This document shows positions 1 to 64,000 of a stretch of 64,000 nucleotides of DNA, one piece after another. The DNA is taken from assembly GCA_916610825.1 (NCBI GenBank), contig OU744446.1, positions 34,445,333 through 34,509,332 on the forward strand, given 5' to 3'. The notes under the pieces are model-generated. The model did not search any database and was not told where the DNA came from. It worked only from the letters and a program-made list of their open reading frames with translations. A program made the position numbers and the translations under genes. Source of the DNA: Haliclystus octoradiatus. Lineage: Eukaryota; Cnidaria; Staurozoa; Stauromedusae; Haliclystidae. Position 1 is the stretch's first letter. Each line of letters opens with the position of its first letter.

Positions 1-3000
1 GTGCTTCTTACAAGCTATATACCTATGTCGAGAAAATGTGGAGCAAATGTTGTGTTCATTTAACAAAAGCTTTTCTACGATAGATAGTCAGTCGGTAGTC
101 ACGTGATTTCTGTTGAAACAATTGATAGAAATATCTCCACTGACTAAGTCAAATTATGAATATTTGGAACAGTAGAGCCAAAATTTTCACAATAGAATTT
201 AGACGTTCAGAATTTTATTTTGCGGGACTAAAGGGGGTGGCCAGATCATTTTTGGGGCTATGGGGCTTTAGAGCTACCCCATTTTCACGTTAATAGTAAC
301 ACATGTAAGAAAAACAATAATTTTTCAGGGGGAAAGACACAAAAGCAGATTAGCTGTCACCAATTTTAATGGGAGCAACACAAACAGTAGAGGGCAATAG
401 TATTTGGAATACAGTATAATGTATGTATGTATGTATTTTATTTAAAACTCGTATTCTACTGAATGAAAATTAAATATTTACAAGCAGTTGTGTGAAAGAC
501 ACGTTTTACAGAATTCCGAGCAGTACAAAAATTTAAAATCTTACAAATAGCATTAATGTTTAAAAGAATTATTTCATGATTATATATACAAATAAAAATA
601 AAAATGAAAACGATCCATCAAGAATTATAAGACATTTATACAGTTGAAAAATTTATTATCTATATGTTGAAGGAGGCTAACAGATTCATGCATTGTGGGG
701 ATGATCTAATTAATTTAATGAAGTCAGAACTACTTTTTGCTGTAATAGAATACTAGAAGTTGTGAAATGAAACATAAATCCTCAAATTTCGGGATTGTCT
801 TATGATAATAGTAACACACAAAGAACACAACCAGCTTCAATAACTGTGAACTCTATTATGATCATAAATGTTAACAACTGTGTAATATACAGCAGCGCAT
901 GCGTAGAATAAGATTATATATTAGTACTACGTAATTACATATTACGACAGGGATAAAATGTTTCAAGCATCTGATTGCAAAAATCTACTTTAAGAGGAAA
1001 TTTTATGTTGTACCCCTTCAATTGTCGGCTTGATTTAATAGCAGAATTTTGAGATAAGGGGTTTGAAATAACAGCATGTTATATTTATTGATAAAAATTT
1101 TGAAAATATTGAACCTGAAAGTACAGATCTGCCTCTCAAAATAGTACATACCGTTTATTGCTGGAAATGTATAGTTTCACTGTTTCAGACTAAAATCTAA
1201 AATGCTAAATCTCAAATAGAATTTCGTAATTTATATCTGAAATAACCCTTGATTAATTGAAGAGTCCCTTATCCATTAATTTTGAAAAGATCTACGCATA
1301 TGTACGATTTAATTGATAGCGCTTCATCACAAGAGTTCGAAAATCGAACATTGTGGATCTTGATTTCGTATTTTCATTTTTTTTATATCAGCATTTTTTT
1401 CATATCAGTTTTGGCTTAAATAATTAACCATTTTTTAAAGTGGTATACTGTATGGTTCAAATATTATTATCATGATATTTGATGAGAACGTAGAGATGTC
1501 AAATGATATAGAATTATAGACACGCAATATATGTTTAACTGACAAGACTTAATTGAATTGTTGACGTTATTGTGTAGTAAGTATTTTGGTTGGGTTTTGT
1601 TTTATTGTTGATTAATTTCTTTTAAATTGTTTTGCTTTAATATTGTTGATTGATTTAATAGGTTGCTTCAACATCATCCGCAATCCCTTCTTTCCTCTAT
1701 AGCAGTTTGTTCCAAACTAATTAATCTTAATAGTCTCTGAACTTCAGAATAAAAATATGGTTATATCATGATTATAACTATATATTTGAATGTTAAAGTT
1801 TTAATAAAACATAGTTTTCCAGTGAAGTGTAATTTAGCTATATTTCAGAGAATGCGCAAAATATAATTACGCTCTATGGCTTAGCCTTTGATCCCGGATT
1901 AAAGAATTAACTAATTGTAGCATTACCTCATTGAAAATAATATTGCGCACTTTTAAAATATATGACATAAAAACATTGCCACATTTCCTCTTCGATTCTC
2001 TGCAAACACGTATTGGTTTTGGATTACATTTCTTCCCTTTAATATTCATTGTCATTTCTAAACAAATATCATAATTTATTATTGTTGTCTAACATTGTTG
2101 GTACGATATTTATAAACTTGTTTGTTCGTAGTTTGCAATTTCCCACCAGAATCCTAGATTTTCGCGTGACTGATGACGAGTTGAGGATTATTACTATAAA
2201 GAAGGGTTAAAAACTATAGCTGTTTATCGAGAAAATTGTGCTGGTGTGGTGAAGACATTAAATATGCAACATGAATATTACAGTTTATAGTAATGGTCTG
2301 TTTTACAGCGCATACGGACTAATCCTGTGTAATTGCAATGCCCAGGCTATATACATAATATCGATGTATGTAGTAAATTAATTTTATTCCAATTTAATTC
2401 TACACTGTTTAACCCATTTAACCAAGATTTCAAGGGTTGCATCTTAGATATTACGGAGATATAGAACATGTTAGATAGTGGATGCAAAATATGCGCTATC
2501 ATGAGGATACATTATTGTGGTTGGAGATACATCAATTAAGTTGAGCATTTATTGAATGAAAGATGAACATTTAACATCGAAAATATGTTTCATATGTGAT
2601 GATATAGTACAATAAATATATACAGTATCGATTGATTATAAAGTTTCCGGAAATAATCGAACCACCTTCTCAATCGTGATTGGTTGATTGATACTTTTAT
2701 ATCTCTACACAAAAATGGTAATTCTGGGTAAAGCATCAGAGGGCATTCCATCTAAGCTTCCACTAGTATGTCGAAGGCTCTGTTTGATAAACAACTTTAA
2801 ATGTCCAAAATATAATTATAATGAAAATACCTTGTTGGGAAAGTAAACTATATACAATTGTTTTTTATAAATCCAATATAACCAAACACTCGATATTTTT
2901 GGGAGATAATACACTAAATGTACTTAATGAGACCCTCGAAATGCGTAGCACGACACTTGCCTTACGGGCTCCTTATACTTTTCTCTTGTTCCATAGGGTA

Positions 3001-5060
3001 CATTGCGTTCATTGTTTGTCCATAAAGGTTTTGGGCCTGTGTTATATTTGATAAATGATTTTTCGGTCAAAAGATTTCTTGAGAGCATTTAATCAAATAC
3101 TTACATTTTATCTGACACATATGAATGAACTTATTTTGCTTTGCTAATCTTTTCGGTGGTAATATTAATGAATTAAATATTGTATTTATTATCAACGACA
3201 ACAAATCACTATTTTCTCAACATTTTTAAACCGAAAACAAACAGAAAGACCCCAAAAGACAATGGCAACAATAAGGTCTTCATTCCACGAATTCACATCA
3301 TACCAATTGAGCTTCTTTTCCAATTCAGAAGAGTGCAATTCCCTGTGAAATCAACAATTTCATTGATCATTAACAAATAACAGAGACAAACAATCACTAG
3401 TATGTTGGTTTTGATTTATCACCCCCTGCTTTTCACATGGGCAGTTGTACGGTGGATGCTCTAGAGTTGGCCAAAAGGACAATCTTTATTCATTAGCAAG
3501 CGAAAGACAGACAAAAAAAATGTTGGTTTTACAGGGAAGCCTTAACATAAGAATAAAATAATAAAATATTGCAGATACGTAAATAAAATGTTTTACAATA
3601 AATGATCTCGATTATATCTGAAAATATCACAATATGTCAAAAATGCACTTCGTTGCATTTCTAAAGGCCTTTACCAAATACACAATAGCCTGCGTACAAG
3701 CCCGAAGTTTTTTCCGAAACCATCGTCGTATTATCATTAAGATCATTGTTGTTGCTGATGAGTATGACGTGATTGACGAAGAGTTGTGATTTATGACAAT
3801 TGATCATTTGTGATAGAGTGTGACTTGGAGTGTGAATAATTTACCAATAGTATATAGGTGTTACTTCGATGGGTTAAAAATCACACATTAGTTCACAGAC
3901 CCTATGGTTTCATAAAAAACCTTGGGGCTGGTACGCAGGGTAAATCCACAATGACAGAGAAGGTATTTCTCACTCTGCCCAAATTGACCCAGCAACGTGG
4001 ATTACTCATTGCTAGTATATTGCTATCAATGATTATACATTGCAAGCCGAATAAAACTGCTGCTACTTCTAATGCAATCAACATAAGTCATGAGGGTACG
4101 ATGTATATTCAAATGCTTCATGGATATATATATACAGACACTAAGAATGTAATACATTCAACTTTGGAACTTTAAGTTAAAGAAAAGATCCTGCTAAGAA
4201 AAGGGTCTATCTATACCTAAAAACGTCAAAGTATGTGTAGTGCATGTTTGTATGCTTGTATGTTCTCCTTCAATTGTAGCTGTACAGCTTTGAAAAGCAT
4301 ATCATTGGTATGATCAACAAATTGTAATGGAGGCCTTCGTTTTTGAGATTTTGCTTTCTGTTTCTTGCATCGAATGAAAACGTGAGTTTCTCCTGTGATT
4401 CATCTTTGCGTTGCGACTACAAAGCAATTTTTGCATTTCATCTTTTACAGGACGCATGATCAAACTTTTGTAGCTTCCACTTTTCATATCAAATTTCACC
4501 GGGTGTTATTCCATTCAAAAGCACATCGAAATTATTGAGATATTTATTAATTATTATTGTTTACCCAAATTATGTCTGAAAATCAGATTTATCGACTCGC
4601 TTCTGTTATTGAACAATTTTTGCTTGGTATTCAGTTTCAAAAGCTAAACATGCACTTTTCTCAACAATTCAGCTACTGCATGTAGAACTAAATCAACCCA
4701 AATTATACCAGCAAGGCGAATGGCTGATTGCTATTAGTATATAATCTTTGGCTACGTTCTATTATTTAGCACCATGTAGAGGCATCCAACACTGTTCAGC
4801 TGCTATTGAATCACTTCTCTGAAATTACATACTTCGATGTTATGTACTTTAAGCGTGAGAAAACATACTAGAAAATAATAAACCTGATTGATTTTAATTA
4901 TCAGTACTAAAGAAATAATTGATTCTATTATGAACACAACTTCTATATCCAATTAAAATATTCTATATACGTATGTATACAATGTAACATTTTTAAAAGA
5001 TAAAATGTCATAGCAGGTTATTGCGTATGCCAATTGCCAACAGTAAACAATAATTTCAAC
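1..5060. other. gene-poor AT-rich sequence
   Basis: I see no convincing coding exon here. Open frames are short (at most about 105 codons), lack recognisable motifs and show no signal peptide or splice-flanked exon. There is a short TATG microsatellite near 420-436. The 105-codon frame at 3858-4175 has no family resemblance I can recognise and is overlapped by an antisense frame of similar quality. Confidence 0.6.
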
Positions 5061-5072
5061 AAATCATCGTTT

Positions 5073-5849
5073 AATGTGGTTGCGATAATATATTATAATC
5101 AAGAGAGATGTCGAAAAAGGTTACTCTTTTTCATGTTCTTAAAATGTAAAGTCAAACAGTGTAGAACGGTTTACGTTATATTTTAGCTCCGTTTACATCA
5201 TTACACATTCTATTGTTACTATTTTATATGGTATTGTTTTCTTTGTATTACGTCGTAACAATAACAAATTAGATTTCGATCAAATTCAACGTAACAGACG
5301 GAAACGACATCAGTTACGACCTAATGAAAAGAATTATTATATCGTTGTCTAGTTATTGTAATTCCGTTTACATTATTTCATTATCCTATTGTCTTTATCC
5401 TATTCTTACCTACTAATATTATAATCGACAGGGTTAGTAGCAAATGCATGACAATAGTATATTTGGCAGTTTTACTATCTTCTATTGTTAATCCATTTGT
5501 TTATTTTATACCTCAATTGTGGAAGAGAAAGCAAAATGACTCAAAAGGAAGAGTATTTACCTTAAAAGGTTATATGTATATAAACAACAATGCTGGTGAT
5601 CGTGGCGGTGACGGTGCTCATGAGGTGACGCATGCTCATGATTGGTTCAGCTCAAACTTGATTCATCATCCAAAATTATCTGACTGTTATTTAGGAGAAA
5701 ATGTGCTAACTAAGGGTCTACGTAAACAAATCAAGTTATTGTTTGTTTGTTTAATTTCTAAATGGGTTACCATAGGAGCTCTTGGTTTTTACTCTCCACT
5801 CATGTCTCACGATATTCCTCACTTAGTAAATACTAACCCATTCAAATAA
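5073..5849 (+). pseudogene. Broken rhodopsin-like GPCR (TM5 to TM7 recognisable)
   Basis: This is a relic of the same atypical GPCR family as the intact genes at 6506-7381, 10453-11340 and 56775-57680. Frame 2 from 5165 reads NGLRYILAP, matching NGYRYILAP of the 11340 gene just before TM5. The TM5/third-loop similarity then continues in frame 1 (about 5221-5351, up to a stop), and TM6-TM7 resume in frame 0 (from about 5340), with a HYP-FLP stretch at TM6 and SSIVNPFVYF at TM7. At least two frame changes and several stops separate these pieces. A weaker match to the loop after TM3 (VAIIYYNQERC) begins near 5073, so much of TM4 seems deleted. The open frame after TM7 (to 5849) has no obvious homology to the other receptors. 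It lies 650 bp upstream of an intact paralog on the same strand, which suggests a local duplication followed by decay. Confidence 0.75.
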
Positions 5850-5919
5850 TCACAGAAACTCCAGATTTGAAAATATTCAAGGCGAATCTGTTGTCAACAT
5901 CCTGATATTTTCGTGAGTA

Positions 5920-6104
5920 CAGTGTAACCCGCTTATGTGCAATTCGGATAAATGAAATTCCCGCTTATCTGCAACCTGGATTTGAAACCAGTAAAACAAT
6001 TTCCTGGCCAAGTCCTTGGTAAACAATTCCGGATAATTGCAAATTCAGATAAATGCAATGAAAACCGTTGGCAATTTTGACTTGCACTTAAGTGGGTTAC
6101 ACTG
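5920..6104. mobile_element. MITE with TA target site, CAGTGTAACCC ends (copy 1)
   Basis: A 185-bp element with terminal inverted repeats: the left end reads CAGTGTAACCCGCTTATGTG and the right end, reverse-complemented, CAGTGTAACCCACTTAAGTG. It is flanked on both sides by TA. The ends and TA duplication suggest a Tc1/mariner-pogo type non-autonomous element. It has internal GGATAA/TGCAA repeats and no coding capacity. A diverged relative lies at 61037-61223. Confidence 0.8.
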
Positions 6105-6505
6105 TATATACATTGTCAGGAAATATTAGATCACATTTACTGCTTATTCCATTGACAGAAGTTATGGAAAAAGCAAAAAAGGGCTTTGCATCAGCTATCT
6201 TTGTTCATCATGTTTCATATTATCGTCAGCAGTCTATGTAAATCTATTGATTCGACCACCTTAAATTATCACCAGTGGGCGTACATGATTACATAACTAA
6301 AATAAAATAAGGGTTACTTTCAATGTTTTGTGTCCTCTTCGAGCAGATGTTTAATTCATAATATATATCTATCTCCATTTGTATGTGTGCATTACCTTTA
6401 TTTTTGTAGCCATAAATTGTCATTTCATAGTGAACAAGCTTCAAAATCAGATCAAAATTGCAACAAGAGCTTTAAGGTTTCTGATAGAGCAACAAGGCTG
6501 AAGAA

Positions 6506-7381
6506 ATGGCAGGCACCAAGATTACTGATGGAGAGTCTTACACAAATCAAATATTGTTTGGTTCAATATATTTTCTTACAGCTGTTTTCAACATATCAGA
6601 AGCAGTATGCTTATTTGTTACAAGAAAAACATGGCGTAATTTCCAAATAATGACATTTGTCTTGGCATTATACGACTCCTTCATCGGCTTAAGTGGGATC
6701 GTTTCCTTCATAATCTATTTGGCTAACAATTTTCAAAAACTTCGTCATCCAATTTTCTTCTTTTTATTTGGAGGAACTCCAGTTATTTCAAAGTGCATCA
6801 TATTATTAATTTCTGTCGAAAATTTCATAATAATCGCTTCACCTTTGAAACATAGGGATTACCTTACTACAAAATTTACCTGGATTGCAGTTACTTTTAC
6901 TGTTTTAATTGGTACGAGCATATCGGCCTCAGTTTTTTTCCAGCATTCACGTGAAGCTGTTAATTCGAGACTTAAAGAAATTTACATGCCATTTTTATTA
7001 CTTGATTTAATTTCTTTGATTACATTATATGCTGCTATTATAGTTGCTTACAAACGTGGCATGAACAAAATTGGAACACAAAGTACATCTACCGAAATGT
7101 CTAGTACTCAGGCTCGTCTTCCGACAATTGCAGAGCATCCACTTACAAGGCCAATTAATCGCAAAGACAAAGTTTTGATGAAAATTTCTGCTGTTATTGT
7201 TGTTGCGTTCATTATAAGCTTCTTACCATCAATGGTCATTGTTTGGATTCCAAAGTGGAATAAGCACAGACTATTGAGGACTATTCGACATTTGTCTATT
7301 TCCTTATCGTCGTTGGTAAATCCATTTGTTTACTTTTTATCAAAGTTTAAATTGTGTAAACGAAGAAATGCTCATAGTTAA
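6506..7381 (+). CDS. Atypical rhodopsin-like GPCR, single exon, DRY motif replaced
   Basis: This is a predicted seven-transmembrane receptor of 291 aa. Approximate segments are TM1 15-39, TM2 46-73, TM3 87-112, TM4 124-145, TM5 160-183, TM6 225-249 and TM7 258-280. Family A marks are an Asp in TM2 (D57), a Pro in TM6 (P241) and NPFVYF at the end of TM7 (N272-P273). The TM3/loop position of the DR(Y) motif reads E105-N106, so the Arg normally used for G-protein coupling is missing. No Cys sits at 3.25 or in the second extracellular loop. The N-terminus is short (about 14 aa) and without a signal peptide. The start is the first ATG of the frame, and the frame is uninterrupted, so the gene is probably intronless. 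It is paralogous to the genes at 10453-11340 and 56775-57680 and to the relic just upstream. Ligand unknown. It may signal atypically, or be decaying while its frame is still open. Confidence 0.8.
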   Translation: MAGTKITDGESYTNQILFGSIYFLTAVFNISEAVCLFVTRKTWRNFQIMTFVLALYDSFIGLSGIVSFIIYLANNFQKLRHPIFFFLFGGTPVISKCIILLISVENFIIIASPLKHRDYLTTKFTWIAVTFTVLIGTSISASVFFQHSREAVNSRLKEIYMPFLLLDLISLITLYAAIIVAYKRGMNKIGTQSTSTEMSSTQARLPTIAEHPLTRPINRKDKVLMKISAVIVVAFIISFLPSMVIVWIPKWNKHRLLRTIRHLSISLSSLVNPFVYFLSKFKLCKRRNAHS

Positions 7382-7705
7382 ATATTATTGATGTCCAAAA
7401 TCTGTTTATTTAAATTACTGTAATTAATGATATCGCAAGTAAATGATATTGATAAGAGTTGTAACGTTTCAAAATTTATGAATTCTTTTTCATATAAAAC
7501 AGATTAGGTATAAAGTTCATTGGAGTTAAACACATTGTCACATTAGTATATATCTATAACATTAAGTCAATTGTAAGAAAAGGTTGCACTTATATTATCA
7601 AACAAAATATCAACTGTAACAATATTAATGTTTTATTGTGTAATAAGTGTTTCCATCCTATAGTCCTGCTATACTTCGAATTGAATACAATACAAATTTT
7701 GTATT

Positions 7706-8206
7706 TATATGAGGTAGGCCAGCCCGGCAAGGTAAGAGGACACCTTTGAGTGAGATCAACATCCACTATTCTTGTTTATTGTTCTGTAGTGCGTTTATAT
7801 GGTTGCCGAAGTAGCTCACCCAGGTGGGATCTCACCTGATGAGCAGTGGGATCCCACCTGGGTGAGACAGAAATTCTCCATATAGGCCCAGTTTGGTGGG
7901 CCAGCCTGTGTCGTCGCTCCACTTGCGTAAGTGTTTCAATTGGACAACGTTGGAATTAAATCATTATTTGATATTTGCAATAAATCTAATAATTTAAATG
8001 AAAACATTAAGATTAATCTCAGCTTTAATTAATTATCTGTTATTTTCGTTAGAAAACTTGAAAAAATAAAATGAAATTGATAAGATGCTTGAAAAGCGAG
8101 GCCAGCCCAATGGCTTAATGCCAAGATGAAAGTGGGATGAAACTGCCACATAAACAAGCGGCATAAACAAGCCCGTATCCCATGAACCGGGCTAGTCTGA
8201 CTTATA
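7706..8206. mobile_element. MITE-like element with AGCCCGG ends and internal hairpin
   Basis: The left end (about 7706-7727) reads TATATGAGGTAGGCCAGCCC followed by GG. The right end (about 8187-8206), reverse-complemented, reads TATATAAGTCAGACTAGCCC followed by GG. The result is an imperfect terminal inverted repeat of about 22 bp enclosing some 500 bp without coding potential. Exact borders and target-site duplication are not clear. The GC-richer interior differs from its surroundings and contains a strong hairpin. Confidence 0.5.
7815..7866. repeat. 17-bp perfect inverted repeat (hairpin)
   Basis: CTCACCCAGGTGGGATC at 7815-7831 is the exact reverse complement of 7850-7866, with an 18-nt loop that itself contains TCACCTGATGAG. 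It lies inside the MITE-like element at 7706-8206. Confidence 0.85.
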
Positions 8207-8940
8207 TAAACACCTGGCTAAATAATAATACTAATATTAATTTTATTTATTTATATAGCGCTATTGATTTCTATTCAGTTTCTCTGCTGTTGAATATATC
8301 TGTTTGTTAAATAAACTCATTTCTAATTCCTAATCAATGCTTTCTTATTTCAAAAAACTCCTTTCTTATATCAAGAAACTGCTTTTTCATTTCAAGAAAC
8401 TCCCTCCTTATTTCAAGAACTGCAGTGTAATAATCATGATGTCTGTTCTTGATACGTGAAAGTTGATTCTAATTCTGTAAAAGGTTTTACAATTATATTC
8501 TTGTTTTAAGAGAATACGATTCTCATTTAAAGAAAATCAAATCTAAGTAAGAATCTAGTTCTTAGTATATGGACAACACCTTCTTTCTTCTTCTTTGACC
8601 AGCAGTCGCAGCCATTATGGATTACACTGCCCCTGCGCAGACAATAAATTATTCGCGTACAAAGAACGCAATAAATTATTTTAAACACTTTTGCAGAATT
8701 TTTACAGAGGAAATGTAAGTAACATTTTCTTATACTCAAGAAGGCTAACAGGGTATATACAGAAATAATGGTGGTGGATAGCCTATCAATTACCTCTTGT
8801 TACATTACTGCTCTTCTGCCACAACGTAGGAGATTCTACCGGGCTATTATCAATGTCAATAAATTTTCTTTGAGTTTCAAGTTTCTTTAAGTTTTAATTG
8901 TGCATAATTCTCAATATTTTACGCGTCATGATAATTGTTA

Positions 8941-9315
8941 GCCTGCGTTACAGACAGCGATTCATTCACGGAAGAATAGGGTCTGTGTGAATTTCTCGGT
9001 TTCTCTGTCCGGGCCTCGTATCAGAATAAGATTGATGTCACATAATTATGCAAGATTAAGGTGATTCTCACCGGGATTCTCACATTACTTTGTTTACTTC
9101 AGTTGACATGATTGCAGTAAGTTCTCTTTTAGGCATCGTAGCTATGACAATTAATTGATCGAACAGAGGTGATGAATTTATCTAAGAACAATACATTTAC
9201 CATGCATCGATCAGAAACTTCCGCTCTACGTTTTCGTAGAGTGGCTGGACAGAGAACTATGCAAATCACACAGGCCCTATTCTTTTGTGAATGAATCGCT
9301 GTCTGTAACGCAGAC
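8941..9315. mobile_element. MITE with about 50-bp terminal inverted repeats and TA target site
   Basis: A 375-bp element. The left end begins GCCTGCGTTACAGACAGCGA and the right end, reverse-complemented, GTCTGCGTTACAGACAGCGA. The inverted repeats stay about 90% identical for some 50 bp and weaker similarity continues further in (CTCTGTCC). TA flanks both ends (8939-8940 and 9316-9317). No open frame of note, so it is a non-autonomous element of Tc1/mariner type by target-site criterion. Confidence 0.85.
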
Positions 9316-10452
9316 TAGGTAATTGTTGCATTTCGCAGTTATATTTCTTTTGTCTTCATTGTCTAGTTAAATATCATGAATATACTAAAGGACTTAATGT
9401 ATGACTGCCTCGGGAAATTGTGAGTATTTTTCCCCTCTCGGGTTCCTCGGAGGACCTAGGGGAAATGAAACTCACAATTTTCCTCATCTCCACAGTAAAT
9501 GTATATTGCTTGCATTTCGGCAGGTAAAAATATTTTAGAGCCGTGGTTATCAAAACTTTGGTTACGGTTTGGAACATTGTCGTAAATGTGGTGTCAACAG
9601 AATATATTTTTGAGGATGTTGATTTTAATGTTAATCTAAATGTTCAGTGTTGAAAGAATATGAGAATTTCGGTTTTCTTGGATTATATTGACTCAAACCT
9701 AAGATAATATAACGATCTTTCAAACTTTATGAAAAATGAAAATTTGATTTGCAGAATCGTAAGCTCCCACGTAAGCCTAAAACTAAATTAATTTAATCTG
9801 CTTTTTGTTGAAGATTGAGATCTCATCTCATCCCATACTAGCAGTATCATGCTACAGGAAGATGCATCGATGAGTTACTTTGACATCCAATTAAGCTGTG
9901 ATCAAAATTCATTTCATATCTTCCAAGGAAAGTAAGAATAAAGAGTTACAGTTGAATTTAATATCAATGTTATTAACTGATTAGTTAAATTTATTGCAAA
10001 TTATGATTGATACTGGAGGTTATCTACTTGTGGTGCGCTTGAGCAGATCCAGGAAAGTCAGGTTATATGCATGGGAACGTCCCGAGGAAAGTTCTGTCTT
10101 GCCATCATGTAAGCGTACCACAGTAAAACAATGTAACAGTGGTTATTGATCTAATGCAAAGACGACGATTCAGTACGAGCACATATTCAAGCAGAATGAA
10201 CAGGAATTTCAAAAGGATTTATTTTGGACATATTGAAACCTTTACAGAATTTATGTGTAGGGAATTTACAAAATTGCAGCAATGATTTGTTCTGTGATAC
10301 ATATTGGAATTATTTATCATTAAAAGCATCATTATTCTTTATTAACGTTGGTCTTCCTTCCTTTGGTGTTTCTATTGATACACTATTAGTACATTTCAAA
10401 TCGGAATTGGTTCTCATAGGTATTGAGTCATTTTCTTTGCTGGATGTTATTC
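9316..10452. other. intergenic, no feature seen
   Basis: Short frames only (at most about 67 codons before the overlap with the next gene), no motif, no recognisable repeat end. Confidence 0.5.
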
Positions 10453-11340
10453 TCAATCGTCAATATGGATCTTTGTGCATGGCATCATGGGTAAAAAGTA
10501 GACACATGGATTAACCAATGATGCAGCGTAGATAAGTATTGAGACAGTACTGATCAGTTCTATAAAGTGTTTTAGTACTGTATCCATTGGTAACCAGAAT
10601 ACTATCATTGCTGGAATGTAACAAATTGCAAAAAACACAACAACAATAATACAAGAGAAAAACATCGCACGGTCTTTTCTTCCTATCCTTGTAGAATGTT
10701 GACCGTGTGTTGCTTTCTTCATTCTATTTTTATTTGTTACATATGTAGTAATAATAAATATGTATGTGAAACCTACAATAGCACTGTGTATTGCTATAAC
10801 AGGGGCAAGAATATACCGATAGCCATTAACATTAAACTCATCATGTTTATTTGCAAAGTAAAGAGAAACACTCATAACTCCATCAAATATAATACCAGCA
10901 ATTATCAGCATAGATATTCTTTTTTTAGTAAGATGCACTCGATGTTGAAATGGAAATACTACTGCTGCCATTCTATCTAGAGTCAATAAAACAACAAATG
11001 TATTCGATGCAAATGCATTTACCATTATAAGATGCTCCATTGGATTATCTGTTGATTTCTGATTTTTCCAAACATCACTCATTGCTATTGTAAACTGAAT
11101 TATACCAAGTATACCGATAAGAAAATCAGTAATCGATAAGGAAAATAGAATAAAATGATAATTCCGCCATTTTTCAGTGTATTTCCATAGCCAATAAACC
11201 TCTAATATATTAAGAATTAAAACAAATAAAGCGATAGGAAATATAATAATATCTCTCTTTTTAAACTCTCCGACTGTTGCAATTGCAAGCCTATTACCAT
11301 CGCACAGATGATATAATGTCGAATTTGTGTCAAGTGACAT
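10453..11340 (-). CDS. Atypical rhodopsin-like GPCR, single exon
   Basis: This is a predicted 295-aa seven-transmembrane receptor. The extracellular N-terminus is about 30 aa with one N-glycosylation sequon (N6-S-T). TM1 is about 31-52 (N44 at 1.50), TM2 62-86 (D72 at 2.50), TM3 102-121 ending in L-D122-R123-M (a DRM version of DRY), TM4 142-162, TM5 176-200, TM6 226-250 (CYIP in place of CWxP, then FWLP) and TM7 262-284 (N277-PCVYFLP). There is no Cys at 3.25 and none in the loop between TM4 and TM5 (HDEFNVNGYRYILAP), so the disulfide typical of class A receptors is absent. The C-tail is only about 10 aa. Its closest relative here is the receptor at 56775-57680, with shared NGYRYILAP/DGYHYILNP, RKD/NSKE and FWLP blocks. 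The start is the first ATG of the frame, preceded by TATAGAACC-rich DNA, and no intron is needed. Ligand unknown. Confidence 0.85.
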   Translation of the reverse strand: MSLDTNSTLYHLCDGNRLAIATVGEFKKRDIIIFPIALFVLILNILEVYWLWKYTEKWRNYHFILFSLSITDFLIGILGIIQFTIAMSDVWKNQKSTDNPMEHLIMVNAFASNTFVVLLTLDRMAAVVFPFQHRVHLTKKRISMLIIAGIIFDGVMSVSLYFANKHDEFNVNGYRYILAPVIAIHSAIVGFTYIFIITTYVTNKNRMKKATHGQHSTRIGRKDRAMFFSCIIVVVFFAICYIPAMIVFWLPMDTVLKHFIELISTVSILIYAASLVNPCVYFLPMMPCTKIHIDD

Positions 11341-12390
11341 TTTTTTATTTCCTGGTTCTATATTATCCTAGTGATAGATTGTTGACATAAATAAAACGCA
11401 TAGCATGATAGATAGTTTCTCCTGTGGGAAATTATTGTTATGGAAACAAGGGTCTTTCATCCACTCGATCCACAGTTTGAATGTAACACGCGTATTTGTA
11501 AATCATTTTCAATAAACTGTATGATACGACATTATGGTCAAGCAGAAAGGTTTAACAAAAGCTGGTGCAATGCTTTTGTCGGCATTTTCATTTGCCAGGA
11601 CCTGAATATGTTTAGTTCAATTTTGAACATCATTGTATATTAAGCAGTTATTAGATCCATGACTCAAATTATAGACTGTTGACCAAATTATGCAACATGG
11701 GAGAACAAAGATGGTTGAAGCAAAGTATTTATTTCTGCGCTCTTCCCATTGACATTTTCAATCTAAACTCGTAAGATATATTCTCACTTTATATTATGTA
11801 TAATATTATAGAGAATAATATTTAATTAAGCAAAAAGAACACGGTGGATTGATGTAAGATTGTATTACCTTCCCGATAAGCTAACATTAGGTGTTGGCTT
11901 TCTATACCGTTTTCATCAACACTTCTGTATAAGTATGGTAATTAAAATGAGTCAATGTCGATAGACAAGATGGAACTGATTTTTAGATCTTTATTCGATA
12001 AATTCCAACACGGAGGGAACTGCATTTTGCGAGAACTACAGTTTACAGGAGAAAGGATGGTCATGATATTGACCTGATTTTGGGATTAATGATAAGCATT
12101 GATGTGATATGCGCGAATGGATGATATATGAATACACAGAGAATGCTTTATATAATGCTATTATATAATACTAATACAATTTCGAAACAGAGTCCATTTT
12201 AATTTCAAATAGATGTTTATAAATGTTATCTTTGTAAACATGAAACGATAATAGATATAATTTGGTTCAAAAATAACAAAAAAACAAAACTGAAATAACT
12301 ACAGAAACGATGCCGTACTCTACTTCTCAATAAAATCTAAAATTAAAGCTTGCCAAATGACCTAGAGACTATAGACTAATTAGATCCTTG
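11341..12390. other. intergenic, no feature seen
   Basis: This is upstream flank of the minus-strand receptor gene and probably holds its promoter. I see no clear TATA box, conserved motif, exon or repeat end that I can support. Confidence 0.5.
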
Positions 12391-12451
12391 ATCATTGAAG
12401 AAGAATTAGTATGAAATCAATCAATCCCTTATGGTTCAGCTGGACCTGATG

Positions 12452-12774
12452 CCTGGGGGGTAACTTCCACTGCGCTTCAACGGGGTCGTTTAAATGGAAC
12501 TTTGGCAGAATGACCATAAAAGATTTCACATGATAAAAAAGATACCCCAAATATATTTTTATGAACGGCAGATTCAACTAAAAAAGATGAAAGAAAAAAA
12601 ATTTCATATGCAAAATTTTTTTTGCACCATGAGAAACTTGCAAAGTCGTCAAAAGGATACCTCAAAACAAAATTATGACTAAGCATACCCCAAAAATTTT
12701 TTATGGATGTTGAGAAAGGTACCCTTTAATATTTGAACTTCCCCGTATATCCAAAGTAGGGAAGTTACCCCCCG
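12452..12774. mobile_element. MITE with GGGGGGTAACTTCC ends and 10-bp target duplication (copy A)
   Basis: The left end is CCTGGGGGGTAACTTCC and the right end, reverse-complemented, CGGGGGGTAACTTCCC. It is flanked by a perfect 10-bp direct repeat GGACCTGATG (12442-12451 and 12775-12784). Removing the element and one repeat restores the host LINE reading frame (G-S-A-G-P-D-G-I-Q-P-Q-H), which confirms the borders. The ends resemble copies at 17352-17611 and 21454-21765. The duplication length suggests a Mutator-, Merlin- or P-like family, unproven. Confidence 0.85.
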
Positions 12775-13732
12775 GGACCTGATGGAATTCAACCACAGCA
12801 TATCAAAGACATGATTGCAGCACCTGCAGAAGAACATGGTTCTAAGCTTTTAAAATCATTTACATAAATGGTAAACTTCATGAGATACCATCCACTGCCA
12901 CCAACCATCCAGCAAATATTCTTTAGAGCCTCTATTACTGCATTCAATAAAGAATACAGTGGTTTGAGACATATTCATGAAGTGAGTTATACCATTCATC
13001 GTCTCACATCTAAAGTACTTGTCCCTACTTCAAAACCAGATGCAGTTGAAAGATGTTTACCCATCAACTTGTAATAGGACCCGCACAAGGAGCAGACGCA
13101 GCAATTCACGCTACCTCAGTAATCATGGAGCAATTACCTAATCAACAATATAGCAGTAAAAAATGATTTTTAAAACACTTTCAATAACGTTCGAAGAGAC
13201 TGCTTGTTACAGGAAATGAAAAAATGTGTCCCAGAGCTCTTCAACTACACTGAGCAATCTATTCAAAGACTTCATGCCTTTTTTGTTTGATTGGAACACA
13301 TACTGGAATCTGCCGAAGGTTTGCAGCAGGGCCACCCTCTAGGACCACTTCTCTTCAGAATTGTCTTGATCGAGAGCCTCGATAGCAACTTCAACGTCTG
13401 GTACCCAGATGAAGGTTTTCTTTGCGGAGACATTGAATATGGCCTAAATTTAAATAAATCAAAGTGCTAAGTCATTTCTAGCCAGCAAACAAACATACAA
13501 GCAGAATTAAAGGATTTCAAAGAAACATCCATAGATAATCTCTAGAGCTCCTTGTGGCCCTGATTTGAAACTCAGCAAAGAGCAACATTCTTACAAAGAA
13601 ATCAATAGAATTTATGAAGAAAGGCTGAAATCATTAGACTCGCCTCAAGCAATATATTTACTTCAACATTGCTTCTCATCTCCCAAAATCTTACACAGTA
13701 CCCGCTCATCTTGCTGCATTGACCGTGCCACC

Positions 13733-15376
13733 GTTGTGAGATTTACTTGAAAAAGTAATTAATTAGATTACAAATTACTTTTGCTAAAAGTTCAAAAACT
13801 ACAATACTATAATTACTTTGCTACTTTTGGAATATATTTCAAAACATTACTTTCCTTCAAGATTCCAAACTATATGTATTTTAGGCTGGATAGAAATTTT
13901 TTATTATAATATGTTTACTGTCTGTAGCTGAACCATAGTACATTGTAGTACGAAAGAATCACTAGCTTGAACGACTAAAAAATAAGTATACACCGATAGA
14001 AAAGAAATTATAAAGTAAACTAACTTTTTCTAGATAGTTTCGTCAAATTATTGTGATTAATCTCAGTGGCAATTATTTTAAACATCATCTTTTCTGGCGG
14101 AAAATTGTTGCAACGATTATGAGTTATTATGAGTACTGCGCAGGCGTAACTTTGTTCTGGAAATTAATCATTCATAGATCAAAAAAGCTTGCGTGTTTTT
14201 CTTATCAACTCTACATATGTTGACATCTTCATATTCGAACAATAGAAGTGTCAAATGGCGTGACGAATAAATTCTATGAGAACATATACGGAGTGGATAA
14301 ATCTACGGCAGGAAGTTCTTTGTTCCTTTGTTTTGAAAGTTCACCACAAAACGGATTCTATTTTCAAGTCAAATTGGAGATAATAATAATACTAAGTTAT
14401 AGTAGTAGTAGTATAGACAGTCACATTATAGGAATGTGCCGTCCCTCTTACGCCTTACATATTTGCTACATAAAGAACGCCACAAAACACGGTCAGACAT
14501 AGCTGACAAAGAAACTTTTAAATAACACAATTCACGATACAAAACATTATGAAAAGATACTACTCTACCATAGCCCCGTCGAAGCATCTCCTTCGGTTGC
14601 CAATGAAGGATGTCATGCAGCGGTTGAGGGACATACGTCTTTGATCTTTCGATGTGACCTAAAAAAGACATCTGACGTTGGTGAGCAATAGCAGAGGCAG
14701 AAGGGGAAAGTTTCCTAAGTTTAGCAGTAGACAGTAAGTTGGGCCAATGTACTCCTAAAGCATGCCGAAGCATGGTGTCATAAGCTGAGTCAAGTCGGGT
14801 CAATAGTGAGGTTGATAGAACCCACGTTTCAGAAGCATATAATAGAACAGGTTCTTTCGTGTGTCTGAACAGTCTTAACTTAACGTCAGTGTTGACATCA
14901 GACGCCCAGAATTTATTCAGACCTCTAATTGCTGTTATACTGTTATACTAAGTTATAATATAATCATATCAAAATTGTTTTAATATTTGTTTTTATATAT
15001 AATTATAATCAATGTGTGTATCCATGTTCAAAACATTCTCTCATAAAAACAATAACCAACTCATACAAACAGCAATCACTTCAAATCATTTGGGACATCA
15101 TAATGATAAGCCTAACAATATCGCACTGAAAGCATTTATACCTACTTTATAATAATAAGGCAACAAATATTTTGTAAATAAATCGGGAATAAATTATTTC
15201 GGAAAGTAGTCGGAAAGTAACGTCAATTACTTTAGCGCTGCAAATACTCGTTAATTCAAAAAGTAATTGATTAATTTTTTATAACTTTTCTCAAAAATGT
15301 AATTAATTACCCCTAAAATTACTTCAAAAGTATACGAGTAAGTAACGCGTTACTTTTGTAACGAGAACTCACAACA
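13733..15376. mobile_element. Inverted-repeat DNA element inserted in the LINE relic
   Basis: GTTGTGAG at 13733-13740 is mirrored by CTCACAAC at about 15368-15375. Beyond that, looser terminal similarity (AAGTAATTAATTA and AAAGTAACGCGTTACT motifs on the two ends) extends about 100 bp inwards. The LINE relic reads up to one side and resumes on the other, so this 1.6-kb block is an insertion. No transposase frame is seen. The superfamily is not settled; the AAAGTAAC-rich ends would suit a hAT-like element but no clear 8-bp duplication is visible. Confidence 0.55.
14426..14940 (-). pseudogene. LINE reverse transcriptase C-terminal fragment
   Basis: Read on the minus strand from about 14940, the frame gives LNKFWASDVNTDVKLRLFRH, then EPVLLYASETWVLST and TRLDSAYDTMLRHALGVHWP, then QMSFLGHIER. 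These are the connection blocks after the palm domain of many LINE polymerases (K.RLFR..VEPVLLYGSETW, R.L..LGHV.R). The 5' part, palm and endonuclease are missing, and the frame ends at 14426. It lies inside the inverted-repeat element at 13733-15376, and its strand is opposite to the outer LINE relic, so it is an independent insertion or captured piece. Confidence 0.8.
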
Positions 15377-15847
15377 TTCACAAATATGGCGTCTTGAATT
15401 GAAAAATTGGGACGTACAATGTTTTGAAGCTCTTGAAGATATCGTAAACATAGAAACAAATGATACCGCATGGAAACAAGCAACTTTACAAATATCACAC
15501 GATGGTATTGGTATAAGATCTGCAATAGAAACTTAGACCTTGCCCCTTCGGCATTCGCCCAATCATTGATTGGAACTGGAATCTTGGTACAACATCTCCT
15601 CCTTAATGCCCTTAAAAGCAGGAACGTCAAGGGATACAATGTATCAATCTATCATAATGAAATAAAACCCCATTAAAGCATTCAAGCAAATGAAATGATG
15701 AAATAAATCATGCATGTGAATCAATCAATAGCTTCTCCACGTTCCTACGTATACAAAGTACCAAAGCTGTGAAACAAACGAAAGGCAGTGTGATTTCACT
15801 GAGTGGTCATGGTTGATATTGATTGGGGAGATCCCTCGCAAACAATA

Positions 15848-16272
15848 GGGAGGTTTAGATTTAGTACCGGTACCTGCTCAAGTTCATGTTTAGTCAACAA
15901 GAAGACTGGGTTATACCTGTACTCGTTCTTTCAAAACAAAACGTTTAGATTCAATAACATTAAACCTGAGTTTCTGTTTTCCAGGTAAAAACAAAATTTC
16001 TGACAATTTTTTCAGGATTCATTTTGATTGTAGGTATAAATTTTATAGCGAAAATAAAATTTCATTCAAAAAAGCTCAAGCAAAACCAAAACAAAGCAAA
16101 ACAACGAAATCAAAACATGTACTCCGTGGTTCATGTTTCGCGCCGAAAGGCGTTCCGAAACGAGCAGGTCAGTACAGCTTTCAGAGCATAGGGGCTTTCC
16201 CCAGTGCGCATAAGTGATGTGCAACAAGAAAGCTGTACTCGTAGCTGTACCTGTACTAAATCTAAACCTCCC
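15848..16272. mobile_element. MITE with GGGAGGTTTAGATTTAGTAC ends, TA target site
   Basis: A 425-bp element. The first 20 bp (GGGAGGTTTAGATTTAGTAC) are repeated exactly, inverted, at the other end (16253-16272), and similarity continues as CGGTAC versus AGGTAC. TA is found on both sides (15846-15847 and 16273-16274). Short open frames crossing it are not genes. It is a Tc1/mariner-like non-autonomous element by target site. Confidence 0.85.
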
Positions 16273-17126
16273 TAATAGCAGCGATGACATGAAGACACAA
16301 AGGCCTCAAAATGAAAATATAATTTTTGTTTCGATACGAAGAGTACAAAACGAAAATGAAATAGCAAGCCAAATAAAACACATTAATCATAACACGATGA
16401 TACGAATGATACTACTGTCCACCATTTTGATGGAGAATTGGGAGATTTATCAGCGTACATACGTTTTAAGCAACTCTCTTTTCTATGTCAAGATATGTTA
16501 GGACAGCAGACATAGCTATATTTTTAAGGTCGTAATGTAAGCAGCTAAGCTCCAATTGCACTCTGATAAATAAGATGTATATTAAATCGATAACTGAAGT
16601 TGACTTCGCTATATGATGTTAAGCTTGTTTATGCAATGCGGTGACTTTAATTATGTAATATCATTAAAATCATTAATGCAACATAATAATAAGGAAGATT
16701 ATGGGATAGAATTTGTATAGACTCATCCAAACCAACTGAGACGGAAAAAGTACATCAAAGACATACCCCCTTTTGTCAGTACCAATTTCCTAACCATATA
16801 TTCTAGTGACCATGTTGAATATATCCCCAATGTAACAGACTCAAGCTTTTACTCCAAAATCAAATGTAAATTAATGCTACAACAGCCACATTAACCAATT
16901 CTTAATTAATAAATTTGAGACATATGACAGCGATAAAAGAGACACGATTGGCAACATTTCATTATCTTTTCGACTGCGTCCTGACTAGAAAGAGCAATTT
17001 TAGTCACGTGAGAGTCATGAAGATCAATAGAGAATAGCAGTACTACATTTAAACAAAAGACCTAATACAAACAACTGCATATGATCAATTGCTAAACATT
17101 GAAACTATTTATTTTTTTCCTGGAAA

Positions 17127-19339
17127 TCAGCGGCGGCGGCCACTACGACGACGCCAAAGGGATGGCATTGGATCCGCTCTTTCTTCATCTAATAACAAGG
17201 AACAATGGATGGGAATCAATACCAATGTAATCACAATACTTTTACATAACAATGATCGACATAAGTAGAAAAAAAATTATTGGAATATTTCCATAAAATA
17301 TCAATAAATAATCCGATTACTCGAAGTCTAATGTTCACGGTTAGTGTAATGTCCCGTGGGGGAACTCCAGCTCTTCAGGGACGGAGGATGACACTTTGGA
17401 AAAAGGTAATGTACCAAAAAGTTCTACTAGGATGATTGATTTTAACTAAATACACAAAATGATGCAAAATTCTTGAAAAAGTCAAACATATGCCTACCCA
17501 GAAGCTCCAAAATTTGAAATCTCACGCTCAAAAAGTAATTTCTTAGCTGGATTAGGGACCCAAAAAAGTGGCACGTCCCCGTATAGCCGTCATAGTGGAG
17601 TTACCCCCCGGGTCTAATGCCGTATGTTAATTATCATCGTACATCTTGTGTATAGTTGCACATGATGATGTGTGTTAATATGAGCAGATCCAACCTGACT
17701 TGAATAGCATAAACAACCCAAGCATTCTCAGTATTTGATAACTAACAGCTTTGCCTATAGGATATCATTTGTATTCAATCAGCTGAATGAAATTCATACA
17801 GACATCATGATCTAGCAAATTTGTCACTTGACTTCATTCAGTGGATCATGTTTTTTCGAAGCATTCTACCAATTTAGTGTCAAAGTATATTAAAACTAAT
17901 GATTGATTGTCGTTTCATTATAAATCATTGTAAAAGCTTTTGAGTTTGATCTCTGTCAGGGAAAGGATTACTATAGTGATTAGCAGAGAGTTGACTTTCA
18001 TACAAATAGGAGATTCACAGAATTTTCGAAGGAAGGATACATTATTGCAAATGTCGTAATTTATTATCAAAGAAATATTCACGAAATATTTAAGTACCTT
18101 GCACAGCTTCTGCCTCATCTTCGATGTCTTCATTTTCATCTGCATAAGAAAAATACACAATAGTTCGGAGTCTAGAAATGTACTACTTCCAGTCAAGCCT
18201 TTGTGATCATTTGTGATATTCACCGTGCACACAGCTCTGATTTAAATCAAAGTAAACGCGGTGTATTTAAACACAAAGGAGTACTTGTATTTAGGCGGCA
18301 TACCCATGGATGTGTCTTTTGTACTATTTTGGTTTCCCGCTGTAAAATTTGCTGTTTCCAGCTGTGAATCCGGTATTCATCATTTGAAGTGCCAATCACC
18401 TTGTTAAGAGGTGGTGCCCCAATCGTACTTCAAAAGCAAACAGTCAGGAAATACTATCTATTCTTCTGGGAGTTTCAGGTTTCTAGCAAGATTCATAAAA
18501 GGATACACATATTCGTATACAAAGAGGAATTATCGAAGAGGACGGTTATTTAGACTGGCAGACTATCCTTCAGGCATATAAGCATAACTGCCATGTATAA
18601 CCATTAGATAATCAATCTGACCTGTTCTACTCTCTTCGCTTCATAGTTTACAAAGTCATTTGAATGTCTGCTGTGATATTTTTACCCATTTCCCTTGGAC
18701 CAGTCTATACTGTTTATTGGGATGCGTAAATTATATCTTACCGTACTCTCGTTCATCTTCATCACGGACAGAACCTAAACACGAGTTTAAGAAAGTCAAT
18801 ATATTAGATGCCTCAATTGGTTCTATAATTGCAATTTAGTACAAGTACAAGCATTTTACTAATAGTGAATAGTAATAGTAAATAGTGAATCCAGTTGAGC
18901 ACTGTTTCTAAAACCTTCTATTCCGGTAATCACAATGTTAGAAAATCACAGTTTAATTGTTTTCAAAAGTGATAGATGGGCTGTATAAAAGTAGCTGTTT
19001 GTATCTCGTATGATATACACCCGGTCTAGCAAACGATTCTGAATCTTGTGGGTATTACACAAACAACATAAAGGACTACGTTTACTTAAGATAGTAAGAA
19101 ATTTTCTTTCAGTACCCCATTCGACTTTAACAAGGCCAATTATTTCTAGATGCTGTCCCTCAACCTTGAAATATTTTTTACTTATCATGAAATGCTTGCA
19201 ATCAGTTTGTCGATTAGTATTATTTTCGAATAGTGAAACAGCAACATCATTTTCAAATAATATTTCAGCTTAAATAAATTCACATACCAATGGCAAAAGC
19301 AACTCCAAAGAGCAATACGAAAAGTAATGTCAATTTCAT
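17127..19339 (-). CDS. Secreted cationic peptide precursor, copy 1 (truncated mature peptide)
   Basis: A five-exon gene (first exon non-coding) encoding about 62 aa. Coding exons are 19339-19288, 18774-18742, 18139-18098 and 17188-17127; all junctions are GT-AG and all introns phase 1. Exon 1 gives the signal peptide MKLTLLFVLLFGVAFAIG. Exon 2 encodes SVRDEDEREY and exon 3 DENEDIEDEAEAVQ, a strongly acidic propiece. The last exon starts DEER and continues ADPMPSLWRRRSGRRR, then TGA. The layout (signal, acidic spacer, processing-type EER, cationic Arg/Trp tail) matches precursors of linear antimicrobial peptides in many animals. Function is inferred from this architecture, not from a recognised family. 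Compared with copy 2, a deletion of about 24 bp removes the part encoding the Trp-Gly-Pro tail and brings in an early stop, leaving a 16-residue tail. An AATAAA follows within 20 bp. The minus strand has a TATA box upstream (19833-19840). A neuropeptide-like or DNA-binding role is possible but less likely. Confidence 0.8.
17352..17611. mobile_element. MITE of the GGGGGGTAACTCC family (copy B), in last intron
   Basis: The right end (reverse-complemented) begins CGGGGGGTAACTCCAC. The left end, near TCCCGTGGGGGAACTCCAG, is slightly decayed. Flanks GTGTAATG (17344-17351) and GTCTAATG (17612-17619) form an imperfect 8-bp target duplication. It sits between exons 4 and 5 of the peptide gene. An orthologous insertion is present in copy 2. 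Confidence 0.75.
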
Positions 19340-19760
19340 CTAAAAAATATAATTGAATATAGAATAAATAATTCAAAAATCACATAGAACGTAACAGTAA
19401 TACAAAACACACGCGTAAAGCAGATAACGTAATCAAATCACAGCGATATCCTGATTTACGACTAAGTAGACTAGTTGTATTTTTCAAAATTCACAATAAA
19501 AACATACAGTTTCTTCAACATATCATCACAAATCACAACATATGATGTTCCTATAATTGCTTCGCACGTACAGTAGAATGCAAAATGAAAAAAATTATTT
19601 TGATTGATTTGTGAATTTTCAACCTAACGAAAATCGTTCAAATTAACCAAGTTCTAGATTAAACTGTAAACAACAGTATTTGTATTCTATCTTCAGAGAG
19701 TCAAAAATAAAATACAGACTGGTGCTTTTATTTACATGATTATTACAAATATTCGCATAC

Positions 19761-19810
19761 CTTGGAATTAAGTTGATTTGAATCTTCGTAAGATACCAGA
19801 TCTTCAATGC
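19761..19810 (-). other. Non-coding first exon of peptide gene copy 1
   Basis: Predicted from the TATA box 25-30 bp upstream and a good donor at 19760 (CCAAG then GTATGCG). The next exon begins directly with ATG after TATATTTTTTAG, so the start codon is the first triplet of exon 2. The exon may contain a very short upstream frame (ATG ... TGA) if transcription starts early enough. The exact transcription start is inferred. Confidence 0.55.
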
Positions 19811-19832
19811 TTATCAAACATGTTAATACCAA

Positions 19833-19840
19833 CTTTTATA
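19833..19840 (-). promoter_or_regulatory. TATA box of peptide gene copy 1
   Basis: TATAAAAG on the minus strand, followed by GTTGGTATTAA and the predicted first exon. The same box and spacing are kept in copy 2 (23947-23954). Confidence 0.65.
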
Positions 19841-20050
19841 TGAAAAATTTTCTTCAATATAACAATCAATTATTGTTATATGCTTTATTATAATTCCAAC
19901 TATATTTGCCGCACAACAATCAAAACATATTATGTAAGACGATAAATTTGAGTTGGTTCTTGATTCTGTTATCCTGATTATAATAGAAAATTGTCTTTCA
20001 TTTTGTTAACTAGAGGAAGTAGTTAGAAACGTTTTGTCTTTACATAAAAG

Positions 20051-20618
20051 AAAATCTGAGCGCTCAGTTCGTTTCAACCCTCAACCAAATACTATCTATT
20101 ACTCACCAAATTAAAGAATTATTACATACAATATTATTACCTCGTATTCACATCAATTATTACCGTCTATTTACATTTTCATTATTATATCGTCATTACA
20201 AATTATATTCACTAGAACTTACATTACACGTACTATATTATCAATTAATTAATATTACAACATTTAGCATTACCCTTATTTAGCATTAAACATTTACACA
20301 TTTTTTCATATACAATTCAAATTTATTATCTCAATGTACCATAAATATAGTTGTTATTACATCTTGTACGACTCCGTCGTTTTTGCGGGGGAGCTATGTA
20401 GTGTATAGGATTTTAGCCTCTTATCATTAAGCCTCTCAATCATGTATTCCAATATTTAACCATTGAATTCACTTATATAACAACATCAAATAACAGTTCT
20501 CTGCCTACTGTCATTATAACAAGACATAAATAACGATTCATCGCTGTCTTGTCTATGTGTTTCTAGTAAAGATTCATCCTATATCTTAATCCTCCGCTAA
20601 ATCCACTATCGTTGCACT
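20051..20618. other. spacer between tandem units
   Basis: Very AT-rich sequence with imperfect TTATTACA-type motifs and no coding exon. It has no counterpart in the flanking units. Confidence 0.5.
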
Positions 20619-21180
20619 ATGTTAGGACAGCAGATATAGCTATATTTTTGCTGTCATAATGTAAGCAGCTAAGCTCCAATTGCACTATGATAAATAAAAT
20701 GTATATTAAATCGATAACTGATGATAACATAATGATAAAGAAAGATTATAGCATAGAATTTGTCTAGAAACTTCGTAAATACTTGATTGCGTTAGAAATC
20801 GTGTGCACCATCCAAACCACCTGAGACAGAAAAAATACATCAAAGATAGACCCCCTTTGGTCAGTACCACCGTTCCTAACCATATATTCTAGTGACTACG
20901 TTGAACGTAACAGACCCAAGCTTAATCCAAAATGAAATGTAAATTAATGCTACAATATCCACATTAATCAATTCTTAATTAATAAATTTGAGACATATGA
21001 CAGCGATAAAAGAGACACGATTGGCAACATTTCATTATCTTTTCGACTGCATCCTGACTAGGAAAATCAATATTAGTCACATGAGAGTCATGATGATCAA
21101 TAGAGAATAGCGGTACTACATTTAAACAAAAGCCCTAATACAAACACTGCATATGATCAATTGCTAATCGTTGAAACTAT

Positions 21181-23437
21181 TTATTTTTTGCCTGGGCCTG
21201 GAACACCCCAGCTGAATCTTAATCGGCGGCGGCGGGTACCACGACGACGACGACGCCAAAAGAATGGCTTTGGATCCGATCTCTCTTCATCTAATAACAA
21301 CAAGCAATGAATGGGAATCAATACCAATGTAATCACAATACTTTTACATAACAATGATCGACATAAGTAGAAAAAAAATTATTGGAATATTTCCATAAAA
21401 TATCAATAAATAATCCGATTACTCGAAGTCTAATGTTCACGGTTAGTCTAATGTCCCGGTGGGGGGGGGTAACTCCCGCTTTTCAGGGACGGGGGGAGTG
21501 CCACTTTTGATAAAGGTAAAGTACCCAAAAAGTTCCTTAAATTCTGTTGATGCTACCCAAAAGTTCTACCAAGATGATTGATATTAAGTAAATACACAAA
21601 AATGATGCAAAAAGTTTTAAAAAATTCTTGAGAAAGTCAAAAAATAGGATACCCAGAAGCTCCAAAATTTGAAATCTCATACCCAAAAAGTTTTTCTCAG
21701 CTGGAATATGGACCCCAAACAAGTGGCACGTCCTCGTATAGCCGTCATAGTGGAGTTACCCCCGGGTCTAGTGTCGTATGTTAATTATCATCGTACGTCT
21801 CGTGTATAGTTGAACATGATGATGTTTGTTAATATGAGCAGATCCAACCTGACTTGAATAGAATAAATAACAAAAGTATTCTCAGTATTTGATAACTAAC
21901 AGCTTTGCTATAGCATATTACTTGTATTCAATCAGCTCAGCAGCTGAATGAAATTCATACAGACATCATGATCTAGCCAATTTGTCGCTTGATTTTATTC
22001 AGTGGATCATGTTTTTTCGAAGCATTCTACCAATGTAGTGTCAAAGTATATTAAAACTAATGATTGATTGTCGTTTCATTCTTAATAAATCATTGTAAAA
22101 GCTTGGACCTCTGTCAGGGAAAGGATTACTATAGTGATTAGCAGAGAGTTGACTTTCATACAATTAGGAGATTCACAGAAGATTCGAAGGAAGGGTACAT
22201 TATTGCAAATGTCGTAATTTATTATCAAAGAAACATTTACGAAATATTTAAGTACCTTGCACAGCTTCTGCCTCATCTTCATTGTCTTCATTTTCATCTG
22301 CATAAGAAAAATAGACAATAAATCGAAATCTAGAAATGTACTACTTCCAGTCAAGCGTTTGTGATTATTTGTGATAGTCACCATGCACACAGCTCTTATT
22401 TAAATCAAAGTAAACGCAGTGTATTTAAACACAAAGGTGTACTTCTATTTAGGTGGAAAACACGTGGATGTGTCTTTTGTACTATTTTCCGCTGTAAAAT
22501 TTGCTGTTTCAAGCTGTGAATCCGTTATTCATCATTTGAGATGCCAATCACCTTGTTAAGAGGTGGTGCCCCAATCGTACTTCAAAGGCAAACAGTCAGG
22601 AAATACTATGTATTCTTTTTGGAGTTTTAGGTTTCTAACAAGATTCATAAAAGAAAGGATACACATCCGTATACAGACTGGCAGACTGGCAGACTATCCT
22701 TGAGTCACATAAGCATAACTGCCATGTATAACCATTATAGATAACATTTTGGCCTGTTCTACTCTCTTCGCTTTGAAATTTACCAAGTCATTTGAAAGTC
22801 TGCTATGATGTTTTTACCCATATCTCTTGTACCAGTGTATTGGAATGCGTAAATTAAATCTTACCGTACTCTCGTTCATCTTCATCACGGACAGAACCTA
22901 AACACGAGTTTAAAAAAATCAATATATTAGATACCTCAATTGGTTCTATAATATTGCAATCTAGTACATGTACAAACATTTTGCTAACAGTGAATAGTAA
23001 TAGTAAATACTGTAATATATCCAGTTGAGCACTGTTTCTGGAACCTTCTATTCCGGAAATCACAATGTTAGAAATTAACAGTTAATTTATAATCAAAACT
23101 GACAGATGGGCTGTATTATTAAACTGTTTGTATCCGGTATGTTTAACACCCGGTCTAACAACGATTCTGAATCTTGTGGGTATTACACAAACAATGAAAG
23201 GGACTACGTTTATTTGAGATAGTAAGAAATTTTTCTTTCAGTGCCCCATTCGACTTTAACAACGCCAATTATTTCTGCATGCTGTCCCTCAACCTTGAAG
23301 AGTGTTTTTCCGTATCATGAAATGCTTGCAATCAGTTTGTCGATGATTATTTACATAATATTTGATTTTAAATAAATTCACATACCAATGGTAAGAGCAA
23401 CTCCAAAGAGCAATACGAAAAGTAATGTCAATTTCAT
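21181..23437 (-). CDS. Secreted cationic Arg/Trp-rich peptide precursor, copy 2 (full length)
   Basis: A precursor of 78 aa from coding exons 23437-23386, 22897-22865, 22297-22256 and 21290-21181, with GT-AG introns all in phase 1. Residues 1-18 are the signal peptide (MKLTLLFVLLFGVALTIG). Residues 19-45 form an acidic propiece (SVRDEDEREY, then DENEDNEDEAEAVQ and DEER, about 16 Asp/Glu). The last exon then encodes SDPKPFFWRRRRRGTRRRR followed by LRFSWGVPGPGKK. That tail carries 13 Arg/Lys against one Asp, two Trp, and ends Gly-Lys-Lys, which could be trimmed and amidated. The acidic part would neutralise the basic tail during secretion, as in many antimicrobial peptide precursors; the role in host defence is inferred. 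One domain per exon with uniform phase-1 introns favours exon duplication or swapping. TAA overlaps an AATAAA signal. The gene is transcribed toward copy 1. Confidence 0.85.
21454..21765. mobile_element. MITE of the GGGGGGTAACTCC family (copy C), in last intron
   Basis: Left end TCCCGGTGGGGGGGGGTAAC, right end (reverse-complemented) CGGGGGTAACTCCAC. Target duplication GTCTAATG at 21446-21453 versus GTCTAGTG at 21766-21773. It occupies the same intron position as copy B, so it inserted before the gene duplication. Confidence 0.8.
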
Positions 23438-23878
23438 CTAAAAAATATAATTGAATATAAAAAAATAATTAAAACATCACATAGAACGTAACAGTGATAC
23501 AAAACACACGCGTAAAGCAGATAACGTAATCAAATCACAGCGATATCCTGATTTACGGCTGATTAGACTAGTAGTATTTTTCAAAATTCACAATAAATAA
23601 ATATAGTTTCTTCAACATATCATCATCACAAATCACAACATAAGATGTTCCTATAATTGCTTCGCACGTATAGTAGAATGCAAAATGAAAAAAATTATTT
23701 CGATTGATTTGTGAATTTTCAACCTAACGAAAATCGTTCAAATGATCTAAGTTCTAGATTAAATTGTAAACAACAGTATTTGTAATCTACCTTCAGAGAG
23801 TCAAAATATAGATATATATATATATATATATGAATACAGAATGGTGCTTTTACATGGATATTACAAATATTCACATAC

Positions 23879-23920
23879 CTTGGAATTTGATTTGAATTTT
23901 CGTCAGATAGCAGATCTTCA
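23879..23920 (-). other. Non-coding first exon of peptide gene copy 2
   Basis: Donor after CCAAG (then GTATGTG) at 23878. It contains an ATG whose short frame runs through the splice junction and stops at TGA overlapping the main ATG (…AGATGA…). That would be an upstream frame ending exactly at the start codon, if the junction is as predicted. Transcription start inferred from the TATA box. Confidence 0.5.
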
Positions 23921-23946
23921 ATGTTCATCACACACCTTAATACCAA

Positions 23947-23954
23947 CTTTTATA
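23947..23954 (-). promoter_or_regulatory. TATA box of peptide gene copy 2
   Basis: TATAAAAG on the minus strand in the same context (then GTTGGTATTAA) as copy 1. Confidence 0.65.
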
Positions 23955-24165
23955 GGAAAAATTTTATTCAATACAATAATCAATTATTGTTTTTCGCTTT
24001 ATCAAAATTCCTATTATTTTTGCCGCAAAACAATCAACACATTTTATGCAAGACAATAAGTTTGAGTTGGTTCTTGATCCTTTAAAATCTGATTATAATA
24101 GAGAAATTGTCCAAAGAGAGGAAGAAGTTTGAAACCCTTTGTCTGTATGCGTTTCCACATAAGGA

Positions 24166-24949
24166 GTCCTTTGTGAACAGGGAGGGCGGTCATGCTAAGT
24201 TTCATGAGCTAGGATAATCATTGGTCGTCTTGCATGAATCACGGTTTTTATATTAATTCACAAGAAAACCTGGAATTATTGATGTTGTTATGATATAACA
24301 GTGACTATGCTAGAGCTCCGCATTCTGTAATTCCTAACGAACATATATGTACAAACCTGAAAGAATTGCTGTGTTGGGCTACGAAAAAAAGTCATTTGGC
24401 CGTAGTTTTACACAATTTTAAATTGAAAATATTGGCCTTAAGAATGAGTACCATCGAGTTGCTTATCCTTTAGTTATGATTAACTCCTATTAGAATTAGA
24501 TTATATCAGAATTGTCCTCTCGATGAATGAAAATTCTTAAATTTACGAAAACAGATAAATCATAAACCCATGATAAATAGAACCTAGATCTCTTTTTATG
24601 TCATTTACTGATCACTAATTAAGCTAAAGCAATATGAAGATGTGCTCTAACTGTGAACTTATGTAAGATTTCCTGAAAACTATATATAAAAATATGGAAA
24701 CTTAACGTTCTGATCCCCCGTATTTCAAGAATCATTCAGAAATAGTCCAGATTAGTGTAATTTGATTTATAGAGGAAGAAGTTCCAAATGGTTTGGTTCT
24801 CTATTGTAGTAAATTTCAAAGAAGTGGGAAAGAGTTTTTCACATGAAGCCCGTTTTCCACTGCACACAAATTTCACCCGAAGCGACATTCCTGAGATTGC
24901 GCATGCGGAGTGATGGTCTAATGACGTCAAAATGCCGCCAAGCGATGTC
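24166..24949. other. intergenic, no gene seen
   Basis: No exon or repeat end recognised. From about 24840 the GC content rises toward the foldback arm (CCCGAAGCGACATTCC). Confidence 0.5.
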
Positions 24950-25537
24950 GCCACAAGTCGCCGAGAGTAAAAATGTAGTTTGAAATTATTTTTAACTTTT
25001 CTGATGTTGCCAGAGCGCAAAATGTCGCAAGCCAATCAAATAGCTAGTTATTTTGAGATGATTCGAAATGAGACTAGAATGTCCATACTTGTGTCCCAAA
25101 TTAAAATTGAACATTTTGCCCTTTACAAAATATTCGAACTTTCACAAGTATTGCATTTGATTTAGTACTTTGTAAAGTATTTTATTGTGACCAATGTGAG
25201 TCTGAGCATTGGGAAGAACATTTAATAATTTGCAGACATACTCAAACAGATTCTGAACAGCTGAGGGTTATTCATAACAAGTTGAAACCTGTGACCAATT
25301 TAAGTGTAATTTATCTTTGAAACTTTTCCTTTCACACTGTTCTCACACAGCCCAATAAACATAAGGAATCTTCTTATAATAAAATATGTATAGTCCAGTT
25401 CCTGATAATAGTCAATTTATAAACAAAACATTTGCTCACGGCCTTCCATTAGTGTATTAGTATCTAAATTGCCAACAAACGTTTTTTTATCGTTGAATGC
25501 AGCCATATTTTGTTTCAGTGGCTTACTAAGGTTTGCG

Positions 25538-25580
25538 AAACGAAACGAAACGAAACGAAACGAAACGAAACGAAACGAAA
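25538..25580. repeat. CGAAA pentanucleotide microsatellite
   Basis: About eight CGAAA repeats grading into TGAAA. The inverted partner TTTCG array lies at 29968-29998 in the opposite arm of the large inverted repeat. Confidence 0.9.
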
Positions 25581-26148
25581 TGAAATGAGATTCTTATTTA
25601 TTAAAGATATCAATAAAATATTACATATTATTGTTAAATCAAACACAATATTTGTAAATTGCCAACTTATTTCATTATTATCTTGTTTTAACTAGCAAAA
25701 TTGGCAAACAGAAAAATGTAAAATATTGTTCATCTACGACGTGTTTTGTGGTATTCACCTCAATGCAACGCCGTGATCCGTGATAAGCTGTAAAACAAAC
25801 AAGCCGAACAATCACGACAAATCACAACCTTCCTTCTTGCAAATTGAAAGCAAAAGAAGGTGGTCATGTCTATGATTCGCTTGTCAAAATTCTGTATTTT
25901 TCGAGAATATCCTGGACTATTGACAGCGTTAGGAGATATTTTATTGAAACTACTGGTTATCTGTTGCAAACCTTGATTTTTAATTCTGAAAAGTATACTT
26001 CTTTCACAGAAAAATAGCAGAGCACCCTTTTTCCCTCTAGATGAAGGATGATTAATTATTGAATATAATATGGAATAAATGCTAGAATGAAAGCTGGAAA
26101 AGGCGGTTATTAGCAGCACCATTATCGATGGCATCGATTGTTTTTCAC

Positions 26149-27572
26149 TTTCTCGACTTTAAATATTTCTCACATTAAAACAATAGCAATACGAGCAATA
26201 CAATTCACTTCATTTCTTAGTATGTCGTACTCAGACATGTATCGAAATAATTTAGAAAACTACATGAAAAAACATTAAGTTTATATTTGGAAACAGCCGT
26301 TTAGGTTGAACTAAGTGTGATTTCATCACTTTTCAGATTTTCAAGAAAGCCGGTTTTTCACATTCTCGATTTTAAATATTTCTTACACTAAAACGAGCAA
26401 TACGATTCACTTCATTTTTTTAGTATGTCATACTCCAACATGTATCAAAGCGATTGAAAAAAGCTAGATGAAAAAATATTAAGTTTATATTTGGAAACAG
26501 CCATTTAAGTTGACCTAAGTGTGATTTCACGTCTTTTCAGATTTTCAAGAAAGCCGGTTTTTCACTTTCTCGATTTTAAATATTTCTTACACTAAAACGA
26601 GCAATACAATACATTTAATTTCTCAGTATGTCATACTCAGACATGTATCAAAGCGATTGAAAAAAACTAGATGAAAAAATATCAAGTTTATATTTGGAAA
26701 CAGCCATCTAGGTTGGCCGAAGTGTGATTTCACGTCTTTTCAGATTTCGAAAAAGCTGGTTTTTCACTTTCTCGACTTTAAATATTTCTCACACTAAAAC
26801 GAGCAATACAATTCACTTCATTTTTTAGTATGTCCTACTCAGACATTTATTGAAATAATTAAAAAAAATTAAAGAAAAAATATTAAGCTTATATTTAGTA
26901 ACAGCCATCTAGGTTGGCCGAAGTGTGATTTCACGTCTTTTCAGATTTCGAATAAGCTGGTGTTTCACTTTCTCGACTTTAAATATTTCTCACACTACAA
27001 CGAGCAATACAATACACTTAATTTCTCAGTATGTCATACTCAGACATGTATCGAAATAATTTAGAAAACTACATGGTAAAATATTAAGCTTATATTTAGT
27101 AACAGCCATCTAGGTTGGCCGAAGTGTGATTTCACGTCTTTTCAGATTTCGAAAAAGCTGGTTTTTCACTTTCTCGACTTTAAATATTTCTTACACTAAA
27201 ACGAGCAATACAATTCACTTCATTTCTTAGTATGTCATACTCAGACACTTTTTGAAATAATTAAAAAAAACTAGATGAAAAAATATCAAGTCTATATTTA
27301 GTAACAGCCATCTAGGTTGGCTGAAGTGTGATTTCACGTCTTTTCAGATTTCGAAAAAGCTGGTTTTTCACTTTCTCGACTTTAAATATTTCTCACACTA
27401 AAACGAGCAATACAATTCACTTCATTTCTTAGTATGTCATACTCAGGCACTTATTGAAATAATTGAAAAAAACTAGATGAAAAAGTATCAAGTCTATATT
27501 TAGTAACAGCCATCTACGCTGTCCTAAGTTTGATTTCACATCTTTTCAGATTTTGAAAAAGCTGGTTTTTCA
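26149..27572. repeat. Tandem satellite, about 202-bp unit, seven copies
   Basis: TTTCTCGA(C/T)TTTAAATATTTCT recurs at 26149, 26362, 26566, 26768, 26969, 27170 and 27372, so periods are 213, 204, 202, 201, 201 and 202 bp. Each unit has the order CTCGACTTTAAATATTTCT, ACACTAAAACGAGCAATAC, TCATACTCAGACA, GGAAACAGCCATCTAGGTTG and TGTGATTTCACGTCTTTTCAG. More diverged units of about 197 bp follow to about 28030. Units in reverse orientation appear from 28570 to 29700. Confidence 0.95.
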
Positions 27573-28569
27573 CTTTTTTCAACTTGGTAGGTCTTTCAAA
27601 TGAGAACGAGGCGGGCTGATGACATGATATCACTCTATATGGCTCTCATACATGTGTATCGGATACAATTAAAAGGATTTCATTCAATTATATAACGTTT
27701 TTATTCAGATACAGCCGTTTAAGTTGATGTGGGGGGGGTATTAAATAGGATTTTCAAAATGCCGGTTTTCACTTTGTCCAACTTGCAGGTCTCTCAAATG
27801 AGCACGAGGCCAGCACATCATCCGTTATCGCTAGATATAGTTCTTAGATATATATCGAATTTAATTCAAAATGTTTCATTGTTATACATCTTATCTATGT
27901 TTAGATACAGTCATTCAAGTTGTGATCTAGTTAGAATTTTAGGGGTTTTCAAAATGCCAATTTTTGACTTTCTCCAACTTGTAGGTCTTGTACTATCCGA
28001 ATGTATTTTTGGCGTTTGCCATTGGGAGTAGGCTCCGAAACTGATCTTTCGTTTGTTCATCCATTTCTGGCATTTTGATTCTTTAATGATTATTGTATTT
28101 CCAATTAGACTGAATGGCATACCCTTTTTTCTATGATTCTGTGTGACATTTTCAAAATTATAAGATTTTCAGGACTTCATGGGTACCAAATCGTTCCTCT
28201 TATCAATCAATCAACATTATATCCATCGAATTACAAACATACTTTTTATATATTCTACAGCTCCATGTACATGTATATTGTATTATTGAATGTTCTTGTA
28301 TTAATTCATTATCAATTTCCACTTACGTATGTATCAACCCAGTAGCCCATATTTGCATAAGCATTGATGACACCAAATATATAATTTTAACTTGACTTTG
28401 TGACGAATTGATCTATCACAAATCAAAATCTTCTTGTATATTAACTATTATGCACCTTTATGTATGCTTGGAATAAATATCAAAACGCTGGTATATGAAT
28501 GAACCAACAATTATATGTAGAAATTTTCCATATACTTGATACATTTGTGTTGAACAATATCTAGTGATA

Positions 28570-29700
28570 TCTAATAATGTGCTGGCCTCCTTCTCATTTG
28601 AGAGACCTACAAGTTGGACAAAGTGAAGTCCGGCATTTTGAATACCCTATAGATACCCCCCCCCCATATCAACTTAAACAGCTGTATCTGAACAAAAACG
28701 TGATATATTTTCATGAAATCCTTCTACATGCATCCAATACACATGTAAGAGCCATATAGAGCGATAGAAGTCATCAGCACACCTTCTTTTCATTTGAGAG
28801 ACCTACAATTAGTTGAAGAAGTGAAAAAGTGTCATTTTGAAAACCATAATTACCCCCAATATCAACTCAAATGGCTGTATCTGAATAAATGCAGGATTAG
28901 TTCTCATAAAATCTTTTGAATTATATCCAATACACATCATGTAAGAGCCATATAGAGCATAGATTATAGAATATTCTATAATCTATGTATAGAGCGAGAA
29001 GGTCGTATGGATGGCCCTCATTCGTACTGACTACCTGGGACACGAAAGTAGGGCGACAAGATTATAATTATACACTATTGTAACTTGGATAACATTAATT
29101 TGTTTAAATGATTGTATCAAGTCGGAAAGGATATGGGCAATTAATGGACATTTGAATACGCTATCGTCGTTGTGATTTTATATGAATACATAAAATGATG
29201 TAGTGATTTGTAAATAAATATATACATAGTTTGATTGGAGAGACTTTATATAAATAATTGCAGAATGTGAAAAATCTGTTTTTTTTTTGATAATCTCGAA
29301 ATAACCCCTCTCTGAGCCCCCTCTGTCAACTTTGATTGCTACAATTGTTAAATATTGACTGGATAATTTTCATCTACTTTCCTCAATTAAATTCGATACA
29401 TTTCTGAGAACCATATCTAATGATAAATTGTGTTCTGTCTCAATATAATTTTGAGAGACCTACAAGTTGAAGAAATTTAAAAACTGGCCTTTTCGAAATA
29501 TTGAGCTAACCCCCCTCTCTTAGCCCATCTGTCAACCTCAATGGCTATAATATTTATTGTTATCTAAATTTTATTCAATATTTGTCTGAGAACAATATCT
29601 AGTTGTACCTAGTGCTCTGGGTATCTCTATATAATTCGAGAGACCGAATAGTTACAGAAAGGGTAGGTATAAACCGGCTTTTTCAAAATCTGTAAAATCG
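28570..29700. repeat. Inverted, diverged satellite units (right inner arm)
   Basis: CATTTGAGAGACCTACAA followed by AAAGTGAA-like sequence recurs near 28595, 28790, 29450 and 29635. It is the reverse complement of TTTTCACTT…AACTTGTAGGTCT in the left arm (27565-27990). Between them CTGTATCTGAA mirrors TTCAGATACAG of the left arm. Confidence 0.75.
28958..28987. repeat. 30-bp perfect palindrome
   Basis: CATAGATTATAGAAT followed directly by its reverse complement, no loop. It lies in the inner right arm of the large inverted repeat. Confidence 0.9.
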
Positions 29701-30260
29701 AACTTCGAAGTTCTGTCCGCTTCAACTGTGGCTTCAACGAAGACCGAGGCTGACGCAATTACTGTGTACTTTGTACCACAGCTGATCACGGCGCCGAATT
29801 TAGATGACCGCGTGGTAAACACAAGGATTTACGCCGTTTTGAAAATATGTAAGTTTTTGCTTTTTAACTTGGAAAATCAAGTCATAACACGATAATTTGG
29901 ATGAAATGTTGTTTAGTTAACAAAACAATTCTATATTATGTAATAATTTATTAATATCTTTAATAAATAAGAATCTCGTTTCGTTTCGTTTCGTTTCGCA
30001 AACCTTAGTAAGCCTGTTTCAGTGGATTATGGCGCTATAAAAGTCGAAAGAATTCTCATTTGTGAGGAAATCACTGACGTTTTCAAGTAATAATAATGGA
30101 AGGCCATGAATGAAGCTGACGTTTTGTTTGATAAATGTTTTGTTTACAAATTGATTATTACCAGTAATTGGACTATACATATTACATATTACTTATGTTT
30201 ATTGGGCTGTGTGAGAACAGCGTGAAAGGAATACTTAGATAAATTTCACTTATTGGTCAC

Positions 30261-31631
30261 TGTAGTAGTATTGTAATTGTGTTGTAATCATTGTCATAAC
30301 ATCCTGTAACGTCATATTACTAATTATCGTCCATTCATTGTAACTCATGTAAATACCGTCCCTCGACACTTGTAAACTCATTCCTTGCTTGGTGCTCTCA
30401 CGAATAACATCTCAACTCAATCTCTTGTGTCATATATCTCAATCCTGCTTACACACAGTATTCTCATACTATTACATGGCGCAGTTGATAGGATTTAAAC
30501 AAGTATATGCAGGATTTACAAATAAGATGTCCTCATCCTTATTGTCAACAACGTCGACATGGTGTTGTTGTTATTTGTGCTTGACCAGCGAAGAGTGCCA
30601 CGAAGACGTTCTCAAAACTATTCTGGTAGCCCTGTTTAGAGTAAAAGACACCATCCAAAAGCTTGGAATCACGAGGACAAACACTATCGCCTCAAAAGGT
30701 ATGTTGTCAAACTTCACAAAGTACACGCCAAAAGTTCATCAGCAACAAACCAACGAAACTCTGAGTTTCATTCATTCAGCCTTTACGACGCCCAAGCCAG
30801 CTACATTACTCAATCGACATGCGGTTTCTACACCCTATCTTGATAATATACAGCGCTACCGACCAACTCTCAACGATCCAGCTATCAACGAATTTGGTTC
30901 ACTATGGGATGAAAATTGCTTTGAATGTTCAACGGTAAACACTCACATCATATTCGTCAGCAAGCCCGTCGGTGTGATCCTTCACGCTATCTTCTACGAT
31001 CTTGATTATTTACTGTTAATGGTTGGCTATTTTGAAAGAATTCAAGTAATTCAACATGAAGTTAACATCACAATTCTCTTCGAACACAAACACCTTCCAC
31101 GTCCACGCCGACATCGACATAATCAAAACAATCACAACGGATATTGTCACGGTGATAATCATCACGTATGTCGTTACGACCATCATTCAACTATCACGTA
31201 GTTCAAGCTATCGTCAACGCTCAAGACTATTGTATCGTCAACACCAGAAGAACTTTCTATCAGTTACTGTATTTGATTTACAATATTTCATATCAAAGTT
31301 ACTCAACAATGTTATCATGGACTTTCATTCTAGGATAGATTACATCAGTTATTTATTTATACAGCAATCACATATGCGTTCAGCACTCTCGTGCTCACCG
31401 CTCCCAGCGGGGGCATGTAGTAGTATTGTAATTGTGTTGTAATCATTGTCATAACATCCTGTAACGTCATATTACTAATTGTCGTCCATTCATCGTAACT
31501 CATGTAAATACCGTCCCTCGACACTTGTAAACTCATTCCTTGCTTGGTGCTCTCACGAATAACATCTCGACTCAATCTCTTGTGTCATATATCTCAATCC
31601 TGCTTACACACAGTATTCTCATACTATTACA
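30261..31631 (+). mobile_element. Short non-autonomous LTR retrotransposon
   Basis: LTRs of 216 bp at 30261-30476 and 31416-31631 start TGTAGTAG and end ATTACA, differing at about three positions. A 5-bp target duplication GTCAC flanks the element (30256-30260, 31632-31636). A primer-binding site TGGCGCAGTTGATAGGAT follows the left LTR directly. AGCGGGGGCA before the right LTR is the likely polypurine tract. The 939-bp interior lacks protease, reverse transcriptase, RNase H and integrase. A frame from 30476 (or 30389) to 31201 gives a Cys/His-containing protein of unknown kind. An overlapping frame (31056-31442) has one hydrophobic stretch (DIVTVIIITYVVTTIIQ) followed by a basic tail. The element sits within the right arm of the large inverted repeat, so it is younger than that structure. 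Confidence 0.9.
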
Positions 31632-31874
31632 GTCACGGGTTTCAACTTTTTATTAATAATTCTCAACTGTTCAGAATCTGTTTGAGTATGTCTGCAAATT
31701 ATTAAATGTTCTTCCCAATGCTCAGACCTTTGATCACAATAAAAGACTTCACAAAGTAAAAAATCAAATGAGATCAATGTGAAAGTTTGAATATTTTGAA
31801 AAAGGCGAAATGTTCAATTTTAATTTTGGGACACAAGTCTGGACATTCTAGTCTCCTTTCGAATAATCTCAAAA

Positions 31875-33122
31875 ATGTGGTAAAGGTGTTGGCCCATCTC
31901 CAATTGTAAGGAGTTGTGCACAATAGGCCACCATATACGGGCCTGCACTACGACCCTGGTGTGGATTCCTTTTTCTAGCTTTGGTTTTCTTCTTGTGATG
32001 ACCGTTATTTGTTTCACATCAATAGTTGTTATGATGTGGTCTCAGACTTCAATGTTATTGTTAATGTTATACTATTCTAGGTTTTAATTTTAGAACATGA
32101 TTCTCTGTATGATTTTGTCTTATTCAATTTACTCGTTATTGGTTTAATTAATCAGAAATGTTTCTAGTCTTAAGTTTGCACACAGTGTATTCAATACATA
32201 CAAGGTGAGATTCTTCCCACTGTCCTGATGATTCCAAGTTGTTTGAATATGAGGACAATTTCTAATCAACTGAGTACCCAACTGCCTTGGTTATCGCAAT
32301 GGTTGCAGTAAATCTTTCTTATTTGTGCTGTATCACATCGCTTGTGCAACGTTGTGTACAACTGGCCATCTTATAAAAGTGGCCCCCAATGAGAGCCTGG
32401 CAGGGTTCCTCGAGTCCGACTCATTTCATTTATTAAGTTAGATCTGATACTAACATTTTAAACGTGCAGAGTTTTGGCAATAGAGTTGGGCTTCAGCTAG
32501 GTATTGTCCCTTTTGGAAGCACTCTAGATTAGTATTTCTATCTGAATTGATCAGGTTGTATGTATCCCAAACATTATGTTTGAGGATAGCCTCTGATATA
32601 AGTTGAGTATGTGTCACTGTGATATGCTCCGCTTGTTAACCCCATTTATTGCATTTATGTTGAAAAAGAAAAGAAGATGCTGATTCTTAGTTAGGCTGTG
32701 TCCCTGTTCAGTACTGTCCTGGTTTAATGAGGGGCTATGGTACATGACACCCCTTCAATGCTGTATGTTGCCTCATTGATGATATAAGTTCTTTGTTCTA
32801 GCTTATACACCATTCCTCCTCCAATGCTGACAGTAGAAGTTAACCAATGATTGTTGCCACAGCATTGATGTTTCTGTGTGTTCAATGCATTGGGAAGATA
32901 CGATTCAAATTGTGTTTACAGACCGTTTGGCCATTGGCTCAATGTTAACCACAAAGTGAAATACTTTATAAAGACTCAGTAATGTCATCAGGTTAGTTTA
33001 ATTTTGATTAACAACATGTTATAGAGGTGTTGGCCCATCTCCGCTTGTAAGGATTTGTGCACAGCAGGCCATCATATACGGGCCTGCACTGCGAGTCTGG
33101 TTTGTGGATTCCCTTTTCAGCT
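31875..33122. mobile_element. Insertion with about 100-bp terminal direct repeats
   Basis: AGGTGTTGGCCCATCTCC…ATACGGGCCTGCACT…TGTGGATTCC occurs at about 31885-31972 and again at about 33013-33108. The sequence outside the pair matches the left foldback arm continuously, so about 1.25 kb is inserted there. The interior (TG-rich, no long frame) shows no protein domains. It could be a tiny LTR element or an insertion followed by tandem duplication; TG…CA ends are not clear. Confidence 0.5.
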
Positions 33123-33190
33123 ATTTTATTGGCTTGCGACATTTTGTGCTCTGGCGACATCAGAAAAGTTAAAATTTTTCTAACTACATT

Positions 33191-35503
33191 TTTTCTTTCG
33201 GGGACATGGTCGTGGCTAGATCAGGAGTAACTTGGACAACACAGACGGCTTTGAGCTATCCCCCATGAAAATTTCGTTTGTTTTGGTTTCGGTGTACCAA
33301 CTATCCATAGCATCATCTCGTATTTGTGGCGCATGTGTAGTGGAACCCCAGCCACTTAAAGCATTCCATGCGTGACTTTCTGCGGGACCTTGCGTATTAA
33401 GGAAAGACGTCTGATAAATCGTATAATAATATTTTAATTGCAGCTGCTAAACTGTGAATATTTTTAACTAGTTTAATATATGAGTACGAGTAATCAATTT
33501 TTCGTGCAATTTACCGTAGAAATATAAAATGTATATTAATTTAGAAACGATGTTTTGATTTGCTCACATTAGGCCAAAATTCGAGGTCATTAAAACATCA
33601 ATTACTTATTTGAGGTATAAATATTTTTATGGTTCAAAAATGCATATCAAAAAATGATAGAAATGTTTTTATTTTTTTAGGGTAAATATGTCTAAAATAT
33701 TTGAGAAACATTTTTCCCTTTTTTTCATGATCTGAAATACTATTTTTATGGGCTTCCTTCAGTCCAAACGCTCTATTTGAACAACCCTTTGAAGCGTAAT
33801 TAAAGCTACCCCCAAGAGATTGTAGTTTGTAGAACAGTTGGCCTTAATAGCTCTATACTGAATTAATATCCTCAGCTGGCTTACTGAAAAAATTTTGAGT
33901 CGTGCTTCGTCAGTTAGACGATCAGGAAGGAATATAACCCTGAGAAAAGGTAACATCTATCTTCCAGATTTAATTTTACATGTTATTGAACAAATTTATG
34001 TTTTGATTGTAGGATGTCTGAAATGCCTAAAAAACGTAACAGTTATATCTCTTATAAATATGTGTAAAGTTCTCTCATGAGCACCTTGCCAGGGACGAAA
34101 CTCGTGCCAGACCTTAAATATTATCTATGTATTACACTGATAACTGCATCAAACATGCAAGGAGAATTACTGCAACTCACTTTTTGTTCTCTTAATTTTT
34201 AGATTTCCCAGTGTATTTACTTGTCAATTATTTCTAATACTTTATGATTAGTTTTAGATTTACACGGAGCCCGAACGGTATAATCCAAAGGAATATTCCG
34301 GCTGTGATGTGTATAGGCCTCGTAGACGTAGAACTAGCGCAAAATCGAAACTTCGAAAATCACATCTATACATCTCTAAATTTAGCGATATCAGGCCTAC
34401 TGCGTGTTTTTTATCTTTCTTTATACTGAATCTTTTTTCTTTCACAAAATAATATAGCAAGAAATTATTCATTCTACCTGATTTTGTTTTTACACTTTAC
34501 AACATTTGAATAATGAACCATAAATAGTGGCCTGTTGTTTATTGTGACGTTGTATGTAAACCAGACGAAATGAGTAGCGTGTGATTATCACGCTTAGATC
34601 TGATTGAGATGCATGCAACAAAATTGTTTCTCGTATATAGTTCACATAGAAAATGTTCTGTTCACCTATATAAAATGTTTTGAATATTCAATCAATTCCA
34701 GCTTTATTATCTAGTCTAATTTCATATTCTCTTGATAAATGGTATGGCAATAAACCAAAGTGGAGTGATGTGTTATATTAATTATTTCTCATTATTAATG
34801 ACATATGTGGACATGTATAGCACACCGGGAGGTTATCTTTCCTAATGTAATCCTTTCCAGAACCTGCTATTATTTATATATTACAAAAAACTGAATTATG
34901 AATTATTTTAGAACAATATTATAAAACGTACTCCAATCAGAAAGCTATAATCATTAAATCATGTGCAATTTGAGAAAATTATGATGGCAGGTAGAATATA
35001 TGGCCCTGGAGGAATCAGTAGGAATAGCTGCATGCGGCGTATATATGTATAGCTGCATATTGAAAACCAATCAACGCCTATCTGCAATGAAGTCTGTTGA
35101 AATTGTTCCGATGTGTCGCGGGTGAGATCAGTAAAGAACATTTAATTACTATTTACAAAATAATTATGAAGCGCAGACCCAGGAAGGAGATTTTTTCCTT
35201 GAATCCTTACCAACGAAACAAGACAGTACTTTGGCTAGCCTTCATTAAGCTTGTGTGACTCAATCAATGTTTGTAACATTTGAATGGCATTTGAATCTAA
35301 GGACGTAAGATTGAAAGAGAATTGTGAATCATCAACTGTTAATTTTCATTGGGCAGCCTTTATCCTTACCGAGCCTCTTTCACAGTAGAACTACCAATGC
35401 ATCGTACTTCCTTTGCTAGTATATCGTTTCTTATACCTTTCATGGTCATACGTGGGCTACGTACGTCATTTAATTATACTTACGTTTTTCTTTCTATATT
35501 TAG
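33191..35503. other. intergenic, no gene seen
   Basis: AT-rich sequence with frames of at most about 70 codons and no recognisable domain or repeat end. The final stretch may hold the promoter and a 5' exon of the downstream Cys-rich gene, but I cannot locate them. Confidence 0.5.
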
Positions 35504-35504
35504 G

Positions 35505-38500
35505 ATGGAGAATATCAAAAATAAAAAATTCAAGACACACTTTTTCCTTCTACTGGTTCTCGGATTCAATTTACTCCAAATCGTGTTGTTGTCCCAAGTA
35601 ATGTATGTAGAGCATTTGGTAAAAGGAAATGCAGCCTACAAAATAACGAAGCAAATCAAACATATCACAAGCACAAAATGCTGCATCCTCTGTATCAACA
35701 ACAAGCAATTGTGTGAATTCAAACGAGAAAGGGAGCTTTTATGGACAAGCAAGATCATTTGTGAGTTTTTGACAAGCGATAATGATCAACTGAGTGCTGA
35801 CGAAGTGTCAGAATTCAGAAGTGGAAACGGACCTGTCACAGTAAGTAGACATTATTTCGTAATTTTTTGAACCTGTCACAGTAAGTAGACATTATTTCGT
35901 AATTTTTTGATTACAGTAATATACATGCATCCCATTAAAACCATGATATGTAAATCGAGACTCCTTTGTGTTCTTACGAATGAGGACTGTATTTATAATA
36001 TATGAGTGTATTTAAACTCAAAAGATCAAGCATTGGATGAACCACACAAATGAACACAACCAATTTTACTCTACTTTCTTTCTATTGAGGAGTTAGCTCA
36101 ACACTGCACAAACTACCGCATAATTTGGCGTAGCTTGGCATAACTGACTAGCTAATACAAACTCAAACTATTTATACTACATTATTACGTCACAACGAAA
36201 GGTTAATTATTACAACATTACGCGTGCTTACATAAAAGGAAGTTAACTTCTTACTAAACGAGGCTATCTGAAATGTTATAAATAGTTACTTATAATAGTG
36301 CAGTTTTCGCCCTAACACTCCTATCTTCACAGCTGTACCTGTAGCATAATTATAATAACTTATAAAGTTGACTGAAGAATATCTAATATTTGTATTCTAC
36401 TCTGTAGACTAATGCTGAAATTGAAACAACTTTCTCAGTTTCGTAAAACGTTTTTGGAGACATTGTTGATTTTCTTTGATAATTATGTAAATCATCCATA
36501 ATCATGAAATCTATGTGTTATACAATATAGATTCAGATGTTGATGCTTCTTCAGTTCTTCCTTCATCTGTTCTCTTGACGTTTTTTATCATTAATCTCCT
36601 CTGTTATGACGTACCAGTGCATGATGCAGAAATGTTAATTAGAAAAGAGAATAGGTGAAAATTTCATCCAATCAGAAAACTGCATTAGAAATTAATGATT
36701 GATTGGTCTCAAAAAATTAGTTGAGTTTGTTACAAATTCTTTCGGAAGAAGCGAATCAACTGGAAAGTGTAGATATATTGTGACCTATACATTCAGAACA
36801 AACTTTACGCCTATATAGCTACGCCTTTATGACTTTCTCCTCATATTTCGTTCGTAATGGTGCTGGTGTCAGTTGTTTGTAACTTTATTTATCAAGCTAT
36901 GTGATCAATTTTATGATTTCTATATACTTCAATATAATGCCTTTTATTACATCTATCATATTTGTTAATATATAGAGATTGGAAGAAATCAACTTTATCG
37001 AGACAGGTTAGTACCGTGAAAAGTGAGGTGGGTCTATCTACAATTAAATTTCAAAAAAAGAGTAATTAAGATTGGTTAAAAAGAGTTCATTTTCGTTTGA
37101 AAGCTACGATCTATTTTGATGATGGCATTTCTCAGTGACGCAAAATCCGGTATACCATAGATTGTTATATACTAAAATTGATTATTCGTGATCTCTAATC
37201 TGTGTTCCTCAATTACAACTCTTGTGTGTGTCATTTTGTCATGTTTTTTCAAATTTACATTTCAATAATAACTTACCTTTGTAATAATCATTTTGGTGTA
37301 ATAATACTTCCCCTACGACACCGTTGAAAGAAATGTTTAGGATGACAATTCAAAAGAGCATCAGAAAAAGACACACATTAGATGCATTTATGTAATATTA
37401 TAATAAGATGTAACTTTTGGGACATCCTTGCAGTATCCTGATAAAATTCCATCGACCAATACATGCCGGCAACGTTACCATATACATACTACACTGTATT
37501 TAGCAACATTTAATAATTCAAATTATATATATATGCCTCATCAGCGTACATCACATAAAATTCTGCTCAGTTGACATCACTTCGAAATTAATATAATATG
37601 ATCCTTTATATTTTTCTAAATTATTGACAAATTGATAATGGAGTTTCATATCTTAAATTTCCATAGCTCCATTTGCTTCTTCCTCATCCTGTTTGTCATC
37701 CGGGACAGCTAGCAGCATCCATATCATCGGAAACAGTAAGGCACATTTTTGAATTTTATTTTTCGTGATATTTTACTCATTATATAGCATATTTGTATCC
37801 TATAGCACATATATCACAACAAATTAAAGTGGTTTGGAGCAGTGACATCAATTTGAAATTGATATAATATTATCCTTTATAAATTTTCAAATAATGTACC
37901 AGGTTATTGGGAACTTGGTAGGTATACAGATGGTGGGATAAAATAAGGTCCATTTATGTCAGCTGTTGTCCTATAGCAATATTTTAGGGTTTCTCTTGTT
38001 CATCTGGTCATTTTAGCCAAGCTCTGTTAAAATGCAGACTTGTGTTGCGTATAACGTGCCTTGAATGTTTCTGTAGCATATCCGTAATTAGCCTCATTTT
38101 AGCTTTGCCTCACATTCATGTAAGTTCAATGTTTAATATTATAATTCCTGTTTTAGTTAGTTTCCTGACAGTCCTCTTGAGTAAGAAAAACATTTAACAC
38201 GAACTACACAGTCTCGTCATTTTGTCTATTATTACCGAATTAGTATATTACCACAACCCCACAATTGGTCCGTCGAACCGTCAACCCAATGTAACTCTTT
38301 CCCTCTTCGTTGACTGTGTTGTTACTGTAGCCTTGTAGATAATACCTTTTAATCGGCATCTATTTCCAAGTGGGAAAGTAACTTTATCCCTTCAATTGCA
38401 AAGTTGAAAAGCAGAAAACATCCGCTGGAAGCATCTTCCTGAACACGAGGAAAATCTTTTTTACCAACCGCACACAACAAAAACAAGAAGCAGTAACAAA

Positions 38501-41500
38501 AGAAAAAGAAATAGAAAAATGATATAGTTGATCAATTGCAGGGATAAAGTTCTCTGTATTATTTGTACATTTATTTATATCGATATTACTAGTAATTAAT
38601 ACTAAATTCAAACTCTGAACATAGTTAGCTTATAAACTCGCAAATGTTTATTTTTTCACTTAGCATTCAAATTTGCTGTGGAAGTTTGTTTTGTAGACGT
38701 TCAGAACTTCAGAAACCAATAATTCGAATGGAGAAGTTTTCTATTGTTAACTTCCCCTTTAGATGCAAACAGGGCCGTCTCCAGAAATTTACTTTAAGAG
38801 GGATGTCGAGCAATAAATTTGCGAACTTCATCGGAGGCCGATCCTGACATGTAACTGTAAATTGGATGCAAGTCCAAGGTGCGGTAACTGGTGTTGAATC
38901 GGTGTTGAAGCGTGGCGAGAAAACATTTTAGGGCCATGTTTTCAAGAGGTACCATTGGGTCTAAAATTTCTCTCGTCTGTCCTGATCAAACACCCAAAGC
39001 TGATGATAATTGTCTCTATGCAGTATTCATCATTTCTGTTGACATGAATAAATGGACAAGCATTCAAAGAACTCTCTTATTTCTACTCTTAGAAAGCGAA
39101 CATCACAATATCCCTTGCCATTTTTTCCCTCTTTTGCCGACAGAAGACATTGTATGGATAATTTGCCGAATGACCAAGTCACCAGGGGGGTCTCATGCCC
39201 CCAATACCCCGGTACTAGGGACGGTCCTGGATGCAAAGTTTCTCAAATATAATGTTTTGCTCTACATTCTTTTGTATCGATATAGCGAGAATAGCAATTA
39301 TTAAGCAAAAAAAACAAGGGATGGATCCGGAATGGATATTTCAGAGTAAGCACCCAAGCGGCTATTGATATTTCACTGTTTATAAAAAATTTATTTCAGG
39401 GGGTTATGGTGGTTGTCAAAGTGATTGTTCAAGTGGAATTGTTAAGTTTGATCCAAATCATCCTCCTCTTGAGATCATTGAGATTGTCTGTAGTGCGGAA
39501 TATTGGATGGAGTGCGAAAATCCTGAGGTAGGGTTTATTTTAAAATAATGTTTATCAATGATAGAATTGAGATTGGGTTGTGTGATATCACGACATAAGC
39601 ATTAGAAGGCAGATGATGACACGATCATAGCTGAGACAGAAGTGATTTATATTGACGTTAAATTTACTATATGTACAGAATATATAAACGAGGTTTATAT
39701 GAAAATGAGGCATCACAACTTCTTATGCCACAACTTCCCTCCTTCTAGGTTGAGAAACATGTAGATTAAATATTATTACAAACTAATTATTATTTACAGA
39801 AAAATATTATGAAAAACATGCCGCTCCGGAATCCTGAATCATGTTAACATCAATACCATTAACTATGATTATCTCAGGGGTCAGTGCTACGTCCCCTATT
39901 TTCAGATTGACATCGTCAAACAAATGGCAAATAAATGCTAAATCATTATCATCATCAGGAGTATTCTTATTGAGAGTATCAATGTTTTCTACATGTAAAT
40001 CTATGCAATTAATATCTGTCGGCTTACATGAGTTGGCCTTTTTAAAACAACATTCAATGAAATCTCCTAGCTTACGACATCTTGCGCATCGTTTATTGTA
40101 GGCTGGACACTTTCTAGGTGGATAATTCATATCACAAAATTTACATTGTTTACGTGTAGATTCAGTAGTAGCCATAGTCAATACAGGCAAACTTGTACCA
40201 GATTTATCATCGCTACATTGCTTCTGCTGAATAAATATGTCTGTTTGTTCGCAGCATCTTGCTCTCTCTCGTAGATCTTCGAAGGATGCCTCAGGAAACT
40301 GTCGCATATGATCCAATAAATCCCGAGAAATTCTATGATCTTCAAAGCAATTTATAAAAGCTAAGCGCTTCAACTCAGAGGATGGATCTGCCATAGCGTT
40401 TAATTGCCAAAAGTCGCAACGATCAGCGAGATGGAAATTAGACGTTAACGTTAAATGGACTAAATGGCTTGACCAAACCAGAAAGTGTAATATAAGCGTT
40501 CTCGCCACATAGCTCCAGGAATAAATCTGTCTTTGATAATTCTTGATGTTTATTAGCGTCACCATCAACAATCTTCTGTCTACGACATCTAGCATTGAAA
40601 GCTCCAAACCAAGCAATAGATTTCTCTACATCATCAACCTGTAGGATTCTTTTGTGATCCATTACGCAGCGCCAATTGTGATATCACGACATAAGCATTA
40701 GAAGGTAGATGATGACACGTTCATAGCTGAGACAGAAATGATTTATATTGACGTTAAATTTACTATATGTACAGAATATATAAACGAGGTTTATATGAAA
40801 ATGAGGCATCACATTATGCCACAAGTTGATACGTTGTCAATGAAAAGTTATTTACCTGATTATTTGAGCCGTTCACGTTAGCTAATTGACAGTGAAAAGT
40901 TGAGTTAAGTAATGGGTTCATATGAGTGAAAGGCTATATGAAGTTATTATGGTATATAAAAATATTTTGAAATAAATTTATTTTTAAAATATCTCAAGAG
41001 CCATGTATTTGATTGCCAATGTTCTTCCATTAATGCGGTCAACAATGTTGATGAATATGGCCTTACTTGTCCCGCTAAAACTTGTAATTTTATGAATCAT
41101 TTCTAATGTAATGCTTTGGTTCTCATTCCTCGTTTCTCATTTTTTTCGTTATTCCGTATTTGACGTCCTATTTTATTATATACTTCGTTTTTGATTATTC
41201 GTCTCACTTGAATGGTTTCACACTTTTTTTCCTGTTTTTCAATTTTATTTCCCCATTTTTATTACAGTATATAGTAATTGATGTCTGTTAATAATATATA
41301 CATATGTATGGAAAACATACTGATTACTATAACAAGAAACAAGAAAATACATGTTTTTATCTATATAAACATGTTTCACATTTGGTTCCACAGCAAACAG
41401 CCACTTCTATCCTGGTTATCCTTCCTGATTGCACGCTCTCAGCAGGTGTCGGTGGGTACTGGTATCTCGGAGACCTTACCTGTCATAAGTGGTGATCCTC

Positions 41501-44500
41501 AGGGCTCTGTTCTCGGTCCTTTATTGTACATTTTAGTTATTAACGATATTATTGATTGCCTTCATCGTGATTGTCATATTAAGCTGCTGATGGCGCGAAA
41601 TTTTACTCTGCGCGTGAATCTGAATCTAATGAATCATTGGCTACCACTCTTGACAGTTTCTGTTCCTGGCCAAAAGATTGGCTACTCCAAATTGCGTTTG
41701 AAAAATGACATTCAGCTTCATTTGGAAATACCAATATTCCTCGTCTACTTTTCTCATTGTCAGACCATCAATTAGACGATGTCAAGCAGATTAGAGATCT
41801 TGGAATTATTGTAACATCAGACATGAAAACCTCTGTACAGTGTGCAAGTTTAGTTTCAAAAGCCTTTTCAAGATCCTATTTGATATTTACGTGCTTTGTA
41901 TTATCCAATATCAAGATATTAATGTTGTAATACCTTGCCTATGCTAGACCGATTTTAGAATCGGATACTCCTGTATGTCACCCTATCTTGTCAAAAACAT
42001 TAAAAAAATCGAAAGAGTTCAACGTAAATATACTCGATATATTTGAAAAATTGGAAAAGTACCATATATAGACTACCTATATATGGTATATAGAAACTCT
42101 TGAATTAAGAAGGATCAAATTTGATCTATATTTAGTTTACAAAGTATTAAATAACCTTGTAGATATAAATGAATTATTTACCTTCGATGTTAACAAATAT
42201 AAAACATGCCTGGATATTGTTATGCGGGTACTTATAGCTATTAAACTAGGAGAGCAAAATAATACGACCAAGCTCGTTCAGATATCAGAATAGAATCAAA
42301 GTTATAATATAAAATGACAGGGGTTACAAACAGAGGAGAGGGGAAGCCGATATTACATAACATACTCCCGCTTATAAAAAAAATCACCGCCCCGGTGATT
42401 AACATCTAAATATTTAAATTTAATAATAGCATAAAGTAAAAATAGATAATTATAATAAAATATTGTGAATAATTAAAAAAAATATATTGTGATTGTTCAA
42501 TAAAGTGTAAAATATTTAACCAGAATATAACTAGTAGGTAGCTATGAAATGTTTAATTTTAAATTAGATCTTTTAATTATTTGAATCTTTAATATCTTTA
42601 TGGTACTTATTAATTAATAACAGGACAGCTTCGCTTCTTAATGATTTGCTAGGCTCCCAAGTAGCGTCTGTCACGGGATAGTCTTTCCATTTTACCAAAT
42701 AACTCATATCACGTCCACGTTTGCGGCAGTCTAGTATGGCTTCAATTGGGTAATATCCATCCGGTAGTTGTTCTTCAGGATCATCCGATTTAAAGTCACT
42801 GCGACGATCAATCCAAGGTTCCAGATTACTTACACTGACTTACTTATACTGGAGCATACGTATATACGGTTGATTGTCGTACAACACGATAAAAATTATT
42901 ACCAAGTGATTCTACTATTTTATACGGTCCATCAAAAGCAGGAAGTAATTTGGAAGAGACATTGTCACTACGTTGATGTAAACGTTTTCTAACTAAATCT
43001 CCGATGTTAAATATAACATGACGAACGCGTTTATCAACTTGTTTTTTCATAGATTTAGCTGTTAGTTGATTATGATGACGTACAACTGCATGCGCTTTTA
43101 CTGCAAGTTCTGCAAAATGTGTAGTAGTAAATGGTCCATTTGGATGGACGGTGTCTAATTGACTATGCGTCCAAACATCTAATGGCGTATTAGCTTCACG
43201 CCCAAATAATGCATAAAATGGTGATACTTTAGTATGTGCATTAGGCGTTGTATTATAAGCATAAGCAATGTGTGGTAAAAATTCATTCCACGAAGTATAC
43301 TCTGGATTAACATAATGTTTGAGCATATTGATGACGTCAGCATTTCGACGCTCCGTCCGCCCATTACAACGCGGATGGTACGGAGCAGTAAATCTTTGAG
43401 TAAACTTTAGTCTAGTAGCAATAGCATTCATTAATTCATTTCGAAATGCACTACCACGATCAGTTAAAATTTCTTTAGGCATACCATAATGTAAGAATAC
43501 ATGATTAACTAAAAATTTTGCTACAGATGCAGCATCGGTAGACTTAGTAGCTTTTAATATAGTGAATCGACTAAAATGTTCAATAAAAACTAAGATATGT
43601 CGATGTCCTTTAGCGCTTGGTGGCGATAGTGGACCAATATGATCTAGACTAATCCGATCAAAAGGTTGATCTGCAGGTAGCGGATTAAGAGTGCCAGATT
43701 CTGCAACACGAGGTTTTTATTAAATTGACACGTCGGACAAGAGCCAACATAGTCTTTAACGTCATAATAAGCTTTAGGCCAATAATATTTATCAACTAGA
43801 CGTGCCCAGGTTCGTTTTTGTCCTAGATGACCAGATGTAGGTATATCATGCAATTCTGTTAAAATAGCTGCACGTAAAGTGATAGGTACGTATAATTGTA
43901 CTCTAGAAGCGCCATTAGAAATACGATATACTAAACCTCCAATTAAATGAAATATCTTAGAACGAAGTATATCTTGTTTGGAAGGCTTAGGAATATTAGT
44001 TAAATTATTATTATTAGATATAGCTAAATTGTAATTAGTAATTCTGTCTAAGCTTTCCGTTATGGAAAAAATAATCGGATCATCCGATTGCTCTTTGATT
44101 AAATTAATATCAACATTGTTCGGATTGGATATAGAAGTAATGCCAACATGAATAGTTGATGGATCAATAATATCAGTTGATATTGAATCAGTAGTAAATA
44201 ACACTTTGTTTATAACATCATTTTCGTAAATCCTTGATAAAGCATCGGCGTCATAATTCTCCTTACCGGGTCGATGTACAATCTTCATAAAACCAATATA
44301 TTCTTGTAAAAGTAAACTCCAACGTACAAGTCGTGATGTAGTATGTTTAGTGGTGAATAGCCAGACCAATGCAGAATTATCTGTGATGACTGTGAAACTT
44401 CTACCACCTAGATAAGACCGAAAACGTTCAACAGATTTAATAACTGCTAATAGTTCTTGTTCTGAAACAGTATAATTTTCTTCATGTTTAGAGGGTCGTG

Positions 44501-46011
44501 GGTTCGATCCCCTCATTGGGCTCCAATTGTTATGCGGGTACTTATAGCTATTAAACTAGGAGAGCAGAATAATACGACCAAGCTCGTTCAGATATCAGAA
44601 TAGAATCAAAGTTATAATATAAAATGACAGGGGTTACAAACAGAGGAGAGGGGAAGCCGATATTACAATATGCAAATATGCATTGGCATAACAATATAGC
44701 CTAAAACTGAAAAGCATGCAGGTCCATCCTAATGCTAACAGAAGCATCAAGAACTTTTTCTGTTCACGAGTCATTTCGTGGTGGAACGACCTACCCAACG
44801 AAATTGTAATTGCACCAACGTTTGCAACCTTCAAATCAAGACTAGATGCAATTGATTTATCAAAGCGTTGTGAATGTTAATTTTCTTTTGCCTTTAAATT
44901 CAATACAAATTGCAGTCTCACAGGGATTAAATTTTATGCCTCTTTTATGTTTAATGTCTTTTTCACCAGTGGCTTTGCACCATGCAAAAAATATGCAAGA
45001 TTAAACTCTGACAGCGTAAAATTTTATCAAAGCAGATTATTTGTTGATAATCAACTTCTTTTAAAACAGTAGATTCATTCTTTGATTGGGCTAATTACTG
45101 GCAGCTCCGTAAATTATATCTTTTCTGGGAACTTTATGGTACTTGGATTCTTTTAGCCACCTATGCGAAATTCTCTTTAGTCAAGCTGCAATGCTGCCAA
45201 AACGCAATATTGCATGTTTCTCTTGTTCAAGATATTACTACAAATGAAGTTTAATAACCTGTAAGACATATGTTGGACGCTTGGTCTATTCCGATTCATT
45301 TTGGAAATTGTATCTGTTGAAATACAATTTTATTAGGCTGCATATATAAGTGAATCGTATATTTCTTGTATAATTTATGTGTCACTTCTAATATTTCTTC
45401 CGTCTAATATAACAAAAGAAAGACTGCAAAAGTTCAGATTCTAGGTTAGTCTAATTTTCCTAAAAACGATAATTATTTTACGTTGGTAAATATATTTTCT
45501 CAAACAGTTCGTATGTTAATAATAAATTTGTATCAAGTAAACCATTATTTGTTTCAAGAATATCAATATTTCTTGAAGCAAGTAATATATGTTTGCTCAA
45601 AGCAAGCAATATGATTGCTTGAAGTAAGCAATACTATTTTTTTATAAGCAATCCTATTCTCAAACAGCCAATATTATTGCTTAAAAGAATCAATATTATC
45701 ACATCACTAGACTAGTTTATTGTTCAAAATAGGCAATAATTTCATTGCTAAAAGGTAATCTACCCGATTCACATTATATATATTGTCATTGAAACTTCAA
45801 GTGTTTCGTGAAAAAAAATCCACCTGAAATTAATCCATGAATGTAATATTATTAATTTCAGAACCATGAAAAATGCCCTTGTGGCCCAAAATCTGAGCCA
45901 GTATTTAAAGTAGACACTAGTGGTGCATTACAAATGTCTTGCCGAAAAAAAGGATATCTGGCACTCTGCATGTGTATGTCATCGGAATCAGACGCTGCAC
46001 TTTCTAACTAA
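35505..46011 (+). CDS. Cys-rich secreted or type II membrane protein, multi-exon
   Basis: Exons supported are 35505-35840, 39400-39527 and 45862-46011 (ends in TAA). Exon 1 follows TTTCTATATTTAG, and its ATG gives a basic start (MENIKNKKFKTH) and a hydrophobic stretch FFLLLVLGFNLLQIVLLSQV, a signal peptide or anchor. After it comes a PAN/apple-like stretch (TSTKCCILCINNKQLCEF … IICEFLTSDNDQLSADEVSEF). Exon 2 gives GYGGCQSDCSSGIVKF … IVCSAEYWMEC. Exon 3 gives EKCPCGPKSEPVFKV … MSCRKKGYLALCMCMSS, with about ten Cys over exons 2-3. Exon 2 must be entered in phase 1 but exon 1 ends in phase 0, so at least one more exon lies between. An exon-like block at 37667-37735 (CCATAG … AACA-GTAAGG) is phase-neutral and does not by itself resolve this. 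The 40-bp repeat at the exon 1 donor is notable. No family is confidently recognised, and the PAN assignment is tentative. Confidence 0.6.
35831..35910 (+). repeat. Perfect 40-bp tandem duplication over a 5' splice site
   Basis: ACCTGTCACAGTAAGTAGAC plus the next 20 bp occurs twice head-to-tail (35831-35870, 35871-35910). Both copies carry an identical GTAAGT donor. Using the second donor would add 40 nt including an in-frame TGA. Confidence 0.95.
37560..37905. repeat. Diverged local duplication in intron
   Basis: GACATCACTTCGAAATTAAT…ATCCTTTATATTTTT near 37573-37618 is repeated as GACATCAATTTGAAATTGAT…ATCCTTTATAAATTTT near 37842-37890. No coding content is assigned. Confidence 0.6.
37667..37735 (+). 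other. Possible 69-bp internal exon of the Cys-rich gene
   Basis: Preceded by AAATTTCCATAG and followed by GTAAGG. In the frame that joins exon 2 correctly it reads PFASSSSCLSSGTASSIHII, a Ser-rich linker with one Cys. Being a multiple of three it keeps phase 1, so an upstream exon ending in phase 1 would still be needed. Confidence 0.35.
38770..39229. mobile_element. hAT-type MITE, CAGGGCCGTC ends, 8-bp target duplication
   Basis: The left end CAGGGCCGTCTCCAG and right end (reverse-complemented) CAGGACCGTCCC lie between two perfect GATGCAAA repeats (38762-38769, 39230-39237). Eight-bp duplications and CAGGG ends are typical of hAT elements. The 460-bp interior has no transposase; the open frame starting at 38912 is part of it and is not a gene. 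Confidence 0.85.
39581..40823 (-). mobile_element. Internally deleted Ty3/Gypsy retrotransposon (gag and start of protease)
   Basis: LTRs of about 150 bp lie at 40677-40823 (5', minus strand) and 39581-39732 (3'). They begin TGTGGCATAA and end ATATCACA, and the flanks share GTTG (39577-39580, 40825-40828). TGGCGCTGCGTAATGG after the 5' LTR holds the primer site and the gag ATG (40662). Gag is frameshifted between frames 40662-40438 and about 40460-39807. It ends in two Cys knuckles (CKFCDMNYPPRKC, CARCRKLGDFIECC) and the protease start (NMIQDSGAACFS). Reverse transcriptase, RNase H and integrase are deleted. The polypurine tract AGAAGGAGGGAAGT precedes the 3' LTR. It lies antisense in the last intron of the Cys-rich gene. 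Confidence 0.85.
42218..44667 (-). mobile_element. Ty3/Gypsy chromovirus-type element, gag-to-RT deleted
   Basis: LTRs of 140 bp lie at 44528-44667 (5') and 42218-42357 (3'), TGTTATGCGG…GATATTACA on the plus strand. The 4-bp target duplication ATAT interrupts the LINE frame. On the minus strand the 5' LTR is followed two bases later by TGGAGCCCAATGAGGGGATC, a primer site that stays tRNA-like for about 35 nt. The sequence then jumps directly into RNase H, so gag, protease and reverse transcriptase are deleted. RNase H, integrase and a C-terminal chromodomain remain, with two frameshifts. It is nested in the LINE within the last intron of the Cys-rich gene. Confidence 0.9.
42573..44516 (-). pseudogene. 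Gypsy RNase H-integrase-chromodomain remnant
   Basis: The frame from 44516 starts inside the primer site (MRGSNPRPSKHEEN) and enters RNase H (YTVSEQELLAVIKSVERFRS … VITDNSALVWL … KIVHRPGKENYDADALSR). It continues to the integrase zinc region (HDIPTSGHLGQKRT … CPTCQFNKN). One base is lost near 43715. Integrase core blocks follow in the next frame: LDHIGPLSPPSAKG, ILTDRGSAFRNE and PRCNGRTERRN (the D,D,E set) to a stop at 42844. After another shift a chromodomain is readable: GYYPIEAILDCRKRGRDMSY, LVKWKDYPVTDATWEPSKS, ending at 42573. The chromodomain places it with chromovirus-like Gypsy elements. It is not functional as it stands. Confidence 0.85.
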
Positions 46012-49000
46012 CGTTGGTGAGGTATCAGGCAATAAACAGCAATAATCAATTCTATAACAACCACACAATGCCAAATTGCAATCTGTAGTTTATTTGTATC
46101 ACTTTCTGGGATAATTCACCAGTTAATCTCAGTTTTATAATACCGGGGTATTTCATTAGCGAACCAATTTCAAAAATTTAGATTTATCGTATGCTCTATA
46201 TGCTGTAAATGACAAATATATACTACATTGTCTCCAATTTATTAATTGATGGATTGATTGATTGATTGATGTACTTTACAGAATATATATCTTCATGACA
46301 ACTGTAATCATAAATCACTTCTAACTTCAAAGCTTTGTCATCAATTTTTATAGTATGAATACTGTGTTGGGGTAATTGGATGATTGTTGTTTGATAAATG
46401 TAGAAAAATTGCTCCGCTGTGCATGACGCTTAACAATTGCGCATAAAAATCACCTGATAGAGGGGTCTTAAATCATTCATCACATGAACAAGTTTTGAAA
46501 GACTTTAGATGTAACATGAGATGTAAAATAAAATTGGAATAAATTAGAAATAGTGAACAATAAAATTATAATAAATGTCACTTCACAAATCGTCAAAATA
46601 AACCCCAAGCATTTTACTGTGGAAGATTTTAAATTCCTGTAGTGCTTATTAAACTTTTGCTATGCTAATAAACTTATGCTAATAGTCCACCAACTTTTTT
46701 TCAGTGTTGTTGTCAAACTATAGGAACTACTATAGGTGCTTGACGTCATTACCTCGATCAAATTTATCGTACGTTCTGTTTGGGATTGTTTACGCGCCTT
46801 ACATGATGTGATCAACTTCCATCTATCCGACAAGACGATGATGAAAAAACTTTTTGTCCAGTTTCATAGAATAGACTCAAGGATACTTTGTAACCATGAG
46901 TCGAATAGTACTTATCAAGGCCCGAGCAAAAGAAAAACTTTTTTGGTTCGACATTGCTATGGTTGCAAAGTTCGAACGTTGTTGCATGTGTGGTGGATCA
47001 TAACTAACAGCGAATACACAGTAATTTATTTCCTTTTGCATGGGTTATCCTCTCATAAAAAAATATTAAACATAACAATAACAATCAACTTTCGGCTCTC
47101 AGTTTTTCAACAATGAAAGTAAAACTTTATCTATCTGGTAACATAGGAACAATAAATCTTTGAATATTAGTAGATATCACCATAATCTCACAGTAAGTAG
47201 CTATTAAAATATACCATAAGAGCAAACCATTTCATATAAACCATTAATGTAAACCATGCAAAGACAAATAATTAACCATTCGAATTGCGTTCTATATCTT
47301 CGCTGCGTCTAGTAGCGGACAAGGAGATTCGTCAGTTCAAAACCCAGTAAGGGTGACGAAACAGGATTGGTTAAAAAGAAAGTTTTAGCTTTTGGATACT
47401 TTACAGCTACGAAGCATCAGCACGTTGTGCTACCTTCCAATGGAGTGCAATGAAGCATTCAACATTCCGTCTTTTTTTCTTATTTGACAAATTTTTATCA
47501 AAGTAAAAGATTCCTCAGAAGCTGATCGCTTATAAATAGTTTTTCGACTGATTTTCAAAAAATATTCAATTTTGATTTACTGTATACAATAGAATAATAG
47601 AATATTTGTACTATATTAATTATAATAATAATAATAATAATAATAATATGCAAACCATTTAAGAGAGTGCTCGATACAGTTAAGTAGAGCTATGTATAAA
47701 TGAAACAAAGATTAGTCAAGTTTTACCGAGACTCTAAGTTTCGCGCTTGTACGCTCTTAATTGTTATTGTATACATCCCTATTTGGATCCCTGATTGTAA
47801 TCTTCTTTATATTCAATCCGCATTGCCGTGCTTGTGTTTTTCAGAGAAATGTAACTAGTCTATTGAAGAGTTATGTATCGAAATTCGCGGCTCAAATATC
47901 GACTGACTGGAGCAATATGACGCATAAATGAAAAAGCTAAGAGATTCAATTTCAGAAATATTTCATCCAAAGGCTGCCGGTCTTCTTTCACTCATTAACT
48001 GAGCATAGGAGCCTATATATGTCTCATGCATACTAAGCTACATGTGTTGTGCGTGTGCATGATATTTAAGTGGATTTGCCTGTTTGATGCTGCCGTTATG
48101 GGAAAGGCTACAATCCGCAATTCTTGCTACAATTAAAAAGAGATAATAAACATCGGTACATTTTGAATCATTGAAACATTTTGGTCTTTCACGTTGCACA
48201 GCTGTAATCTACCTGCTATTGCGGTAGGTGTGTATTTCTAATGTTTCCTGAAAACATGGGCGTGGAATATGTCAAAATTGCCCCAATTTTCCTAAAAATA
48301 TTTATTGTGGTATGTCACAAGTACCCCGTACCTCCCAGGATTTACCCCCAACGTTGCAAGGATCCATTCTTGGAGGATAACTTTAATTGATGCCAGGTGA
48401 AACGATATGAAGCCATAAAACTTTTGTATACATACTCTTCAAGTACTAACCAATACCGTCGAGGAAACGTACTCAGTTTTCTATGCTTGTTGAAAACTTT
48501 GAAATCCTACAAAAGGAACTAATAATAGTTAAATGACAATTGTCTCAAGTTTAGAAGCAATGACAGCAAAGAAGCAAGCAATTTTAGCGGGTCTAGTTGT
48601 GACGAGTGCTAATCATTGGTGATAAGATGATTAGAATGTTTTGTTGTTGGAAAGATTGGAACTATACAGGCCTTCAGATCGAATACAGATGTGTGTCATT
48701 GCGCTAATCCCATGTTCATTGTTGTGATGGATGACTTAGATATTTTGTTTTGATTTAACAATAAAATTTAAAAGCTCTTCCATCATTTTTTTTAATCTAA
48801 AAACTGTGCTGTTGGGGAATCTGAATGATTGTTTGGATGTAGTAAAAGTACATACTAAGGCCCGAACAAACGATCCACTGTTTGGATTCGACTTTGTGCA
48901 GTGGGTCGTAACAAACAGCGAATACACAGTAAAATATTTCCAATTAGTAAATTTATTAGTAAGGTATAGACTATATTGCTTGGAGATTAATTTCCAATAA

Positions 49001-49216
49001 GAAACAGTCAATATAAAATTTGTAAAGCTATATGAATGATAAAGAATGATAAAACTTTATTCAGCTTTCTATTTTTTATTTTGTAAATACTAAAATTTAC
49101 CTCTTATGTTAATGTTTTATTTCCTGCTTATATATATATATATGTATGTTGTAATGTATAGCCTAAGATGTCCTTTGAAAAAAAGTTTGATGTAAACTGA
49201 TTGGTTTTCTGAATAA

Positions 49217-49263
<47 letters not shown>

Positions 49264-49273
49264 AATGATGATG
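46012..49273. other. intergenic; microsatellites and a dispersed repeat
   Basis: Holds ATTG repeats near 46250-46270 and AAT repeats near 47620-47648. A repeat pair, AAGGCCCGA(G/A)CAAA…GCGAATACACAGTAA, lies at about 46918-47023 and 48858-48932. The 126-codon frame at 46736-47116 crosses the first repeat copy and has no other support. No exon assigned. Confidence 0.55.
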
Positions 49274-49278
49274 ATGAT
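49216..49278. repeat. GAT microsatellite, target of the BEL/Pao insertion
   Basis: A run of GATGAT repeats up to the LTR. The array continues on the other side of the element (56555-56582), so the retrotransposon split one microsatellite. Confidence 0.9.
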
Positions 49279-50013
49279 TGTAGACTGTAACCGCAGTCAG
49301 TCTACTAATTTAAATAGTTGTATCTGTGTGTGTTAGTACCAAGATAATACGCAACAAATGAACTGCCAAATAACACAAATGAAGCTGCTCAATGCTGATA
49401 TGTTGATAAGTTGTTAAGTTGTTTGGTTGGTTTTTCTTAAAGGAATAATTAAATCACATAAATTAATACAAAGTCGTTTAATAAATCAAATACAATGTAA
49501 ACTAGGTTATAACACAATTACAGATAAAAAACATACCTTTGGTGTTCGTTCCAGCACAGATAACAACACCTATTAATAATATTTTACAATTCGTTCGAGT
49601 CAGCGTAGCTCTTCTCTATACTTTGGCTTTCTCCGACTGACTAACATTTACAATAATTTTACGTATTGAACACCAAAGGCGGAAAATATATTTATGATGA
49701 CTAATTTTCGATCTTTCTAGATATTTACTTACAATATATTAACAAGATGACTAACTAGCTAATACGTCAAGAACAAGTGTACCTTAGTAGCTATGGTAAC
49801 GGCGTCTAAATGTATAATGGCGGCAGCAAGAATATAATATAATGAATTGTCGGCTACATACCCGCCCCGATGAGCCATTGTCAAAATGCTCATCTTAAAA
49901 AACTTATAACGACAATTTACACTTATCTTAAAATAGCATAATATTAAAAACAGCTGAATTTCTAATTTTGTTCTGAAATAATTAATATAATTATTTAATT
50001 TAATTAACATTAA

Positions 50014-53000
50014 CTAATCTCCCTCTAGTAAGCACAATTTTGCTATTGGGCGTAACAAAATTGTCGATCCTGTTTTGACCTTGACAGAGCGCACACAGCC
50101 ATCTGGTCCTGGAATTGTTTCAGTAACTCTCCCTAATTGCCAATGATTTCTTGGTGTAGAGTTATCTACAATAAGAACTAAATCGTTCACCTTCATGTTC
50201 TTTGTGTGGGTGTTCCATTTCTGCCTTGTTTGTAGCATTGGCACATACTCCTTGAGCCATCGTCTCCAGAACTGGTCTGCCAAATACTGTCCTTGCCTCC
50301 ATCTCCTTCTTCTGTGGTTATCTTCTTCGTTGAATATGCCTGGTGGTAGTGTCGGTCCTTGGAATTGAAGTAGCAAGTGATTTGGTGTTAATGGGCTTTC
50401 ATCTGATGGGTCATCGCTAATTTGTGTAAGTGGTCTACTGTTTAATATCGCCTCTATTTCGACCAAAATCGTAGTTAGGGTTTCATCTCTTATTAGTTGG
50501 TTTCCGATGATTGCTCTCATACTCCTTCTTATGCTTTTTATCAATCTCTCCCAAACACCGCCCATGTGACTTGCGGTCGGGGGGTTGAAAAGCCAAGTTG
50601 TTTCTTTCTTCATCAAAATCTCCTTAATCTTTCTCTCATCTAGATCCTTCAAACATTGTTTGAGCTCTTTCTCTGCCGACGTAAAATTTGTACCATTGTC
50701 ACTTTTGATGATCTCGGGACTTCCTCTTCTAGCTACAAATCTTCTTAAGGCGTTTATGAATGAGCTGGTATCCAATGAATGAGCGACTTCTATGTGGACT
50801 GCACGTGTATTGAAGCAAGTGAATAGACAACCGTAGCGTTTGACTGTACTTCTTCCTTGCTTTACTCTGAAGGGACCGAAATAATCTACGCCAGTAAAGT
50901 TGAATGCTGGCTTAAAGGGCGTCACCCTCGTCTTTGGTAAATTGGCCATGTACTGATGACTTGGCTTCTTTAGTCTTTTCATACAGTTAACACAATTTCT
51001 CAGGATTCTCTTAGTTGTAGTTCTTGCACCGACTATCCAAAACTTCAATCTCACTTCAGACAAAACATGGTTGAGCCCAATATGGCCCATCATAAGATGG
51101 TAGTGCATTATGATCAAGTTTGATACATGATGATCTTTGGGAAGAATTACTGGATGTTTTGCGTCATAACTTATCGGAGCTCCGTCAATTCTTCCGCCAA
51201 CTCTTATTATGTCCTTGTCGATGATAGGTGAAAGTTTCACAATTTTACTTTGGATCTGAACCTTTTTCGTTTTCTCTAGATCGGCGAGTTCCTTTGTAAA
51301 TGTAGTCCTTTGGGTGTGTTTAACGATGTATTTTTCCGCTAGTTTGATTTCTTTAACTGTGATTGGACTAGTTTGGAACTGTTTCTTGTTCGTCTTCGTC
51401 GCTTTCCATTTTACATATTCTTTAAATCTTATGATCCAGGCTATCCCTACTTTTAGTCTTTCCCACGATGAATATATTTTAATTAACTTGCTAATTATAT
51501 CGTTTTCTGCTTCTTCTTGTGTTTGTACGATTTGGATTGTTCTTACTTCCGAATCAAACCCTGGACATTCTTTAATCGGGTTGTCGGATTTATCTTCAAT
51601 CGGATTTTTAGATTGATTTTCAATCGGATTTTTAGGCCAAGACTCTTCTGACTGCTTCAAGAAGTCAGGTCCTTTGAGCCATCGTGAATCTTCCAAAAGG
51701 GATTTAACTTTCAGACCACGGGAAGCGTCATCCGCTGGATTGCTCTTTGTATCAACATAGTTCCATTGACCCGGGTCGCTAGCCTCTCTTATCTCGTTCA
51801 CTCTGTTAGCCACAAAGATTGAAAATCGCTTTGATTCGTTGGCGATAAATCGCAAAACTGTTGTCGAATCTGTCCAAAAGAAGGTGCTGTCAATCTTGAG
51901 GTCAATCTCTTCTACGATTGTTTGAGCCATTCTAGTTGCTATTACTGCCGCTTGCAATTCTAGACGTGGAATTGTTTGTTGTTTAATTGGTGAGAGCCGT
52001 GATTTACCCATTACGAACGAGCAATTGATTTCTCCCTTTAAAGAGATACTTCGAAGATAGGCAACGGCACCATAACCATCTTGTGATGCGTCCGAAAAAC
52101 AGTGTATCTCCCTTCTTTCTAATTCCTGTTCTGGAATCTTGAGAATGTTTCTCTCAACCTTCAAATTGTTAAGACTTGAAAGTTCTTGCGTCCATGATTT
52201 CCATACTTTCAAATGTTTTTCTTCTATTCTGTCGTCCCACCCAATTTTTTCTCTCCAGAGGTCTTGCAATAGTAGCTTAGCCTTGAATATATATGGACAT
52301 GCAAATCCCAATGGATCGTACACCGAACTGACTGATGACAAAATACCTCTCTTCGTCATGGGTTTGTTAAATTCAAAGGTCTTGAAACCAAAACAATCAT
52401 CGTCTGGGTTCCACTGTACCCCAAGGGCGCGGTCGATTGGCAACTTGTCGAGATCTAGGTTAAGTGATGGTTTTGCTCTTTCTGATTGAGATACTGTGTT
52501 AAGTATCCTTTTGCTGTTACTTGACCATTTTGTTAAATTAAAACCTCCTTTCATTAGTACCTCCTTTAGTTCTCTGATCATTTCGATTGCATCTTCTTCG
52601 GTATCTGTTGCCTTTAAACAATCATCTATATAGAAATTTCGGTGGATTGCCTGGATAGTGCTTTGTTTGTAGTGATCTTTATTATCATCTGCAGTCTTTC
52701 TCAATGCGAAACTGGCACACGATGGTGAACTGGTTGCCCCGAATATGTGCCTGGTCATCTGGTAGCTTTGGGGTTCTTCATCTAAATTACCTCCTGGCCA
52801 CCATAGGAACTGGAGTGAATTACAGTCTTCGGTTGGTACCTTAAGCTGATAGAACATTGTTTGAATATCAGAAGCAAAAACAAATTTTCCTGTTCTGAAT
52901 CGAGTCAGTACTCCAATCAAGGAGCTCGTTAGATCAGGCCCCTGTAAAAGGTTGTCATTTAGGGATGTTCCCATAAATCGGGCAGCTGCGTCAAACACGA

Positions 53001-54219
53001 TTCTGACCTTTGTTTTATTTGGATTTATTACCGGATGATGTGGGAGATACCACACCCTTTCACTCTTTACGTTTTTTGGTGACTCTCTAGCGTAACCCTT
53101 TATTAGGTAATCGTTTACTATGCTTTTATACTTTTCTAATAAATCTGTATTGTTTACCAGTCTTCGTTTTAATGATTTAAGTCGTTGTTGTGCCATAATG
53201 GCATTGTTTGGTAATTGTACTTGGGGATCCTTCCACGGGAGTCCAATTTGATAGTGGCCTTCAACTATGATTGCAGACTTTCTCATTGAATTAAGTGCCC
53301 TATCGTCTTCGATTGAACTAGCAGTCTGATTATGGGTCTTACTTGTCCCATAGCTATCGATGGTCCAAAAGTTTTGTACTTGAGAATCTAGCTTTTCATC
53401 TATGTTTAATTCGTTTTCTTCTGCTATAGTTACGTACAGTGCATTGCAACTACTTTTACTGTTTGCCCTTTGTATGGCTGCCTGTCCCACTGCCGACCAT
53501 CCCAGTTGAGTTCGTACGGCCCATGGTTCGTTTATCTTCCCTCGTTTGTGTTCTGTTGCTATTAAGGCCTCTGGACAGTTCGTCCCAATTATCATAGACA
53601 CCTTATTAGATTTTATGATAGGGAAGTCTATGCCTTTGAAATGGTCCCATTCCTCTAGTCTTATTCTCTTCAGTTTGTCACATGTTAGGTTCAAATTATT
53701 CATGGAATAAATGGTGTTGATTTCTAGGGTAGGACTGTCATTTCCTAGAGGGGACACCTTCACAGTAGCTTTGTCACATTTGACTTTCTCTTTCTTGTTT
53801 ACAGTATTTATTACTAACTGGCTGTCTTTCCCTTTAATATCTAATTCTTTGAGGACATTCTCTTCTACAAGCGTGATATTGGACCCAGTGTCTAGTAAAG
53901 CATTTATAGTTATTATTTTCGAGTTCCCGTATAGTTTAATTGGAACTATTTGTAGTAAAGTTGTACATTCGGGCTTTCTTATATTGTTCACAATGGTATT
54001 AGAGTTGACATTCTGCGTCTCTATTTCAGTTTCGGTCACAGTCACTTCTGCAGTGGACTGTCTGTCAGGTCTGTGCATAATTGTAAGATGCCTTCTGCCG
54101 CAGTTCTCTTTACCGCAGGTCTTGTCTGTTCTGCATTTTGCGGCAAAGTGGTTTCCCTTCAAACATTTGAAACATAGACCGTTATCTCTGGCAATTTTCA
54201 CCTTTTCGTCGTAGTTTTT
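50014..54219 (-). CDS. pol: BEL/Pao pol: protease, reverse transcriptase, RNase H, integrase
   Basis: An open frame of about 1,400 codons in the same frame as gag, after one TAA. Counting from the GTG codon at 54201, domains are: CCHC knuckle 10-23 (CFKCLKGNHFAAKC), Cys cluster 29-34, and aspartic protease with LLDTGSNIT (102-110). Reverse transcriptase lies about 380-560 (RIVFDAAARFMGTSLND, FASDIQTMFYQLKV, and YIDD active site at 524-527). RNase H starts HCFSDASQDGYGAVAY (about 700). The integrase zinc region is HYHLMMGHIGLNH … CVNCMKRL, the catalytic core has VDYFGPF, KSDNGTNF and HMGGVWERL, and the C-terminal domain is VNDLVLIVDNSTPRNHWQLG. It has no ATG of its own near the 5' end, so it must be made by readthrough of the TAA, or the TAA is a recent nonsense change in what is usually a single gag-pol frame. 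Otherwise intact. Confidence 0.9.
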   Translation of the reverse strand, partial: KNYDEKVKIARDNGLCFKCLKGNHFAAKCRTDKTCGKENCGRRHLTIMHRPDRQSTAEVTVTETEIETQNVNSNTIVNNIRKPECTTLLQIVPIKLYGNSKIITINALLDTGSNITLVEENVLKELDIKGKDSQLVINTVNKKEKVKCDKATVKVSPLGNDSPTLEINTIYSMNNLNLTCDKLKRIRLEEWDHFKGIDFPIIKSNKVSMIIGTNCPEALIATEHKRGKINEPWAVRTQLGWSAVGQAAIQRANSKSSCNALYVTIAEENELNIDEKLDSQVQNFWTIDSYGTSKTHNQTASSIEDDRALNSMRKSAIIVEGHYQIGLPWKDPQVQLPNNAIMAQQRLKSLKRRLVNNTDLLEKYKSIVNDYLIKGYARESPKNVKSERVWYLPHHPVINPNKTKVRIVFDAAARFMGTSLNDNLLQGPDLTSSLIGVLTRFRTGKFVFASDIQTMFYQLKVPTEDCNSLQFLWWPGGNLDEEPQSYQMTRHIFGATSSPSCASFALRKTADDNKDHYKQSTIQAIHRNFYIDDCLKATDTEEDAIEMIRELKEVLMKGGFNLTKWSSNSKRILNTVSQSERAKPSLNLDLDKLPIDRALGVQWNPDDDCFGFKTFEFNKPMTKRGILSSVSSVYDPLGFACPYIFKAKLLLQDLWREKIGWDDRIEEKHLKVWKSWTQELSSLNNLKVERNILKIPEQELERREIHCFSDASQDGYGAVAYLRSISLKGEINCSFVMGKSRLSPIKQQTIPRLELQAAVIATRMAQTIVEEIDLKIDSTFFWTDSTTVLRFIANESKRFSIFVANRVNEIREASDPGQWNYVDTKSNPADDASRGLKVKSLLEDSRWLKGPDFLKQSEESWPKNPIENQSKNPIEDKSDNPIKECPGFDSEVRTIQIVQTQEEAENDIISKLIKIYSSWERLKVGIAWIIRFKEYVKWKATKTNKKQFQTSPITVKEIKLAEKYIVKHTQRTTFTKELADLEKTKKVQIQSKIVKLSPIIDKDIIRVGGRIDGAPISYDAKHPVILPKDHHVSNLIIMHYHLMMGHIGLNHVLSEVRLKFWIVGARTTTKRILRNCVNCMKRLKKPSHQYMANLPKTRVTPFKPAFNFTGVDYFGPFRVKQGRSTVKRYGCLFTCFNTRAVHIEVAHSLDTSSFINALRRFVARRGSPEIIKSDNGTNFTSAEKELKQCLKDLDERKIKEILMKKETTWLFNPPTASHMGGVWERLIKSIRRSMRAIIGNQLIRDETLTTILVEIEAILNSRPLTQISDDPSDESPLTPNHLLLQFQGPTLPPGIFNEEDNHRRRRWRQGQYLADQFWRRWLKEYVPMLQTRQKWNTHTKNMKVNDLVLIVDNSTPRNHWQLGRVTETIPGPDGCVRSVKVKTGSTILLRPIAKLCLLEGD

Positions 54220-55938
54220 TTATTTGAATTGATTACACGTGTAGACTGGATGATTTTCTTCGCAACATGGACATTTATCATTCCAACCTCTATTTTGGGT
54301 TGCAAACGTGGTACTTATTGCTTTTGGCGTTTTATTTTGTCTGCTAAAGTCGTTTCCTTTTGATTTTGTTTCCTTCAGTAACATAGATCCAAAGACAGGG
54401 TCTGTTGCAGCATCTAACTCCTGCTCGAGGTATGTGATCAGGTCATCTATTGTTGGTTCATCCTTCATTCTCAATTTTACGGCTATTCCTGCCCATTTTC
54501 GCGCAACAAATTTGGGTCCTTTTTCGACAATTTTAGCTAAATTCTCTTCATCCAGTTTATGGAGATAGTTCATAGCAGCTAATGTTTCCCTAGCTGTTCT
54601 TACTTTATCTACGTATTCTTCGAAACCTTGAGCGTCATTAGGTTTCACTTGCACGGATTCTGTTAGTGATTTTATTGCTGCTTTAACGACAGATACAGGT
54701 TTGCCATACCTTTTTCGCAATAAATTCAACGCTTTATCTAATTTCCCTTCGCCTGTAATTTCTAGAACTTGTACGGCGGTTCTTGCTGGCCCCGTCAGAA
54801 ATTGTAATAGGCGAGACATTTTTTGTGTCTCTTTCAAGGGTCGCATCATTACTAACTCATTGAAACGAGTTATGAATCGAGGGTATTCTTCTGAGCTACC
54901 AGAAAATTTTGGAATTTCTAAATTTGGTAGCTCATTAGCCATACTCAGACGTTGGACTGCTGTTAATGCTTCGTGTATAGCGTTTGTTTGTAATGATTGA
55001 TTAGTGACCGGCTGTGTGTTCTCTGTCATGCCTTCACTTACAATTACCTCATTGTTATTACTTTTAGATATAACTGTTTTGTCCTGAACTTTATTAGTTA
55101 AAGATTCCTTATTACTTTTATTACTATTGTGCGTAATATTTTCTATTATAGGTAATCTGTTCGTATTAGTTATTTCTATCGGTCTTTGTATTTTCTTAAC
55201 CATAATTGACGAACGCGATTTCGTTGTTTTCCTTGAAACAATAGAACTCTCGTCATCCGTGTCACTGAGTTCATCTAACTCCGCATTTGCTTCGTCTATC
55301 CGCTCTTCCGCAATGTCTATGGCTAAGGCAGTTTTCATTTTGGCTTTCAAAATATTTAATTCAGCTTCCCTTTCAATAACTTGAAGCTCGAATTTAGCCC
55401 TTTCAATATCTCTTTGGGCTTGTTTAGTTTTCGATTTAATGCTTGCCCGACTAGCCTTAGACGATGCGGAAGCGGAACTACGCTTAGACCTGCGGGACTT
55501 CTGCGAGACCGTACTGGCTGACTCACCAATGTTGGTTTCGTCATCACTATGGTCACCAGTCACGGCTGGCGCTGACGTAATATTTTTAATATAATTTCTA
55601 ATAATTATGCTATAGCGAGACATCCGTTCTGTCTCTGATTTAAATAATCCTTGAATGTATGCTACCGACGTTGACGTAAGGTCGGTTCTCGAATGTTCTA
55701 TTCTATATTGTGACTCATACCACTCCCATCGTTCTTTTAGCTCCGCTTCCATTCTTTTTATCATCTCCAATGGTTTTACATCTGTGATCGATCGTTCTAT
55801 TTCATCGTATAGCTTTATCAAATCACTTTCTGCCTTTTCCAATGGCGTAGGTAAAGCGGTTTCCGCATCAGTTTCATCTTCAGTGTCATCTTCGTCCGTG
55901 GCACTTCTGAGCTTCATCATTCTCTTTGGCTCTGACAT
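54220..55938 (-). CDS. gag: BEL/Pao gag-like protein
   Basis: 572 aa starting MSEPKRMMKLRSATDEDD. An acidic N-terminus is followed by a charged, probably coiled-coil region (about 150-220, KSKTKQAQRDIERAKFELQV). The capsid-like block typical of BEL/Pao gag (DUF1759 type) follows at about 340-450 (LEIPKFSGSSEEYPRFITRF … LLQFLTGPARTAV … ALNLLRKRYGKP). The end has a Cys/His motif (CPCCEENHPVYTC) just before the TAA. The next zinc knuckle lies beyond the stop, in the pol frame, so nucleocapsid-type fingers are split by the stop codon. The ATG lies 37 bp after the 5' LTR. Confidence 0.9.
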   Translation of the reverse strand: MSEPKRMMKLRSATDEDDTEDETDAETALPTPLEKAESDLIKLYDEIERSITDVKPLEMIKRMEAELKERWEWYESQYRIEHSRTDLTSTSVAYIQGLFKSETERMSRYSIIIRNYIKNITSAPAVTGDHSDDETNIGESASTVSQKSRRSKRSSASASSKASRASIKSKTKQAQRDIERAKFELQVIEREAELNILKAKMKTALAIDIAEERIDEANAELDELSDTDDESSIVSRKTTKSRSSIMVKKIQRPIEITNTNRLPIIENITHNSNKSNKESLTNKVQDKTVISKSNNNEVIVSEGMTENTQPVTNQSLQTNAIHEALTAVQRLSMANELPNLEIPKFSGSSEEYPRFITRFNELVMMRPLKETQKMSRLLQFLTGPARTAVQVLEITGEGKLDKALNLLRKRYGKPVSVVKAAIKSLTESVQVKPNDAQGFEEYVDKVRTARETLAAMNYLHKLDEENLAKIVEKGPKFVARKWAGIAVKLRMKDEPTIDDLITYLEQELDAATDPVFGSMLLKETKSKGNDFSRQNKTPKAISTTFATQNRGWNDKCPCCEENHPVYTCNQFK

Positions 55939-56554
55939 ATTACCAACAGCAATGGATGATCAAAGAAAAACTCATGTAGACTGTAACCGCAGTCACTCTA
56001 CTAATTTAAATAGTTGTATCTGTGTGTGTTAGTACCAAGATAATACGCAACAAATGAACTGCCAAATAACACAAATGAAGCTGCTCAATGCTGATATGTT
56101 GATAAGTTGTTAAGTTGTTTGGTTGGTTTTTCTTAAAGGAATAATTAAATCACATAAATTAATACAAAGTCGTTTAATAAATCAAATACAATGTAAACTA
56201 GGTTATAACACAATTACAGATAAAAAACATACCTTTGGTGTTCGTTCCAGCACAGATAACAACACCTATTAATAATATTTTACAATTCGTTCGAGTCAGC
56301 GTAGCTCTTCTCTATACTTTGGCTTTCTCCGACTGACTAACATTTACAATAATTTTACGTATTGAACACCAAAGGCGGAAAATATATTTATGATGACTAA
56401 TTTTCGATCTTTCTAGATATTTACTTACAATATATTAACAAGATGACTAACTAGCTAATACGTCAAGAATAAGTGTACCTTAGTAGCTATGGTAACGGCG
56501 TCTAAATGTATAATGGCGGCAGCAAGAATATAATATAATGAATTGTCGGCTACA

Positions 56555-56582
56555 ATGATGATGATGATGATGATGATGATTA
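56555..56582. repeat. ATG microsatellite, distal half of insertion target
   Basis: ATGATG repeats directly after the BEL/Pao 5' LTR, continuing the array of 49216-49278. Confidence 0.9.
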
Positions 56583-56774
56583 TGCAAGACCCAAAGCTAG
56601 CGATTATGGGATTTTATATTTATGTTGTCATTAATTGAGCTAGCACTTTGCATTTAGTGTAAGTCGGACGAAACGCAAAGGTGTACACTTCTCTGCGATT
56701 TTATTATCCACTCGATAGATACTTGATCCATTGGTTAACAGAATAGACAATAATCATTTTGCAAGGAATTTCAT

Positions 56775-57680
56775 TTAGGTCTGATATTTTACCGTGCTAG
56801 TTTGCCACGTTGTTGTGGCTACTTTGTTTTTAAAGCATTTTGTTTTTGGTAGAAAGTATATACATGGGTTAATAGTAGAGGCCAAGATCGATAATAAGTA
56901 TACAGCTCCAGTAGCTACTCTTGGAAAACGTCTCACTGTTGCTTCTGGAAGCCAAAATATAATAATGATTGGAATATAGCAAGTTGAGAATGTAATTACT
57001 ACAGAAATGCACGCTTTAATAAGTACGAACTCCTTGGAATTGTTTCGCCTTGATATTTCAGAGACTGATTGATTGCTCAATTCGATGTTTCTCAAGTTAA
57101 GTTTTCTTCTGTAAGAAATAATAATTGTGGAGTATAAAACTGTGATTACAAGCAAATGCAAAGCAAGAAATGGATTCAAAATATAATGATAACCATCAAA
57201 CGTCTTATTCAATTTGTTATAATAAAATGTTGACGTAGCAATAACAAAACCAAATATAATAGCTAATAATAATGCAAGTATAATGCGTTTCTGTGATGCT
57301 TTCAAATGGTGCTTGATTGGATATACTACTGCTACTGTTCTATCCATTGCTAACAAAGCAACAATCGAATTAGATGAACATGCATTCAATAACATTATTA
57401 ATTCAATTGGCGTTGTCATTAGGTATTCTGCATCCCATATTCCAGTTAATACAATACAAAGCAATATAACACCTGATATTCCAAGAAGAGCATCAATAAT
57501 GGCCATAACACATAATATTAAATGATAATTTGTGAATTTACAATTATTTCGTCGTCCCTTAAAAAGCCAAATAATTTCAGCAATATTTAAACCTGCTGTA
57601 ATCAAACACAATGGTCCAGCAATATAATCTCGTGTTCTAAAAGTACCGATTGTGAGAGAATTGCTACTTTCACGATCCAT
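56775..57680 (-). CDS. Atypical rhodopsin-like GPCR, single exon
   Basis: A 301-aa predicted receptor with a short N-terminus (about 18 aa, no signal peptide). TM1 is 19-41 (N32), TM2 52-80 (D63), TM3 91-111 with AMD113-R114 (DRT form of DRY), TM4 132-154, TM5 168-190, TM6 218-243 (CYIP, then FWLP) and TM7 255-278 (N271-PCIYFLP). The extracellular loop between TM4 and TM5 has no Cys, and position 3.25 is not Cys (a Cys at 101 lies mid-TM3), so the usual disulfide is missing. It is the nearest relative of the 10453-11340 receptor, with shared DGYHYILNP, FWLP and NPC(I/V)YFLP. The third loop is moderately long and Ser/Asn-rich. First ATG used; no intron. The BEL/Pao element ends about 220 bp downstream of its stop, close enough to affect its 3' region. 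Ligand unknown. Confidence 0.85.
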   Translation of the reverse strand: MDRESSNSLTIGTFRTRDYIAGPLCLITAGLNIAEIIWLFKGRRNNCKFTNYHLILCVMAIIDALLGISGVILLCIVLTGIWDAEYLMTTPIELIMLLNACSSNSIVALLAMDRTVAVVYPIKHHLKASQKRIILALLLAIIFGFVIATSTFYYNKLNKTFDGYHYILNPFLALHLLVITVLYSTIIISYRRKLNLRNIELSNQSVSEISRRNNSKEFVLIKACISVVITFSTCYIPIIIIFWLPEATVRRFPRVATGAVYLLSILASTINPCIYFLPKTKCFKNKVATTTWQTSTVKYQT

Positions 57681-58576
57681 TCTAACGTGAATGCTACAAA
57701 AATATTTCCGAACTCTTAAGTCAAATCATATCAAAGTAAAAAGTTTCAAAATATTTTTGACTGCAAACAACAGAAAAATTGCATACATCATAGGATACAT
57801 TGTCAATTCCATTCAATCTTGCAAAACAATAAGCACAGTAAAATTGGTTAAAGGAGCCCATTCAAGCAAAGCAGACTGTATCGGTTTTGCGATTAAAATG
57901 AATATAGAAATGAATCACTTTGATCTCTAAAGCCAGGTTTCCATTATTATAGAGGGAATACGTATCTGGTGTATTCCCGTTGATCTGCGATAGAATTTAT
58001 TTGTATATGAAATACCAGCGCACTATCGTCTATGAGACTTACAGCGTATACAGTTCGTCTGCTATTTTCCGTTCTAAATGGGAAGTTATAGATGAAAAGA
58101 TCGATTCCGGTGACATTCGATCGATTTGGGTGATATTCCGTTTGAAGATCAAAATAATTAAATGCATTAAATTCAAGCTATACAGAACAAGCTTATGTCT
58201 CATCTTGTTCCCTATTTTCTATTATGCTCTGTCTTATCTAACATTGGGTATTTTCATGTAGGCATAATCCGAGTTAACAGACATGATTCTTTCTTATTTC
58301 ATTATTATATGTATTTTCCTTGTTGCATAATTATATGTATATGAATTTATACACAATATTATTCACATCATATTATTGATAGATCTTAACAAAGGCCTTA
58401 AAGAAAAATAAGTACACAAGAAAAATTATATTATATATAAACTCTGAGATTTAATATTCACTCTTTTACAGCGACAAATAGTTTGCAGTTAAAATAGTTG
58501 TATGTCATGTGATTTTAATTATTATAGTATCCAAATTTCTGTAGCGATAATTTATTGACCGACGGCATTTTTATTC
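57681..58576. other. intergenic, no gene seen
   Basis: Upstream flank of the minus-strand receptor. A 93-codon frame at 57980-58261 has a hydrophobic C-terminus (SLCLILFPIFYYALSYLTLG) but no other support. Confidence 0.4.
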
Positions 58577-58815
58577 CAGACAAGCAGGGGCGGATCTAGG
58601 GGGGTGCAAAAGGAGCGCTTGCACCCCTTCATAATTTTCGAAATGACGTAAATACTATTTTAGTAGAAACCGAAAGAAAACTAAAGTTTTCATATTAAGC
58701 GAAAATTCGAGATAGGAGATCTGTTTTGTTTTTGGTAATCCTTTTCTGAAAGATTCTAATCTTGTTTCATCCAAAGATGTGAATGTCTGACGAATCATTT
58801 TTATCAAACCTTTTG

Positions 58816-59131
58816 ATTGGAGCGGTTTTGATCAAATGCACCCCATCATATGCAAATGAGTTCGTCTTAATACAAAAGAAGCCTTGAAACTCTGTCTACT
58901 GATTGGCGCGGCTTGGTAACTTCAAATGCACCCCATCATATGCAAATGAGCAAGCTGGATACAAAAGAAACAGGACTTTTCTGCCTCGTGATTGGCGCGG
59001 ATAAGATCACTTGCACCCCCTCATATGCAAATGAGTTCGCTTCAAACTATACACGTGATTAAATTTTGCTTATTTCTGTATTCTGATTGGAGCGGTTTTG
59101 CAACATCAAATGCACCCCCTCATATGCAAAT
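58816..59131 (+). promoter_or_regulatory. Four-unit array of inverted CCAAT box plus octamer ATGCAAAT
   Basis: Each unit has GATTGG(A/C)GCGG, then TGCACCCC(A/C)TCAT and ATGCAAAT. ATTGG starts at 58816, 58902, 58991 and 59086; ATGCAAAT starts at 58850, 58940, 59025 and 59124. The CCAAT-to-octamer distance is thus 34, 38, 34 and 38 bp, in units of 85-99 bp, while the sequence between units is much less conserved. ATGCAAAT is the known POU/Oct binding octamer and CCAAT the NF-Y site. The array ends about 130 bp before the ATG of a small open frame. A promoter or enhancer role is inferred. Confidence 0.6.
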
Positions 59132-59260
59132 TAGCTTCATCCGGGACATGTCAAAATAATCTGAACCAGGAAAGAAACTGAAATCCAGATTAATCGGATT
59201 TTCTTGTCAGTAACAACCACACTTTGGTGTTCTCATACCATTCCAAATCGAGAAATCATC

Positions 59261-59434
59261 ATGGCGGACTTTCAACTAACATTTGAGCAAGCTATTTTAG
59301 CACTTTCTGATGAGAATGAACAGGACCTGAAAGTTGTTTATGATGAAATTATGTGTGAAATGCGTTTTCTTTCTTCTGATGAACATTACGACTTGATAGA
59401 TGATATAGGAATAGAAACGCAGAAATATATATAG
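59261..59434 (+). CDS. Small acidic open frame inside the hAT element
   Basis: 58 codons from ATCATGGCGG (good start context): MADFQLTFEQAILALSDENE … then an acidic C-terminus ending in TAG. No known domain. It follows the CCAAT/octamer array directly, so it may be the first exon or a relic of a gene carried by the element. A frame starting further upstream (59204) is also open. No splice donor before the stop is evident. The protein character is not certain. Confidence 0.35.
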   Translation: MADFQLTFEQAILALSDENEQDLKVVYDEIMCEMRFLSSDEHYDLIDDIGIETQKYI

Positions 59435-59522
59435 CCTACCAAAGTCGTTGGAAAGCTGTGAAAGTAAGGATACGCCACATTTTGCTTCAAGGTATGAATT
59501 ATGAAATGATATTTGATGGATA

Positions 59523-59930
59523 ATTTACTTCATATTTTGTATTCCCTCGACCTTTTGTTCGACTGTTGGTTTGTTAAAACTTTCCTTGTGTTTATATATT
59601 TTGCTATGTAAGCCAGAACGCCACGTTTTGATTTAAGGTGTGAAATTCTACAAATATCTACTTTTAAATTTCATTTATGATTTACTTCATGTTTTGTATT
59701 CCCTCGACCTTTTCTTCGACTGTTGGGGCTTGTTTACACTTTCCTTGTGTTTATATATTTTGCTGTGTAAGCCAAACCGCCGCGTTTTGATTTAAGGTAG
59801 GCCTATGAATTATCAAATTAAATTTCATGGTTGATTTACTTCATGTTTTGTATTCCCTCGACCTTTTCTTCGACTGTTGGCTTGTTTACACTTTCCTTGT
59901 GTTTATAATTTTATAGATATCGTTGTGTAA
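59523..59930. repeat. Tandem repeat, about 155-bp unit, three copies, inside hAT element
   Basis: TTTACTTCAT(A/G)TTTTGTATTCCCTCGACC starts near 59523, 59681 and 59833, followed each time by TTCGACTGTTGG…CTTTCCTTGTGTTTATA and GTGTAAGCC…GCGTTTTGATTTAAGGT. Confidence 0.9.
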
Positions 59931-61036
59931 GTTGGAATTTAGAACTTCTGATCTAATTATTAATTCAGGGTATAATACTGTGCTTGTGTTTTATTCAATC
60001 CTACAATAGTTCCATTAATTTCTTGTTGGTTTGTCTAACAGATCCGAAGCAAACGGCAACTGCCTTCACAGTTCAGCATCTTTGGTTCTTTACAGGTGAC
60101 AATTCTCTAGTTAAAATTCTGAGGAAACCGATCTTGGCATCATATTTTTTGTGTTACATGGTGGCTCAGTAGCTATTTTCAGATATTAAAACTGTGTAAA
60201 AGAATTCATCAAAGCCTACTCAGTTTCTAATTACAACAATCTAAAACAATGATTTTATACATAAATAAGGATAAATCTATAATATCAGATTATATTATGT
60301 AAACTTTTATGATTGAGTAAATTACATGCATGGATTATACCTAATATGCTTTTCATACTGTATAACCAAGGCTGTCTATGATATTATCTTCTGACAATCT
60401 ATTAACCATAGTGCCAAGCAACCTTAAGTCCTGTGGTCTATGGAGGTAAATATTTTCCTGTTCCTGCCCCCATCTTATGGAAAAACTGGACTGGAATATT
60501 GGGAGACCTGCACATTGAATGAATTTGAAATCAAACTAACACAACTATTTTTGTATAGTTTATGGTAATTAGCAACTTAATCGTTAGTATATTTTTTCAA
60601 GGTTTCACACCTATGTTAATATGATCTGTTAGTACTATTATTATAATTATTTCACTGCTGTAAATATTACATTTAATTATTGTGAAGCGCTTAGATAAAT
60701 GCCTATATAGTCATTATATAACATTATATTATTATTAGTATTATATATTTTGAGTCAATTCAATTGCTTATTGGTGGGTATCAAATCTGAATATATTGTC
60801 ATTTGAAAATTGATTTTGAGACCAAGAAACTGCGTTTATAGGCGGTCTAAGAGCTTTAAATTTTCAAAAATTTTCCGGGGGGGCATGCCCCCGGACCCCC
60901 CTAGATGGGCGGGGCTTTGCCCCGCCACGGGGGCTGCGCCCCTAAACAATAAATTCTTGCACCCCATAGGATTTTTCCTGCATCCGCCCCTGCAGACAAG
61001 GGCATATTCTTTAGCTTTTCTGCTAACTCACGTGTA

Positions 61037-61223
61037 CAGTGAATGTAGCCTGTATAAGTGCGATTCAGATAAGTTTATTGGAAATTCCTGCTTAACTGCA
61101 GGTTGAATTTGAAATTCTATAATCTCTGCATGTTTTGGTGATTTCCCTGTCAAGCAATGAAAATTACAATAATTATAGTAATGAGAATCGTCAATTTTAA
61201 CTTATATTGAGCAGGTTACACTA
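61037..61223. mobile_element. MITE related to 5920-6104 (copy 2, decayed)
   Basis: The left part reads CAGTGAATGTAGCCTGTATA…GCGATTCAGATAAG and the right part GAGCAGGTTACACTA. The internal order (GCTTAACTGCAGGTTGAATT, GAATCGTCAATTTTAACTT) parallels the 5920-6104 element. TA is present at the left border only. It lies 37 bp beyond the hAT element's target duplication. Confidence 0.6.
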
Positions 61224-61633
61224 CATATATCGTACTGATATACTATTGAATATATAATACATGCTACAGCATAAATACAATAGATACAGCATACCGTGCT
61301 ACCATGTAAAACTGCTTTATATCATCACAATATTCCATTATATATCATTGTATTTCATCGTAGTGTTTGTATTGAAACAGTTGCTTTAAATCTTCATATG
61401 TTGCCTGTCTATAAGTGTCTATATGTAAATCACACTTTTCTTTATTAACCTTCTTCGATTAAATCTGGTCCTGTCATAGAGGCCATGTTATTATTGTTTG
61501 GAAGCCATCCTCTCCTTGACAGTGGCCAACCTCCAATGTTATCTCAAATATATATTAACAACATAACCATTACGTAACTCATCAATGTTACATATCGCTG
61601 TTACATCAATTACGCATCGATGTTACAATGTTA

Positions 61634-61729
61634 CATTTATACGTATATAGAAAGTGCATTTTCGGTCTATATACAGACGTATTCGATGTGATATAGCCCG
61701 AAAATGCACTTTCTACGTATGTATGAATG
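61634..61729 (-). repeat. 96-nt hairpin directly after the receptor stop codon
   Basis: CATTTATACG…AGAAAGTGCATTTTCGG (61634-61665) pairs with 61698-61729 at 28 of 32 positions, with 17 bp uninterrupted (AGAAAGTGCATTTTCGG). A further TCTATAT/GCTATAT match extends the stem inward to about 39 bp with a loop of about 18 nt. It starts two bases after the stop of the receptor gene at 61731, so it would lie in the 3' UTR. It could be a small MITE, a structured UTR element or a precursor-like hairpin. Confidence 0.8.
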
Positions 61730-61730
61730 C

Positions 61731-62810
61731 CTATTCTGGTAGGTGTTCTGTGAATGTCATTCTTGACGATATTTCATCGGGTTGAGTTGATAGTCTTCTA
61801 CGAGTTGTGATGTCACGTGATGTTGGTGCTGAAGAAAGAAGTTTTGTAATCTCACGTCTAAATTCTCTTATTTTCCAACAGTAAATTAATGGATTAAATA
61901 AAGAATTTGCCATTAAGAACATCAAGGAAATTGGATAATAGTAGCGTAAGTAATAAGGTGGATTGTCTCTTGTAGATGAGCTCAGCAGTTTAGCACATAG
62001 ATATGGTAGAAAACACATGAATAGTACAACAAGCATAATCACCACCATTTGACCGATACGACGATTTCTTATATCGTTCTTGATTTCATTTTTTGTATGC
62101 CGATTTTTCTTATCAGATGCACGAATTCTACTTGATAGCATATACGAGCGAATATGTACGTATATACTCCATACAAGAGTAACAAAGACTAAAAACGAGG
62201 AAGTTGCAGTAAAAAGGATCAAATGTGGTGTAAACATACTAGCCACAGCTACCAGAAAACACATTATATGAACAGCCAGATTACCTTTGATTAGTCGTCT
62301 TTTGCTACCGAATACTGTGCGGTATAGATACGGACGGAAAATTGCAAAATACCGATCTGTCGCAATCATGATCATTCCGCAAAATGTAGCAAGCATAGTC
62401 GTGAAAGCAAAAACTGCAGATATATTGAAAAATAAACAGTTTTTATCTGGTGTTTTGATAAAGTATACTATTGAAAAGCTTGGTAAAACAACCAATCCAG
62501 TTAATAGATCTGAAACAGCAAGACTACATAAAAATATATTTGAAGCAGTTTGTAATTTTTTCCGTCTAATGATAATCGTAATAACCAATATGTTGAATAA
62601 TACAATTGGTACAGCGAGAGCAAGAGATGCTACACCATAAATTAGTTTGATATAATTTGCTAAAACGTTTACATACAATGCTCTGATGCCTGACTGACAG
62701 CTCTTATTAAATATTTCACTTATAGTAGACGCTGTATGATTCATGATAAATATAGTACGTATAATATTCGTTATGGAAAAATAATATGTTGATCTGTCGT
62801 AGCTCTCCAA
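61731..62810 (-). CDS. Rhodopsin-like (class A) GPCR, single exon, canonical motifs
   Basis: 359 aa from the first ATG. The second ATG (residue 23, 62744) gives a more usual N-terminus, MNHTASTISEIFNKS, with two N-glycosylation sequons. TM1 is about 55-82 (N73), TM2 91-116 (LAVSD101), TM3 127-151 with T-D152-R153-Y154, TM4 176-200, TM5 203-222, TM6 251-274 (CFLP269 instead of CWxP) and TM7 292-312 (N306-PLIYCW). A short helix-8 (REFRREITKLL) and a Ser/Thr/Arg-rich tail of about 40 aa follow. The loop between TM4 and TM5 is very short and lacks Cys; the only Cys near 3.25 (C125) is three residues early. A short second loop without Cys is known from the melanocortin/lipid/adenosine-type (MECO) branch, but I cannot assign the ligand. 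It is clearly separate from the other three receptors in the window. No intron. Confidence 0.9.
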   Translation of the reverse strand: MESYDRSTYYFSITNIIRTIFIMNHTASTISEIFNKSCQSGIRALYVNVLANYIKLIYGVASLALAVPIVLFNILVITIIIRRKKLQTASNIFLCSLAVSDLLTGLVVLPSFSIVYFIKTPDKNCLFFNISAVFAFTTMLATFCGMIMIATDRYFAIFRPYLYRTVFGSKRRLIKGNLAVHIMCFLVAVASMFTPHLILFTATSSFLVFVTLVWSIYVHIRSYMLSSRIRASDKKNRHTKNEIKNDIRNRRIGQMVVIMLVVLFMCFLPYLCAKLLSSSTRDNPPYYLRYYYPISLMFLMANSLFNPLIYCWKIREFRREITKLLSSAPTSRDITTRRRLSTQPDEISSRMTFTEHLPE

Positions 62811-64000
62811 TTAGATCTCAATAAATTTCAGCTATACATAAGCGTACGAATTTAAATGTTTCTTGTCTGTCGTTTATATAATTTGATATAACAATAGTTC
62901 ACATAGATAATATTGAACTTTACAGCATATAGATGATTTCCTGACTTAACTGAATTGTTAAATGCTTTAAACTGAAGGCCGATAAAAGTTCATATTGTAC
63001 TTGTAGACATTAGGCTGCTGATCTTCAATCGAATTTTTCATAGTTATATTTTATATTTTGACGTTTTTGAACTGAGTTTTGCATTTGCCTCTATTGTCAG
63101 TTGAATTGGTATCCCGCTTTGTATTCAAGTTTCCGCAGCATTGATATCACGACAGTAGAAATCGAATATTGGCTGTAGAATACAAACTGCCAAAAAGTCT
63201 CCCAAAACGATTACGAAAATAATTATCAAAACAAATGGTAGCGACTTAAAGTTAATAGCAATGTTGTACAACGACTTCCATGTTTATGGTAAACAGGGAT
63301 AAAGCTATACTTAATTACTTGCTATTCATAGCCCTTATTAATGTCGTAGATGTACACGCTAATGTAAAAGATTTAAAATCGTTATGCTATGTAACATGGT
63401 ATAGTATTTTATTTATTTATTTTGTAAAATTTTTAGAATATTATTTCCATTCCATAATTATACAACGAAGTGCTTATTCGTACGTACGTACGAATAATCA
63501 ATTTACTTCGTTATTCGTACGTTAAATTGTTTTCGTTACTTGTACGTACATACGTACGTACGTACGTACGTACGAATAACGATCGATATATCCTAATTAC
63601 TTTAACTATACTCAAATACTATACTCAAACTAATTAAAAATGTCTCTATACATTTTGAAATCATAAATAAATATTAACGCAGTAACTTAGAAAATATAAA
63701 ATTTGACTAAGTAACTACTTTGAATCTAAAACATTTTGATTTACTTAAAATAAACTCGTCAAGCGTATATCCATGTTTCAGGGTATCCATGATGCTTGCT
63801 GCGTTATCCTGCTGCATAGCAATGCCAATTCTTTGGTGGAAAAATGGTAAATATTAATTACCCAATATGAAATTGTAGAACACATAAAGGTGTCTGAAAA
63901 TGTATATATAGGTGCGGAGCCATTCATTGTTTTGGAAATAAAGACTAAATCGATGATGATAAAGGCTATATATCTATTGCAAGAGACTCTGCTTTGAAAT
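62811..64000. other. intergenic; possible signal-peptide exon and GTAC repeats
   Basis: A frame on the plus strand at 63280-63525 begins MFMVNRDKAILNYLLFIALI and continues NVVDVHANV, which looks like a signal peptide. No matching splice partner is visible, so it is not called as a gene. The self-complementary repeat at 63475-63585 lies in its 3' part. Confidence 0.3.
63475..63585. repeat. Self-complementary GTAC tetranucleotide repeats with inverted TTATTCGTACG blocks
   Basis: TTATTCGTACGTACGTACGAATAA near 63475-63495 is a perfect palindrome. TTATTCGTACG recurs at about 63511, and a longer CGTACGTACG… run ending ACGAATAA is at 63552-63580. Because GTAC is its own reverse complement the array can form hairpins. 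Confidence 0.85.

What the first reader, a model, noticed from the sequence alone, without database searches (positions are those of the whole stretch)
16495..24165. Tandem pair of unrecognised secreted cationic-peptide precursor genes
Two duplicated minus-strand genes encode a signal peptide, about 27 residues of acidic propiece and an Arg/Trp-rich C-terminal peptide, each part on its own phase-1 exon. Full-length copy 2 has 13 basic residues in its 32-residue tail. The architecture is that of antimicrobial peptide precursors, but I do not recognise the family. Exons as small as 33 and 42 bp make it easy for gene finders to miss.
Basis: partly seen in the sequence, partly recalled or inferred. 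Interest (0 to 1): 0.88.

Follow-up and report, generated by a model that had tools for sequence, protein, structure and literature searches.

The report
Arminin-like peptide gene family in stauromedusa
Two small neighbouring genes in a stalked jellyfish belong to a large family of secreted, arginine-rich peptides built like the arminin antibiotics of Hydra, which have been described as unique to Hydra; whether they share an origin and kill bacteria is still to be tested.

Summary
In detail: two tandem minus-strand genes, each with a 52-nt signal exon, 33- and 42-nt acidic exons and an Arg-rich last exon, joined in phase 1. The host is the stauromedusan Haliclystus octoradiatus. The pair belongs to at least 33 related loci, some incomplete or broken, in three subfamilies on chromosomes 1, 3, 7 and 8. 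The signal peptide is conserved; the cationic tail diverges. Of 25 A/B last exons, 24 have an X-(Pro/Ala)-X-Pro junction and 16 a Gly-(Lys/Arg) amidation ending. No Pfam family fits and no database protein scored. The closest known kind is Hydra's arminins: same layout, junction and ending. Profile similarity beats composition-preserving shuffles, but mainly through the junction. Best reading: arminin-like antimicrobial peptide precursors. True homology to arminins, against published 'Hydra only' statements, is possible but unproven. Transcription and activity are untested; window copy 1 is short and lacks the amidation ending.

The parts
23947..23954 (-). copy 2: TATAAAAG, probable TATA box
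   Evidence: exact in W1, W2 and N1 of the 9 leaders aligned, N2 differs by one base
23879..23922 (-). copy 2: 5' untranslated leader exon (3' end by splice site, 5' end inferred from the TATA box)
23386..23437 (-). copy 2: coding exon 1, 52 nt, signal peptide MKLTLLFVLLFGVALTI
22865..22897 (-). copy 2: coding exon 2, 33 nt, acidic GSVRDEDEREY
22256..22297 (-). copy 2: coding exon 3, 42 nt, acidic DENEDNEDEAEAVQ
21181..21290 (-). copy 2: last exon, 110 nt, DEERS + DPKP junction + Arg/Trp-rich tail ending GKK and stop
19833..19840 (-). copy 1: TATAAAAG, probable TATA box
19761..19808 (-). copy 1: 5' untranslated leader exon (5' end inferred)
19288..19339 (-). copy 1: coding exon 1, 52 nt, signal peptide
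18742..18774 (-). copy 1: coding exon 2, 33 nt, identical to that of copy 2
18098..18139 (-). copy 1: coding exon 3, 42 nt, acidic
17127..17188 (-). copy 1: last exon, 62 nt, short Arg-rich tail ending at a TGA; no amidation signal

Best explanation
These genes encode precursors of secreted, arginine-rich, in most members C-terminally amidated peptides of antimicrobial type, and the window pair is two of at least 33 loci of an expanded Haliclystus family. Shown from sequence: signal exon, acidic micro-exons, an X-P-X-P junction, an Arg-rich tail, Gly-Lys(-Lys) endings in most members, multiplication, and faster change of the tail than of the signal. Inferred: the signal peptide is removed on secretion; the acidic part neutralises the cationic tail until proteolysis at the junction, probably just before Lys-Pro; Lys-Pro protects the N-terminus, basic residues are trimmed at the C-terminus and the glycine becomes an amide; the freed peptide damages or enters bacteria, so that a varied repertoire serves as an epithelial defence or microbiome filter, as reported for arminins in Hydra. 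It works like an arminin; whether it descends from the same gene is open (I put that at about 0.4).
For: 13 of 14 A-type gene models have an unbroken frame through four chained coding exons; N6 and N14 add two more chains; B and C members can be read in the same layout. Over 10 A-type genes (45 pairs, not independent) dN/dS is 0.19 in the signal peptide; dN is 0.057 there against 0.418 in the tail, with 10.5 gapped residues per pair. Junction X-(P/A)-X-P in 24 of 25 A/B last exons; over all 31 last exons D(A/P)xP in 30 and D(A/P)(K/R)P(W/F/Y) in 22. Tail ends G(K/R)1-2 in 14 of 23 distinct A/B tails against a shuffle mean of 1.23 and a maximum of 6 in 10,000 shuffles. Net tail charge +4 to +23. 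The genome has matches to the Pfam family of the amidating monooxygenase, 22 of 25 over the cut-off. Passages of PMC6909153 say that cnidarian N-terminal processing uses acidic and other residues and stops at X-Pro, and that G before K/R signals amidation. Hydra arminins share the layout: 10 of 10 have D-A-K-P-(W/Y) and end GKK.
Against: No transcript, peptide or activity data were reachable. Nine of 25 A/B last exons lack the Gly-(Lys/Arg) ending, window copy 1 among them. Pooled dN/dS in the tail is 0.62, so this crude measure shows relaxed or mixed constraint, not positive selection. Some copies look broken or incomplete: N10 has a stop in exon 2, B5 loses the usual ending, and only the signal exon was found for N7 and N12. 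Acidic and Arg-rich low-complexity stretches inflate similarity scores: Haliclystus profiles score 24-31 against frog decoys. In B and C members phase 1 was a condition of my scans and exons were picked partly by acidity and splice-site rules, so these are not independent evidence there.
Confidence: 0.75

Rival explanations
1. Convergent rather than homologous to arminins: an independently arisen staurozoan host-defence peptide family that reached the same layout because cnidarian processing enzymes favour the same junction and amidation signals. (This rivals only the descent from arminins, not the function.)
For: With the junction columns masked the profile scores fall to 26.3 (A), 29.3 (C) and 29.0 (all), level with the frog decoys at 24-31; the C-type profile scores 30.9 against the frogs, above its masked arminin score. 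With the junction kept and the rest shuffled by region, 6 of 100 (C) and 4 of 100 (all Haliclystus) reach the real score; with junction and tail kept, 31 of 100 for C. Arminin P0004 finds nothing in the genome, and the arminin 1a match has E 1.24. PMC10945409 section 4 (part 1 of 2) reports no arminin homologues in other cnidarians searched.
Against: Shuffles within all three regions never reach the real score (0 of 60; 0 of 100 twice). The one match of arminin 1a in the genome lies in a member of this family, and two shuffled arminins match nothing.
Confidence: 0.5
2. Precursors of amidated signalling peptides (neuropeptide or hormone type) rather than antimicrobials.
For: Gly-Lys endings, X-Pro start and acidic residues before the peptide are also marks of cnidarian neuropeptide precursors (PMC6909153 passages).
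Against: One peptide per precursor; tails differ strongly between paralogues in length and sequence, unlike a receptor ligand; the three staurozoan neuropeptide families of that survey are multi-copy. The survey asked for at least three copies per precursor, so it could not have seen single-copy ones.
Confidence: 0.12
3. Venom or nematocyst peptides: cationic cytolysins, or polycations that condense nematocyst contents.
For: Stauromedusae sting; fast-changing cationic multigene families also occur in venoms (general knowledge).
Against: No cysteine framework: of 25 A/B last exons only N13 and N14 hold a Cys, one each. Not tested by expression.
Confidence: 0.08

Closest known systems
Arminins of Hydra (ten entries: 1a, 1c, 2a, 2b, 3a, 3b, 375, 524, 4364 and one unnamed)
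   Same: Signal peptide of similar length, acidic middle, D-(A/P)-K-P-(W/F/Y) junction, Arg/Trp-rich tail, GK(K) ending, clustered paralogues with a conserved front and a variable tail.
   Different: The arminin pro-sequence (KEEIKNE...EDLEEESD) is not recognisable once the junction is masked; Haliclystus tails are much richer in Arg runs, A/B tails end GK, GRK or GKK or lack the signal; C-type tails hold two Cys; precursors are 62-111 aa against 81-89; three subfamilies on four chromosomes.
Trichoplax arminin-like peptides AMP1-AMP4 (PMC12013895)
   Same: Signal peptide, acidic N-terminal part, basic C-terminal part, C-terminal glycine for amidation (passages).
Frog skin peptide precursors (dermaseptin/temporin/brevinin type)
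   Same: Conserved signal and acidic pro-part, variable cationic tail (general knowledge).
Hydra periculins
   Same: Clustered antimicrobial genes reported as confined to Hydra, with anionic and cationic halves.
   Different: Periculin-1 is listed with eight cysteines (table entry); 23 of 25 A/B last exons have none.

Membership tests
Arminin | signal peptide followed by a conserved negatively charged region and a poorly conserved positively charged tail | tested here: met
   definition from a PMC4820302 passage. The acidic exons are conserved in charge more than in sequence (pooled dN/dS 1.15)
Arminin | junction D-A-K-P-W/Y at the start of the tail | tested here: inconclusive
   10 of 10 arminins; D(A/P)(K/R)P(W/F/Y) in 22 of 31 family last exons, D(A/P)xP in 30 of 31; nearly always Pro instead of Ala (Ala in N4 only)
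Arminin | C-terminal Gly-Lys-Lys (amidation) | tested here: inconclusive
   10 of 10 arminins end GKK; 16 of 25 A/B last exons end G(K/R)1-2, 5 of 6 C-type end GKK; window copy 2 yes, copy 1 no
Arminin | arminin-specific pro-sequence recognisable apart from the junction | tested here: not met
   junction masked: scores 26.3 (A), 29.3 (C), 29.0 (all), level with frog decoys at 24-31
Arminin | same exon phases as Hydra arminin genes | not testable with these tools
   Hydra gene DNA not held
Arminin | endodermal epithelial expression and antibacterial activity | not testable with these tools
   no expression or assay data
Cnidarian neuropeptide precursor | several similar peptide copies each followed by GR/GK sites | tested here: not met
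   one tail per precursor with at most one terminal G-K site; criterion from PMC6909153
Any Pfam family | match above the curated cut-off | tested here: not met
   two matches to the window precursor, both below cut-off and in its charged stretch; (E up to 0.01): none for a B-type precursor or for arminin 1a itself. C-type not scanned

The most novel reading that the evidence does not exclude
Arminins are not a de novo gene family confined to Hydra: they descend from a medusozoan ancestor, and stauromedusae keep and have greatly expanded them (A, B and C subfamilies on four chromosomes), with C-type genes nearest to Hydra's. The antibiotic repertoire thought to be Hydra's own would then be one branch of an old cnidarian mucosal peptide system.
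Probability: 0.4. Interest if true: 0.85.

Novelty: new variant of a known kind. Interest (0 to 1): 0.72.

Why it matters
Arminins are a leading case of lineage-restricted genes that shape a host's microbiome; PMC10945409 (section 4, part 1 of 2) calls them strictly confined to Hydra and proposes de novo birth. A large family of the same layout in Staurozoa either pushes their origin far back or shows that the same architecture arose twice; both can be tested with existing staurozoan transcriptomes. It also gives 23 distinct predicted A/B tails plus C-type ones for assay, including B-type tails with repeated RRR-hydrophobic units. Internal coding exons of 27-54 nt would make such genes easy to miss, though no gene annotation was checked.

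Tried and rejected
Homologue searches with the window precursor (113 candidates, none at E up to 10) and with an 11-member profile (the 7970 candidates sharing most words, none at E up to 1) gave nothing. The same database returns ten Hydra arminins, so it covers cnidarian entries, but it needs shared five-residue words. PDB profile search gave five weak matches, best E 0.05. NCBIfam gave four sub-cut-off matches to the window precursor. Arminin P0004 found nothing in the genome, against the arminin link. In one search the P0001 row is invalid (the script split it at an early 'KP') and I dropped it; for the other nine arminins, in order P0002-P0010, the score of the C-type last exon is reached by 0, 0, 2, 6, 14, 5, 1, 10 and 132 of 1000 region shuffles, that of W2 by 12, 45, 0, 51, 6, 120, 28, 234 and 72, that of N4 by 50, 44, 17, 56, 5, 126, 115, 57 and 218: clear for C-type, weak for most A-type pairs. 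Two shuffled arminins searched in the genome are a thin control: the tool warns that an empty answer by itself shows nothing. A structure prediction was not run: a model of a short Arg-rich peptide would not decide anything. The DPP-type peptidase family could not be searched.

An early idea that both X-Pro dipeptides are removed stepwise was set aside: PMC6909153 (passage) says cnidarian processing stops at X-Pro, so Lys-Pro is the more likely mature start, as printed for arminin 1a in PMC12011183 (table passage). By the same rule Asp-Pro could also be the start.
Full report
Observation. Copy 2 (W2) joins 23437-23386, 22897-22865, 22297-22256 and 21290-21181 into a 78-residue protein; copy 1 (W1) joins 19339-19288, 18774-18742, 18139-18098 and 17188-17127 into 62 residues; introns run GT-AG and all junctions are phase 1. 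A leader exon ends at 23879 and 19761, 75 and 79 bases below the start of a TATAAAAG. The unit is a 4.1-kb tandem duplication. Coding exons 1-3 are 95-100% identical between copies and introns plus flanks 91%; the last exon is 86% identical with 30 gapped bases. In the alignment the five gaps before the shared TAA are of 3 or 18 bases.

Host. The genome search places the window at G000:C1:34445333-34509332 in a 262-Mb, 33-contig genome. Contig lengths 39,977,743 (C1), 35,873,919 (C4), 21,348,345 (C8) and 20,733,292 (C10) fit chromosomes 1, 3, 7 and 8 of Haliclystus octoradiatus jrHalOcto1.1; the genome note gives the longest chromosome and the N90 length to the base, and both agree with C1 and C10 (PMC9975415, part 1 of 2 of the text read).

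A large family. DNA of the leader region finds 14 matches (12 on C4, 2 on C1) and DNA of the signal exon 19 (16 on C4, 3 on C1), those on C4 all at 33.39-34.19 Mb of chromosome 3. I fetched targeted stretches and rebuilt genes. Fourteen A-type models, the window pair included, have four chained coding exons of 52, 33 or 39, 42 and 62-119 nt; 13 of 14 are free of internal stops, N10 has one in exon 2. N6 and N14 add full chains and N5x a chain without its signal exon, which was not seen in the stretch held; for N7 and N12 only a signal exon was found. A second, B-type subfamily (eight loci) has a 55-nt signal exon, MKLTLLIVLLFGAALAMA or near, where one was seen (not for B6); seven of the eight tails carry repeated RRR-hydrophobic units, while N3, placed here by its signal exon, does not; it lies on chromosomes 1, 3 and 8. 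A third, C-type subfamily of six loci lies on chromosome 7, four of the six with a signal exon found. That is 33 loci: 19 A, 8 B, 6 C. Genome searches score only the best candidates, so more may exist; against that, some of the 33 are incomplete or broken. Profile scores tie the three together: A-B 99, A-C 88, B-C 67. For B and C, phase 1 was a condition of the scans and exons were chosen by splice site and acidity, so those traits are partly built in; A-type exons were located by DNA similarity.

How they change. Over 10 A-type genes with 33-nt second exons (45 pairs, pooled, not independent) dN/dS is 0.19 in the signal peptide, 1.15 in the two acidic exons, 0.49 in the DEERxDPKP stretch and 0.62 in the aligned part of the tail; dN is 0.057 in the signal and 0.418 in the tail, where pairs also differ by 10.5 gapped residues. 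So delivery is conserved and payload changes fast; this crude measure does not show positive selection on the tail.

Processing marks. All 25 A and B last exons found were tabulated: 24 have X-(Pro/Ala)-X-Pro at the start of the tail; 16 end in Gly plus one or two basic residues. Among 23 distinct tails 14 do so, against a shuffle mean of 1.23 and a maximum of 6 in 10,000. Net tail charge runs from +4 to +23. Passages of a neuropeptide survey that included five staurozoans say that cnidarian N-terminal processing works at acidic and other residues and stops at X-Pro, and that Gly before Lys/Arg is the amidation signal (PMC6909153). So the mature form of W2 is most likely Lys-Pro-Phe-Phe-Trp-... 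to Gly-Pro-amide (inference; Asp-Pro is a possible start too). The genome has matches to the amidating-monooxygenase Pfam family, 22 of 25 over the cut-off. A carpenter-ant paper describes removal of E/D-A/P dipeptides by a dipeptidyl aminopeptidase in an antimicrobial precursor (PMC3415428 passage), a model for loss of the Asp-Pro before Lys-Pro.

Known relatives. No Pfam family fits, and neither the single protein nor an 11-member profile found anything in the 5.8-billion-protein set. That set holds UniRef and nr entries: a recalled arminin precursor found ten Hydra arminins, read and aligned. Arminins have the same order of parts; 10 of 10 carry D-A-K-P-(W/Y) and 10 of 10 end GKK, and 22 of 31 Haliclystus last exons carry D(A/P)(K/R)P(W/F/Y). 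The A-type profile against the arminin profile scores 40.7 (probability 94%); 0 of 60 shuffles within all three regions reach it. Searching the host genome with arminin 1a gave one weak match, E 1.24, in the C-type last exon ELEEQMHDSMERENQDPKPWGGRRRRRRRRWGIRFR..., ending LIGKK; two shuffled arminins matched nothing, and arminin P0004 matched nothing either. The C-type profile aligns with arminins over 58 columns from the first residue to KPW, 38% identity, score 42.0, 0 of 100 region shuffles reaching it.

Limits of that link. When the junction columns are masked, scores drop to 26-29, the level of the frog precursors used as decoys, 24-31. With the junction kept and the rest shuffled, 1 of 100 (A), 6 of 100 (C) and 4 of 100 (all) reach the real score; with junction and tail kept, 2, 31 and 3 of 100. 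So the similarity beyond composition is mainly the junction. I therefore call the family arminin-like and do not file it as arminin. Shared descent and convergence under common processing rules are about equally likely to me.

Literature. PMC10945409 (section 4, part 1 of 2, and passages) states that arminin and periculin genes are strictly confined to Hydra, with no homologues in the other cnidarians examined, and infers de novo birth. PMC6369191 (passage) also says arminins are only found in Hydra. Trichoplax peptides have been called arminin-like by architecture (PMC12013895 passages). Of 43 papers that hold the word arminin, 40 were listed; passages of three that deal with other cnidarians (PMC8954376, PMC12383608, PMC3722494) mention arminin only as a Hydra or hydrozoan peptide. 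Searches for staurozoan antimicrobial peptides, Haliclystus peptides and arminin-like cnidarian peptides listed no paper whose title or shown abstract describes this family; PMC11820242 counts three predicted antibacterial peptides from Staurozoa without naming them in the passages seen. Supplements could not be opened, so earlier notice there is not excluded.

The window pair itself. W2 has the marks of a working gene. W1 keeps signal, acidic part and junction, but its tail stops at a TGA after 11 residues, without the amidation signal; it may be a short functional variant or a decaying copy.

Noticed in passing
window 50014-55959 (-): BEL/Pao-type retroelement: a 1401-aa open frame with Peptidase_A17 and integrase zinc-binding matches over cut-off (reverse transcriptase and integrase core below it), beside a 579-aa frame that looks gag-like by eye.
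   Followed up: partly
window 42844-44555 (-): Fragment of another LTR-type element: integrase core match in 42844-43716; the overlapping frame to 44555 looks like the RNase H part by eye, not tested.
   Followed up: no
window 6488-7381 (+), 10453-11367 (-), 56775-57725 (-), 61731-62810 (-): Four single-frame rhodopsin-type receptor genes; three of four pass the Pfam 7tm_1 cut-off and the first lies just under it.
   Followed up: partly
window 26191-27576: Array of about seven 202-bp tandem repeats, some 2.2 kb upstream of copy 2.
   Followed up: no
C4:33389673-33389804 (-) and C4:33486637-33486768 (-): Extra partial copies of the leader region lie head-to-head with the leaders of N1 and N2, perhaps a sign of how the cluster rearranges.
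   Followed up: no
L057-L062: Tails of B0-B6 are built of repeated RRR plus two or three hydrophobic residues, with unit number differing between paralogues; by eye such a repeat does not give a simple amphipathic helix.
   Followed up: partly
L064-L068: Five of six C-type tails hold two cysteines with five residues between them (for example CLSNPLC, CLQRRWC), so a small loop may form, unlike A and B types.
   Followed up: no
C4, C5 and C11 of the host genome: Matches to the copper monooxygenase (amidating enzyme) family are numerous and clustered: 25 exon-level matches on three contigs, which looks like several genes rather than one.
   Followed up: no
C4:34146722-34146766 (+): A further copy of the 33-nt exon near N16 on the other strand; the stretch held ends soon after it, so any gene there was not seen.
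   Followed up: no
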